Assembly: GCA_903825765.1 (NCBI GenBank)
Contig: CAIKBU010000023.1
Location: 1-47,485 of the forward strand
Length of the DNA stretch: 47,485 nt
DNA from: an uncultured Actinomycetes bacterium
Lineage (GTDB): Bacteria; Actinomycetota; Acidimicrobiia; Acidimicrobiales; RAAP-2
Reading direction: 5' to 3'
Both the position numbers and the translations under genes were made by a program. Numbering within the stretch: the first letter of the stretch is position 1; every line of letters begins with the position of its first letter. The notes beneath the pieces were generated by a model. That model was not told where the DNA came from. It was given only the letters and a program-made list of their open reading frames with translations, and did not search any database. Shown piece by piece: positions 1-47,485 of this stretch.

Positions 1-474
1 CGAACCATTGACACCGGCACTGAGGAACTTGAACGTGATGTCGTCGTCCACCGTGGTGCGGTCGCGGTGGTTGCCGTCGACGACCTTGACCGCGTCGGGG
101 TCATCCGACAGTTCCGAGTTGCCCTCGAACGAGAGCACTACGAAATTCCTGCTGGTTCAATTGAATTCAACGAAACCGATCGGATGAGCGTCGCCAAGCG
201 CGAGTTGCGCGAAGAGATGGGGTGTGACGCACGTGAGTGGCGCACACTCGGGACGTACCTCAATTCTCCTGGTTGGACGAACCAGACCATAACCATATTT
301 CAGGCGCGCGACCTTTCATATTTTCCACGAGAAACAGTGGGGCCCGAAGAAGCGGCGTCGACCATTGAATGGTGGGACCGCGACCGGTGTCGCGCCTTCC
401 TGCAATCATCAGGACCTATCGACGCGACCACCACGATTGGCCTCCAGCACTTCTTGTGGGGGAGTGGTGACTGA
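1..474 (+). CDS. NUDIX hydrolase, ADP-ribose pyrophosphatase-like (5' partial)
   Basis: The frame is open from base 1, so the true start lies outside the window; 157 residues are visible. A Nudix box spans visible residues about 52-75 (G-x5-E, then RELREEMG), which binds divalent metal for hydrolysis of nucleoside diphosphate derivatives. The spacing between the first Glu and the REL is eight residues, one more than the textbook Nudix pattern; the catalytic RExxEE glutamates are present. The preceding IPAG turn is typical of ADP-ribose pyrophosphatases. The gene overlaps xerD by 8 nt, and a NUDIX-xerD pair is also found in mycobacteria. Substrate is inferred from family and context only. Confidence 0.85.
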   Translation, partial: RTIDTGTEELERDVVVHRGAVAVVAVDDLDRVGVIRQFRVALEREHYEIPAGSIEFNETDRMSVAKRELREEMGCDAREWRTLGTYLNSPGWTNQTITIFQARDLSYFPRETVGPEEAASTIEWWDRDRCRAFLQSSGPIDATTTIGLQHFLWGSGD

Positions 475-1366
475 GCACCAGTGGCTTACTGAGTACGTTA
501 CGTGGCTGACCGTTGAAAAGGGTCGTTCACGCGCCACCATCGAATCCTACGAACGTGACTGTCGACAGTTTCTTCAGTGGCTCGAGCAGTGTGAGCTCGC
601 TTTGGCACTGGTGACCACCGCCGATGTGGAACGATTTTTGCAAGAGTTGCGCAGAACCAAGGCGCCAAGTTCAGTGTCACGAGCGACGTCGTCGCTACGG
701 GGGTGGACCGGCTACTTAGTCGACGAACAACTGTTGGCGAACGATCCAATGCAACGAGTCGCTCCCTCTCGTCGCGGACGCACCTTGCCCCGTCCACTTG
801 ATGAGTCCGTCATTATGCACCTGCTTGATTCACTCGACGACGACTCAGCGGTCGGTCTGCGAGACGCCGCACTCCTCGAGCTCCTCTATGGCACCGGGGC
901 ACGAGTAAGTGAAGCAACCGGACTTACTATCGCCGATCTCGACTTTGACGAAGGCCTGTTGCGGGTCACCGGTAAAGGGTCAAAACAACGTCTCGTTCCC
1001 ATGGGACGCTCCCTCGAACGAGCGCTCCGCCTCTACCTGTCGCCAGGCGGACGCAGTGAATTTCCACATCCACGTCCGACGACGCGTCTCTTCTTGAATC
1101 AACGAGGCGGCCCGCTTACGAGACAGGGGGTTGACCTCATTATCAACCAACGGGCGCTGGCCGCAGGGATTGACCGACGGACCATCAGTGCACACGTCTT
1201 TCGTCACAGCTGTGCCACGCACATGTTGGCCCACGGGGCGGATATCCGCGTCGTGCAAGAGCTCCTCGGTCACGCCAGTATCGCGACCACTCAGCGGTAT
1301 ACGGCGGTATCAATCGCCTCACTCCAATCCGCCTACGTGTCAGCGCATCCCCGAGCACACGGTTAG
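467..1366 (+). CDS. xerD: Tyrosine site-specific recombinase XerD
   Basis: A 299-aa tyrosine recombinase that, with XerC, resolves chromosome dimers at dif. An N-terminal SAM-like core-binding domain (about residues 1-95) precedes the catalytic domain. The full catalytic set is visible: Arg146, Lys170/173, His243, Arg246 (HVFRH), His269 (LGHAS) and nucleophile Tyr278 (QRYTAV), within one or two positions of E. coli XerD. I chose the GTG at 467 because it gives the family length. The frame runs open upstream to 365, but that stretch is the NUDIX gene in another frame. XerC versus XerD is decided by gene order (next to NUDIX, near scpAB), so the letter is less certain than the family. Confidence 0.92.
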   Translation: MTEHQWLTEYVTWLTVEKGRSRATIESYERDCRQFLQWLEQCELALALVTTADVERFLQELRRTKAPSSVSRATSSLRGWTGYLVDEQLLANDPMQRVAPSRRGRTLPRPLDESVIMHLLDSLDDDSAVGLRDAALLELLYGTGARVSEATGLTIADLDFDEGLLRVTGKGSKQRLVPMGRSLERALRLYLSPGGRSEFPHPRPTTRLFLNQRGGPLTRQGVDLIINQRALAAGIDRRTISAHVFRHSCATHMLAHGADIRVVQELLGHASIATTQRYTAVSIASLQSAYVSAHPRAHG

Positions 1367-1369
1367 GGT
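1364..1369 (+). promoter_or_regulatory. Leaderless -10 element for the site-2 protease gene
   Basis: TAGGGT, followed by 6 nt and the GTG start at 1376. The TAG is also the stop codon of xerD. No convincing -35 is visible. The geometry recurs across the window. Confidence 0.5.
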
Positions 1370-1375
1370 TATCTG

Positions 1376-1996
1376 GTGCAGAGTAACTGGTGGTATTTGG
1401 TCGTTATTATTCCCTCGATTGTGCTCCACGAAGTCAGTCACGGCTACGTTGCTTGGAAGTTCGGTGACCCCACCGCCAAGAATGCGGGACGTCTCACCCT
1501 CAATCCTTTGTCGCACATCGACCCCTTCGGCACCGTGCTGCTCCCGCTGCTGCTCGTTGCTCTCGGGCTTCCCCCATTTGGATGGGCGAAACCCGTACCG
1601 GTGAACGTGTCGCGACTGCGGAACCCTCGGACCCAGAACGTTTACGTCTCCCTCGCGGGGCCACTCGTCAACATTGTCCTTTCACTCATCGGCCTGGGTA
1701 TGTGTCGGTACGCTGTGCACGTCAATCAGTCCAACACGTTGTTGCTCGCTGGTGCGTACATCGGACTTCCCAACCTCACGCTGGCGATCTTCAACCTCAT
1801 TCCGATTCCTCCGCTTGACGGATCGGTCGTTATTGAGCGCTTTGTCCCCGCGAACCGCATGGCGTCGTATTACCAGCTTCGCAATCGCGCCCTACCGTTG
1901 GTGATGGCCCTCGTCATTTTGGACAATTTCACCTTCCACCGCTTAGGCGCGCTCTTCGGCATGCTCCAAACGTGGTGGATGTCGCTCGCGTTTTAG
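1376..1996 (+). CDS. Site-2 protease family integral membrane metalloprotease (M50/Rip3-like)
   Basis: A 206-aa polytopic membrane protein. The zinc-binding HExxH is HEVSH at residues 18-22 inside the first hydrophobic segment, and the third zinc ligand is Asp148 in the PPLDGS motif near the C-terminal membrane segments. This is the compact M50B form without PDZ or CBS domains. Such enzymes cleave substrates within the membrane; the substrate here is unknown. The GTG start lies 9 nt after the xerD stop with no good ribosome binding site, which fits a leaderless start. The 3' end interlocks with trpS on the other strand (4-nt overlap). Confidence 0.88.
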   Translation: MQSNWWYLVVIIPSIVLHEVSHGYVAWKFGDPTAKNAGRLTLNPLSHIDPFGTVLLPLLLVALGLPPFGWAKPVPVNVSRLRNPRTQNVYVSLAGPLVNIVLSLIGLGMCRYAVHVNQSNTLLLAGAYIGLPNLTLAIFNLIPIPPLDGSVVIERFVPANRMASYYQLRNRALPLVMALVILDNFTFHRLGALFGMLQTWWMSLAF

Positions 1997-2961
1997 ATCA
2001 AGCCCATGGCCGACGCGGCCAAGCGGTAACGCTCTCCCGCCACCTGAGACGCCTTGTCAGCTCCTTGGGCGGCGATGGAAGCGAGTTGCGCGGGGTCGGC
2101 TCGAAGCACGTCGTAGCGTTCACGAACGGGAGTGAGCTCCGCAATGACGGCGGCCGCGAGGTCACTCTTCAAATCGCCGTACCGCTCATAGCGTTCGGCC
2201 ACGGCCGCGGGCGTTTCGCCGGTAATGCAGGCAAAAATCTCCAGCAAGTTCGAAAGGCCGGGCTTGGTTTCCCAGTCGTAACGCACCTCACCATCAGTGT
2301 CGGTCACGGCCTTCTTGATCTTCTTCTCAATGGCGGACGGCTCATCGAGGAGAAAGATTGATCCGAGTGGCGAAGAAAGCGATTTGGACATCTTGCGCGA
2401 GGGCTCTTGTAGATCCATCACGCGAGCGGCCGCTGGCGGCTGCACGCCCACCGGAATCGTAAAGACCTCCCCGTAGCGATTGTTGAATCGTTCGGCGATA
2501 TCGCGGGTGAGTTCGAGGTGTTGACGCTGGTCGTCACCGACGGGGACTTGTTGGGCGCTGTAGAGCAAAATATCGCCGGCCATGAGTACGGGGTAGGTCA
2601 ACAGTCCAACGCGGTATCCCTCTTGGCGTCCAGACTTTTCCTTGAACTGCGTCATCCTGGTCAGTTCGCCGTAGGAGGCGACACACTCGAGGAGCCAACT
2701 CATCTGGGTGTGAAACGGCACCTGGCTCTGGATAAACAAGGTGCACTGCGCAGGGTCAAGTCCGGCCGCCAACAGTGAAGCGAGGGTGTCCCAGGTCTGC
2801 GTTCGCAGCTGCGACGGTTCAATCTCCAAGGTGAGTGCGTGCAAATCAACGACGCAGAAGAAGGCTTCGGGATTCTGTGCGGCGACCCATTGACGAACGG
2901 CGCCGAGGTAATTACCGAGGTGCATCGTGCCCGAAGGCTGAATTCCAGAAAGAATGCGCAT
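1993..2961 (-). CDS. trpS: Tryptophanyl-tRNA synthetase
   Basis: A 322-aa class I aminoacyl-tRNA synthetase charging tRNA-Trp. The HIGH-type motif is HLGN (residues 14-17) and the KMSKS loop is intact at 190-194; the AGDILLY segment (around residue 130) and VGDDQRQH are signature TrpRS motifs. Length is typical for bacterial TrpRS. The ATG start has a TAGAAT hexamer exactly 6 nt upstream and no ribosome binding site, suggesting a leaderless mRNA. It is divergent from the scpA operon. In mycobacteria a parA gene, not trpS, precedes scpA, so the neighbourhood has been rearranged here. Confidence 0.97.
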   Translation of the reverse strand: MRILSGIQPSGTMHLGNYLGAVRQWVAAQNPEAFFCVVDLHALTLEIEPSQLRTQTWDTLASLLAAGLDPAQCTLFIQSQVPFHTQMSWLLECVASYGELTRMTQFKEKSGRQEGYRVGLLTYPVLMAGDILLYSAQQVPVGDDQRQHLELTRDIAERFNNRYGEVFTIPVGVQPPAAARVMDLQEPSRKMSKSLSSPLGSIFLLDEPSAIEKKIKKAVTDTDGEVRYDWETKPGLSNLLEIFACITGETPAAVAERYERYGDLKSDLAAAVIAELTPVRERYDVLRADPAQLASIAAQGADKASQVAGERYRLAASAMGLI

Positions 2962-2967
2962 GTCCGC

Positions 2968-2973
2968 ATTCTA
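2968..2973 (-). promoter_or_regulatory. Leaderless -10 element for trpS
   Basis: Minus-strand TAGAAT followed by 6 nt and the trpS ATG at 2961. Confidence 0.5.
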
Positions 2974-3001
2974 CGAGTGGGTACGCCCATGATGGAGAAG
3001 G

Positions 3002-3007
3002 TAGAGT
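3002..3007 (+). promoter_or_regulatory. Leaderless -10 element for scpA
   Basis: TAGAGT followed by 6 nt and GTG at 3014. It favours that GTG over the in-frame TTG at 3008. Confidence 0.45.
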
Positions 3008-3013
3008 TTGCCC

Positions 3014-3790
3014 GTGACCTTCGTCGTGACGACGCCGTCTTTCAGCGGCCCCGTAGAAACTCTTCTCCAGCTGATTTCGAGTCACGAGGTCGAGATTCTC
3101 GACGTTGCGCTCGCGCCCCTTGTCCACCAATACGTGGAGCACATCGCGGCAATATCCGACACTACCGATGTCGAGGAACTGTCGGAATTCCTGCTTATCG
3201 GTTCAATACTCGTGGAGATGAAGAGCCACCGTCTCTTGCCCGGTCGCGACAGTGCCGAGCCCGACGAGGAGTTCGTTGGCTGGGAGGAGCGCGACGTTCT
3301 CCTCGCTCGTCTACTGGAACTGCGCACCTACGCCGCCGTTTCCGACGCTCTCGTTACCCTCTTCGAACGAGCATCACGAAGCTTCCCCCGTCTTCGAGGA
3401 ATCGACGACGGATTTGTCGTCCAGCCACCCGATCTGCTGGCGGGCGTCACCACGACACAACTGGCGTTGGCCTACCTGCGCGGCATCGAGGAGAAGCCGG
3501 TCCCCGTGGTTCGACTCAATCACGTCACCGTCGACGTAGTCACCGTCGCCGAAACTGTCATTTTCTTGGCCCAACGCCTGCCCACCATGGGCACATTGTC
3601 GTTTCGTCATCTCACCAGCACGCTGCAAACCCGAATTGAAATTATCGTGCACTTTTTGGCAGTCCTCGAGCTCTGCAAATTAGGACACGTGTCGCTTGGT
3701 CAAGGGACGACCTTTGGGGATGTCGAAATTGAATGGATTGTCACGAGCGAACACGTTCTCGTAGAAGGAGTTGACAGTTATGAGGGATGA
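3014..3790 (+). CDS. scpA: Segregation and condensation protein A
   Basis: The kleisin subunit of the SMC-ScpA-ScpB condensin complex (258 aa). The N-terminal part (about residues 1-90) carries the typical FSGPVETLLQLI opening and the EFLLIGSILVEMKS helix that contacts the SMC neck. The acidic middle and a C-terminal winged-helix that binds the SMC head follow. An in-frame TTG at 3008 is an alternative start with a GGAGAAGG sequence about 6 nt upstream; I prefer GTG 3014 because of the -10-to-start spacing seen at other genes. First gene of an operon running to plsC; it overlaps scpB by 11 nt. Confidence 0.92.
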   Translation: MTFVVTTPSFSGPVETLLQLISSHEVEILDVALAPLVHQYVEHIAAISDTTDVEELSEFLLIGSILVEMKSHRLLPGRDSAEPDEEFVGWEERDVLLARLLELRTYAAVSDALVTLFERASRSFPRLRGIDDGFVVQPPDLLAGVTTTQLALAYLRGIEEKPVPVVRLNHVTVDVVTVAETVIFLAQRLPTMGTLSFRHLTSTLQTRIEIIVHFLAVLELCKLGHVSLGQGTTFGDVEIEWIVTSEHVLVEGVDSYEG

Positions 3791-4364
3791 AGCATCACTC
3801 GAACAGAAGCTTGAGGCCCTGCTGACTGTTGCGCTCGAGCCCATTTCGGCCGAGGAGTTGGCCGACGCCATCGAAGCCGACGCCACCGTTGTCACTACCT
3901 TGTTGCGCGCGTTGCGCGACGAATGTATTGAGCAACGGCGGGGATTCCTCTTCACTGAATTGGCGAGTGGCTGGGTCATGCAGACCTCGCCAGATGTGGC
4001 CGACGCCGTGAGTCGTTTCGCCAATCGTGACGTGTCGCACCGCCTCAGTTCCGCCGCACTCGAAACTTTGGCCATCATCGCCTATCGTCAACCGATTTCG
4101 CGGGCGCAGATCACCGCCCTTCGAGGAGTGAACGTCGATGGTGTCGCTCGACTCCTCGAACAGCGGGGCTATATCGAGGAGCGGGGACGCGCGACGGGGC
4201 CCGGTCAACCAATTCTGTACGGCACGACTGAACTCTTCCTCGACCGTCTCGGCTTGTCGTCACTCGACGCGTTGCCACCAATTGAACAATTCATGGAACC
4301 TGTTGAAACCGCTAAGCAGTTGGCGGACGAAATGTCGGGCGTGGTCAATGACCCAGGGGCCTGA
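3780..4364 (+). CDS. scpB: Segregation and condensation protein B
   Basis: A 194-aa tandem winged-helix protein that dimerises and binds ScpA in the condensin complex. The family signature ALETLAIIAYRQPISRAQI and the following RGVNVDG are visible in the second half. ATG 3780 is preceded by AAGGAG (3765-3770) at 9 nt. An in-frame TTG at 3771 touches that site and is rejected. It overlaps scpA by 11 nt and rluB by 17 nt, implying translational coupling. Confidence 0.94.
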   Translation: MRDEASLEQKLEALLTVALEPISAEELADAIEADATVVTTLLRALRDECIEQRRGFLFTELASGWVMQTSPDVADAVSRFANRDVSHRLSSAALETLAIIAYRQPISRAQITALRGVNVDGVARLLEQRGYIEERGRATGPGQPILYGTTELFLDRLGLSSLDALPPIEQFMEPVETAKQLADEMSGVVNDPGA

Positions 4365-5118
4365 GAACACGGATCCCTCACTCGAGGGAGAGCGATTGCA
4401 GAAGTTGTTGGCTCGCGCTGGGTACGGGTCTCGCCGCGTCTGTGAGATTCTTATCGCCGAGGGACGGGTCACGGTTAATGGCCGAATTGCTGAACTCGGT
4501 AACCGCGTCGACGCCGAAGTCGACGTGATCTGTGTTGATGGGGCAATGGCCCCACTGGCGCAAAGCAAGGTCTACTATCTCCTCAATAAGCCCGCCGGCA
4601 TCATCACGACGGCATCCGACCCACAAGGTAGACCCACGGTCTTGAGCATGGTGACGAGCTCGGTACGGATTTTCCCAATTGGCCGTCTCGATATGAACAC
4701 CGAGGGGTTATTGCTCCTGAGTAACGACGGACGCCTTGCTCACCTGCTGACCCACCCTTCCTCGGGAATTCAAAAGGAGTACTTAGCCCGGGTAAAGGGA
4801 GACCCGTCACCGGGTGCCCTACGACGCCTCCGGGAGGGTGTCGAACTCGATGACGGTATCACCGCCCCCGCCCAAGTGAGTCGCGTCAGCGAAGGTCTCA
4901 TTCGCATTGTGATCCACGAAGGGCGAAACCGACAGGTGCGCCGCATGTGTGAGGCGGTCGGACATGAAGTCGTTCGGCTCGTCCGTACGCGAATCGGTCC
5001 GCTCACCGACCCCACGTTGACGCCAGGTTCGTCACGCCAACTATCGTTGTTGGAAGTTCGACGACTGATGGAAGCAGTTGGAATGACCGACGAAATGGCT
5101 GCGAGTATGCCCTCATGA
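4348..5118 (+). CDS. rluB: 23S rRNA pseudouridine synthase RluB-like
   Basis: A 256-aa RsuA/RluB-family pseudouridine synthase. An S4 RNA-binding domain (about residues 16-60) precedes the catalytic domain, whose nucleophilic Asp115 sits in GRLDMNTEG. HEGRNRQVRRM near residue 190-200 is the second family motif. The ATG at 4348 lies within the end of scpB (17-nt overlap) and gives the normal length; the frame is open further upstream only as an overprint. The scpA-scpB-rluB order is conserved in Actinobacteria. RluB rather than RluE/RluF is inferred from that context. Confidence 0.92.
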   Translation: MTQGPENTDPSLEGERLQKLLARAGYGSRRVCEILIAEGRVTVNGRIAELGNRVDAEVDVICVDGAMAPLAQSKVYYLLNKPAGIITTASDPQGRPTVLSMVTSSVRIFPIGRLDMNTEGLLLLSNDGRLAHLLTHPSSGIQKEYLARVKGDPSPGALRRLREGVELDDGITAPAQVSRVSEGLIRIVIHEGRNRQVRRMCEAVGHEVVRLVRTRIGPLTDPTLTPGSSRQLSLLEVRRLMEAVGMTDEMAASMPS

Positions 5119-5480
5119 GTACCACCGTTCGCGCTGTTCGTGGCGCCATAAGTTGCGATGCCGACACCATCGAGGCCATCAACGCTGCCTCCCTTGAGGT
5201 AACCAAGGCCATGCTCACTCGTAACGACCTGGCTATTGATGACGTCATCAGCATCTTCTTCACGAACACGCCCGACCTCGTGAGTGGCTTTCCCGCAACC
5301 GGCGTCCGCCTCGCGGGGTTCGAGGATGTTCCCCTCATGTGCGCCAGCGAAATTGCCGTGCCCGGTTCAATGCCGAGAATCATTCGAGTTCTCATGCACG
5401 TGCACAGTCCACGCCGACGAGACGAAATCAAACACGTCTTTTTAGGTGAAGCGAAGGCACTGCGGAGCGACCTTGACTGA
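5115..5480 (+). CDS. aroH: Chorismate mutase, AroH class
   Basis: A 121-aa trimeric AroH-type chorismate mutase converting chorismate to prephenate. It aligns end to end by eye with Bacillus subtilis AroH. The VRGA opening gives the first active-site arginine (Arg9), the TPDL and FPA motifs follow, Glu79 and Arg91 match the catalytic Glu78 and Arg90, and the protein ends LRSDLD. The position of Tyr108 is Phe109 here. It overlaps rluB by 4 nt (ATGA) and precedes tyrA, the next enzyme of tyrosine synthesis. Confidence 0.93.
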   Translation: MSTTVRAVRGAISCDADTIEAINAASLEVTKAMLTRNDLAIDDVISIFFTNTPDLVSGFPATGVRLAGFEDVPLMCASEIAVPGSMPRIIRVLMHVHSPRRRDEIKHVFLGEAKALRSDLD

Positions 5481-6537
5481 TCGGTATTGTCACGTTGTTG
5501 GTCTCGGGCTTATCGGTGCCTCCCTCGCTCTCGCCCTCACCAAGGCCGGATGGACGGTCTCGGGCGAAGACCTCGATGACGCGGTGCAGCGTCAGGCCCT
5601 CATCGAAGGCGTCATTTCTAACACCACACCGTCACTGGCTACGACACTGGTCATAGCCGCGACACCCGCCGGTTCCGTGGCGAGCGTGATTTCGCGTCTC
5701 GCGACCACGTTGACTGGTACCGATGTCCTGTTCACCGACGTTGCTGGAGTCAAGCGCGCAATCGTTGCCGAAATCGATGACCCCCGTTTCATCGGCGGAC
5801 ACCCAATGGCCGGTTCTGAACTTCGTGGGATCGCTGGGGCTCGCGGCGATCTGTTCAAGGGTTGCACGTGGGTGTTGACCCCCACCGAAGAAACGAGTGC
5901 GCAGCGGTACGCCCAACTACACGCGCTTATCCGCGAGTTAGGCGCATCCGTCCTCGCCGTATCGGCCGATGATCACGACCGACTCGTTGCTCTGGCCAGT
6001 CACGTACCCCACGTTTTGGCTGTGACCTTGATGAATCAGGCCGCTGAGGCCGCAAAAACCGATGGGGCACTCCTGCAATTGGCTGCCGGAGGGTTTCGCG
6101 ACATGACCCGCATTGCCGCGGGCGATCCGTTTATTTGGCCCGATATCCTCGTGCAGAATCGTTCCGCCATCGTGCACTCCCTCGACGAAGTGATGAGTCG
6201 CCTCCACGCACTGCGCAGCGCCATCGAACGCGAGGACCGTCCACAACTCAGCACACTGCTCGCCGAGGCCTCGATCTCCCGGCGACAACTACCCGGACGT
6301 TCCGTCAGTAGCGACGCATTGGCCCACCTGCGTATTCCAATGCCCGACCGTCCGGGCGTCCTCGGATCGATTACCCGCATCGCCGCTGATTTGCAGGTCA
6401 ATATTTTCGACATTGAAATTGCCCACGGCATCGAAGGCGCCGCGGGCACGCTCCTGCTCGCGGTTGACCGGAGTGTTGTGCCGCAGTTCGCGGCCGCCCT
6501 CGAGGGCGAGGGATTTATCGTAGGAGTAGAGCAATGA
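5473..6537 (+). CDS. tyrA: Prephenate dehydrogenase with C-terminal ACT domain
   Basis: A 354-aa NAD(P)-dependent dehydrogenase acting after chorismate mutase. The Rossmann motif GLGLIG is at residues 10-15, and GGHPMAGSE is the family substrate-binding segment. The last 70 or so residues (from IPMPDRPGVLG) form an ACT domain, usually the site of feedback by tyrosine. I chose TTG 5473 (CGGAG about 5 nt upstream; 8-nt overlap with aroH). GTG 5446 would add nine residues. Prephenate versus arogenate as substrate cannot be decided from sequence. Confidence 0.9.
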   Translation: MTDRYCHVVGLGLIGASLALALTKAGWTVSGEDLDDAVQRQALIEGVISNTTPSLATTLVIAATPAGSVASVISRLATTLTGTDVLFTDVAGVKRAIVAEIDDPRFIGGHPMAGSELRGIAGARGDLFKGCTWVLTPTEETSAQRYAQLHALIRELGASVLAVSADDHDRLVALASHVPHVLAVTLMNQAAEAAKTDGALLQLAAGGFRDMTRIAAGDPFIWPDILVQNRSAIVHSLDEVMSRLHALRSAIEREDRPQLSTLLAEASISRRQLPGRSVSSDALAHLRIPMPDRPGVLGSITRIAADLQVNIFDIEIAHGIEGAAGTLLLAVDRSVVPQFAAALEGEGFIVGVEQ

Positions 6538-7811
6538 GTCACGTCATCGTCGAAGCGAAAACGAGCCTAAAGGGCTCCGTGTGCGTACCAGGAGACAAGA
6601 GTGCCTCGCACCGAGCGGTCATTCTCAGTGCACTGGCTGACGGTACCAGCACAATTGAGGGTCTTTCGCCCGGGCTCGACGTCCACGGCACGGCCACGAT
6701 TGCCGCCCAACTCGGTGCTTCGGTCGCCATCGACGGGTCTGTAGTGTCGATTACCGGTCCCCGTGACGGCCTCGTCGCATCCGCCACACCCCTCGACTGT
6801 GGAAACTCCGGCACAACAATTCGCCTCCTGAGTGGTGTTGTCGCCAGCGTCGCCGGTCGCCACACGCTGGTTGGTGACCATTCACTCAGCCGACGCCCGA
6901 TGGACCGAGTGGCCATACCACTGCGATTGATGGGTGCATCAATAGGTGGCGAAGGGGAGCGGGAAACGCCGCCGTTGACCATCGATGGATCGAACTTGTC
7001 GGGCATTGACTACACCGTTCCGGTGCCGAGCGCCCAGGTCAAATCAGCAATCCTCCTGGCCGCGCTACGAGCCAGCGGCGACACCGTCGTTCGAGAATCA
7101 CTTCGCACCCGCACCACGACCGAAGACATGTTGCGACACTCAGGCGTGACCCTAACGTCAACACCCGAGGGGGAAGGCAGAGTTATCCACCTTCGTCCTG
7201 GTCGCCCCAGCCCCCAACGGTGGCGTGTACCGACCGATCCTTCGCAAGCGGCCTTTTTCGCCGTGCTGGGACTGATTGCGTCAAATGCCACCATCCGAAT
7301 CCTCGACGTCGAAGCCAGCCCTGAGCGCATCGGATTCGTCAGCGTCCTGCAACGACTCGGCGGCGACGTCGTCGTCGAGCGAGGTGACGGCATCGCGACA
7401 CTTCACGTTGCTTCGTCTGCGCTGACCGCAACCGAAATTCACGCGAGTGAAATCCCGAGCGTCGACGAGGCCCCTATTTTGAGTATCGCGGCGGCCGCGG
7501 CCACCGGAGTCACCGCATTCCGCGATATGGGCGAACTTCGCTTGAAGGAATCAGACCGATTCGCTGGCTGCATGTTGCTCGCCCGAAGTGTTGGTGCCAC
7601 CACGTGGTCTGACGGTGATGATTTCTTTATCGAAGGACTCGGCAGCGCCGCTCAGTTCTCTTCCTTCGCCATCGATCCGGGCCTTGATCATCGCATGGTG
7701 ATGTCCGCCGCCGTGGCGGGAACCGCTGGACGAGGATGCACGATTGAGAACCCGGAGACTGTTTCGTCGTCTTATCCGGGTTTCTTTCACGACCTCGCGC
7801 AACTCGCATGA
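6534..7811 (+). CDS. aroA: 3-phosphoshikimate 1-carboxyvinyltransferase (EPSP synthase)
   Basis: A 425-aa two-domain enzyme joining shikimate-3-phosphate and phosphoenolpyruvate in the shikimate pathway. Visible landmarks are PGDKSASHRA near the N-terminus, DCGNSGTTIRLLSG around residue 90, PVPSAQVKSA near 165, and LRLKESDR near 345. The start forms an ATGA overlap with tyrA and the stop an ATGA overlap with cmk. Its place between tyrA and cmk groups late aromatic synthesis within the scpAB operon. Confidence 0.97.
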   Translation: MSHVIVEAKTSLKGSVCVPGDKSASHRAVILSALADGTSTIEGLSPGLDVHGTATIAAQLGASVAIDGSVVSITGPRDGLVASATPLDCGNSGTTIRLLSGVVASVAGRHTLVGDHSLSRRPMDRVAIPLRLMGASIGGEGERETPPLTIDGSNLSGIDYTVPVPSAQVKSAILLAALRASGDTVVRESLRTRTTTEDMLRHSGVTLTSTPEGEGRVIHLRPGRPSPQRWRVPTDPSQAAFFAVLGLIASNATIRILDVEASPERIGFVSVLQRLGGDVVVERGDGIATLHVASSALTATEIHASEIPSVDEAPILSIAAAAATGVTAFRDMGELRLKESDRFAGCMLLARSVGATTWSDGDDFFIEGLGSAAQFSSFAIDPGLDHRMVMSAAVAGTAGRGCTIENPETVSSSYPGFFHDLAQLA

Positions 7812-8437
7812 GTCGCACCGTTATCGCCATTGATGGCCCCGCCGGATCGGGTAAGTCAACCGTGGCGAAGGCAGTCGCGAAGGCATTGTCGTGGCACTAT
7901 CTAGACACCGGCTCAATGTACCGAGCCGTTACCGTCGCCGCTCAGCGTCGAAACCTCAATCTGAATGATGAAGAGGTGATGGGCGACTTCGCTGAGTCGG
8001 TCACTATTGAATTGGGTAATTCCGTCCTCGTCAATGGGGAGGACGTCACCGAGGAGCTGCGGACCGAGCAGACCAATCGTGATGTTTCGATTGTCGCCAC
8101 CATGGCGCGGGTTCGCCACGCCATGGTGCACCAGCAACGACTTTTTGCCACCACTGCGGCGACCGGCATCGTGGTCGAGGGACGCGACATCACCACGGTG
8201 GTCTTCCCCGACGCGAGAGTGAAAATCTATCTCACTGCGTCACTCGAGGAGCGTTCGCGTCGACGGGGCGGTGATGAGGGGGAGGATTCAGTCGCTCGTC
8301 GCGACCACGCCGACATGTCGCGAGAGGTCTCCCCGCTGACCCAGGCGAGCGACGCCCATACCATTGACACCACCGACCGGAGCATCGCCGACGTGGTTGA
8401 GGAGATTTTGACGTGTCTCGCAAACAGCTCGAACTGA
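7808..8437 (+). CDS. cmk: Cytidylate kinase
   Basis: A 209-aa (d)CMP kinase, somewhat shorter than the usual 220-230 aa. The P-loop GPAGSGKS is at residues 10-17, and DTGSMYRA, VEGRDITTVVFPDA and RRRGGD match the CMP-binding and lid regions. It overlaps aroA by 4 nt and plsC by 25 nt. In mycobacteria cmk follows rluB and precedes der; here aroH-tyrA-aroA are inserted before it and der is displaced about 4 kb downstream. Confidence 0.95.
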   Translation: MSRTVIAIDGPAGSGKSTVAKAVAKALSWHYLDTGSMYRAVTVAAQRRNLNLNDEEVMGDFAESVTIELGNSVLVNGEDVTEELRTEQTNRDVSIVATMARVRHAMVHQQRLFATTAATGIVVEGRDITTVVFPDARVKIYLTASLEERSRRRGGDEGEDSVARRDHADMSREVSPLTQASDAHTIDTTDRSIADVVEEILTCLANSSN

Positions 8438-9066
8438 ACCCTAGAAAATCGCTTTTCTACCAGGTAGTGGCCCTGATTCTCCGCGGCATCGCCACGGTGA
8501 TTTCGCGGCCCACGGTACATGGTGAAGCGAACATCCCCGCAACCGGCCCAGTCCTTATTGCACCCACGCACCGTTCCAACGTGGACTTCGCGTTCTCCCT
8601 CTTCATGACAAAGCGCAAGGTGTTTTTTATGGCCAAGGACAGCCTCTTTGGCATTCCGGTCGTAGGAAGAGCAATCATCGCGCTCGGCGCATTCCCCGTC
8701 GCTCGTGGCACCGCCGATCGCGACGCGATGCGGGCCGCTCAGTCGGTGCTCGCCGCTGGACACGCACTCATTCTCTTTCCTGAAGGCACCAGAAAGTACG
8801 GCGCCACGGTCGATGATCTGCTGGATGGCACGATGTTCATCGCCGCACGAGAGCAGGCCACCGTTGTCCCCGTCGGTCTCGCCGGCACCGAGACCTTCGC
8901 GGCAAACCTCAAGCGAGGGAGACTCGCGCGGGTGACAATCGTGATCGGCGAACCAATCACTCCACCGGAAGCGTCTGAACGCGTCTCGCGTTCAGCGGTA
9001 TCGGCCAAAACAGTAGAGCTTCAGAGAAAATTACAGCTGGCGCTGGACGAGGCGCAAGGAAACTAG
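8413..9066 (+). CDS. plsC: 1-acyl-sn-glycerol-3-phosphate acyltransferase (PlsC family)
   Basis: A 217-aa membrane-associated acyltransferase of phospholipid synthesis. The catalytic HxxxxD motif is His53-Asp58 (HRSNVD) and the FPEGTR substrate motif is at 122-127; a hydrophobic N-terminal stretch (about 15-31) would anchor it. The GTG start has GGAG 9-12 nt upstream and overlaps the end of cmk. Its stop interlocks with the glycosyltransferase gene on the other strand in a CTAG. The exact acyl donor and acceptor are inferred from family. Confidence 0.9.
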   Translation: MSRKQLELNPRKSLFYQVVALILRGIATVISRPTVHGEANIPATGPVLIAPTHRSNVDFAFSLFMTKRKVFFMAKDSLFGIPVVGRAIIALGAFPVARGTADRDAMRAAQSVLAAGHALILFPEGTRKYGATVDDLLDGTMFIAAREQATVVPVGLAGTETFAANLKRGRLARVTIVIGEPITPPEASERVSRSAVSAKTVELQRKLQLALDEAQGN

Positions 9067-9881
9067 CGCGACAGGTGGAGTGACCTGGCGCGGAGCCACG
9101 TGCCAAAGACCACGCGGGCGTAGCGGAAGCCGAACAACCAGTTCTTGCCCTTCTTCGTCGTGCCCGAGGCTCGCGGGTGCCACACCGTCGGCACGTCAGC
9201 GGCGCGATAGCCGGCCTTCATGCACAAAATGAGCAACTCAGCCGTTTGGTACTGGTCTTGCACCATGTGGTCAACCACCTTGGCCAGCATCGAAACTCGG
9301 AGGCCTCGGTAGCCCGTCGAGGTGTCGGTGATCTTGGTACCGCACATGCGGTTGACGATGAAGGAGAAGGCACGAACGCCGAGCTTGCGCGTCGCGTCCG
9401 AAGTCTTGTCCTCACCCAAAACGCGGCTGGTCAACACAAAGTCAGCCACATCCTGTTCGAGCGGAGCAAGGATGTTGGGAAGTTCTGCGGGGTCATTTTG
9501 ACCATCAGCATCCAAGGTCAAGCAGTACTTGACGCCGTTCGCGGCGCAGTAGCGGTAGGTGACCTGCAGAGCCACGCCGTGACCAAGGTTCACTGGGAAC
9601 TCGAAAACCTTCACCCCGGGGTAGCGGCGAGCGACTTCGGCGGTCTTGTCGTCGCCGCCGTCAACGACGACAAAGACGGTATACGGCTTGCCGTCAATGG
9701 TGGCGGGCATCTTTTCGAGAACGCCGCCGATGTTGAGCTCTTCCTCGTACGCACAGAGCGAGACCAGAATTTCTTCGGGCACAAAGCCGGGGTAGTCCGC
9801 GTCAAAGCGCGCTTGCGCTTGTTCAATGGCGAACTGGCGTAGGCGGGTATTGCGACGCTTTTCGAGGTCAACGTGAGACAT
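9063..9881 (-). CDS. Family 2 glycosyltransferase (polyprenyl-phosphate/dolichol-phosphate mannosyltransferase-like)
   Basis: A 272-aa soluble GT-A glycosyltransferase. VVVDGGDD (residues 71-78) contacts the nucleotide, and the metal-binding DxD is Asp124-Asp126 in LDADGQ. TDTSTGYRG is the acceptor-loop signature seen in DPM1-like enzymes. No membrane segments are visible. The ATG has CAGGAG upstream on the minus strand, so unlike its neighbours this gene seems to have a normal leader. It lies 120 nt downstream of ispH on the same strand; the gap holds no ORF and no clear terminator. Donor and acceptor sugars cannot be named. Confidence 0.85.
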   Translation of the reverse strand: MSHVDLEKRRNTRLRQFAIEQAQARFDADYPGFVPEEILVSLCAYEEELNIGGVLEKMPATIDGKPYTVFVVVDGGDDKTAEVARRYPGVKVFEFPVNLGHGVALQVTYRYCAANGVKYCLTLDADGQNDPAELPNILAPLEQDVADFVLTSRVLGEDKTSDATRKLGVRAFSFIVNRMCGTKITDTSTGYRGLRVSMLAKVVDHMVQDQYQTAELLILCMKAGYRAADVPTVWHPRASGTTKKGKNWLFGFRYARVVFGTWLRARSLHLSR

Positions 9882-10001
9882 CAGACTCCTGAGGAAAACT
9901 AGAACGAACCGACCGCGGCAACGTCGCGACTCTCCACTGGCGTGGATGGTTCAAAAGACCCACTAAGGCTACCAAACACACGGCAAATATGGGGTATTTA
10001 C

Positions 10002-11033
10002 CTAGTTGGCTGACAGCACTTGGGCGGCCGTGAATTCTCGATCACCTTGCACATCAAAGAGCGACGCCCGTGGCGTACCAATCATGACGTCGAGCAAGGC
10101 ACCAGTGGTTCGGAGCAGTTCGCGAAGCTCCGGTGGTGGAGGAAAGTATTCGTCCTCCACCGTTACGTACACCTCGTGCACGCCTTCAACCGGATTCAAG
10201 AAGCGAAGCACATCTTGTACCAAGGACTCAGGCGCCGACGCACCGGCGGTGACGGCGACGACACCGCTCAAATCAGCAGGGAGTTCATCAACGCCGTTCA
10301 CTCGTAAGACCCGCTCACAGCCCGCCGCCTGCGCTGCCTTGGCCAGGGCGACCGTGTTTGATGAGTTCGCGGAGCCAATCACGACGACGACGTCAGCTTG
10401 CGGGGCCAACGTTCGGAGCGCCCCTTGGCGATTGGTAGTGGCGAAGCACAAGTCACTACGGTTCGGCAGCCAGATATCTGGAAAGACGTCTTGAGCGTAT
10501 TCACGCAAGTGGTGCCACTCGTCCATACTCAAGGTCGTCTGCGAGAGCAGTGCGAAGGGGCCTTCGTGGCCGCGTAGAGCATCAATGTCGTCGGTTGTTT
10601 GGATGAGGTGCACTGAGTCTGGCGCGACGGCCATGGTGCCGACAGCCTCCTCGTGGCCTTCGTGACCCACGTACAACACCGTGTACCCCTTGCGAGCTCG
10701 TACCTTCATCTCGTGGTGCACTTTTGTTACGAGGGGGCAGACGGCGTCAATCACAGTGCCACCGGCCGCCATAGCTCGGGCAATGACGTCGGGGGCCGTG
10801 CCGTGGGCACTCAACATGAGTGGCGCCCCAGCGGGCACGTGCGACACGTCATCAACAAAAATGACGCCAAGCGAAAGGAAGTGGTCAACGACGAAGCGAT
10901 TGTGGACAATTTCGTGGTAGCAGTACACCGGCGGTTCGAATATCCGCGTCATCCAGTCAAGGGCTTTAATGGCCTTCTCCACGCCTGCACAAAACCCTCG
11001 TGGGGCAGCCAGGAGGACACGTTGGACTGTCAT
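10002..11033 (-). CDS. ispH: 4-hydroxy-3-methylbut-2-enyl diphosphate reductase
   Basis: A 343-aa iron-sulfur enzyme of the last step in the MEP isoprenoid pathway, yielding IPP and DMAPP. The three conserved cluster cysteines are Cys15 (RGFCAG), Cys99 (DAVCPLV) and Cys196 (SDLCFATTN), and the proton-relay Glu is in GHEGHEE near 125-129. The length slightly exceeds the usual 310-330 aa. The ATG has TAGGCT 6 nt upstream and no ribosome binding site. It is divergent from the DUF512 gene with only 48 nt between. Confidence 0.97.
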   Translation of the reverse strand: MTVQRVLLAAPRGFCAGVEKAIKALDWMTRIFEPPVYCYHEIVHNRFVVDHFLSLGVIFVDDVSHVPAGAPLMLSAHGTAPDVIARAMAAGGTVIDAVCPLVTKVHHEMKVRARKGYTVLYVGHEGHEEAVGTMAVAPDSVHLIQTTDDIDALRGHEGPFALLSQTTLSMDEWHHLREYAQDVFPDIWLPNRSDLCFATTNRQGALRTLAPQADVVVVIGSANSSNTVALAKAAQAAGCERVLRVNGVDELPADLSGVVAVTAGASAPESLVQDVLRFLNPVEGVHEVYVTVEDEYFPPPPELRELLRTTGALLDVMIGTPRASLFDVQGDREFTAAQVLSAN

Positions 11034-11039
11034 GCCTTC

Positions 11040-11045
11040 AGCCTA
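11040..11045 (-). promoter_or_regulatory. Leaderless -10 element for ispH
   Basis: Minus-strand TAGGCT followed by 6 nt and the ispH ATG at 11033. Confidence 0.5.
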
Positions 11046-11069
11046 GTTTCCCTTTTTGCCGCTACGTCC

Positions 11070-11075
11070 TAGGCT
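11070..11075 (+). promoter_or_regulatory. -10 element for the DUF512 gene
   Basis: TAGGCT followed by 6 nt and GTG 11082. The spacer is GGGGGA, so a short Shine-Dalgarno role is also possible. It is divergent from the ispH element. Confidence 0.45.
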
Positions 11076-11081
11076 GGGGGA

Positions 11082-12458
11082 GTGTCTGGCGCCAAAATTT
11101 CCGCAATCTCACCGTCGTCCCCAGCGGCGGATCGAGGCATCGCGATTGGCGACACCCTGATCTCGGTTAACGGCCAAGAACCTACTGACATCATTGAGTA
11201 CCAGCAGTTAATCGATGGGGCTCGCGTCACGCTCATGCTCCAGCGCGAGGGTGACGCCCTCGCCCGAAAAGTCATTATCGAGAAAGAAGTCGGGCAGCCG
11301 TTGGGACTCTCGATCGATTCGGCAGTTTTTGATCGAATTCGGACCTGTGACAACCACTGTTCGTTCTGCTTTATCTACCAGCTCCCCAAGGGGATGCGTC
11401 GCTCTCTCTACGTAAAGGATGACGATTTTCGCCTGTCGTTCCTCTACGGCAACTACACCACCCTGACTCGGTTTACCGAGTTCGACCTCGAGCGAGTTAT
11501 CGAGGAGAAACTCTCGCCCCTCTACGTTTCGATTCACTCCACGAACCCGGAACTTCGTGCTGACATGCTTCGAAACCCCCGTGGCGCCACGTCACTTCGC
11601 TGGCTTCGAGAACTCCTCAAAGCCGGGGTCGAGGTCCATGCTCAGTTGGTCGTGTGCCCCGGCGTCAATGACGGAGCGGAGCTCGAGCGCACGCTGATCG
11701 ACGTGATGTCGCTCTATCCGGAACTGACGTCAGTTGCCCTGGTGCCCGTCGGGGTTTCAGCGTTTTCGGTGGAATCAACGATGCGTACGCACACGGTCGA
11801 CGAGGCCCGTTCGGTCGTCGCGCTCGCTGATCGTTTCCAGGCGTTATCTCTGGACTTACTTGGCCGAGTCAACGTATTCGCCAGTGACGAGTTCTACCTC
11901 GTGGCTGGTCTCACACCGCCGCCGGCGACGAAATTCGAAAGTCTCGACCAGGCCGAAAACGGCATTGGGCTGGTCGCCGCATTCATGGAGAGTTTCAAGG
12001 GCTCACGACCAATGGACAAACTCGGCACCGGCTTCTTTCAGTCCGTCGACGGAGCACCCGCTTGGGGCTACCGAGCCGATCGTGGGGGCGACGACACCAT
12101 CGTGTCGGGTGACGAAATCATGATTATTTCTGGTGAATACGCCACACCACTGCTCCGCTCGCTCCTCGACGATCACGGCTATCCCGACGTCTCTATTTTG
12201 ACCGTGGTAAATAACTATTTCGGCGGCAACATCAAAGTAGCGGGCCTCATGACCGGCGCGGATATCAGCCACGCACTGCAAACTGTGGGAGACTCGGTAA
12301 CCCTGTTACTTCCGGACGTGTGTCTTTCCGAAGGGCGCTTCCTCGATGGGATGACTCTCGAGGAGCTGCCTCGACGAGTCACCACCGTACGGACGACGGG
12401 TCAAGACTTACGCACAACCCTCGAGCGCATCCGCTCCCAACGATTGGTTCGATCATGA
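11082..12458 (+). CDS. DUF512 / PDZ-containing putative radical SAM protein
   Basis: A 458-aa protein of unknown function. The first 60 residues form a PDZ-like domain (SPAADRGIAIGDTLISVNG). A radical-SAM-like CxxxCxxC follows at Cys89, Cys93, Cys96 (CDNHCSFC), then a long TIM-barrel-like region and the C-terminal DUF512 part ending with GGNIKVAGLMTGAD. Family members (TIGR03279-like) are predicted iron-sulfur oxidoreductases without a proven reaction. It is coupled to der by a 4-nt ATGA overlap, an association I recall also from Firmicutes, hinting at a ribosome- or GTPase-related role (inference). Confidence 0.85.
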   Translation: MSGAKISAISPSSPAADRGIAIGDTLISVNGQEPTDIIEYQQLIDGARVTLMLQREGDALARKVIIEKEVGQPLGLSIDSAVFDRIRTCDNHCSFCFIYQLPKGMRRSLYVKDDDFRLSFLYGNYTTLTRFTEFDLERVIEEKLSPLYVSIHSTNPELRADMLRNPRGATSLRWLRELLKAGVEVHAQLVVCPGVNDGAELERTLIDVMSLYPELTSVALVPVGVSAFSVESTMRTHTVDEARSVVALADRFQALSLDLLGRVNVFASDEFYLVAGLTPPPATKFESLDQAENGIGLVAAFMESFKGSRPMDKLGTGFFQSVDGAPAWGYRADRGGDDTIVSGDEIMIISGEYATPLLRSLLDDHGYPDVSILTVVNNYFGGNIKVAGLMTGADISHALQTVGDSVTLLLPDVCLSEGRFLDGMTLEELPRRVTTVRTTGQDLRTTLERIRSQRLVRS

Positions 12459-13750
12459 AGAAGCCTCAAGTAGTCGTCGTAGGGCGGCCCAACGTTGGTA
12501 AAAGCTCGCTCGTTAACCGCCTGGCCGCTCGCCGTATCGCCGTCGTTGAAGAACACCGTGGCGTCACACGCGACCGCAAATCGGTCGAGGTCGAATGGAC
12601 CGGCACGTCCTTTGACGTGATTGACACCGGTGGCTGGCTCGAAGCCGGTAGCGACCTCGAAAATAAAGTCTCTAAGCAGGCCGACCTCGCTCTCGCCGAA
12701 GCCGACCTCGTGTTGCTGGTTGTCGACGTCACCACCGGCATGGTCGACGAGGACACCCACGCCGCCCGGTGGGCCCTACGCAGTGGTCGTCCGGTGATGT
12801 TGGTGGTTAACAAAGTTGACGACACCTTGCACGAAGCCAGTTCGTGGGAGTTTCTCTCCCTTGGTGCCGGCGACCCTTTTTGTGTCAGTGCGCTCCACGG
12901 ACGCGGTGCCGGCGACCTACTCGACGCCATAGTTGAACGTATCGCGAACACTGACCAACTCGCCCCCGGCGACGACATGAGTGAGGACGGGGCCCTGCGC
13001 GTGGCACTCGTTGGTCGACCCAACGTCGGGAAGTCGACGTTGTTCAACCAACTCATCGGCGAAGAGCGTTCCGTCGTGCACGACATGCCCGGCACCACGC
13101 GAGATGCCATTGACACGTTGGTACAGACCGAACACGGGTTGATTCGCTTCATCGACACCGCCGGTATGCGTCGGCGTGCCAAGACCGAAGCTGGTCTCGA
13201 AACCTACGCCGTCCTGCGCTCCCTCGACGCGCTCGACCGCGCCGACATCGCCGTGTTGGTCATTGACGCCACCGTCGGGGCCACGGGACAAGACCAACGG
13301 CTGGCCGAACGGATCAGTGCCGCTGGTTGTCCATCAATCGTGGTGCTCAACAAGTGGGAACTCATCCCCGTGGAGGAGCGCGACAGCGTGCTCGCCACCG
13401 TCGGTGACAAACTCGCCTTCCTCGGTGACGCACCGGTCCTAAAAACCACCGCCACCTCGGGGAAGGGCGTCCACAAGATCCTCCCGGCACTCTCTATCGC
13501 GGCCGAAGACTACGTCAAGCGTGTGCCGACTGGGGCTCTGAATCGCGCCATTCGCGACTTGCAGATGAAGCAACCAGCACCAGCGGGCAAGATTCGCTAT
13601 GCCGTGCAGGGTGCCTCCGAGCCACCAACGTTCACCTTGTTTATCTCGGGTCGGCTGCCCACAACGTACCTTCGCTACGTCGAGCGCTCGCTGCGTGAAC
13701 GTTTCGAACTGGGTTCAACGCCCATTCGCGTTCGGGTGCGCACTGAATAG
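12455..13750 (+). CDS. der: Ribosome biogenesis GTPase Der (EngA)
   Basis: A 431-aa protein with two tandem GTPase domains and a C-terminal KH-like domain; it acts in 50S subunit maturation. Both P-loops are GRPNVGKS (residues 10-17 and about 186-193). Switch motifs DTGG and DTAG and specificity motifs NKVD and NKWE are intact in both domains. ATG 12455 overlaps the DUF512 stop; the frame runs open upstream to 12320 only as an overprint. It is followed by a 60-aa zinc-ribbon protein overlapping by one base. Confidence 0.97.
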   Translation: MKKPQVVVVGRPNVGKSSLVNRLAARRIAVVEEHRGVTRDRKSVEVEWTGTSFDVIDTGGWLEAGSDLENKVSKQADLALAEADLVLLVVDVTTGMVDEDTHAARWALRSGRPVMLVVNKVDDTLHEASSWEFLSLGAGDPFCVSALHGRGAGDLLDAIVERIANTDQLAPGDDMSEDGALRVALVGRPNVGKSTLFNQLIGEERSVVHDMPGTTRDAIDTLVQTEHGLIRFIDTAGMRRRAKTEAGLETYAVLRSLDALDRADIAVLVIDATVGATGQDQRLAERISAAGCPSIVVLNKWELIPVEERDSVLATVGDKLAFLGDAPVLKTTATSGKGVHKILPALSIAAEDYVKRVPTGALNRAIRDLQMKQPAPAGKIRYAVQGASEPPTFTLFISGRLPTTYLRYVERSLRERFELGSTPIRVRVRTE

Positions 13751-13932
13751 TGGCGCAGTGGTGCGAGACGTGTGACCGCTCTGTGGAGGGGTCGACCTGC
13801 GAAGTGTGTGGCGCAACTTTAGGTGACACCCCGCGTGAACCACTCCCAAAAAAATGGGTGTTCTTCATCGCGGTCACCATTATCTACTTGATCTACCGCA
13901 TCTACCAGCTCATTACCTGGCTCGCGCACTAG
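13750..13932 (+). CDS. Small zinc-ribbon protein with C-terminal membrane segment
   Basis: A 60-aa protein I do not recognise. Two cysteine pairs, CETC (residues 5-8) and CEVC (17-20), form a zinc-ribbon-like knuckle, followed by a basic linker and a hydrophobic segment (about 37-57) of the tail-anchored type. The GTG start shares one base with the der stop, so translation is probably coupled to der. The stop interlocks with trpD in a CTAG. Function is unknown; the context suggests something expressed with der. Confidence 0.72.
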   Translation: MAQWCETCDRSVEGSTCEVCGATLGDTPREPLPKKWVFFIAVTIIYLIYRIYQLITWLAH

Positions 13933-14948
13933 GCGCTCGTTATCGCCACGGCACGCTCAAGTGCGCTTCGCGCACGCCCCGATAGCACGGCCTCGCGGGC
14001 GTGGGCGAAACCCTCCTCGAGTGTTTCGCTATGACGAGCGGCCACCAGGGCTAGTCCCGCATTCGCGCACACCACGTCAAAGACCGCGCCCTGCTCACCG
14101 TCGAGAAACCGTCGAACGAGCGCAGCGTTCGCCGCGACGTCGCCTCCGACGAGTGCGGCGACGTCGTGGCGCAGGCCGAGTCGGGAGCCAGCGTCAAGGA
14201 CTTCGTCGCTCACCCGGTCACCGTCGACGGTAATGACGGTTGTCTTTGTGCCCAGGCTGAGTTCGTCGAGGCCGTCATCACCGCGGACCAACAGCGCACG
14301 GTCGATGCCGCGAGCCTGGAGAACACTGGCCATCGACGTCATGAGGGGAGCATGCGCGACGCCGATGAGAGTGCGACGCACTTTCGCCGGGTTCGCGAGC
14401 GGCCCCAGTACGTTGAACACGGTGCGAAAACCCAAGGCGCGGCGGATTGGCGCGAGTGCAACTAACGCGGGGTGAAACACCGGTGCGAAGTAGAAACCAA
14501 AGTTGGCTTCTTCGATCGATCGACGAACCGTGTCGCCATCAACTGACAGGGTGAGCCCGAGCGCTTCGAGAACATCGGCGCTGCCCACCGACGACGTTGC
14601 CGAACGGTTTCCGTGCTTCGCGACTGGTACGCCGACGCCAGCCACGGCCAACGAGGCCATAGTGGAAATATTGACTGAGTGCAGTTGGTCGCCGCCAGTC
14701 CCGACGATGTCAACACAACGCTCACTCACTGGGGCGGTGGCAACTTCGTGCATCATCGCGTCGACGAAACCAGTCATTTCGTCAATTGATTCACCCTTGG
14801 CCGTGAGCGCGGTCAAAAAACTGGCAATCAGGGGACCGTCGACGCCGCCCTCGAAGATCTCGAGGAGGGCATTGGTCGCCTGTTCGCGCGAGAGATCCTC
14901 GCCACGTACCAACATCGGCAAGTAGATACGGGGAAAGTTGGTTGACAT
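13929..14948 (-). CDS. trpD: Anthranilate phosphoribosyltransferase
   Basis: A 339-aa enzyme transferring phosphoribose from PRPP to anthranilate, the second committed step of tryptophan synthesis. The PRPP motif VDIVGTGGD, NISTMAS, the KHGNRSATSSVGSADVLE block and LGPLANPA are all visible. The ATG has GAAAGG (minus strand, 14955-14960) 6 nt upstream, so this gene is leadered. A TATTGT hexamer at 14973-14978 (minus) is a plausible -10. It is divergent from trpC; trpE and trpG are not in the window. Confidence 0.96.
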   Translation of the reverse strand: MSTNFPRIYLPMLVRGEDLSREQATNALLEIFEGGVDGPLIASFLTALTAKGESIDEMTGFVDAMMHEVATAPVSERCVDIVGTGGDQLHSVNISTMASLAVAGVGVPVAKHGNRSATSSVGSADVLEALGLTLSVDGDTVRRSIEEANFGFYFAPVFHPALVALAPIRRALGFRTVFNVLGPLANPAKVRRTLIGVAHAPLMTSMASVLQARGIDRALLVRGDDGLDELSLGTKTTVITVDGDRVSDEVLDAGSRLGLRHDVAALVGGDVAANAALVRRFLDGEQGAVFDVVCANAGLALVAARHSETLEEGFAHAREAVLSGRARSALERAVAITSA

Positions 14949-14994
14949 CGAATCCCTTTCGGATGAGTAAGCACAATACTCTTGGCAACAACAC

Positions 14995-15000
14995 TAAGGT
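14995..15000 (+). promoter_or_regulatory. Leaderless -10 element for trpC
   Basis: TAAGGT followed by 6 nt and GTG 15007. No ribosome binding site intervenes, and no leader peptide or attenuator can fit here. Confidence 0.5.
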
Positions 15001-15006
15001 TTTTAC

Positions 15007-15795
15007 GTGGCGACCACGTATCTCGACGACATTGGTGCAGCGCACCGCGCCAGAGCAGCCGCCGATACTCGCGACTGGCGCGACCGTTCGGTGATGCTTC
15101 GATCGGGACCCACGTTCCTCGAAGCACTCGCACCTTCATCGTCACCGTTCGTAAAAGTCATCGCCGAAATAAAGCGAAAGAGCCCCTCCAAGGGTTGGCT
15201 GGCGGCGGACGTCGACACGCTCAGACTGGCCACTTTGTATGAAGAGGCCGGCGCAAGTGCGGTCTCCGTTCTCACCGATCAACTGCACTTTGGCGCCCGC
15301 CCCGATGATTTATCTGTGGCAAGTGCTGCACTTTCGATTCCCACGCTGCGCAAGGACTTCACCGTCTGTGAGAACGATGTGCTGGACGCCGCGGAGCAGG
15401 GTGCGGCCGCTATTTTGCTCATCGTTGCCTTGCTCACCGACGACGAACTTCGCCGTTTTCACGATCTCGCCACCTCGCTTCACCTCGACGTGCTCGTCGA
15501 AATCCACGACGAAACAGAGGCGACTCGGGCGGTTGCGTGCGGTGCGCGCATCATTGGGGTCAATCAGCGCAACCTGACCACCTTCGCCGTTGACCCGACT
15601 CACGCGGCGAGCGTTGCACGCTCCCTACCGCGCGACGTTATTCGGGTGGCGGAGTCTGGCCTGCGCACCACCGCCGACGTGGTCGACGCCGCCGCAGCCG
15701 GTTTTCACGCAGTCTTGGTGGGGGAGACCTTCGTCACCACCGACAACCCGCGCGACCTGGTGCACTCCTTTGCTTCGGTGCCACTCGGTCTATGA
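15007..15795 (+). CDS. trpC: Indole-3-glycerol phosphate synthase
   Basis: A 262-aa TIM-barrel enzyme converting CdRP to indole-3-glycerol phosphate. The catalytic-lysine motif AEIKRKSPSKG, the LRKDFTV strand, and the IGVNQRNLTTF and VAESGL phosphate-binding strands are present. It heads trpC-trpF-trpB-trpA, all joined by 4-nt ATGA overlaps. The GTG start, with -10-like TAAGGT 6 nt upstream, suggests a leaderless operon mRNA and therefore no classical attenuation upstream. Confidence 0.96.
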   Translation: MATTYLDDIGAAHRARAAADTRDWRDRSVMLRSGPTFLEALAPSSSPFVKVIAEIKRKSPSKGWLAADVDTLRLATLYEEAGASAVSVLTDQLHFGARPDDLSVASAALSIPTLRKDFTVCENDVLDAAEQGAAAILLIVALLTDDELRRFHDLATSLHLDVLVEIHDETEATRAVACGARIIGVNQRNLTTFAVDPTHAASVARSLPRDVIRVAESGLRTTADVVDAAAAGFHAVLVGETFVTTDNPRDLVHSFASVPLGL

Positions 15796-16421
15796 CCGTT
15801 CGTGAGCAGTGGATCAAGATTTGTGGTGTGACCACGTCGCACGATGCGGCGTTGGTTGTCGACGCTGGCGCCGATGCACTCGGCCTAATCTTTGCTCCTC
15901 GGTCGCCGCGCTTCGTTCAGAATGAAAACGTCGCGGGCATTCTTTCAGCGGGAACATCACTCTCGTGTGTTGGGGTATTTAAAGACCGAAGTGAGTTCGA
16001 AATACTCGATGTTGTTGATACCTGGAGCCTTCGGGCGGTGCAGTTGCACGACGAGCCGTCGTCAGCACTGCTCATGGAGCTTCGTTCTCGCGACCTCACG
16101 GTTGTCGGCGCCATAGCGGCCAACGCGCTCACTGACGCGTACGACGAGTCGAGATACGACGCACTCCTCGTGGACGCCGCTACCCCTGGTTCGGGTGAGC
16201 GCTTCGAGTGGGCCTCCTTTCAACCACGGTTGCTCTCGGTGCCACTACTCGTAGCGGGGGGACTTACGCCCGAGAATGTCGCGGACTGTATTGGCACCCT
16301 GCAGCCGTCGGGCGTCGACGTCGCGAGTGGCACGGAGCAGAGCCCAGGCGTCAAAGACCCGATAAAAGTCGCTAAGTTCATATCCCAAGCGCGCAATGCG
16401 TGGACACGAGGAGACGCATGA
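15792..16421 (+). CDS. trpF: Phosphoribosylanthranilate isomerase
   Basis: A 209-aa TIM-barrel isomerase of tryptophan synthesis. The catalytic cysteine motif is KICGVT near the N-terminus; GADALGLIFAPRSPR, VQLHDE and the VAGGLTPENV phosphate site follow. Actinobacteria often lack trpF and use the bifunctional PriA instead, so a dedicated TrpF is a useful lineage marker. It overlaps trpC and trpB by 4 nt each. Confidence 0.94.
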   Translation: MTVREQWIKICGVTTSHDAALVVDAGADALGLIFAPRSPRFVQNENVAGILSAGTSLSCVGVFKDRSEFEILDVVDTWSLRAVQLHDEPSSALLMELRSRDLTVVGAIAANALTDAYDESRYDALLVDAATPGSGERFEWASFQPRLLSVPLLVAGGLTPENVADCIGTLQPSGVDVASGTEQSPGVKDPIKVAKFISQARNAWTRGDA

Positions 16422-17599
16422 GCGACGTTCAGTACATGACGCAACCAGGCACCGATGGTCGCTTTGGTACCTTCGGCGGACGGTTCGTGCCCGAAGCACT
16501 TATGCCCGCCGTTCTCGAACTCGAAGCCGCCTTCACCGATGCCTGGTCCGACCCCGACTTCATCGCGGAGTATCGCAGTGTTCTTCACGAATTCGGTGGT
16601 CGGCCAACGCCGATTACCTACCTTTCTCGCCTCTCACAGCGCCTCGGCGTGCACGTCTTCGCCAAGCGAGAGGACCTGGCGCACACGGGTTCGCACAAGA
16701 TCAATAACGTCGTGGGTCAGTCGCTCTTGACCAAGCGCATGGGCAAGCCGCGGATGATTGCCGAAACTGGTGCCGGCCAACACGGTGTTGCGACGGCCAC
16801 CGCCGCGGCTCGCCTCGGGTTGGCCTGCACGGTCTACATGGGTGAGATTGACACGCAGCGCCAAGCGCTCAATGTCTTTCGAATGGAGCTTTTGGGCGCC
16901 ACTGTCGTGCCAGTCACGTCGGGTAGCCGCACCCTAAAGGACGCCGTCAACGAGGCGATGCGTGAATGGGTGACCTGTGTCACCGACACGCACTACTGCC
17001 TCGGCAGCGTCATGGGTCCCCACCCATTTCCGTGGATGGTACGCGAATTCCAGAGCATCATTGGCACTGAATCGTTTGACCAAATGGCGCTGCGTGGGGC
17101 GGGCGTGCCGGACTTCGTCGTGGCGTGTGTGGGTGGCGGTTCGAACGCCGCGGGCATCTTCGCCGGTTTCGCAAATACGACCGCTCGCCTCATCGGGGTT
17201 GAAGCGGCCGGTGGTGCCGCAATTCACAGCGGCACACCAGGCGTGCTGCACGGCATGAAGTCCATGTTGATTCAAAATGAATTCGGGCAGATTGAAGAGG
17301 CTCACTCCATATCCGCTGGTCTCGACTACCCAGGTATCGGTCCAGAACACGCGCACCTCGCCGCCACGGGCCGGGCCGAGTACCTGCCAATTGGCGACGA
17401 AGAGGTCCTGCCCGCCCTGCAACTCCTCAGTGAACTCGAAGGAATTATTCCCGCTCTCGAGACGGCCCACGCCGTGGCGTGGATCATCAATGAGGCCGGT
17501 AATACGATCCCCGCTGGATCATCGGTGCTGCTCAATATGTCCGGTCGTGGGGACAAGGACGTGGCACAGGTGCGCGAAATCCTTCGTGGTGGCCAATGA
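16418..17599 (+). CDS. trpB: Tryptophan synthase beta chain
   Basis: A 393-aa PLP enzyme making tryptophan from indole and serine. Lys94 in HTGSHKINN is the Schiff-base lysine, and GGGSNAAG binds the PLP phosphate. ATG 16418 forms an ATGA with the trpF stop and has GAGGAG upstream; an earlier in-frame start at 16400 is rejected. TrpB1-type (with trpA adjacent). Confidence 0.97.
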   Translation: MSDVQYMTQPGTDGRFGTFGGRFVPEALMPAVLELEAAFTDAWSDPDFIAEYRSVLHEFGGRPTPITYLSRLSQRLGVHVFAKREDLAHTGSHKINNVVGQSLLTKRMGKPRMIAETGAGQHGVATATAAARLGLACTVYMGEIDTQRQALNVFRMELLGATVVPVTSGSRTLKDAVNEAMREWVTCVTDTHYCLGSVMGPHPFPWMVREFQSIIGTESFDQMALRGAGVPDFVVACVGGGSNAAGIFAGFANTTARLIGVEAAGGAAIHSGTPGVLHGMKSMLIQNEFGQIEEAHSISAGLDYPGIGPEHAHLAATGRAEYLPIGDEEVLPALQLLSELEGIIPALETAHAVAWIINEAGNTIPAGSSVLLNMSGRGDKDVAQVREILRGGQ

Positions 17600-18363
17600 A
17601 AAGTCTCGAGATTCACCTCCGAGCATTACGCGACAGTGGTCGCAAGGCTCTGGTGCCCTACTTCATGGCGGGCGCGACCCCCGACTGGCTCGACCACGTG
17701 CACGCCGCGATTCACGCCGGGGCTGACGCCATTGAGATTGGCATTCCGTTCTCGGATCCGCTGATGGACGGCGTGGTCATTCAGCAAGCCGCCATGGCCT
17801 CGCTCAACGCCGGCACGACCTTCGCCAGTGTGTGTCGAGAGCTTGCGAACAATCCATTGCCGGTTCCCAGCGTCGCGATGACGTACTACAACTTGTTCCA
17901 TCACGACGGAGAAGAACGCGCCGCCGGTCGGCTCCGCGAGGCGGGGATGACGGGAGCAATTATTCCCGATCTCACATTGGAGGAGTCTGACAACTGGCGT
18001 TCCGTCTGTGCGCAGAACGATGTCGCCACAATTTTCCTCGTGGCTCCTTCAACGACTCCCGAACGCTTCGTCAGTCTCGCCGCCGCCACGGAGGGCTTCT
18101 GTTATGCCGCCGCTCGGATGGCGGTGACGGGGCGCGCTTCAGGTAATGGCGATGCCTCCCGCGTGGTCGACGCAGTGCGAGCAGTCAATGATGTGCCGAC
18201 ATACGTCGGCATCGGTATCACCACCCCCGAGCAGGCCGCCGAGGCCGCGCGGGGCAGTGACGGTGTCATCGTGGGCTCGGCATTGGTGCAGCGCATCCTC
18301 GATGGTGCGAGTGCCGCCGACGTTGAAGCCTTTGTTCGCGAATTCCGCGACGCTATCAACTAA
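17596..18363 (+). CDS. trpA: Tryptophan synthase alpha chain
   Basis: A 255-aa TIM-barrel subunit that cleaves indole-3-glycerol phosphate and passes indole to TrpB. The catalytic Glu47 and Asp58 lie in EIGIPFSDPLMDG. TYVGIGITTPEQA and GVIVGSALV form the phosphate site. It ends 6 nt before the convergent OYE gene, the only protein-coding convergent pair here that does not interlock. Confidence 0.96.
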   Translation: MKSLEIHLRALRDSGRKALVPYFMAGATPDWLDHVHAAIHAGADAIEIGIPFSDPLMDGVVIQQAAMASLNAGTTFASVCRELANNPLPVPSVAMTYYNLFHHDGEERAAGRLREAGMTGAIIPDLTLEESDNWRSVCAQNDVATIFLVAPSTTPERFVSLAAATEGFCYAAARMAVTGRASGNGDASRVVDAVRAVNDVPTYVGIGITTPEQAAEAARGSDGVIVGSALVQRILDGASAADVEAFVREFRDAIN

Positions 18364-18369
18364 GCGAGA

Positions 18370-19437
18370 TTAGCCCTTAGGCGCCCATCGGCCACGTTCG
18401 AGCTGCGGACGCCATTCGACTGCGTCACCCAGTTCGTGCGCTGCTTGCAGTGGCCAGTGGGGATTTCGCATGGCCGCGCGAGCAACCATTACCGCGACCA
18501 CGTGCTGATCGTCCATAATCGCCTCAGCTTGTTCTCCCGAGGTAATCATTCCCACGGCGCTCGTCGCGATCCCAGATTCTTCACCGATCCGCTGGGCAAA
18601 TGGCACCTGGTAGCCGGGGCCCACGGGGATGCTCGCGGGAACATTGCCACCAGAGGATGTGTCAATGAGGTCCACGCCAACTTCTCGCAAGAGAACTGCC
18701 AGTTGCACCGCTTCGTCAATGCCCCAGCCACCCTCGCTCCAATCGGTCGCCGAGATTCGAACAAAGAGAGGCGTCTCACCGCAAACGGCACGCACGGCCA
18801 CCGCCACCGCCACCAGTAGTCGAGACCGATTCTCAAACGAACCACCGTAGGCATCATCACGATGGTTTGAGAGTGGTGACAAGAATTCGTGGAGGAGGTA
18901 GCCATGGGCCGCGTGAATCTCGAGCACGTCAAAACCGGCGTCAATGGCTCGCAGCGCGGCCTCAGCAAATTGGCGGGGGAGTTCGAGACATTCGTCGAGA
19001 GTCAACGCACGGGGAGTGGGGTAGCCCGGAAAGGGGATTGCCGAAGGGCCGACCGTCTCCCACCCGCCTTCGTCGAGCCCAGCCATTGGATGGTCCGACC
19101 ACGGCAGCATTGTGGAGGCCTTGCGCCCCGCGTGGGCTAACTGCACCCCGACCTTGGTGCCTTGCGAGTGGACGAAATCAGTGACGGTGCGCCAAGCGTC
19201 GACTTGCTCGTCGTTCCACAACCCCGGGCATCCGATTGATATGCGTCCTTCTGGTGTCACGGCAGTTGCCTCAGCCATCACCAGGCCAGCACCGCCAATC
19301 GCAAAACCGCCCAAGTGGACGAGGTGCCACTGACCCACCACCCCGTCGATGGCTGAGTATTGACACATCGGACTAATCCACGCTCGATTGGAAAACGTCG
19401 TTGAACGAATGGTCAAAGGGGAAAACAGGCGCGACAT
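18370..19437 (-). CDS. Old yellow enzyme family NADH:flavin oxidoreductase (YqjM/NamA-like)
   Basis: A 355-aa FMN-dependent ene-reductase-type TIM barrel. The N-terminus SPLTIRSTTFSNRAWISPMC fits the short YqjM-like class, including its Cys near residue 24. HAGRKAS, then EIHAAHGYLLHEFLSP with the active-site His pair, and YGGSFENRSR are family signatures. I chose ATG 19437 (TGGAG 7-11 nt upstream); the frame is open to 19506. Substrate unknown. It is divergent from a FAA-hydrolase gene, a pairing common in aromatic or enone degradation (inference). Confidence 0.9.
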   Translation of the reverse strand: MSRLFSPLTIRSTTFSNRAWISPMCQYSAIDGVVGQWHLVHLGGFAIGGAGLVMAEATAVTPEGRISIGCPGLWNDEQVDAWRTVTDFVHSQGTKVGVQLAHAGRKASTMLPWSDHPMAGLDEGGWETVGPSAIPFPGYPTPRALTLDECLELPRQFAEAALRAIDAGFDVLEIHAAHGYLLHEFLSPLSNHRDDAYGGSFENRSRLLVAVAVAVRAVCGETPLFVRISATDWSEGGWGIDEAVQLAVLLREVGVDLIDTSSGGNVPASIPVGPGYQVPFAQRIGEESGIATSAVGMITSGEQAEAIMDDQHVVAVMVARAAMRNPHWPLQAAHELGDAVEWRPQLERGRWAPKG

Positions 19438-19493
19438 GGTGACTCCAGAACTCAGATGGACACCCATCGTACGGGACAAATTCTTTTCAAATA

Positions 19494-19508
19494 CCATGTT
19501 CAGCATGG
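19494..19508. promoter_or_regulatory. Short palindrome between the OYE and FAA-hydrolase genes
   Basis: CCATG-TTCAG-CATGG, a perfect 5-bp inverted repeat with a 5-nt centre. It lies just upstream of a TAGGCT -10-like hexamer (19518-19523) for the plus-strand gene, where a repressor could sit. Five-base arms occur by chance quite often. Confidence 0.25.
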
Positions 19509-19550
19509 CACCATCTCTAGGCTAACGAGGGCATCAAAGGAGATGACTTC

Positions 19551-20411
19551 ATGCGCATTGCGAACATTAATGGTCGGGCGGCACTCGCACTCGACGGTGG
19601 TTTTTTAGATATTGCTGAAGCGTCCGACGGTCGCTTCCCCTCATCCGTGACTGCGTTACTCGAACACCTTGAAGCGCTGTCAATCTGGGCAGCGCAGTTT
19701 GGCGAGGCGACGCTTGGTGCTGAGGAGCTCGACGCATTGGCCAGTGATGAACGGCTCGGACCCGTCATTGAGCGCCCTCGTCAAATCTTCGCTATTGGAC
19801 TCAATTACCGACTGCACGCCGCCGAAATGGGCTTGGCTAACCCTGACGCGCCCATGGTGTTCACCAAGTTCGCTTCATCGCTCGCGGGGCAGCACGCGCT
19901 CGTGCCTGTGGTGTCGCAAGCGACCGATTGGGAAGCAGAACTCGTGGTCGTCATTGGCCAAGAGGCCAACGGGGTATCGGTTGACGATGCGCTACGCGTC
20001 GTCGCCGGCTACTGCGTGGGGCAAGACATTTCCGACCGCGCCCTTCAGATGAAGGGATCGCCCGCCCAATTCTCGCTCGGCAAAAGTTGGCGTAATTTTT
20101 CACCGATTGGCCCGTGGCTTACTACGGCAGACGAGGTGGTGAACCCGAACAATCTCAGCATTCGCTGTGATATCAGCGGCCACCGCTTTCAAGACAGCAC
20201 GACCGAAGACATGGTGTTCACGGTTGCCGAGATTGTCTCGTACCTGTCGGGTGTCGTCACGCTGTATCCCGGTGATGTGATATTCACCGGCTCTCCAGTG
20301 GGCGTCGGACAGGGCCAGCACCCCCAGCGGTTTCTCGTGCCGGGCGATACCATAACGACCTCAATTGAAGGTCTCGGCACGTTGTATTGCACCATGGTGG
20401 AGCCCTCGTAA
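19551..20411 (+). CDS. Fumarylacetoacetate hydrolase family protein
   Basis: A 286-aa protein with an N-terminal lead domain and a C-terminal FAH fold (from about residue 75). IFAIGLNYRLHAAEMG is the family opening, and the acidic metal ligands lie in DWEAELVVVIG; GDVIFTGSPVGVG is the conserved C-terminal motif. Members cleave C-C bonds or tautomerise acylpyruvate-type acids (e.g. HpcE, FAHD1). AAGGAG (19537-19542) precedes the ATG by 8 nt, with TAGGCT about 28 nt upstream as -10. The exact substrate cannot be read from sequence. Confidence 0.9.
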   Translation: MRIANINGRAALALDGGFLDIAEASDGRFPSSVTALLEHLEALSIWAAQFGEATLGAEELDALASDERLGPVIERPRQIFAIGLNYRLHAAEMGLANPDAPMVFTKFASSLAGQHALVPVVSQATDWEAELVVVIGQEANGVSVDDALRVVAGYCVGQDISDRALQMKGSPAQFSLGKSWRNFSPIGPWLTTADEVVNPNNLSIRCDISGHRFQDSTTEDMVFTVAEIVSYLSGVVTLYPGDVIFTGSPVGVGQGQHPQRFLVPGDTITTSIEGLGTLYCTMVEPS

Positions 20412-20428
20412 CCAACAACGAGGGGCAA

Positions 20429-20507
20429 TGGTCGGGCTGGGGAGATTTGAACTCCCGATCTCTCGGCCCCCAGCCGAGCGCTCTAGACCAAACTAAGCCA
20501 CAGCCCG
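20429..20507 (-). tRNA. tRNA-Pro (anticodon GGG)
   Basis: Folding the minus strand gives a 7-bp acceptor stem (CGGGCTG/CAGCCCG), a D-arm with GG in the loop, and an anticodon stem CTCGG/CCGAG with 7-nt loop CTGGGGG, hence anticodon GGG reading CCC/CCT. The T-arm is GGGAG/CTCCC with loop TTCAAAT. The discriminator A is followed by an encoded CCA. TAGGAT at 20518-20523 (minus) is a plausible -10 close to the 5' end. Confidence 0.95.
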
Positions 20508-20517
20508 CGAAGTAGCA

Positions 20518-20523
20518 ATCCTA
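20518..20523 (-). promoter_or_regulatory. Putative -10 element of tRNA-Pro
   Basis: Minus-strand TAGGAT ending 10 nt before the mature tRNA 5' end; TTCATC lies 17 nt further upstream as a weak -35. Confidence 0.4.
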
Positions 20524-20549
20524 GCCGCTCGGGGGCCGCCGATGAAACC

Positions 20550-20744
20550 TTAGCCGCCGGCTACGGCCGTAACTATTTCAACGGAGTCGCCAGGTTGAAC
20601 GACCGTGGTCGCCCATTCGCTGCGACGAAGGACTGACGAATTGATCGCGACGGCGACACCGCGCTGAGGAATTCCCTCCGCCTGCATCAGTGCGGCGACC
20701 GTGCAATTGTCATGCTCAGCACGTTCGAGACCATTGAGCTTCAC
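20550..20744 (-). CDS. thiS: Sulfur carrier protein ThiS
   Basis: A 64-aa ubiquitin-fold protein ending in the required Gly-Gly (TAVAGG), which is adenylated and thiocarboxylated to donate sulfur for the thiamine thiazole ring. VAVAINSSVL and GDSVEIV are typical. It overlaps thiO by 4 nt. The expected thiazole synthase thiG does not follow; the next gene is tRNA-Pro. Confidence 0.9.
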   Translation of the reverse strand: MKLNGLERAEHDNCTVAALMQAEGIPQRGVAVAINSSVLRRSEWATTVVQPGDSVEIVTAVAGG

Positions 20745-21805
20745 GAGACCACCTCACGGACGAAGTCAACGGCCCATTGCCCCGCGAGAGGCGCCAAGGT
20801 GACACCGTGACGGTAGTGGCCCGACGACCAGGCCCACCGTGCACCAGTCTGATGCTCAAAGAAGGGAACGCCAGACGGGGCGACGGGGCGATGGCCAACG
20901 CGCGTCTGCGTCCAAGCAGCCACCTCGAGTGGGGGAACGACGTCGAGTGCGTCGGTGAGTAGCCGCCGCATTTCCCCAACTTCGATAGCGTCGCCGCCGG
21001 CTTCTTGGGCAGTAGCGCCAACCACACAGTGGCCCCCTTCGCGACCAACCATGTAGAAGGGGCGACCTCGAACGACGGCGCGGACCATTGGCAGCCCAAA
21101 GCGGTCAACGCCATCGCACCGCATCGTCACCCCACGGATTGGTCGAACCGAGTGCTCGAGCGACAGCGAAAGTGGCGGTGCCTGCGCGCCGGTGGCGAAG
21201 AGGGCACACGGTGCTTCGACGTCCCCCTCGGTGGTACTGAGGCGAATTGACTGCGTCTCCTCCGCCGTCGCAGTGACTCGGGCGGCGAGGAAAGCACCAC
21301 CGAGAGCACTGATTGCGCTCGTGAGAGCGGCCACCGCTTCGTCGGGGTCAAGCCACGCCTCTCCGGGGTAGAACAATCCGGAGGTCAGTCGGTCGTTGAG
21401 GTGTCGAAACGAATCTGGGTGCTCACTGCGACGCCGTACCGACACGTCAATACCAGCCGCGACCGCCAGGTCGTGTGTCTGCGTCAAGCCCAGACGGTCG
21501 CCGTGATCGAAACCCACGAGCAGTGTCCCCACTTCGTGTACGGTCACCAATTGGCCCGTCACCGCCTCGAGCGACTCGCTCAAGGTTCGCCAGCGCGCCA
21601 CGGCGCTTCGTTGCAATTGAAAGTTTTCGTCTTCGCCGGCGACGTACTCGGCGCCTGGCGCCAGCATGCCAGCGGCGGCGTACGTGGCCCCCGCACCCGG
21701 GGTGGGGTCAATGACTAGGACTGCACGGCCTTCGCGCGCTAGTTCGTAGGCGCTGACGAGCCCGATGATGCCAGCGCCGACAACGACAACCTCAGGACGA
21801 TTCAC
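20741..21805 (-). CDS. thiO: Glycine oxidase ThiO-like FAD-dependent amine oxidase
   Basis: A 354-aa DAAO-family flavoprotein. The FAD-binding motif GAGIIGLVSAYELAREG is near the N-terminus, and PTPGAGATYAAAGMLAPGAEY is characteristic of ThiO. RVGHRPVAPSG near the C-terminus contacts substrate and flavin. It would oxidise glycine to the imine used in thiazole formation; the thiS overlap supports that over a general D-amino-acid oxidase. The GTG start has TACGAT 6 nt upstream. Confidence 0.87.
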   Translation of the reverse strand: MNRPEVVVVGAGIIGLVSAYELAREGRAVLVIDPTPGAGATYAAAGMLAPGAEYVAGEDENFQLQRSAVARWRTLSESLEAVTGQLVTVHEVGTLLVGFDHGDRLGLTQTHDLAVAAGIDVSVRRRSEHPDSFRHLNDRLTSGLFYPGEAWLDPDEAVAALTSAISALGGAFLAARVTATAEETQSIRLSTTEGDVEAPCALFATGAQAPPLSLSLEHSVRPIRGVTMRCDGVDRFGLPMVRAVVRGRPFYMVGREGGHCVVGATAQEAGGDAIEVGEMRRLLTDALDVVPPLEVAAWTQTRVGHRPVAPSGVPFFEHQTGARWAWSSGHYRHGVTLAPLAGQWAVDFVREVVS

Positions 21806-21811
21806 TTGACT

Positions 21812-21817
21812 ATCGTA
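21812..21817 (-). promoter_or_regulatory. Leaderless -10 element for thiO
   Basis: Minus-strand TACGAT followed by 6 nt and the thiO GTG at 21805. The gap is too small for a TPP riboswitch. Confidence 0.45.
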
Positions 21818-21822
21818 GGAGG

Positions 21823-21851
21823 TTGTCGTACCGCGAAAGGGCGGCTACGAT
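21823..21851 (+). promoter_or_regulatory. Promoter of gltB-gltD
   Basis: TTGTCG (21823-21828), a 17-nt spacer and TACGAT (21846-21851). This is one of the few pairs here with a recognisable -35. The leader would be about 34 nt. Confidence 0.5.
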
Positions 21852-21891
21852 TGGTACGGGTCAGCGTTGCCCCAGAAGGCGACGCACACAC

Positions 21892-24800
21892 ATGACAATG
21901 ACCCCCCACTCCCTTTACGACTCCGCTTTCGAGCACGACGCCTGTGGCGTCGGCATGGTGGCCGATCTCACCGCTGCGGCCACGCACGCGACGGTGACCG
22001 ATGCGCTGACCATTCTCGAAAACATGGAACACCGTGGCGCTACGGGTGCCGACGTCGATTCCGGCGACGGTGCAGGGCTGCTCCTGCAGATTCCTGATTC
22101 CTTCATCCGCGAGGTGTTCGAGAACGTCCCCGAGCGTGGTTCGTACGGTGTGGCCTTTTGGATGATCGGTGCCGATGCGCCTCCCACCATCGAGGAAGAG
22201 CTGACCGAGACGTTCGCGGCACTTGGCCTCACGACGCTGGGTTGGCGTTCAGTGCCAGTCGACTCCTCAATCCTGGGGCCCACCTCGGCCGCCACCGAAC
22301 CACGATTTGTGCAACAACTCGTTGGTGGCGCCTCCGGCGACGACCTCGAGCGCCGCCTGTTCAGTGCCCGCAAGATCAGCGAACGGGTCTACGACGTCTA
22401 CGCCGCTTCGTGTTCATCCAAGGTGCTTATCTACAAGGGCATGCTCTCATCACCGCAGTTGCGCCTGTACTTCGACGACTTGCGCGACGAGCGACTGACC
22501 TCGGCCCTCGCTATCGTGCACAGTCGTTTCTCCACCAACGTGCTGCCTCGCTGGGACCTCGCCCAACCGTTCCGCTACATCGCGCACAACGGTGAAATCA
22601 ACACCGTTCGCGGAAATCGCAACTGGATGAAGGCGCGCGAATCACTCCTTCGCTCACCACTCCTCCCCGTTGACATCGAGGCGCTCTCACCGATTGTGAC
22701 CCCCGATATGTCGGACTCGGCCTCGTTCGACGAGACCATTGAACTACTCGTCCAGTCGGGGCGCTCGTTGCCACACGCAATCTTGATGATGATTCCCGAG
22801 GCGTGGGAGAAATCCACCGCGATGTCGCAGGACCGTCGAGACTTTTACCGGTACCACGCATCACTCATGGAACCGTGGGACGGACCGGCCTCGGTGACCT
22901 TTAGTGACGGCATCCTCGCCGGAGCAGTCCTGGACCGAAACGGTCTTCGCCCCGCTCGTTACTGGGTTACGAAGGATAAGCGCGTTATTTTCTCCTCCGA
23001 AGTCGGCGTCCTCGACATCGATCCGGCCAACATCGAATCCAAGGGGCGCTTGCAGCCGGGACGTATTTTCTTGGTCGACCTCGAAAAGGGCCGCATCGTT
23101 GGTGATGACGAGATCAAGGCCTCGCTGTCCGCCCAATCACCCTACGGAGACTGGCTCGCGTCGGAGCAGCGCTCCCTCGACGAACTCGAACCTCGGGTGA
23201 TGTTGACCCCTTCGCACGCTCGTGTCTTGCAGCGTCAGTTGGCCTTTGGCTACAGCGACGAGGATGTTCGACTCATTCTGGCGCCCATGGCGCAGGCGGG
23301 GGAGGAGCCCATTGGTTCCATGGGATCGGACGCCGCTTTGCCGGCGCTGTCCAATCAGGATCGACCCTTCTTTGACTACTTCACACAGTTGTTCGCGCAA
23401 GTCACGAATCCGCCACTCGACGCCATCCGAGAAGAACTCGTCACGAGTTCGCGCGTGAGTCTGGGCGGCGAGGAGAACCTCCTCGAAGAGTCGGCGGCAC
23501 ACTGCCACCAAATCGTCCTGTCGTCGCCAGTCTTGTCAGTGCAAGAGTTGGCGAAAATTCGCTACATCCATGAGGCCGGTGGCCAATGGCGCTTCCAAAC
23601 GTCAGTGGTTGACCTGCACTTCGCCTCGTCGGGCGACGCCCCGGCGGGCGAGCGACTTCGTAGCGCGATTGAGTTGGTATGCGACCAAGCGGTCGACGCC
23701 GTTCGCGCGGGGGCCAATCTCGTCATCTTGTCGGACCGCAACACGTCTGATGCCGACGTCGCAATCCCCACGTTGCTCGCCACGTCGGCGGTGCACAACC
23801 GTCTCGTTCGTGAACAACTACGCACGTCGGCCGCGCTCATTGTTGAAGCGGGTGACGTCCGTGAAGTGCACCACCTCGCCACCCTCATCGGCTTCGGTGC
23901 ATCGGCAGTCTGCCCCTACTTGGCGTATGAGTCGATTGACGACCTCGTCGCCACGAATGCCCTCCCCGACGTTCGAGCGAGTCAGGCGCAGTACCACTAC
24001 GCCAAATCACTGACTAAGGGCCTCATCAAAATCATGTCCAAGATGGGCGTTTCGACAGTGGCGAGTTACGTGGGCAGTCAACTCTTCGAGGCCGTGGGCG
24101 TCGATGACGAAATTCTCGCTGCATACTTTCCGGGATTCAAGTCACGCGTTGGTGGTGTGACGTTCGAGCACGTCGCCGCTACCGCACTGCGCCGCCACGC
24201 CGCGGCATACAACGCATCGGTCAATGCTCAGCCCGTCGCACTGCGCAACCGTGGTGAGTACCAGTGGCGTCGCGATGGTGAACTTCACCTCTTCAACCCG
24301 CGTACCGTGCAAAAGCTGCAGCACGCGACACGCGAAAAGCGTTACGACATCTTCAAGCAGTACACCGCAATGGTCAACACCCAAGAGGATGAGCACGTCA
24401 CGTTACGTTCGTTGTTGCGCCTCGAGGCGGCTCCGACGCCGGTGCCACTCGACGAAGTTGAATCCGTCGAAGCCATCGTCAAGCGGTTCTCAACCGGCGC
24501 CATGTCGTATGGTTCAATTTCTGAAGAAGCGCACGTCAACCTCGCGATTGCCATGAATCGCTTGGGTGCGAAGTCCAACACTGGTGAAGGTGGCGAAGAC
24601 GACGACCGGCTCACCGTGACGGACCCGCGTTTCAACCGTCGCAGCGCCATTAAGCAGGTCGCGTCGGGACGATTCGGCGTTACGAGTCGCTACCTGGTCA
24701 ACGCTGACGACATTCAGATCAAAATGGCCCAGGGTGCCAAACCCGGTGAAGGTGGACAGCTTCCCGGAAGCAAGGTGTACCCGTGGATTGCTAAGACGCG

Positions 24801-26337
24801 ACACTCGACGCCAGGGGTCGGTCTCATCTCGCCACCTCCACACCACGACATCTATTCAATTGAAGACCTCGCTCAACTCATTTACGACCTCAAGAGCGCG
24901 AACGACCAAGCCCGCGTCCACGTCAAGTTGGTGTCGGAGCAGGGCGTGGGAACGATCGCGGCTGGTGTCGCCAAGGCCCACGCCGATGTAGTCCTCATTT
25001 CTGGACACGACGGTGGTACGGGTGCGGCACCACTCACCTCGTTGAAGCACGCGGGAACACCGTGGGAGCTCGGACTGGCCGAGGCACACCAGACGCTCGC
25101 TCGCAACGGCTTGCGTTCGCGTATCGTCCTGCAGGTTGATGGTCAACTGAAGACTGGTCGTGACGTTGTCGTGGCGGCCATCTTGGGGGCCGAGGAGTTC
25201 GGCTTCGCTACCGCACCACTGGTGGTGTCTGGCTGCATCATGATGCGGGTGTGCCACCTCGACACCTGCCCCGTCGGCATCGCGACGCAGAACCCTGAAC
25301 TGCGTAAGCGCTTCACCGGTCAACCCGAGTTTGTCGAGCACTTCTTCACGTTCATCGCCGAAGAGGTCCGTGAGTACATGGCCGAGCTCGGTGTCCGAAG
25401 CCTCGATGAACTCATAGGTGACACCACGAAGCTCCGCGTTTCGGGACTGAGTGACGAATCCAACACGCTCGACCTGAGCGCGTTGCTCGAACGCAGCGAC
25501 CCCGATCAGCGTCGCAACACCACCACACAGGATCACGGACTCGACCAGGCCCTCGACACACAGTTCATCGACACTGCCGTCGACCACGCGATCCGGCGTG
25601 AGCCAGTCACCATTGAGTCAGCGATTCAAAACGTCAATCGTGCCGTCGGCACACAGACGGGATCGGCCATCACACGAGCCCTCGGCAGTGCGACGCTCGA
25701 TGACAACACCATTACCCTCGCCCTCACTGGCTCGGCTGGTCAAAGCCTGGGTGCCTTCATTCCCAAGGGCGTCACTATTCGACTCGCCGGAGACGCCAAT
25801 GACTACGTCGGCAAGGGGCTGAGTGGCGGACGCATTATTGTCCGGCCCGATGCATCGGCGACGTTCGACACGGCGGCCAACATCATCGCCGGCAATGTCA
25901 TCGGCTACGGCGCAACGAGCGGCGACATCTTTCTCGCCGGCGTCGTGGGGGAGCGCCTCGCGGTGCGAAACTCCGGCGCGACCATCGTCGCCGAGGGCGC
26001 GGGCGACCACGCCTGTGAGTACATGACTGGTGGCACCGTCGTGCTGCTAGGCGGCGTGGGTCGGAACATGGCCGCGGGTATGAGTGGCGGCACGCTGTAT
26101 TTCTACGACCCCACCAACGCGGTACACAACCACCTCTCGGCGGGTGTGTACGAAATCGATCCGCTTGAGTTCGGTGACGACGACACCTTGCGTTCGCTAC
26201 TCGAACGTTTTGCCGCAGACACCGGCTCACGGCGCGCGACGGAGATTTTGGCCGACTGGCGCACGAGTCGTATGCACTTCGTGCGCATTGAAACATCTGA
26301 ATACCAGCGCATTCACGAGGAGCTTCGCCATGGGTAA
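21892..26337 (+). CDS. gltB: Glutamate synthase, large (alpha) subunit
   Basis: A 1481-aa ferredoxin/NADPH-type GOGAT subunit making glutamate from glutamine and 2-oxoglutarate. The N-terminal glutamine amidotransferase begins at Cys18 (HDACGVGMV) after a propeptide to be cleaved. A central domain, the FMN/2-oxoglutarate barrel (KPGEGGQLPG), the 3Fe-4S cysteines in CIMMRVCHLDTC, and the C-terminal GXGXG beta-helix follow in order. ATG 21892 is chosen over the open frame from 21823; a second ATG at 21898 is possible. It overlaps gltD by 8 nt. Confidence 0.97.
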   Translation: MTMTPHSLYDSAFEHDACGVGMVADLTAAATHATVTDALTILENMEHRGATGADVDSGDGAGLLLQIPDSFIREVFENVPERGSYGVAFWMIGADAPPTIEEELTETFAALGLTTLGWRSVPVDSSILGPTSAATEPRFVQQLVGGASGDDLERRLFSARKISERVYDVYAASCSSKVLIYKGMLSSPQLRLYFDDLRDERLTSALAIVHSRFSTNVLPRWDLAQPFRYIAHNGEINTVRGNRNWMKARESLLRSPLLPVDIEALSPIVTPDMSDSASFDETIELLVQSGRSLPHAILMMIPEAWEKSTAMSQDRRDFYRYHASLMEPWDGPASVTFSDGILAGAVLDRNGLRPARYWVTKDKRVIFSSEVGVLDIDPANIESKGRLQPGRIFLVDLEKGRIVGDDEIKASLSAQSPYGDWLASEQRSLDELEPRVMLTPSHARVLQRQLAFGYSDEDVRLILAPMAQAGEEPIGSMGSDAALPALSNQDRPFFDYFTQLFAQVTNPPLDAIREELVTSSRVSLGGEENLLEESAAHCHQIVLSSPVLSVQELAKIRYIHEAGGQWRFQTSVVDLHFASSGDAPAGERLRSAIELVCDQAVDAVRAGANLVILSDRNTSDADVAIPTLLATSAVHNRLVREQLRTSAALIVEAGDVREVHHLATLIGFGASAVCPYLAYESIDDLVATNALPDVRASQAQYHYAKSLTKGLIKIMSKMGVSTVASYVGSQLFEAVGVDDEILAAYFPGFKSRVGGVTFEHVAATALRRHAAAYNASVNAQPVALRNRGEYQWRRDGELHLFNPRTVQKLQHATREKRYDIFKQYTAMVNTQEDEHVTLRSLLRLEAAPTPVPLDEVESVEAIVKRFSTGAMSYGSISEEAHVNLAIAMNRLGAKSNTGEGGEDDDRLTVTDPRFNRRSAIKQVASGRFGVTSRYLVNADDIQIKMAQGAKPGEGGQLPGSKVYPWIAKTRHSTPGVGLISPPPHHDIYSIEDLAQLIYDLKSANDQARVHVKLVSEQGVGTIAAGVAKAHADVVLISGHDGGTGAAPLTSLKHAGTPWELGLAEAHQTLARNGLRSRIVLQVDGQLKTGRDVVVAAILGAEEFGFATAPLVVSGCIMMRVCHLDTCPVGIATQNPELRKRFTGQPEFVEHFFTFIAEEVREYMAELGVRSLDELIGDTTKLRVSGLSDESNTLDLSALLERSDPDQRRNTTTQDHGLDQALDTQFIDTAVDHAIRREPVTIESAIQNVNRAVGTQTGSAITRALGSATLDDNTITLALTGSAGQSLGAFIPKGVTIRLAGDANDYVGKGLSGGRIIVRPDASATFDTAANIIAGNVIGYGATSGDIFLAGVVGERLAVRNSGATIVAEGAGDHACEYMTGGTVVLLGGVGRNMAAGMSGGTLYFYDPTNAVHNHLSAGVYEIDPLEFGDDDTLRSLLERFAADTGSRRATEILADWRTSRMHFVRIETSEYQRIHEELRHG

Positions 26338-27751
26338 GCCAACAGGATTTCTCGAATTTGACCGTCAGGGGCCGTCAACACGGCCTGTGGCCGTACGTCT
26401 GCGTGACTGGCGTGAGGCCTACGAGGCGCAAGACGATGGCGAGATTCGCAAGCAGGCGGCACGTTGCATGGACTGCGGCATCCCCTTCTGCACCCAAGGG
26501 TGCCCACTAGGAAACCGGATTCCCCACTTCAACGACCTCGTGTACAAGGGTGACTGGGCGCGCGCCGCGCAGCAGCTTTTCGCGACCAACAACTTTCCGG
26601 AGTTCACGGGACGACTCTGCCCGGCGCCGTGCGAGTCAGCGTGCGTGCTGGGCATCGGCGCGGACCCCGTCACCATCGAGCGGATGGAATTTGAAGTAGC
26701 GGAGCACGCCTTTGCACTCGGCCTCCCCGTCGGGACGACTCCCGTTGTCTCCACCGGGTATCGCGTGGCCGTGGTGGGATCGGGACCCAGTGGCCTCGCC
26801 GTCGCGGCCCAGTTGCGCGCCAGCGGCCATGACGTCACCGTGCTGGAGCGCAGTGACCGCATTGGTGGTCTGCTTCGTTACGGCATCCCTGAATTCAAGA
26901 TGGAGAAGTCGGTGCTCGATCGTCGCCTCGACGCCATGCGTGCTGCGGGAATCACCTTCGAAACCGGCGTTTCAGTCGATGACGCCAAGCTCGCTGAGCT
27001 TCGGGCCACGTATGACGCCGTCGTGTTGGCGATTGGTTCGACGCGACCTCGCATGATCGAAGCCCCCGGTAAGCACCTCGACGGCATTTATCCCGCCATG
27101 ACGTACCTTGAATCGGCGACGCGCGCGCTCTACAGCGACCAACCAGCTGCGATTGATGTCAAGGGGCAGCCCGTGGTGATTCTGGGTGGCGGCGATACCG
27201 GTGCCGACTGCCTCGGTACCGCGCACCGACAGGGCGCCTCGAGTGTTGTCCAGATTGAAATCATGGACCGACCACCAGACACGCGACCCGTCGATCAGCC
27301 GTGGCCGACCATGGCCCGCCTCTACAAGGTCACTACCGCCCACGAAGAAGGTGGCGACCGTGTCTTCAGCACCGAAACGCTCGAGTTCGTCGGCGAAGAA
27401 TCCCTCCGTGGTCTGCGCGTTCGAAACAACCAGACCGGTGACGTCGACACCATCGACGCACGGTACCTCTTTATTGCCGCTGGATTCGTCGGCCCCGAAC
27501 TCGAAGCGCTCGGACTCGCCACCGCCGAACTCACCACCCCACGGTCCACCCTGCAAGTGAATGACCAGTGGCAGGTGGCAATCGAAACAGACGGCGCGCC
27601 GCTCTTCGCCTGCGGTGATGCAGTTCGTGGCCAGAGCTTGATTGTGTGGGCGATTGCGGAAGGTCGCAGTTGTGCTGCTGCGGTGGACGCGGCGCTGTTG
27701 GGCGAAACCGCCCTTCCCGCTCCGATTACTCCCTACGAACTGTCGTGGTGA
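26330..27751 (+). CDS. gltD: Glutamate synthase, small (beta) subunit
   Basis: A 473-aa NADPH-dependent flavoprotein that passes electrons to GltB. The N-terminal 4Fe-4S cysteines are in CMDCGIPFCTQGC (Cys46, 49, 54, 58) and CPAPCESACVLG. The FAD motif GSGPSGLAVAAQL and NADPH motif GGGDTGADC follow. ATG 26330 overlaps the gltB stop and has a GAGGAG-type site upstream; the longer open frame from 26084 is gltB overprint. Confidence 0.97.
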   Translation: MGKPTGFLEFDRQGPSTRPVAVRLRDWREAYEAQDDGEIRKQAARCMDCGIPFCTQGCPLGNRIPHFNDLVYKGDWARAAQQLFATNNFPEFTGRLCPAPCESACVLGIGADPVTIERMEFEVAEHAFALGLPVGTTPVVSTGYRVAVVGSGPSGLAVAAQLRASGHDVTVLERSDRIGGLLRYGIPEFKMEKSVLDRRLDAMRAAGITFETGVSVDDAKLAELRATYDAVVLAIGSTRPRMIEAPGKHLDGIYPAMTYLESATRALYSDQPAAIDVKGQPVVILGGGDTGADCLGTAHRQGASSVVQIEIMDRPPDTRPVDQPWPTMARLYKVTTAHEEGGDRVFSTETLEFVGEESLRGLRVRNNQTGDVDTIDARYLFIAAGFVGPELEALGLATAELTTPRSTLQVNDQWQVAIETDGAPLFACGDAVRGQSLIVWAIAEGRSCAAAVDAALLGETALPAPITPYELSW

Positions 27752-27775
27752 CCGATATCAGCTGAGGTCGTTTTG

Positions 27776-27781
27776 TAGCAT
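27776..27781 (+). promoter_or_regulatory. Putative -10 element of the acyl-CoA synthetase gene
   Basis: TAGCAT located 24 nt before the ATG, leaving room for the AAGGGGAA ribosome binding site. No convincing -35. Confidence 0.35.
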
Positions 27782-27805
27782 AGGGGCGGGCAACCAAGGG
27801 GAACT

Positions 27806-29422
27806 ATGAAGAGCACCATGCAAGACGCACCGTTGCTGATCCGCGACCTCGTCGTACGCGGCGAGCAGATTTACGGACAGAAGTTGGTCTTTACGGTGAC
27901 ACCGACGGGCGTAACGACTCGGTCGTTCACCCAGACTGCTCGGGCCGCGCGTCAGTTGGCGAATGCGCTTCGTTCGCTCGGCGTCACCGACGACACCCGA
28001 GTGGCCACGTTTTTGTGGAATGACCAGACCCACTTAGAGGCGTATCTGGCCGTGCCAACCATGGGCGCCATTCTCCACACGCTCAACATTCGACTATCGC
28101 CGGAGCAATTGGCCTTCGTTATCAATGACGCCCATGACGAAGTGATTATTGTGGACGCCTCCCTGGTTGGTCTTCTGGCTCGGGTTCGAGATCAGATACC
28201 AAACGTGCGCCACATCATCGTGAAGGGAGATGACGTCGACGGCGTGCTTGGCGAAACCTTGTCCTACGACGCTCTCCTCGAAGCTGCCAGCGACACCTTC
28301 GAGTGGCCCGACCTCGATGAGCGGCAGGCGGCCATTCTTTGCTACACCTCGGGAACGACGGGGAACCCCAAAGGGGTCCTTTACTCCCATCGCTCCACGT
28401 GGCTCCATTCCATGGTGGCCACCACGACCAACTCCGTGGCACTCTGCGAAGCCGACCGAGCCCTCTTGGTCGTGCCGATGTTCCACGTCAATGCCTGGGG
28501 GGTGGCCTACGCGGCGTTCTTCGCCGGCACCGAACTCGTGATGCCCTCGATGCTGCTCAAGGGTGAGTACCTCTTGCAGATGATCGAAGAACTTCGACCC
28601 ACAATCGCCCTCGGGGTGCCGACACTCTGGAACGACCTGTTGCGCGCGGCCGCGGAGAAGGGCTCCGCCGATTTCTCCTCACTTCGGTCAATTCTCGCGG
28701 GCGGCTCAGCCGTTCCGCGCGTCATGATCGAAACCTTCAAGGAGCGTCACGGTGTTGACATCATGCAGGGCTGGGGGATGACGGAAACGAGTCCGCTCGC
28801 GGCAGTAGCAATTCCCCCTTCGGGCTCCGACCCAGCGACCCATACCGACTACCGCGTCAAAGCCGGTCGTCTCTCGGCCGGCGTCGAAGCGCGCCTCACG
28901 GGACCAACGGGTGAGGTCTTGCCCCGCGATGGTGTGGCCGTCGGTGAAATTGAACTTCGCGGTCCATGGATCACGGCCGCCTACTACGGCCTCGACGCAC
29001 CCGAACAGTTCCACGATGGCTGGCTCCGCACGGGCGACGTGGGCACCATCGATGCACTCGGCTTCTTGGAGATTAGCGACCGGATCAAGGACGTCATCAA
29101 ATCGGGTGGGGAGTGGATTTCGTCCGTCGAACTCGAGAATCAGATCATGGCGCACCCCGACGTCTTCGAGGCCGCTGTCGTCGGTGTCGCCGACGATCGT
29201 TGGGGTGAACGTCCACTAGCCTGCGTGGTGCTTCGCGAAGGAACCGACGGTGACCCCGCCGCTCTTCGCGAATTCTTGGTGACGTCGTTCCCCAAGTGGT
29301 GGCTCCCCGAACACTGGATGTTCCTGCCGTCGGTCCCCAAAACCAGTGTGGGTAAATTTGACAAGAAGGTACTGCGCGCTCAGTACACCAACCGCGAACT
29401 CGATGTCACGACGCTCTCGTGA
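27806..29422 (+). CDS. AMP-dependent acyl-CoA synthetase (medium/long-chain fatty acid-CoA ligase type)
   Basis: A 538-aa ANL-superfamily ligase. The ATP/AMP motif [11 protein letters not shown], the [10 protein letters not shown] motif, GWLRTGDVG and the hinge [15 protein letters not shown] are intact, as is the C-terminal catalytic lysine in [10 protein letters not shown]. Best fit is the FadD-like or alkK-like group activating medium- to long-chain acids; the chain length cannot be read. ATG 27806 follows AAGGGGAA. It overlaps a small downstream gene by 4 nt. Confidence 0.9.
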
Positions 29423-29613
29423 GTGAGTGGCACGATATCGCGGACGACATTGCCGCCATCGAACAGCGGGTCAGTGGCGCCATCTTTGAACAGGTCAGGG
29501 CACAGTTGCGCGACGATGACGCCGACGAGGCGCACCAGCGAGAAAAACAACTAGCGAAAGTCCGACGATCCTTGCAAAAGGCTGAACAACTTCTTCGGGG
29601 CGCTCAGGACTAA
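29419..29613 (+). CDS. Small charged coiled-coil hypothetical protein
   Basis: A 64-aa protein of unknown function, rich in Asp, Glu, Gln and Arg, with heptad-like hydrophobic spacing (IEQRVSGAIFEQVRAQL and LAKVRRSLQKAEQLL). Its GTG start overlaps the acyl-CoA synthetase stop (GTGA), and its stop interlocks with the LOG gene on the other strand. The precise stop-start coupling is the main support that it is real. Confidence 0.6.
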   Translation: MSEWHDIADDIAAIEQRVSGAIFEQVRAQLRDDDADEAHQREKQLAKVRRSLQKAEQLLRGAQD

Positions 29614-30440
29614 GCAATCCAGTGGTTCGCTTCGTCGATGATGCGACGAAGTTGACCGTAACTCCGTCCCGAATAGGGGAAGCGAATAGTCGAGTCGCTG
29701 GGCTGCACGACCAAAGCTGGCTCTACCGTGCGCACGTGCGCCAACTGCTCACTCGTGGGGAGTGTCCGCAGGACAAGATGGGCATTACCGTCAATTCGCT
29801 CGAAGGAGACAAAGTTCGCGTAGAACTGATCGACAGCGTCTCGCACAGCAGGGACGGAGTCGCACCGCTGATACGCGACCGCGTCACCCGGACACAAGTA
29901 CCCCTCACCAATGACGTCGTCAGTCATGAAGTCCTCCCAGCGACGCCAGAACGTGCCCGTTGGCTCCTCCAGAAGTACAACCGGCACTGGTGCGGTCTTG
30001 CCGGTGTAGAGCAGCGTGAGCAGTTCGAAGAGTTCGTCCATGGTCCCGACCCCACCGGGGAGCGCGACAAAGGCCTTCGTGCGCGACACCATGACGACCT
30101 TGCGGGTGAAGAAGTGTCGCATGGTCACGGTTCGTTCATCGGGGACGTGAGGGTTGGTGCCATGCTCGAACGGCAACTCAATATTGACGCCCAAGGTGTT
30201 GGTTTCACCCGCACCCCGACTGGCCGCCTCCATGATGCCGGGACCCGCACCCGTCAAGATGCGCCAGTTGCGTGACGCAAAATCCGCGGCCACGTCGGCG
30301 GCGAGCAGGCTGAGCGGGTGGTGTTGAGGCGTGCGGGCGGAGCCGAAGATAGCCAGAATTGGCCGATCGTCGTGTCGATGGGTGAGCGCGAGGCCGGCCT
30401 CGAGATCCTGCATGGCGTTGTGCACGAAATTGCTAGCCAC
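29610..30440 (-). CDS. LOG family / TIGR00730 Rossmann-fold nucleotide hydrolase
   Basis: A 276-aa LOG-family protein. The PGGVGTMDELFE motif, with its arginine- and glutamate-containing active site, and GAGPGIMEAASRGA define the family. Related proteins remove phosphoribose from cytokinin or purine nucleotides; for bacterial members of this length the physiological substrate is generally unclear. Last gene of the tkt-tal-pgi-fbiC operon, overlapping fbiC by 8 nt. Confidence 0.88.
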   Translation of the reverse strand: MASNFVHNAMQDLEAGLALTHRHDDRPILAIFGSARTPQHHPLSLLAADVAADFASRNWRILTGAGPGIMEAASRGAGETNTLGVNIELPFEHGTNPHVPDERTVTMRHFFTRKVVMVSRTKAFVALPGGVGTMDELFELLTLLYTGKTAPVPVVLLEEPTGTFWRRWEDFMTDDVIGEGYLCPGDAVAYQRCDSVPAVRDAVDQFYANFVSFERIDGNAHLVLRTLPTSEQLAHVRTVEPALVVQPSDSTIRFPYSGRSYGQLRRIIDEANHWIA

Positions 30441-32703
30441 GTGTCAACGTCCGATACAGAGTGGAGCGCTGGACGAGTGGGCGACCGAGCGGCGCGACCA
30501 AATCCTCAAGTGTGGCCACGTCCATCTCTTGTCCGTGCACCGCACCTGCGGCGCGCGAGATATTTTCATCCATCAAGGTTCCGCCAACGTCGTTCGCACC
30601 AGCTTGCAGGATTCGTCGTGAGCCTTCAATCCCCATCTTGACCCAGCTGACTTGAATGTTGTCAATCACCGTGGCGTAGTGCAGTCGAGCGACGGCGTGC
30701 ATGAGTAGGCATTCGCGGAAGGTAGGGCCCTTACGGCTCTTCCCCTGCAAGAACATCGGTGTCGCCATGTGCACGAAAGGCAGAGGAACGAATTCGGTGA
30801 AGCCGCCCGATCGTACCTGCAATTCTCTGGTGCGGATCAAGTGTTTCGCCCAGTGCTCGGGTGATTCAATTGCCCCGAACATAATCGTGATATTCGAACG
30901 CAACCCCACACTGTGGGCGGCCTCGTGGACCGCGAGCCACTCATCGGTCTTCAACTTGTCAGGACAGAGCAGGGCGCGAACGTCGTCATCCAAAATCTCC
31001 GCGGCCGTGCCTGGGAGCGTCTTGAGACCAGCGTTCTTGAGTCGAGTCAAGTACGTCGTCAGGTCCTGTTCACTACGCCGCGCTCCTTCAAATACCTCGA
31101 GTGCGCTGAATGCATGAATGTGAACATCGGGTGAGCCCGCCTTTACCGCCGCCACGACGTCGATGTAGTAGTCACCGTCGAATTTGGGGTGAATGCCACC
31201 CTGCAGACACACTTCGGTGGCTCCACGTTCGACCGCTTCACGAACGCGCGTAGAAATATCATCGAGCGTGAGTAGGTAGGGCTCGCCACGCAAATTCAAT
31301 GACAGTGGGCCCTTGGAGAAGGCGCAAAATCGACACTTGAAGGTGCAGACATTGGTGTAGTTGATATTGCGATTCACCACGTAAGTTACGTCAGGTCCCA
31401 CGAGGTCGCTGCGGACCTGGTCTGCGAGATCCACGATTGCTCGCAGGTCACCGTCGCGGGCGCGAAAGAGCGTCGTTAGCTCCCGCTCGTCGAACGCCTG
31501 TCCTGGCGCGTAGTCGCGGAGAAGCGCACTAATTGCTGACGTTCGTACCGTTGCCGTGGGCAGGGGTGGCGGGGTGGCGTCATCGCCTGAATGCCACTCA
31601 TCGTCCCGCGAAAGGCTCAGGGCGTCGCTGAGTTTGAGCACGGACGGACGGACGCCGGCGTCGAGAAAATCGTTCCGCATCCCAACGTAGGTGGGGTAGA
31701 CCGTGAGGCGAGGAACTAGGTGGAGTCCCTCGGCGGCGACCGCAGTACCGAGAGTGGCAATAGCGGGCCACGCTCGCTCGGGGTTCACGTGGTCTTTGGT
31801 GACGGGTGAAATACCACCAAAGTCATCAATTCCGAAGGCGAGCAGTTTCGCCGGTTCATCACTTAGATTCGGTGGTGCCTGGAGGTGAATCGTCGGTGGC
31901 AAAATGAGCCGTGCGGCGGCGATCGTCCAATGGAACTCTTCGTCGGAGGCAGCGGGGGCTTTTGCCATGGCGGTACCCGCCTTTGGCAGGAAGTTCTGAA
32001 TGATCACTTCTTGGACGTGCCCGAATTCTTCGTGTGAGGCTGCAATCGCCGTCAGCGTGTCAATTCGGTCCCGTCTGGTTTCGCCAATGCCCACCAAGAG
32101 CCCGGTGGTAAACGGTATGCGCAAGACACCCGCCGATCGCAAGGTCGCAAGACGACGAGCGGGCTCCTTGTCCGGCGCCATGCGGTGCGCCTCAACTTCG
32201 CTGAGCGTTTCGAGCATCATGCCCTGCGACGCACTGACCGCGCGAAGTTGGGCGAGTTCGTGTTCGTAGAGCGCACCGGCGTTGACGTGAGGGAGGAGGC
32301 CCGTGGCTTCGAGCACCATTTGTGCTGCAGTCGCCACGTAGTCAACCGTGCTTCGGTACCCTCGCGCCGCGAGCCATTGAGCGGCGACGTCGTAACGCAA
32401 TTCGGGTCGTTCACCCAACGTAAAGAGCGCCTCGGTGACACCGACCGCACGGCCAGCTTCTGCCACCGCCATCACTTCGTCAAGCGACATGAAGGGTGAG
32501 GTCAGTCGAGCGGGAGCCTGCGCGAACGTGCAGTAACCACAGCGATCGCGGCACAGTTTCGTGAGCGGGATAAAGACTTTGGGCGAATAGGTGATGGTGT
32601 GCCCAAAGGCCTCACGGGCAATGACGTAGGCGTCTGCGGCCAAGGTCGACGCACTGCTCGTGAGCAAGCGCTCGTTCAGCGCAGCGCTGGCGACGTTGGC
32701 CAT
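30433..32703 (-). CDS. fbiC: 7,8-didemethyl-8-hydroxy-5-deazariboflavin (FO) synthase, CofG-CofH fusion
   Basis: A 756-aa protein with two radical-SAM halves that together make FO, the deazaflavin chromophore of coenzyme F420. The CofG half comes first with CRDRCGYC near residue 51 and MMLETLSEVEAHR; the CofH half has CTFKCRFC near residue 460 and the GGFTEFVPLPFVH motif. By eye it matches Mycobacterium FbiC in both halves, but is about 100 aa shorter, lacking most of the N-terminal extension and part of the linker. It starts 3 nt after pgi. Confidence 0.95.
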   Translation of the reverse strand: MANVASAALNERLLTSSASTLAADAYVIAREAFGHTITYSPKVFIPLTKLCRDRCGYCTFAQAPARLTSPFMSLDEVMAVAEAGRAVGVTEALFTLGERPELRYDVAAQWLAARGYRSTVDYVATAAQMVLEATGLLPHVNAGALYEHELAQLRAVSASQGMMLETLSEVEAHRMAPDKEPARRLATLRSAGVLRIPFTTGLLVGIGETRRDRIDTLTAIAASHEEFGHVQEVIIQNFLPKAGTAMAKAPAASDEEFHWTIAAARLILPPTIHLQAPPNLSDEPAKLLAFGIDDFGGISPVTKDHVNPERAWPAIATLGTAVAAEGLHLVPRLTVYPTYVGMRNDFLDAGVRPSVLKLSDALSLSRDDEWHSGDDATPPPLPTATVRTSAISALLRDYAPGQAFDERELTTLFRARDGDLRAIVDLADQVRSDLVGPDVTYVVNRNINYTNVCTFKCRFCAFSKGPLSLNLRGEPYLLTLDDISTRVREAVERGATEVCLQGGIHPKFDGDYYIDVVAAVKAGSPDVHIHAFSALEVFEGARRSEQDLTTYLTRLKNAGLKTLPGTAAEILDDDVRALLCPDKLKTDEWLAVHEAAHSVGLRSNITIMFGAIESPEHWAKHLIRTRELQVRSGGFTEFVPLPFVHMATPMFLQGKSRKGPTFRECLLMHAVARLHYATVIDNIQVSWVKMGIEGSRRILQAGANDVGGTLMDENISRAAGAVHGQEMDVATLEDLVAPLGRPLVQRSTLYRTLTRG

Positions 32704-32706
32704 GGG

Positions 32707-34020
32707 TTATAAAGTCAGTCCGAGAAGCGCGCCGGCGTCCTCGATTGAATCGACAAGCACCTGGTAGACCCGCTTGTGGGACTGCTGCATCGCGCGGTAG
32801 TCGCCCGTGGCCTGAGCCATGTGCAGATCGTGGAAGCTGTAGCCGCGACCGGCAATTCGCTGGGGTTCCGTCGATGGTCGCTGAATGACCTGAACGCCCA
32901 CCACCGAGGCCGGTCCACCCTTGTGTAGCTGGCCCGTGGAGTGCAGGTACCGAGGACCGAGGTTGGCCGTTGTTGGTCCGTACTGTGCTTCAATCTCACT
33001 ACGCAGGGCGGCCAAGTGGGCGCCGGTGGTGAAGGGCGCGTACGCCTGAAGGGTGATGTAGGAGGCGGACTGCAGGTCGTTGACGAGGTCAATCATGGCG
33101 AAGGGGGCAGACTCCCACACAACGTCGCCCTCCAGCAGTGCGAAGACTTCCTTCTTTGCCGATTCCACATTCGGCTGATTGAAGGGGTCCACGCCGAGGT
33201 GGTGAGCCAACAAGGCGGCCAGCAGGTGGTAGTACTGCATCTCACCGGGTGAGTAGAGCGCACTGGCACCATCGAAGTGAGGGATAAATCCCCGCCCTTC
33301 CTTACCGGTGGTTTCGGCCACCAACTGCTCTAGCCACAAGGCCCCACCACTTGCAATCGGGTCAGCACCCAATGAGAAGAAAGCGGCACCGTCGACCACC
33401 GTGGTGGCCAGCGCCTCGGCGTCGTTGGCGACGCGCGTCAAGAGTTCTTCACTCAAGTAGCAGGTCGCGAGCTCGTCGCGCAGTTCGGCGACGCTCCAGC
33501 CTGCGTAGAGAGCCGGTATCAGTCCAAACGGCGACAAGGATGAGAAACGACCACCGGTGTCGGGGTCGCCAAGGACGACTAGCGCACCCAGTGACGCACC
33601 GAGTTCGGCGAGTGCGGTACCTGGGTCCGTGATTACAACCAGATCCTCGGGCGAAAGGCCGTTCGCCAGGGCGTGGGCGAGCAGTGTCTGCGTCTCGACT
33701 GTTCCACCCGACTTCGACGAAGCAATCACGGTGGCGTTGGAAAAGTCCAAGGCCGCCACGGTGTCGGGGTGTGATGTGTCAACGACAGTCAAGTGATTCT
33801 CTGGGCGCCAGTCCGCGTAGAGACGAGCCGGTGAACTCGATCCGCCCATGCCGAGCAAGAGAGTCCGTTCGTAGCGACGGGGGAGCCGTGCGTCGATGTC
33901 GTCGAGCCATTCACCGAAATAGCGCTCGGGGTGGCGAAGCCATCCCGTTGCGTGTGTGGCGGTGTCACCAATGAAAAAGGAAACATCGCCACTAAGAAGC
34001 TGCTGCACTACATCGGTCAT
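32707..34020 (-). CDS. pgi: Glucose-6-phosphate isomerase (compact form)
   Basis: A 437-aa enzyme interconverting glucose-6-phosphate and fructose-6-phosphate, about 110 aa shorter than E. coli Pgi. SIS-domain phosphate motifs GMGGSSSPAR and SSKSGGTVETQ and the catalytic region DPFNQPNVESAKK are clear. It overlaps tal by 4 nt and is 3 nt from fbiC. No zwf or gnd is in the operon. A bifunctional phosphoglucose/phosphomannose isomerase is possible but less likely given NQPNVE. Confidence 0.88.
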   Translation of the reverse strand: MTDVVQQLLSGDVSFFIGDTATHATGWLRHPERYFGEWLDDIDARLPRRYERTLLLGMGGSSSPARLYADWRPENHLTVVDTSHPDTVAALDFSNATVIASSKSGGTVETQTLLAHALANGLSPEDLVVITDPGTALAELGASLGALVVLGDPDTGGRFSSLSPFGLIPALYAGWSVAELRDELATCYLSEELLTRVANDAEALATTVVDGAAFFSLGADPIASGGALWLEQLVAETTGKEGRGFIPHFDGASALYSPGEMQYYHLLAALLAHHLGVDPFNQPNVESAKKEVFALLEGDVVWESAPFAMIDLVNDLQSASYITLQAYAPFTTGAHLAALRSEIEAQYGPTTANLGPRYLHSTGQLHKGGPASVVGVQVIQRPSTEPQRIAGRGYSFHDLHMAQATGDYRAMQQSHKRVYQVLVDSIEDAGALLGLTL

Positions 34021-35132
34021 TGCTGTCCCTTGTCTAATTTTTCTTGTACTAATGCCAATAGGTCATCGTAGGAGCGAATGAACGCCGCCACGCCGTCTCG
34101 TTCGAGCGTCAACGTCACCTCATCGAGTGACACGTCACCTTCGAGTGAGGCGAGCAGCGACACCGCTTCACGCCGGACCGACTCATCCAGCAACAACGAC
34201 GCCGCGAAGTTTCCCTGTGTCAGGGTGGCGGCGAGGGTGGGGTCGGGCATTGTGTTGACCGTTTCGTTTGCCACAATCGAGTTGACGTAGAGCAATTCGT
34301 CGTACGACGGGTTCTTCGTCGACGTTGACGCCCAAAGTGGGCGCTGGACTTGGCTGCCAGCGAGGAGAAGATCAGTGACCTCCTCCGAGGCCGCGTGGGT
34401 CAGATAGGCCTCGTACGCGGCTGCCACTTGCGCGTTCGCCACGCGCCCCCGACGATCGTCCCCTGCGGGGAGCAACTCATCCACCATGGCGTCGACACGC
34501 GACACGAAAAAGCTCGCCACCGAAGCGAGGGGGCGGAGGTCATGATTATTTGCGAGCGCCAACGCGACGCCCGTGGCCCAGGCGTCGAGGACGGCCCGGT
34601 AGCGCTCCAGAGAGAAAATCAGCGTGACGTTGACATTGATACCCAGACCCAGCACCGCAGTAATTGCGGGCAGTCCCTCAATCGTCGCGGGAATCTTGAT
34701 CATGACGTTTGGGCGATCAACGGCAGCGTAGAGGCGCTGCGCCGCTTCAATGGTGCCGGCAGTGTCGTGGGCCAAGCGTGGTGACACCTCAAGCGACACG
34801 TATCCGTCAGTAAAACGGCGAATGCCGGACGCCTGCTCGGCAACCGATGATTCATACACGGGGCGCAAGACGTCACAGGAGTCGCGGACGTCAGCGACGG
34901 CGAGCGCCTCGAACACGGTCTCAGGGTCCGTACTCCCAACGGTGGAGACCAACGAATCGTAGGCACTCGAGGTGGCGAAGGCTTTCGCGAAAATGGCCGG
35001 ATTGGAGGTGACGCCACGAGCGCCGTCGGCAACTAGTTGGGCCAAAGTTCCGTCGTTTAGCCAGTCACGGCGAATGTTGTCAATCCACGGACTCTGCCCA
35101 TAGGTTTCATACAACTCGTGCAATTTCGTCAT
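34017..35132 (-). CDS. tal: Transaldolase
   Basis: A 371-aa pentose-phosphate enzyme of the long actinobacterial/cyanobacterial class. VTSNPAIF (residues 41-48) and the Schiff-base Lys146 in MIKIPAT identify it. ATGA-type 4-nt overlaps link it to tkt upstream and pgi downstream. Confidence 0.95.
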   Translation of the reverse strand: MTKLHELYETYGQSPWIDNIRRDWLNDGTLAQLVADGARGVTSNPAIFAKAFATSSAYDSLVSTVGSTDPETVFEALAVADVRDSCDVLRPVYESSVAEQASGIRRFTDGYVSLEVSPRLAHDTAGTIEAAQRLYAAVDRPNVMIKIPATIEGLPAITAVLGLGINVNVTLIFSLERYRAVLDAWATGVALALANNHDLRPLASVASFFVSRVDAMVDELLPAGDDRRGRVANAQVAAAYEAYLTHAASEEVTDLLLAGSQVQRPLWASTSTKNPSYDELLYVNSIVANETVNTMPDPTLAATLTQGNFAASLLLDESVRREAVSLLASLEGDVSLDEVTLTLERDGVAAFIRSYDDLLALVQEKLDKGQQ

Positions 35133-37111
35133 TCGCCCGCCAATCGGTTGAGTACGTGATCGACTACCGCGGAGGCAGCAATCGAGAAATGATCAAAGAC
35201 AAAGACGCCCGGTGCTGAGAGGCCGAACGTGTCGATGCCGAGCGCCTCGTCGGCGTACTTGTGCCAGCCGAGAGTGGCGCCAGCTTCGAGCGAAACACTG
35301 GGCAGGTCGTAGCGCAAAACACTGCCGCGGTAATTACTCGTCTGCTCTTGAAAACAGGTCCAGCAGGGAAGGGCTACGACGCGAACCGCGACGTCTTGCT
35401 CCGCGAGCATCGTGGCAGCCTCGAGGCAGTGACCAACCTCAGATCCCGTGGCCATGAGAGTGAAGACCGCATCGGGGTGTTCACGAACGACGTACCCCCC
35501 TCGAGCGGCCCCTTGACGTGACGCAATGGCTTCAGCGCCCGTCAGCACCGGAATGTCCTGACGAGTCAGAATCAGTGCCGTTGGTGGTGGCGTGGAGGAA
35601 CGCAGAAAGTTTTCAACCAACTGCACCGTCTCGTTGGCGTCGCTGGGTCGAACGACGTGCAACTCCGGCATCACGCGAAGTGACATCAACTGTTCAATCG
35701 GTTGGTGCGTTGGACCATCTTCACCAACGCCAACCGAGTCATGGGTAAACACAAACAGAGCACTCGCCTCGGATAGGGCGGCCATTCGTAACGCGGGACG
35801 GACGTAGTCGCTGAAGACAAAGAAGGTTGACCCAATTGGGCGAATACCACCGTGGAGGGCCTGACCCACCATGATGGCCCCCATGGCAAATTCACGAATG
35901 CCGTAGTAAATCTGACGGCCACCCGGGTTGTCGGCAGTTTGGGCGGTCGAGAAGCTCACAACGACGCCCGTGTTATCAGTCAAGTCAGCTGAACCCGACG
36001 TGATGCCCGTCGTCTGTGCGGCGAACGCGTCCATGGCCCGCTGCATCGCCTTTCGGGTAGCAACATTGCCATCCTCGTAGACCGCTACCGATGTCTCACC
36101 CGTCAGCGCACCATTCGAGGCCAACTGCGCGAGCAGTGCCTCGCCGCGGACGCCAGCCTGCGTCACTCGGTCAGCCCACTGGGCCGCGTACGGTGGGCAT
36201 TGAGCAACCGCCTGTGCGGCAATGTCTTCATCGACGACGAACGAGTCACTACTCATGCCGAGTACTGCCTTCGCTTCGGCGATCACGTCTGCCTTAAATG
36301 GCGACCCGTGCGCTTCACGACGGTCCATCATCGCGGGGGAGGGGAAGCCAATGTGACTGCGCACGACAATCAACGTCGGTCGAGTTGTCTCGGCGTGCGC
36401 TTGACGAACCGCGTCCTCAAGAACATCGAGGTCGTTCGCGGCGTCACCGACATTGATGACCTGCCACCCGTACGCCGTAAAGCGACCCACCACATCGTCG
36501 CGAAGTGCCAACTCAGTGGGGCCGTCGATGGTGATGTGGTTGTCGTCGTAGAAAACCGTGAGGCGATCGAGACCAAGGGAACCGGCGAGGGAGGCGGCCT
36601 CGTGGCTAATACCCTCTTCGAGACAACCGTCTCCGGCGATCACGTAGGTGCGGTGGTCGACAAGGTCACTGCCGTGCTGGGCACGCAGCACCCGTTCGGC
36701 AATCGCCATACCGACGCCGTTGGCAATACCCTGACCGAGTGGACCCGTGGTCACTTCGACCGTCTGCGTCACGCCTCGCTCTGGGTGACCTGGCGTCTTC
36801 GAAAAAGGCTGACGGAAGGCGAGGAGGTCGTCGCGGGTGACGTCGTAGCCAAAAGCGTTGGCGAGTCCGTACTGCAGCATCGAGGCATGGCCGCAACTCA
36901 AAATGAAGCGGTCTCGGTCGGGGAACGACGCGTCGCGGGGGTCGTGCTTCAAAATTCGTGAAAACAAGAGGACACCCAGCGGGGCCAGTGCCATCGCTGT
37001 GCCGCTGTGCCCGGACTGGGCTTTGGCGGGGCCGTCCATGGCGAGCCCCACAATCTGGCGAATTGCGCGCCCTTCGAGGGGTGTTGCTCCACGGTACGCA
37101 TCATCTGTCAT
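35129..37111 (-). CDS. tkt: Transketolase
   Basis: A 660-aa thiamine-diphosphate enzyme of the pentose phosphate pathway. GDGCLEEGISHEA binds ThDP and metal; HPERGVTQTVEVTTGPLGQG and the VGEDGPTHQPIEQL motif are standard. The frame has an ATG at 37153, but TACGAT lies 7 nt before the ATG at 37111, and no ribosome binding site precedes either, so I prefer 37111. First gene of the five-gene operon ending in LOG. Confidence 0.95.
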   Translation of the reverse strand: MTDDAYRGATPLEGRAIRQIVGLAMDGPAKAQSGHSGTAMALAPLGVLLFSRILKHDPRDASFPDRDRFILSCGHASMLQYGLANAFGYDVTRDDLLAFRQPFSKTPGHPERGVTQTVEVTTGPLGQGIANGVGMAIAERVLRAQHGSDLVDHRTYVIAGDGCLEEGISHEAASLAGSLGLDRLTVFYDDNHITIDGPTELALRDDVVGRFTAYGWQVINVGDAANDLDVLEDAVRQAHAETTRPTLIVVRSHIGFPSPAMMDRREAHGSPFKADVIAEAKAVLGMSSDSFVVDEDIAAQAVAQCPPYAAQWADRVTQAGVRGEALLAQLASNGALTGETSVAVYEDGNVATRKAMQRAMDAFAAQTTGITSGSADLTDNTGVVVSFSTAQTADNPGGRQIYYGIREFAMGAIMVGQALHGGIRPIGSTFFVFSDYVRPALRMAALSEASALFVFTHDSVGVGEDGPTHQPIEQLMSLRVMPELHVVRPSDANETVQLVENFLRSSTPPPTALILTRQDIPVLTGAEAIASRQGAARGGYVVREHPDAVFTLMATGSEVGHCLEAATMLAEQDVAVRVVALPCWTCFQEQTSNYRGSVLRYDLPSVSLEAGATLGWHKYADEALGIDTFGLSAPGVFVFDHFSIAASAVVDHVLNRLAGE

Positions 37112-37118
37112 CTCATCA

Positions 37119-37124
37119 ATCGTA
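37119..37124 (-). promoter_or_regulatory. Leaderless -10 element for tkt
   Basis: Minus-strand TACGAT followed by 7 nt and ATG 37111. It would drive the whole tkt-tal-pgi-fbiC-LOG operon. Confidence 0.4.
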
Positions 37125-37189
37125 GTAAAAGCCACGAGACGCTTCGTGCTCATTCACTGGCCCCAACCGGCTTTTCGAGAGACGATGAG

Positions 37190-37195
37190 TAGGAT
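37190..37195 (+). promoter_or_regulatory. Leaderless -10 element for the small membrane protein operon
   Basis: TAGGAT followed by 6 nt and GTG 37202. Confidence 0.5.
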
Positions 37196-37201
37196 ACGAA
37201 T

Positions 37202-37552
37202 GTGAAATTTCCTCAGTGGCGCTCGCTCACCCGCGGTCTCACGTTTCAGCGTGATGTCACTGAGTTGCGCGCCTTACTCGTCCGGTATCTCAAGGAAGAG
37301 ACACTCGACCCGTTCAAGTCAATCGGTCGTTACCTGGCTTTCGGAATACTCGGAAGCCTCTTCGTTGGCTTTGGCGCGTTCTTGCTACTCCTCGGACTTC
37401 TGCGGTATCTCCAGTGGCAGTTTCCCTTTCTCGATGGTTCGGAGTCGTGGTTGCCCTACACAATTGTCTCCCTCCTCGCGTTAGCGGGCATTGGCTTTAC
37501 GGTCTTTCGGATCACTCGCTCCGTTGGGCGACCCCGTGGGGATCGTCCATGA
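37202..37552 (+). CDS. Holin-X-like two-TM membrane protein
   Basis: A 116-aa protein: an amphipathic N-terminal region (QRDVTELRALLVRYLKEE), a glycine-rich membrane segment (about 45-68), a second one (about 85-105), and a basic tail. The pattern resembles the phage-holin-superfamily / DUF1469 proteins of Actinobacteria, whose role is unknown. GTG start 6 nt after TAGGAT. It overlaps the next small gene by 4 nt. Confidence 0.75.
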   Translation: MKFPQWRSLTRGLTFQRDVTELRALLVRYLKEETLDPFKSIGRYLAFGILGSLFVGFGAFLLLLGLLRYLQWQFPFLDGSESWLPYTIVSLLALAGIGFTVFRITRSVGRPRGDRP

Positions 37553-37731
37553 CGGAACGCTCACCGACCCGAAAAGAAATCGAACAGCGCCTTCGCGACT
37601 ATGTACCGTCCTCAATGCCATCGCTGGACCCGTCAGACGCCCCAGCACAGATCGCCGCTGCTGGGGCCGGTGGGGCATTGATCGGTTTTGTCTGGGGGTT
37701 CGTTAAAGGTCGTAAGCGGCGGCGGCGATGA
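37549..37731 (+). CDS. Small membrane protein with polybasic tail
   Basis: A 60-aa hypothetical protein. The charged N-terminus (TERSPTRKEIEQRLRDY) is followed by a small hydrophobic, Ala/Gly-rich segment (about 36-52) ending in GKGRKRRRR-like basic residues (KGRKRRRR). ATGA overlaps couple it both to the upstream holin-like gene and to the 47-aa gene downstream. It is not recognisable as a named family. Confidence 0.7.
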   Translation: MTERSPTRKEIEQRLRDYVPSSMPSLDPSDAPAQIAAAGAGGALIGFVWGFVKGRKRRRR

Positions 37732-37871
37732 GGGTCTTTCTCAGTGCACTCGTGCGTTACGCCTTGACACGTGGGGCCAAGGGTGCGGGCGCGTGGTACG
37801 TGGTCGTCGGTGTCCTAGGCTTGCTCGGCGCAGCGGTGCGCTGGTTGGCGCCTCGCGCCACGAAACGATAG
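37728..37871 (+). CDS. 47-aa membrane microprotein
   Basis: Reading from ATG 37728 gives 47 residues: a short basic N-terminus, a Gly/Ala spacer, a hydrophobic segment (WYVVVGVLGLLGAAVRWL) and a basic end. The start overlaps the previous stop as ATGA, and the TAG stop lies 9 nt before trmI. Size and coupling suggest a real microprotein; function unknown. Confidence 0.62.
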   Translation: MRVFLSALVRYALTRGAKGAGAWYVVVGVLGLLGAAVRWLAPRATKR

Positions 37872-37874
37872 GGA
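37869..37874 (+). promoter_or_regulatory. Stop-overlapping -10-like hexamer or ribosome binding site before trmI
   Basis: TAGGGA begins with the TAG stop of the 47-aa gene and is 6 nt before GTG 37881. The GGGAG within it may instead be a ribosome binding site. Confidence 0.3.
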
Positions 37875-37880
37875 GTCCAC

Positions 37881-38660
37881 GTGTCCTCAGCAGTACTACG
37901 AGAGGGTGAGCGCGTCATGTTGATTGACGCCAAGGACCGTCAATACATGATCACCCTCAAACCCGGCAATACCTTTCACACGCACGCCGGTATCGTCGCC
38001 CACGACGACGTCATTGGCGCCCTCGAAGGATCGCTTATCCGGGGCACCACGGAGCGAAGCTTCCTTGTCCTGCGTCCAACGATGTCCGAAGTAGTGCTCA
38101 AGATGCCGCGCGGAGCGCAGGTGATTTACCCCAAGGACCTTGGCACCATCTTGATGATGGCCGACATTGGCCCAGGCATGCGTGTGCTCGAGGCGGGGGT
38201 CGGCTCCGGCGCCCTCTCAATGACCCTGCTTCGCGCTGGGGCACACATCACGGCGTACGAAATTCGCGAGGACTTCGCAAATCACGCCCGAAAGAACGTC
38301 TACGAAATGCTCGGCACCGACGTCCCCTACGACATCCACATTCGCGACGTCACGGAGAACATCGAAGAACGAGACCTCGACCGAATTTTGCTCGACATGC
38401 CAGAACCACACGCCGTTGTGGCTCACGCCGAAAAGGCCCTTCGTCCCGGCGGCATATTTCTGGCGTATTTGCCAACCATCAATCAGACCGCCCAACTGCG
38501 CGAAACACTGCGCCAGCACCAGTTCGGCTTCGAAGAGACCGTCGAAATACTGCGACGCACGTGGCACATTGATGGCCGCTCAGTTCGCCCGGACCACCGT
38601 ATGGTAGGTCACACTGGCTTCCTCACGACGGCTCGCCGCGTGGTGCGCGAGGCTCGCTAG
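37881..38660 (+). CDS. trmI: tRNA (adenine-N1-)-methyltransferase TrmI
   Basis: A 259-aa SAM-dependent methyltransferase modifying adenine 58 in the tRNA T-loop, matching the mycobacterial Rv2118c type. The N-terminal beta domain precedes the Rossmann domain with VLEAGVGSGALS as SAM motif I and RILLDMPEPH as motif IV. It stands upstream of the proteasome locus as in mycobacteria. Its stop interlocks with the ferredoxin gene in a CTAG. Confidence 0.93.
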   Translation: MSSAVLREGERVMLIDAKDRQYMITLKPGNTFHTHAGIVAHDDVIGALEGSLIRGTTERSFLVLRPTMSEVVLKMPRGAQVIYPKDLGTILMMADIGPGMRVLEAGVGSGALSMTLLRAGAHITAYEIREDFANHARKNVYEMLGTDVPYDIHIRDVTENIEERDLDRILLDMPEPHAVVAHAEKALRPGGIFLAYLPTINQTAQLRETLRQHQFGFEETVEILRRTWHIDGRSVRPDHRMVGHTGFLTTARRVVREAR

Positions 38661-38890
38661 GCCTCAATAAAAATGCACTCGCCGGGGCACTCTTCTGAGG
38701 CCTCGGTCACAGCGTCTTCGAGTTCGGCGGGGACGTTCGCCAGTCCAGCAGCGCCACCAGGGTTGTTCTGCGGAACGCCGTCGTTCTTCACGTAGGCCAG
38801 ACCGTCGTCGAGAAGGGTGAACACCGCGGGAGCAATCTCTTCACAGAGACCATCGCCAGTGCACAGGTCTTGATCGATCCACACCTTCAT
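38657..38890 (-). CDS. Small ferredoxin, single 3Fe-4S/4Fe-4S cluster
   Basis: A 77-aa ferredoxin. The cysteine pattern is C-x5-C near residue 10 (CTGDGLC) and C-x3-C near the C-terminus (CPGECI), the one-cluster type usually paired with P450s or other redox enzymes. The ATG has AAAGGAC upstream, so it is leadered. It is divergent from mpa, with 104 nt between the starts. I recall ferredoxins next to mpa/ARC in other Actinobacteria; the partner is unknown. Confidence 0.88.
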   Translation of the reverse strand: MKVWIDQDLCTGDGLCEEIAPAVFTLLDDGLAYVKNDGVPQNNPGGAAGLANVPAELEDAVTEASEECPGECIFIEA

Positions 38891-38981
38891 AAAAACGTCC
38901 TTTGCTTGGTACCACGTACGGCGTTAAGGTTAGTCGCTCGACATTACGGATAACGCCTTTCCTCGGTCCGGATTCTTCCCC

Positions 38982-38987
38982 TAGGGT
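38982..38987 (+). promoter_or_regulatory. Leaderless -10 element for mpa
   Basis: TAGGGT followed by 7 nt and GTG 38995. An earlier in-frame GTG at 38986 overlaps this hexamer. Confidence 0.42.
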
Positions 38988-38994
38988 GTCGTAC

Positions 38995-40704
38995 GTGGAA
39001 CCAGAACGTCCTGACGAACCTCTGACGCCAAACCCGTTTGCCCTGAGCGACTTCAATCAGGCTCGGCGCCGAATCGAAACGCTTGAGCAACGTCTCGTCG
39101 AATCGCGCACCTCCTTGTCATCGAGCAAAGAGCAAAACGAAAAGCTCGCCAGTGCCCTGCAACTCACCCGTGACCACCTCGCCTCCTTGCGCCACGAAGT
39201 GGCCAAACTCTCCCAGCCACCTGCGGCCTACGGCACCCTCTTGGGCTTCAACGACGACGGGTCTGTCGACATCAGCACTTCCGGTCGAAAAATGCGCGTG
39301 GCCCTCCACCCCAACATCGATCCGGGACAAGTCAAAAGGGGCTACGAGGTTGTCCTCAATGACTCCTACGCAGTCATTGCCGTTCGCGAGGGCGTTCGCG
39401 ACGGTGACATTGTGACGGTCAAAGAATTGCTCGGCGACAGTCGGGTAATTGTCTACAGCCGCAACGAAGAAGAGCGGGTGGTCGACGTTGCCGATGACGT
39501 GATGCGCGATGGTCTACGCAGTGGTGATCACGTACTTCTCGAAACGCGCAGCAATTTCGTGGTCGAGAAACTCACGACGCCTGAATCCCAAGACCTCATC
39601 TTGGAAGAGGTGCCCAACGTCTCCTACGCCGACGTCGGTGGTCTCGACGCGCAAATCGAACTCATTACGGACGCTGTGGAGTTGCCCTACCTGCACCGTC
39701 GACTATTTTTGGACTACGAACTGCCGGCCCCGAAGGGCATTCTTCTCTACGGACCGCCGGGCTGTGGCAAGACCTTGATCGCTAAAGCCGTCGCGAGCTC
39801 GCTCTCCCAGAAGGTAGCTGCCTTGACGGGGAACCACAACGTCCGTTCATATTTTCTAAATATCAAGGGACCTGAACTTCTCAACAAGTACGTGGGCGAG
39901 ACGGAGCGTCAGATTCGCGTCGTTTTTCAGCGGGCCCGCGAGAAGGCCGCCGAGGGCGTTCCCGTCATCATCTTCTTCGACGAAATGGACTCGTTGTTTC
40001 GTACGCGAGGCACCGGCATCTCCTCCGACATGGAATCAACGGTTGTACCCCAGCTCTTGGCCGAGATCGATGGTGTCGAGTCGCTGCGGGATGTCATCAT
40101 CATTGGCGCCACGAATCGCGAAGACTTGATTGACCCCGCTATCTTGCGACCCGGTCGACTCGACGTCAAGATCAAGATTGAACGACCGCACGAGGAAGCG
40201 GCGGCCCAGATTTTCTCGCGCTACCTGCACGCCGACCTCCCACTCGATGAAGGTTTCGTCACGGTTGACGGTGGCGGGGATCGTGAGAAGGCCGTTCGCC
40301 TGCTCATCGAACAGACAGTTGCCAACATGTACAGCATCGACGACGACAACCGATTCCTCGAGGTGACCTACCAAGGCGGCGACAAGGAAGTGTTGTACTT
40401 CAAAGACTTTGCCTCGGGCGCGATGATTGAAAACATCGTCCGTCGTGCGAAGAAACTCGCGGTAAAACGTGACATCGCAGGACTGGGACGGGGTATCCAT
40501 CTCAATGACCTCCTCGCATCTATTCGTGACGAATACCACGAGAACGAGGATCTGCCAAACACCACCAACCCCGATGACTGGGCTCGCATCTCCGGTAAGA
40601 AGGGTGAGCGAATTGTCTTTATCCGCACACTCATCAATCGGGCGCAGCACGACGTCAGTGGTGGTCGTTCAATCAGCGGCGTCGGAACTGGTCAGTACCT
40701 CTAG
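38995..40704 (+). CDS. mpa: Proteasome-associated AAA ATPase (Mpa/ARC)
   Basis: A 569-aa hexameric unfoldase that recognises pupylated proteins and feeds them to the 20S core. A coiled coil (about residues 20-65) for Pup binding, tandem OB domains, and the AAA module with GPPGCGKT and FFDEMDSL follow in order. The extreme C-terminus GTGQYL carries the Tyr-Leu that docks on the proteasome. Start is uncertain: GTG 38995 (preferred), GTG 38986, or a far TTG at 38902. dop begins 2 nt after its stop. Confidence 0.96.
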   Translation: MEPERPDEPLTPNPFALSDFNQARRRIETLEQRLVESRTSLSSSKEQNEKLASALQLTRDHLASLRHEVAKLSQPPAAYGTLLGFNDDGSVDISTSGRKMRVALHPNIDPGQVKRGYEVVLNDSYAVIAVREGVRDGDIVTVKELLGDSRVIVYSRNEEERVVDVADDVMRDGLRSGDHVLLETRSNFVVEKLTTPESQDLILEEVPNVSYADVGGLDAQIELITDAVELPYLHRRLFLDYELPAPKGILLYGPPGCGKTLIAKAVASSLSQKVAALTGNHNVRSYFLNIKGPELLNKYVGETERQIRVVFQRAREKAAEGVPVIIFFDEMDSLFRTRGTGISSDMESTVVPQLLAEIDGVESLRDVIIIGATNREDLIDPAILRPGRLDVKIKIERPHEEAAAQIFSRYLHADLPLDEGFVTVDGGGDREKAVRLLIEQTVANMYSIDDDNRFLEVTYQGGDKEVLYFKDFASGAMIENIVRRAKKLAVKRDIAGLGRGIHLNDLLASIRDEYHENEDLPNTTNPDDWARISGKKGERIVFIRTLINRAQHDVSGGRSISGVGTGQYL

Positions 40705-40706
40705 CC

Positions 40707-42188
40707 ATGGCGGTCGCCAAGGTTCTGGGCATCGAAACTGAATATGGCGTTGCCGGAGGACCCGATGGCGATCCCATCACGGCGTCGACACTTATCGTCA
40801 ACGCCTACGCGCAACACGAACGTCGACGCGTGGCCTGGGATTTCGCGGATGAGACACCCGGGCGCGATGCACGGTCGCAACCCACGATGAGTTACCCCCC
40901 AGCGATCGAAATTCACCTGGCTAATACCGTTTTGACGAACGGTGCTCGGCTGTACGTGGATCACGCCCACCCCGAGTACTCCTCCCCAGAAGTTCGAACG
41001 CCGCTCGAAGCAGTGCTGTTCGACCAGGCCGGTGAATTGGTCATGCGAAAAGCCTTAGAGACGTGTAACGCCACCTTTGATCCAGCCTTCGCACTTCGTC
41101 TCTATAAGAACAATTCCGACGGCAAGGGAAATTCCTACGGCACCCACGAGAACTATCTCGTGGACCGAGCCGTGCCATTCGATGATCTCGTACGGGGACT
41201 TCTGCCGCACTTCGTCAGTCGTATGGTCTTTTGCGGCGCCGGCAAAGTTGGCTCCGAGACCGACGAAGCACGTGGGTACAACACCACTTTTCAAGTCAGC
41301 GCCCGGGCCGAATTCTTTGAAGAAGTCGTCGGACTCGAAACCACTCTCAAGCGGCCACTCATCAATACCCGCGACGAACCACATAGTGACGCCGAGAGAT
41401 TTCGGCGACTCCACGTCATCAACGGTGACGCCACCATGAGCCCTGTCGCGACGTGGCTCAAACTGGGCACCACGAGTCTCCTGCTGTCCTACATCGAACG
41501 CCGTGGTGTGGCGTCACTGCCTCCACTTCCTGCGAGACCAGTCCGTGCCTTTCGACAGTTCGCCCGTGATGAGTCACTTACGGTCACCACCGCCACCGAG
41601 GCGGGGGAGTGGCGCGCCCTCGATTTCCAAGAAGAGCTATTTGCCCTCATTCAACGCTTTGTCGCTGACGAGGGGGCCGATGACGTTGCGCCGGAATCGG
41701 AAGTCTTGTCACTCCTGATCGAGTGGCGCAACGCCCTCGATTTGCTCGCAACGTCACCCGATGACCTCGCCGATTCGGTCGACTGGATCGCCAAGCGCCG
41801 GATCCTCCGTGCCTATCAAGAACGCTACGGCTGCGGCCCCCTCGACGCACGCCTGCGAGCGATTGATCTGCAATACGCCGATATTCGACCCGAGAAGTCT
41901 TTGGCCGCTCGCGCACGGCTTCGACCGCTCTTCTCTGACGAGGACATTCAAGCGGCGGTGAGTGCACCACCTCGTTCGACTCGGGCCTACTTCCGAGGTA
42001 CGTGCATCGAACGCTTCAGCGAGTCACTCGTCAGTGCAAACTGGGACTCCTTAGTCTTTGACGTCGGCGAAGGCCCGCTCCAACGGGTGGCCATGATGGA
42101 CCCGCTCCGAGGGACTGCGGCGCTGACTGAACCATTGTTTGCCAGCGTTGCAACGGCCAGAGAACTCGTTGTCGCACTGAACGGCTAG
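40707..42188 (+). CDS. dop: Pup deamidase/depupylase
   Basis: A 493-aa carboxylate-amine-ligase fold enzyme that converts the C-terminal Gln of Pup to Glu and removes Pup from substrates. GIETEYGV starts the ATP-binding core, the long insert (residues about 20-60) is the Dop loop that distinguishes it from PafA, and Asp85 in YVDHAHPEYSSPE is the nucleophile position. It aligns by eye with Mycobacterium Dop throughout. Confidence 0.96.
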   Translation: MAVAKVLGIETEYGVAGGPDGDPITASTLIVNAYAQHERRRVAWDFADETPGRDARSQPTMSYPPAIEIHLANTVLTNGARLYVDHAHPEYSSPEVRTPLEAVLFDQAGELVMRKALETCNATFDPAFALRLYKNNSDGKGNSYGTHENYLVDRAVPFDDLVRGLLPHFVSRMVFCGAGKVGSETDEARGYNTTFQVSARAEFFEEVVGLETTLKRPLINTRDEPHSDAERFRRLHVINGDATMSPVATWLKLGTTSLLLSYIERRGVASLPPLPARPVRAFRQFARDESLTVTTATEAGEWRALDFQEELFALIQRFVADEGADDVAPESEVLSLLIEWRNALDLLATSPDDLADSVDWIAKRRILRAYQERYGCGPLDARLRAIDLQYADIRPEKSLAARARLRPLFSDEDIQAAVSAPPRSTRAYFRGTCIERFSESLVSANWDSLVFDVGEGPLQRVAMMDPLRGTAALTEPLFASVATARELVVALNG

Positions 42189-42191
42189 AAC
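42186..42191 (+). promoter_or_regulatory. Stop-overlapping -10-like hexamer before pup
   Basis: TAGAAC, whose TAG is the dop stop, lies 6 nt before the pup ATG. The last base is C, not T. No ribosome binding site is evident for pup. Confidence 0.3.
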
Positions 42192-42197
42192 TTAAGC

Positions 42198-42392
42198 ATG
42201 ACCGAACAAGAACGAATGCAACGAGATGGTAGCGAGCGGAGCGAATCATTGCCCACTGAAACCACCACCGAAAGTTCCTCAACCTCCGATTTGACCGATG
42301 AGCTGGACAGCTTGCTCGACGAGATTGACAGCGTGCTGGAAGAAAACGCCGAAGAGTTTGTCCGCAACTACGTGCAAAAGGGTGGCCAGTAG
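42198..42392 (+). CDS. pup: Prokaryotic ubiquitin-like protein Pup
   Basis: A 64-aa intrinsically disordered tag. The C-terminal half LLDEIDSVLEENAEEFVRNYVQKGGQ-type region is nearly identical to mycobacterial Pup, and it ends in Gly-Gly-Gln, so Dop must deamidate it before ligation. The N-terminal half is Ser/Thr/Glu-rich. It starts 9 nt after dop and ends 2 nt before prcB. Confidence 0.98.
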   Translation: MTEQERMQRDGSERSESLPTETTTESSSTSDLTDELDSLLDEIDSVLEENAEEFVRNYVQKGGQ

Positions 42393-42394
42393 CA

Positions 42395-43189
42395 ATGGGG
42401 CTGCCACTGTTTGATGCATCGAATGATCCCGGCCCTTCGTTTCTCGCGTTCGCTCAGGCAGCTGGCATGCGCCTTTCGAGTGGGCACGAGCGTGAATTGA
42501 GCGCCCACGCTACGACCGTCGTCGCTCTCCGATGTGACACCGGCGTCGTGATGGTGGCCGACCGACAGGCCACGAGTTACTACGTTGCGGGCCGCGACGT
42601 TCGGAAGATTGAGGCGGCCGACGCCTACACCGGTATCGCAATTTCAGGCTCAGCGGCAATGGGCATGGAGTTCATTCGCATTGCTCAACTTTCATTCGAG
42701 CACTACGAGAAGATGAGCGAAATGTCACTCAGTCTTGAGGGCAAGGCGAATTTTCTCTCGCCAATGATTCAGAACAACAACTTTTCCCTCGGTCTCATGG
42801 TGATCCCCATGCTCGCCGGCTGGGATCAGAGTCGCCAGCAAGGTCGCATTTTCGAATACGACGGGGCGGGCGGTTGCTACGAGCGAAGCGACTTCGCCAC
42901 GATTGGCTCGGGTACGCCGTTCGCCGAAAGCACCCTTCGACTGGGATTTCGCAGTGACTTGACCCAAAGCGAAGCCCTCGAACTGGCCGCTCTGGCGATT
43001 TACGAGGCGGGCGACAATGACCCGTCGACGGGTGGGCCCGACTTCGTGCGGAACCTCTTCCCAATGATGGTGACTATTACCGAGGCTGGCTTTGTTGAAC
43101 TGCCAACCGACTTCGCCGGCGCGACCTTTCGCACAATTCTCGAGCGTCGCACCGCGAGCGGCGGTATGGCGGGAGGCACCCTGCGATGA
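42395..43189 (+). CDS. prcB: 20S proteasome beta subunit
   Basis: A 264-aa Ntn-hydrolase. The 39-residue propeptide ends in His-Ala, and the mature protein begins at Thr40 (TTVVALR), the catalytic nucleophile; Asp17 and Lys32 (mature numbering) match the usual Asp17/Lys33. The residue before Thr1 is Ala where actinobacterial PrcB usually has Gly. GSGTPFAES and DPSTGGPDFVR follow mycobacterial PrcB. ATGA overlap with prcA. Confidence 0.96.
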   Translation: MGLPLFDASNDPGPSFLAFAQAAGMRLSSGHERELSAHATTVVALRCDTGVVMVADRQATSYYVAGRDVRKIEAADAYTGIAISGSAAMGMEFIRIAQLSFEHYEKMSEMSLSLEGKANFLSPMIQNNNFSLGLMVIPMLAGWDQSRQQGRIFEYDGAGGCYERSDFATIGSGTPFAESTLRLGFRSDLTQSEALELAALAIYEAGDNDPSTGGPDFVRNLFPMMVTITEAGFVELPTDFAGATFRTILERRTASGGMAGGTLR

Positions 43190-43863
43190 GCAACTTCTAT
43201 TACGTGCCGCCAGAACAAATCATGAAGGACCGGGCCGAATTCGCTCAAAAGGGCATCGCGCGCGGTCGATCGATTGTTGCGGCCATCTACGACCAGGGTG
43301 TCGTTCTCGTCGCCGAGAACCCGTCCGCATCGCTCTACAAGATTTCGGAGCTGTACGACCGCCTCGCCTTCGCTGGGGTGGGGAAGTACAACGAATTCGA
43401 CCGCTTGCGCGAGGCCGGTATCCGCTGGGCCGACATGACGGGATTTACCTATTCGCGTGAGGACGTTGAGGCACGAGCACTCGCGAACTACTACGCCCAG
43501 CACCTTGGCGACACTTTCTCTAACGGGTACAAGCCACTCGAAGTCGAAGTGCTGGTCGCCCAGTTGGGTAATGAAACCCATCCCACCAAGTTGTACCGAA
43601 TTGGGTACGACGGGACTATTGCCGACGAGGAGCGCTTTGCCGTGCTGGGTGGTGACGCCGAATCCATTCGCGCCCGCTTCCATCAGCTCTCAACCGACAT
43701 TGCAACGCTGTCGCTCACGCTGCAACGGGCAATTTCGGCCCTGGCCGGCACCGGTCGAAACATCGCGACAGGAGACCTCGAGGTCGCGATCTTGGAGGAG
43801 CGAGGCGTTCGACGTACCTTTCGTCGCCTGAGCGAAGCTGACGTCGACTCTCACCGCCAGTAG
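43186..43863 (+). CDS. prcA: 20S proteasome alpha subunit
   Basis: A 225-aa subunit of the outer rings. The N-terminal gate segment (MSNFYYVPPEQIMKDR) and RGRSIVAAIYDQGVVLVAENP match mycobacterial PrcA; KISELYDR and GKYNEFDRLR follow. It has no catalytic Thr. The stop TAG begins a hexamer 6 nt before pafA. Confidence 0.96.
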   Translation: MSNFYYVPPEQIMKDRAEFAQKGIARGRSIVAAIYDQGVVLVAENPSASLYKISELYDRLAFAGVGKYNEFDRLREAGIRWADMTGFTYSREDVEARALANYYAQHLGDTFSNGYKPLEVEVLVAQLGNETHPTKLYRIGYDGTIADEERFAVLGGDAESIRARFHQLSTDIATLSLTLQRAISALAGTGRNIATGDLEVAILEERGVRRTFRRLSEADVDSHRQ

Positions 43864-43866
43864 GGC
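43861..43866 (+). promoter_or_regulatory. Stop-overlapping -10-like hexamer before pafA
   Basis: TAGGGC, with the prcA stop as its first half, is 6 nt before GTG 43873. The last base departs from the consensus T. Confidence 0.3.
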
Positions 43867-43872
43867 TGTTTC

Positions 43873-45264
43873 GTGCAACGGCGCATCTACGGCATCGAGA
43901 CCGAATTTGGCGTGACATTTTCATTTCGGGGTCAACGTCGCCTCAGTCCCGATGAGATTTCACGCATGCTGTTTCGAAGGGTTGTTGCGTGGGGCCGATC
44001 GAGCAACGTCTTTCTAGAAAATGGCTCCCGGCTCTATCTCGACGTCGGTTCTCACCCCGAATACGCCACCGCCGAATGCGATTCACTGATTGACCTCGTG
44101 GCGCAGGACAAGGCGGGCGAGGCCATCATGCGCGAACTCGTCGACTTCGCGCAATCACAGTTGGCGGCTGAAGGCGTCCAGGGAGACATCTTTCTGTTCA
44201 AAAACAACACCGACTCAGCGAACAACTCCTACGGCTCCCATGAGAACTACTGCATTGAACGTTTCGAGGACCTTTCTCGGCTCGAGCAGGTATTCATTCC
44301 CTTCCTGATCACTCGCCAACTCTTCGCCGGGGCGGGCAAGATCGTCAGCGCCGTCGGTCAACCGGTGCGTTACGCCATGAGTCAGCGTGCGGAGCACATG
44401 TGGGAATCACTCTCATCAGCGACAACTCGGTCGCGTCCCATTATCAATACCCGCGACGAACCGCACGCGGACCCCGAGTTGTATCGGCGACTGCACGTCA
44501 TCGTGGGTGACTCCAACATGAACGAATTCGCGACCTTTTTGAAGGTTGGCACCGCAGCGGTGGTCCTAGCAATGATTGAGGACCACACGACAGTGCTTCG
44601 CGACTACCAATTGGTGTCACCTATGGCGGCGCTTCGAAGCATCTCCTACGACTTGTGGAGCGAGAGGACGGTAGCCCTCGTCAATGGTCGCGATATGACC
44701 GCGCTCGAGATTCAAGACGATCTCTGTGAGCGAGCGGAGCAGTTCATCCGTACTCGTGATCTCCCGGCCGACCAGATGCTCGCGGTACGGCTGTGGCGAG
44801 AAGTACTCGACGCCTATCGTCGTGACCCGATGTCGCTGGCCGACCGCGTCGACTGGATCGCGAAATACCAGCTCATCCAGCGAGAGCAGGAGCGGTCCTC
44901 TTGCCCTCTCAGCGACCCCAAAATCGCGTTGATCGATCTGCTCTACCACGACACCAATCCCGCGAGGGGCCTGCACTACCGACGCCAAGCCCGAGGACTC
45001 GTGCGACGCGTGGTCACCGATGCGATGATTGTTGACGCAACCGCAACTGCCCCGACGACCACCCGCGCCCATCTGCGCGGGGCCTTCGTGCGAGAGGCGA
45101 AGAAGTGGCATCGCGATTTCACTGTCGACTGGGTGCACCTCAAGGTGAACGACGAGATGCAACGCACGGTGCTGTTGAAGGACCCCTTCAAGAGTGTCGA
45201 TGACCGCTTTGAGCGTCTGTTGCTTTCGTTGCGACGTGACACCAGCGAGGGCCTACCTGAGTAA
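43873..45264 (+). CDS. pafA: Pup-protein ligase
   Basis: A 463-aa ligase that joins the C-terminal glutamate of Pup to substrate lysines. GIETEFGV opens the ATP site; Asp57 in YLDVGSHPEYATAE is the catalytic aspartate, and FKNNTDSANNSYGSHENY is a family block. It lacks the Dop loop, which separates it from the paralogue dop. It directly follows prcA, while in mycobacteria pafA sits several genes away. Confidence 0.96.
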   Translation: MQRRIYGIETEFGVTFSFRGQRRLSPDEISRMLFRRVVAWGRSSNVFLENGSRLYLDVGSHPEYATAECDSLIDLVAQDKAGEAIMRELVDFAQSQLAAEGVQGDIFLFKNNTDSANNSYGSHENYCIERFEDLSRLEQVFIPFLITRQLFAGAGKIVSAVGQPVRYAMSQRAEHMWESLSSATTRSRPIINTRDEPHADPELYRRLHVIVGDSNMNEFATFLKVGTAAVVLAMIEDHTTVLRDYQLVSPMAALRSISYDLWSERTVALVNGRDMTALEIQDDLCERAEQFIRTRDLPADQMLAVRLWREVLDAYRRDPMSLADRVDWIAKYQLIQREQERSSCPLSDPKIALIDLLYHDTNPARGLHYRRQARGLVRRVVTDAMIVDATATAPTTTRAHLRGAFVREAKKWHRDFTVDWVHLKVNDEMQRTVLLKDPFKSVDDRFERLLLSLRRDTSEGLPE

Positions 45265-45267
45265 TCT
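45262..45267 (+). promoter_or_regulatory. Leaderless -10 element for lepB
   Basis: TAATCT, beginning with the TAA stop of pafA, followed by 6 nt and ATG 45274. No ribosome binding site. Confidence 0.5.
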
Positions 45268-45273
45268 TGTTGA

Positions 45274-45858
45274 ATGAGTGAAACCCCCCAATCCGCGGCC
45301 ACAACTTCGAAGCCGCCGGTCACGTCACCGTCAGTCACTCGATTAGTGGAGTGGGCGGCAATCATCGGCGTCGCCGTGGCATTGTCGCTCGTGGTGCGCG
45401 TCTACGTGTTTCAGACCTTTTACATCCCTTCGGGATCTATGGAGCCCACACTCCTCATCGGCGACCGAATCATTATTGACAAGCTCGCAGTCGACTTTGG
45501 CACCATCAACCGGGGGGACGTCGTGGTGTTCCACGCGCCACCCGCGGTCGCCTCGCAGTGTGGCGATGCCGATGCCGATCTCGTCAAACGAGTCGTTGCC
45601 ATCCCAGGCGATCACATCAGTTCAACGGGTGATTCAATTGTCATCAATGGCACGGTCTTGCAGGAGCGCTGGTCCCACAACGAGCCACTCGGACCGGCCA
45701 TTCACCCCACCACCGTGAAATCTGGTGAGTACTTCGTCGTGGGGGACAACCACAACAACAGTTGCGACTCCCGCTTTTGGGGAATGGTGCCAAAGTCGAA
45801 CATGATTGGCAAGGTCTTTCTCCGTGTGTGGCCGCTGAATCGCCTTAGTTGGCTCTAG
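45274..45858 (+). CDS. lepB: Signal peptidase I
   Basis: A 194-aa membrane-anchored serine protease removing signal peptides. One N-terminal membrane segment (about 25-48) precedes the catalytic Ser55 in PSGSMEPT and Lys105 in VKRVVAIPGD; GDNHNNSCDSRFWG is the last conserved box. It sits between pafA and tatA, where mycobacteria have pafB and pafC, and next to Tat genes its substrates presumably include Tat-exported proteins (inference). Confidence 0.95.
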   Translation: MSETPQSAATTSKPPVTSPSVTRLVEWAAIIGVAVALSLVVRVYVFQTFYIPSGSMEPTLLIGDRIIIDKLAVDFGTINRGDVVVFHAPPAVASQCGDADADLVKRVVAIPGDHISSTGDSIVINGTVLQERWSHNEPLGPAIHPTTVKSGEYFVVGDNHNNSCDSRFWGMVPKSNMIGKVFLRVWPLNRLSWL

Positions 45859-45881
45859 CCGGCCGGCGACAGACTCACACG

Positions 45882-45887
45882 TAGTAT
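45882..45887 (+). promoter_or_regulatory. Leaderless -10 element for tatA/B
   Basis: TAGTAT followed by 6 nt and GTG 45894. Confidence 0.5.
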
Positions 45888-45893
45888 TGGCGT

Positions 45894-46283
45894 GTGTTCG
45901 ATTTCAGCCCCATCAAAATACTGCTGATAATCGTGGTCACCCTGGTTCTCCTCGGACCTGACAAACTCCCCGAAGTGGCGCAGCGCACGGGCAAAGCCTG
46001 GCGATCACTACGCGCGCTGCAGGGTCGCGTCGAAGCCGAAATTCGTGACGTCATTCCGACGCTGCCCGACTCAGGTGAACTCGTGCGTTATGCCCGGAGT
46101 CCCATCAACCTCTTAAACGATCTCGCCTCGAAAGCCAACGCCGCCGACGATGCCGCCCCCCTCACGTCCGAGCCAGCGGTCGAAGAACCGCTGCCGCGAC
46201 CAGCAACCTTTCATAAGCCCATCGTCAATCCCGTCACGCAGTGGCAACAACCGGCGGGTCCCTTTGACCCATCGCTCAACTAG
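45894..46283 (+). CDS. Sec-independent translocase TatA/TatB-like protein
   Basis: A 129-aa protein: an N-terminal membrane helix (SPIKILLIIVVTLVLLGPDKLPE), then an amphipathic helix (about 28-55) and a Pro-rich tail. The LGP-x-KLPE turn after the membrane helix is the TatA/B hallmark, with LGP more like TatB than TatA. Only this one A/B component is adjacent to tatC; a separate TatA may lie elsewhere. GTG start 6 nt after TAGTAT; tatC follows at 3 nt. Confidence 0.85.
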   Translation: MFDFSPIKILLIIVVTLVLLGPDKLPEVAQRTGKAWRSLRALQGRVEAEIRDVIPTLPDSGELVRYARSPINLLNDLASKANAADDAAPLTSEPAVEEPLPRPATFHKPIVNPVTQWQQPAGPFDPSLN

Positions 46284-46286
46284 GTC

Positions 46287-47015
46287 ATGGCCCGCTTTCG
46301 TTCGCCCTCGGGGACTATGCCGCTCGCCGCACACCTGGCCGAGGCACGGCGACGGTTCCTCTTGTGCTGCAGCGCTATCGGACTCCTCGGCGTGGTGGCC
46401 TTCGTCTTCTACACACCGCTACTCCACGTTCTGCAGTTGCCGTATTGCCACGCATCGCCGGGGCACTGCCAGTTCTTGGTCACCAACCCCCTCGACGGTT
46501 TCACGTTGCGCATCAAGGTGGGGTTTTTTGGGGGACTAATGTTCGCCACTCCCGTCATTTTGTGGCATCTGTGGCGTTTCATTACGCCAGGCCTCAAGGT
46601 GGGGGAGCGGCGCTACGCATTCCCGTTCGTGGTAGCGGGTCTAATCTTCTTCGCCTTCGGTGTCGTCACCGCCTACTTCGTCTTCAATCGGGCGTTGCAA
46701 TGGCTGCAATCAATCGGTGGCAACCAGCTGGTCACTCAGTACAACCCGAATCAGTACCTCAGCCTCTTTCTCCTTATGATGCTGGTCTTTGGTCTTTCCT
46801 TTGAATTTCCCGTGGTGCTCGTCGGACTCCAACTCGGCAACATCGTGACGCCACGAGCACTCCTTCGCCACTGGCGCTACGCAGTTATTGGCATCACCGT
46901 CGTCTCTGCGGGCATTACGCCAAGCAGTGACTGGTTTTCTATGTTCGCCCTCGCGGTGCCACTCGTCGTGTTTTATTTCCTCGCCATAGTGGTGGGCAAG
47001 GTGTTTCGACGATGA
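46287..47015 (+). CDS. tatC: Sec-independent protein translocase TatC
   Basis: A 242-aa six-helix membrane receptor of the Tat system. The cytoplasmic N-terminal signature is HLAEARRR (Glu retained), and FITPGLKVGERR is the conserved loop before helix 3; NQYLSLFLLMMLVFGLSFEFPV is the core helix. It overlaps helY by 4 nt, the same order as mycobacterial tatA-tatC-helY. Confidence 0.95.
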   Translation: MARFRSPSGTMPLAAHLAEARRRFLLCCSAIGLLGVVAFVFYTPLLHVLQLPYCHASPGHCQFLVTNPLDGFTLRIKVGFFGGLMFATPVILWHLWRFITPGLKVGERRYAFPFVVAGLIFFAFGVVTAYFVFNRALQWLQSIGGNQLVTQYNPNQYLSLFLLMMLVFGLSFEFPVVLVGLQLGNIVTPRALLRHWRYAVIGITVVSAGITPSSDWFSMFALAVPLVVFYFLAIVVGKVFRR

Positions 47016-47485
47016 CGACGTATCGACAGCAGTTCATTGACGCGCAAGGTTTTGGACTGGACCAGTTTCAACTCAAGGCTCTCGATGCGTACGACAATGG
47101 CGTAAACGTCTTGGTGTCCGCCCCGACGGGATCGGGCAAGACACTGATTGCCAACTACGCCATCGGAGCGACGCTCGAGCTCGGGCTTCGGTCGTTCTAC
47201 ACCACCCCGCTCAAGGCGCTCTCGAACCAGAAGTACACGGAACTGTGCACGCTCTTTGGCGAAGACTCAGTTGGACTCCTCACGGGTGACGCCTCGATCA
47301 ATCGTCACGCCAAGGTCGTCGTTATGACCACCGAAGTACTTCGAAATATGCTGCTTGCGGACATCGACCAGCTGCGGACGCTCGGCCTCGTTGTGATGGA
47401 CGAAGTGCACTACCTTCAGGACCCCTTTCGAGGGGGTGTGTGGGAAGAAGTGCTTATCCTCACCCCACCGGCCGTCCGATTTGTC
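47012..47485 (+). CDS. helY: Ski2-like DEAD/DEAH helicase HelY (3' partial)
   Basis: The first 158 residues are present and the gene runs off the window. FQLKALDAY (Q-like motif), Walker A APTGSGKT, TTPLKALSNQKY (motif Ia) and the DEVH box (motif II) identify an SF2 Ski2-like RNA helicase. The start forms an ATGA with the tatC stop. TatC-HelY adjacency is typical of Actinobacteria. Confidence 0.92.
   Translation, partial: MTTYRQQFIDAQGFGLDQFQLKALDAYDNGVNVLVSAPTGSGKTLIANYAIGATLELGLRSFYTTPLKALSNQKYTELCTLFGEDSVGLLTGDASINRHAKVVVMTTEVLRNMLLADIDQLRTLGLVVMDEVHYLQDPFRGGVWEEVLILTPPAVRFV

Follow-up and report, generated by a model that had tools for sequence, protein, structure and literature searches.

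The run tkt-tal-pgi-fbiC-LOG described here is probably a shrunken version of a gene cluster in which acidimicrobial bacteria combine pentose phosphate pathway (PPP) genes with FO synthase, left as a non-oxidative operon in an uncultured actinobacterium of small genome size whose F420 would be reduced by Fno with NADPH that does not come from glucose-6-phosphate (G6P). What we observed directly, and base this explanation on, is the gene content and its spacings, the linkage, the genes missing from the assembly and the presence of Fno.

Gene layout and protein families

All coordinates are positions in the window, i.e., the whole stretch of 47,485 nt that was analysed (contig CAIKBU010000023.1), and the window's own assembly is labelled G000. 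The five genes (Table 1) form a tight, operon-like run with spacings of -4, -4, +3 and -8 nt according to the ORF calls, in the order and at the distances given by an earlier sequence-only reading of this DNA, fbiC standing directly after pgi. Two further details of that reading were not recovered. It had placed a promoter-like element upstream of tkt, but a promoter scan of 29300-38000 gave no site on the minus strand and a single one on the plus strand (1.7 would be expected by chance). Additionally, it had ended the run at 37124, which is not the start of a codon in the frame of the ATG at 37153; the true start of tkt may nevertheless lie downstream of 37153.

Table 1. Genes of the run, with positions in the window
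Feature	Position	Strand	Family matches
tkt, transketolase, 674 aa ORF	35129..37153	-	TIGR00232 657.8 bits, residues 32-667
tal, transaldolase, 371 aa, 4-nt overlap with tkt	34017..35132	-	NF002881, TIGR00876
pgi, divergent predicted glucose-6-phosphate isomerase, 437 aa, 4-nt overlap with tal	32707..34020	-	PGI half of NF007080
fbiC, predicted FO synthase CofG-CofH fusion, 756 aa, 3 nt past pgi	30433..32703	-	TIGR03550, TIGR03551
LOG-family (TIGR00730) protein, 276 aa, 8-nt overlap with fbiC	29610..30440	-	TIGR00730, PF03641

The score of Tkt is under the TIGR00232 cut-off (682.25), yet this is by far its top family match, and Tal exceeds the cut-offs of both NF002881 (406.9 bits, cut-off 367) and TIGR00876 (281.1, cut-off 233.75). 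In FbiC, the CofG domain (TIGR03550, 449.8 bits, cut-off 213.35) and the CofH domain (TIGR03551, 519.9 bits, cut-off 374.1) are found in the same protein, and the score with the whole-length model NF006687 is slightly below its cut-off (1001.8 bits, cut-off 1018). With both domain models over cut-off and two radical-SAM CxxxCxxC motifs, at residues 51 and 453, the protein has the features by which an FbiC is predicted. The LOG protein reaches 96.4 bits with TIGR00730 (cut-off 96.35) and 83.6 bits with PF03641, and contains a PGGVGTMDE motif.

Because the genes overlap and their linkage is conserved (see below), co-expression of F420 chromophore synthesis with the pentose-phosphate genes is likely, and it is from these two features that we infer co-transcription.

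The operonic isomerase

The product of pgi has no Pfam match at E 0.001. Its N-terminal part (residues 3-248), however, matches the PGI half of NF007080, the C-terminal 138 aa align to positions 814-931 of the same profile (82.6 bits), and a profile of 14 Pgi relatives matched 33 distinct sequences in the PDB, all of them PGI. The AlphaFold model (pLDDT 89.7) aligns to PGIs with VIA-align at Z up to 24.5 and an rmsd of 3.4 over about 298 residues, covering residues 1-309 only, and the full-length model gave low TM-scores and mostly high rmsd values in Foldseek. A PGI fold is therefore predicted for residues 1-309 only; residues 310-437, which bear the LHSTGQLHKGGP motif, match the TAL-PGI profile and lie outside the structural alignment (about 1-309). 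K103, R158, E236, K289 and H360, which we take to be catalytic-type residues of glucose-6-phosphate isomerase, are invariant across the 14 aligned proteins. Judged by its sequence, the operonic Pgi is a divergent PGI half of the TAL-PGI family.

Tal, in turn, matches the first half of NF007080 (362.7 bits), and the adjacent tal and pgi are thus the counterparts of the two halves of a fusion that is already known, the bifunctional transaldolase/PGI (NF007080, PRK09533), with Pgi resembling the second half including its C-terminal part. By contrast with the fusion, two separate genes with a 4-nt overlap are found here, and neither product comes near the fused model's cut-off of 712 bits.

The distribution of this gene was followed in a genus sample of 41 genomes, G000 included. 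Full-length operonic pgi is present in 14 of them and a canonical pgi (PF00342) in 27, in 21 of which it is less than 5 kb from zwf on one contig, as judged from coordinates; in the one locus read in detail (L129), the order around the canonical gene is pgi-gnd-pgl-zwf. Only three genomes have both forms and three have neither (Fisher p 3e-5, with related genomes treated as independent), and the exclusion is also observed in the 26 better genomes (p 1.6e-4, under the same treatment). In G032, the pgi stretch is truncated where the contig begins, and this genome was placed among those without a full operonic pgi; when it is recounted as a carrier, p becomes 1e-4 in place of 3e-5. Operonic pgi thus largely excludes canonical pgi elsewhere in the genome. 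From this trade-off, the operonic gene would seem to code for a working isomerase that is dispensable once the canonical one is present. In G005, pgi survives in the operon as two fragments, and in G009 there is a weak remnant containing a stop.

Linkage of fbiC within the genus

A match to fbiC was found in 38 of the 41 genomes, the exceptions being G031, G045 and G048. Linkage could be assessed in 34 (G000 and 33 others), since fbiC stands at, or almost at, the contig start in G004, G018, G032 and G039. In all 34, fbiC follows tal (32) or tkt (two, G015 and G038) on the same strand. The pgi-fbiC adjacency is not limited to this genome, as a full pgi stands directly before fbiC in 13 of the 34, G000 included. 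In the remaining 21 (19 tal-fbiC cases and both tkt-fbiC cases), the full pgi is missing or only a remnant lies between. Among the best 80 of 590 fbiC loci taken for the wider comparison, a LOG gene is found less than 600 nt downstream of fbiC in all seven genus loci with at least 1.5 kb of downstream sequence.

Neither tal nor fbiC was found in G045 and G048, where the region may therefore be unassembled. G031, by contrast, keeps tkt-tal-pgi-LOG without fbiC, which indicates that the coupling of fbiC to the PPP genes is dispensable. This genome is also one of the observations that favour inertia, i.e., that fbiC is a housekeeping gene in a conserved block (gltB, gltD, acyl-CoA ligase, LOG, fbiC, pgi, tal, tkt, tRNA methyltransferase and proteasome genes) and shares the PPP transcript without metabolic meaning. 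From dop/arc to gltB or gltD, several loci of the genus do share one gene order (e.g., L131, L132, L133, L138 and L140). We nonetheless consider inertia unlikely, as there are loci outside the genus (L028, L037, L050 and L060) where the tkt-tal-fbiC link occurs with none of the other neighbours detected and, moreover, oxidative PPP genes stand between tal and fbiC in relatives.

Linkage outside the genus

The best 80 of the 590 fbiC loci, grouped by identity and record title, made up the wider comparison, in which near relatives are over-represented owing to this choice. Within it, the top six FbiC relatives (73-77% identity) belong to MAGs whose titles give Acidimicrobiaceae in three cases, including two “palsa” isolates, and Actinomycetes in the other three. 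When loci with 5 kb of upstream sequence are considered, all five from the genus have fbiC linked to tkt or tal. The link is also seen in 25 of the 33 other loci, most of which are acidimicrobial or from actinobacteria of unplaced position, and in none of the 12 whose titles name other taxa. With any upstream length, one of the 17 loci titled as other taxa is linked, namely L042 (titled Acidobacteria), which has tal-fbiC-LOG and 3 kb upstream. The eight of the 33 loci counted as unlinked include L016, where pgi-gnd-zwf-opcA-pgl lies upstream of fbiC and the contig then ends. A LOG gene less than 600 nt downstream of fbiC is seen in 10 of 52 other loci and one of 15 outsiders (at least 1.5 kb downstream).

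Some of these relatives have a fuller cluster, with the order tkt-tal-pgi-gnd-zwf-opcA-pgl-...-fbiC, followed in some by LOG. In nine of the 80 loci, all outside the genus (L010, L011, L013, L014, L015, L016, L018, L020 and L025), zwf is located in the cluster upstream of fbiC, and several of the nine also hold gnd, opcA or pgl; the contigs of L014 and L016 begin inside the cluster. In searches of an open-access library, we found no publication on the linkage of fbiC to PPP genes, and none that combined fbiC, transketolase, transaldolase and F420. The main text of one review (PMC8498797) does not contain the string “acidimicrob”.

Oxidative genes and the reduction of F420

In Corynebacterium and Streptomyces, an actinobacterial operon with the order tkt-tal-zwf-opcA-pgl is known. 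The present cluster resembles it in the close order of tkt and tal, and its relatives carry zwf, opcA and pgl. By contrast, zwf, opcA and gnd are found neither in the cluster nor in the G000 assembly, and fbiC and LOG occupy the following positions. The absence of zwf and opcA from the operon had been recognised before, and we can extend it to the whole assembly (1,750,661 bases, 129 contigs, 96.33% complete), where no match was obtained for G6P dehydrogenase (G6PD, encoded by zwf; PF02781), Gnd (PF00393) or OpcA (PF10128), the PF02781 and PF10128 searches having both recovered the Corynebacterium glutamicum control. If the oxidative operon is defined by the presence of zwf and opcA, G000 would consequently lack it and, given that none of zwf, gnd and opcA was matched, the NADP oxidative route from G6P appears to be missing from this assembly.

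Across the genus, G6PD was found in 29 of 41 genomes, Gnd in 29 (as weak, split matches) and OpcA in one. Both G6PD and Gnd are missing in 11 of the 41, six of which are at least 96% complete (G000, G013, G016, G031, G037 and G052). A very divergent Gnd could escape the PF00393 search, since the Gnd proteins of the genus match this family weakly, with best pieces of about 37-41 bits.

In mycobacteria, F420 is reduced by F420-dependent glucose-6-phosphate dehydrogenase (Fgd). The sequence-only reading had proposed that such an enzyme, fed with G6P made by Pgi, replaces the NADP route, which would perhaps be why F420 synthesis is co-expressed with the supply of G6P. The adjacency of pgi and fbiC and the lack of matches to the NADP route genes in G000 agree with this idea, and G000 resembles the mycobacterial system in having homologues of FbiC, CofD (304.4 bits), CofE (a 236-aa protein adjoining CofD) and CofC (41.7 bits). 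However, no Fgd over the cut-off (TIGR03554, 420 bits) was found in any of the 41 genus genomes, in a search that had no positive control because none of the 14 control genomes passed the cut-off either. The top Fgd-family match in G000 has an E of 4.9e-4, and the best in the genus, with 194 bits, is far under 420 and belongs to a genome (G007) that also carries zwf. What G000 has instead is Fno/NpdG (TIGR01915, 166.7 bits, cut-off 149.8; C47:19057-19662). The 21 genus genomes in which no full pgi separates tal or tkt from fbiC also count against the replacement, and 6-phosphogluconate would be left without an onward route by the PPP, as there is no Gnd match in G000. A zwf-opcA operon elsewhere, together with the lack of fgd, had been named as the outcome that would speak against the proposal; the second part of this was found, but the first was not, since zwf is not detected either. 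The guess of an F420-linked G6P dehydrogenase is consequently not borne out, no such gene having been found in G000, and we regard it as highly improbable: as far as known Fgd homologues go, it is unsupported in a 96% complete assembly, and it would need an unrelated F420-linked G6P dehydrogenase or one encoded in the unassembled part.

The reductant of F420 in G000 is most likely NADPH, acting through Fno, and not G6P, an assignment that presumes the direction of the Fno reaction from its gene. The review cited above (PMC8498797) proposes reduction of F420 by Fno and NADPH for bacteria that have Fno as their only known F420-reducing dehydrogenase.

History of the cluster

The presence of zwf upstream of fbiC in nine relatives suggests that the pgi-fbiC contact probably came about when the oxidative block was lost. 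Read most simply, the oxidative genes disappeared from the cluster in the genus, bringing pgi or tal against fbiC, although we infer the direction of this change. Under this reading, tkt, tal and fbiC would remain as a tight run and the TAL-PGI-type isomerase would have been kept in the run of some genus members. As a counterpoint, the choice between loss of the block and its insertion into a tal-fbiC pair rests on the outgroups of a tree with many open forks (13), and two loci outside the genus, L017 and L028, have tal-fbiC contacts (about 100-160 nt).

An FbiC tree of 54 rows (the window, 34 genus loci and 19 others) is compatible with loss of the oxidative block and is no proof of direction. 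G004, G035 and G039 (partial) and the three genomes with no fbiC match were left out of it, and the rows of L006 and G009 are identical. Operonic pgi requires 12 changes on this tree, compared with a mean of 15.3 after shuffling (a value as low was reached in 17 of 500 shuffles). With 13 forks left open and three end branches that are long, the tree does not support exact pgi loss events.

Another reading, compatible as to history with the shrunken cluster that we prefer, is that the fbiC link is a relic: the fuller cluster would have coupled NADPH production by Zwf and Gnd to F420 reduction by Fno, and the NADPH half would have been lost here. The location of zwf, gnd and pgl between pgi or tal and fbiC in relatives favours it, as does the finding of Fno over the cut-off in 38 of the 41 genomes of the genus, which the search covered. 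However, Fno of G000 sits on a different contig from the fbiC cluster, and the fbiC link survived the loss of zwf, so that we consider a relic possible but not probable.

Proposed function and implications

As a shrunken cluster, the operon would interconvert hexose and pentose phosphates without yielding NADPH. From pathway knowledge, ribose 5-phosphate and erythrose 4-phosphate would, with no oxidative branch, be made from fructose 6-phosphate and glyceraldehyde 3-phosphate by the products of tkt and tal. The substrates of FbiC are ribitylaminouracil, which derives from GTP, and tyrosine, which derives from erythrose 4-phosphate. The two sugar phosphates would thus be needed for them, among much else, and this supply would be only distant, passing through GTP and tyrosine. 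F420 would then be completed with CofC, CofD and CofE and reduced by Fno, whose NADPH would have to come from a source other than G6P.

A more speculative reading, which we think rather doubtful, would have F420 synthesis and the PPP coupled physically, and perhaps also in their regulation, during much of the evolution of the Acidimicrobiales, originally by way of NADPH and Fno. In streamlined lineages devoid of the oxidative PPP, the coupling would persist because no branch but the non-oxidative one could provide the sugar phosphates from which FO derives. If true, this would be an F420-using bacterium with G6P cut off from its redox cofactors.

The conserved, if modest, result is a recurring acidimicrobial cluster of PPP genes and FO synthase from which the oxidative genes are absent in a lineage-specific manner. 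For FO synthase, it provides a genomic context that recurs in an actinobacterial group of mostly uncultured members, and it warns that Fgd should not be assumed in every neighbourhood of fbiC and PPP genes. G000 would produce F420 while having no oxidative pentose phosphate pathway, and would offer a place to seek the source of the NADPH behind F420.

Operon variants and neighbouring genes

In the genus, the loci of two genomes (L154 in G015 and L159 in G038) have no tal, and tkt lies directly against fbiC; canonical pgi and zwf are both present elsewhere in these genomes. At another genus locus (L128 of G005), the canonical pgi adjoins an additional tal-like gene, which shows 38% identity. 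A different arrangement is observed in genome G031, where tkt, tal, pgi and the LOG gene are retained and no fbiC was found, neither at the operon locus nor elsewhere in an assembly that is 96% complete and comprises about 40 contigs. Despite this, cofD, cofC and the Fno gene are present. Possibly, G031 is an FO auxotroph that relies on FO from other organisms, or fbiC has been lost to an assembly gap.

In two relatives, a GGDEF protein gene sits between pgl and fbiC. The Pup-proteasome genes of the window are divergently oriented from tkt, and arc and dop also adjoin the operon in several genus loci.

Coordinates of the features
Feature	Location	Strand	Remark
Site of the tkt-tal-pgi-LOG arrangement without fbiC	L135 (G031:C24:52000-71000), 7534-9780
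GGDEF (diguanylate cyclase) protein	L018:8490-9920
GGDEF (diguanylate cyclase) protein	L073:6023-7459
ARC ATPase, Dop, proteasome subunit, Pup ligase (Pup-proteasome genes)	window 38902-45264
LHSTGQLHKGGP motif segment of Pgi	window 32707-33096	minus
Segment with CofE, 236 aa	L126:7448-9069 (G000 C54)		adjoins CofD

Pgi and CofE

In solved PGIs, the His loop comes before the Lys motif. By contrast, this order is reversed in the Pgi family of the window, where the LHSTGQLHKGGP motif is positioned C-terminal to the DPFNQPNVExxK motif; an active-site segment may have been relocated.

F420_ligase is the only domain of CofE in the window's own genome (G000), whereas mycobacterial FbiB, as described in PMC8498797, carries a nitroreductase domain fused to its F420_ligase part. 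As CofE lacks this domain, dehydro-F420 reduction would need another enzyme.
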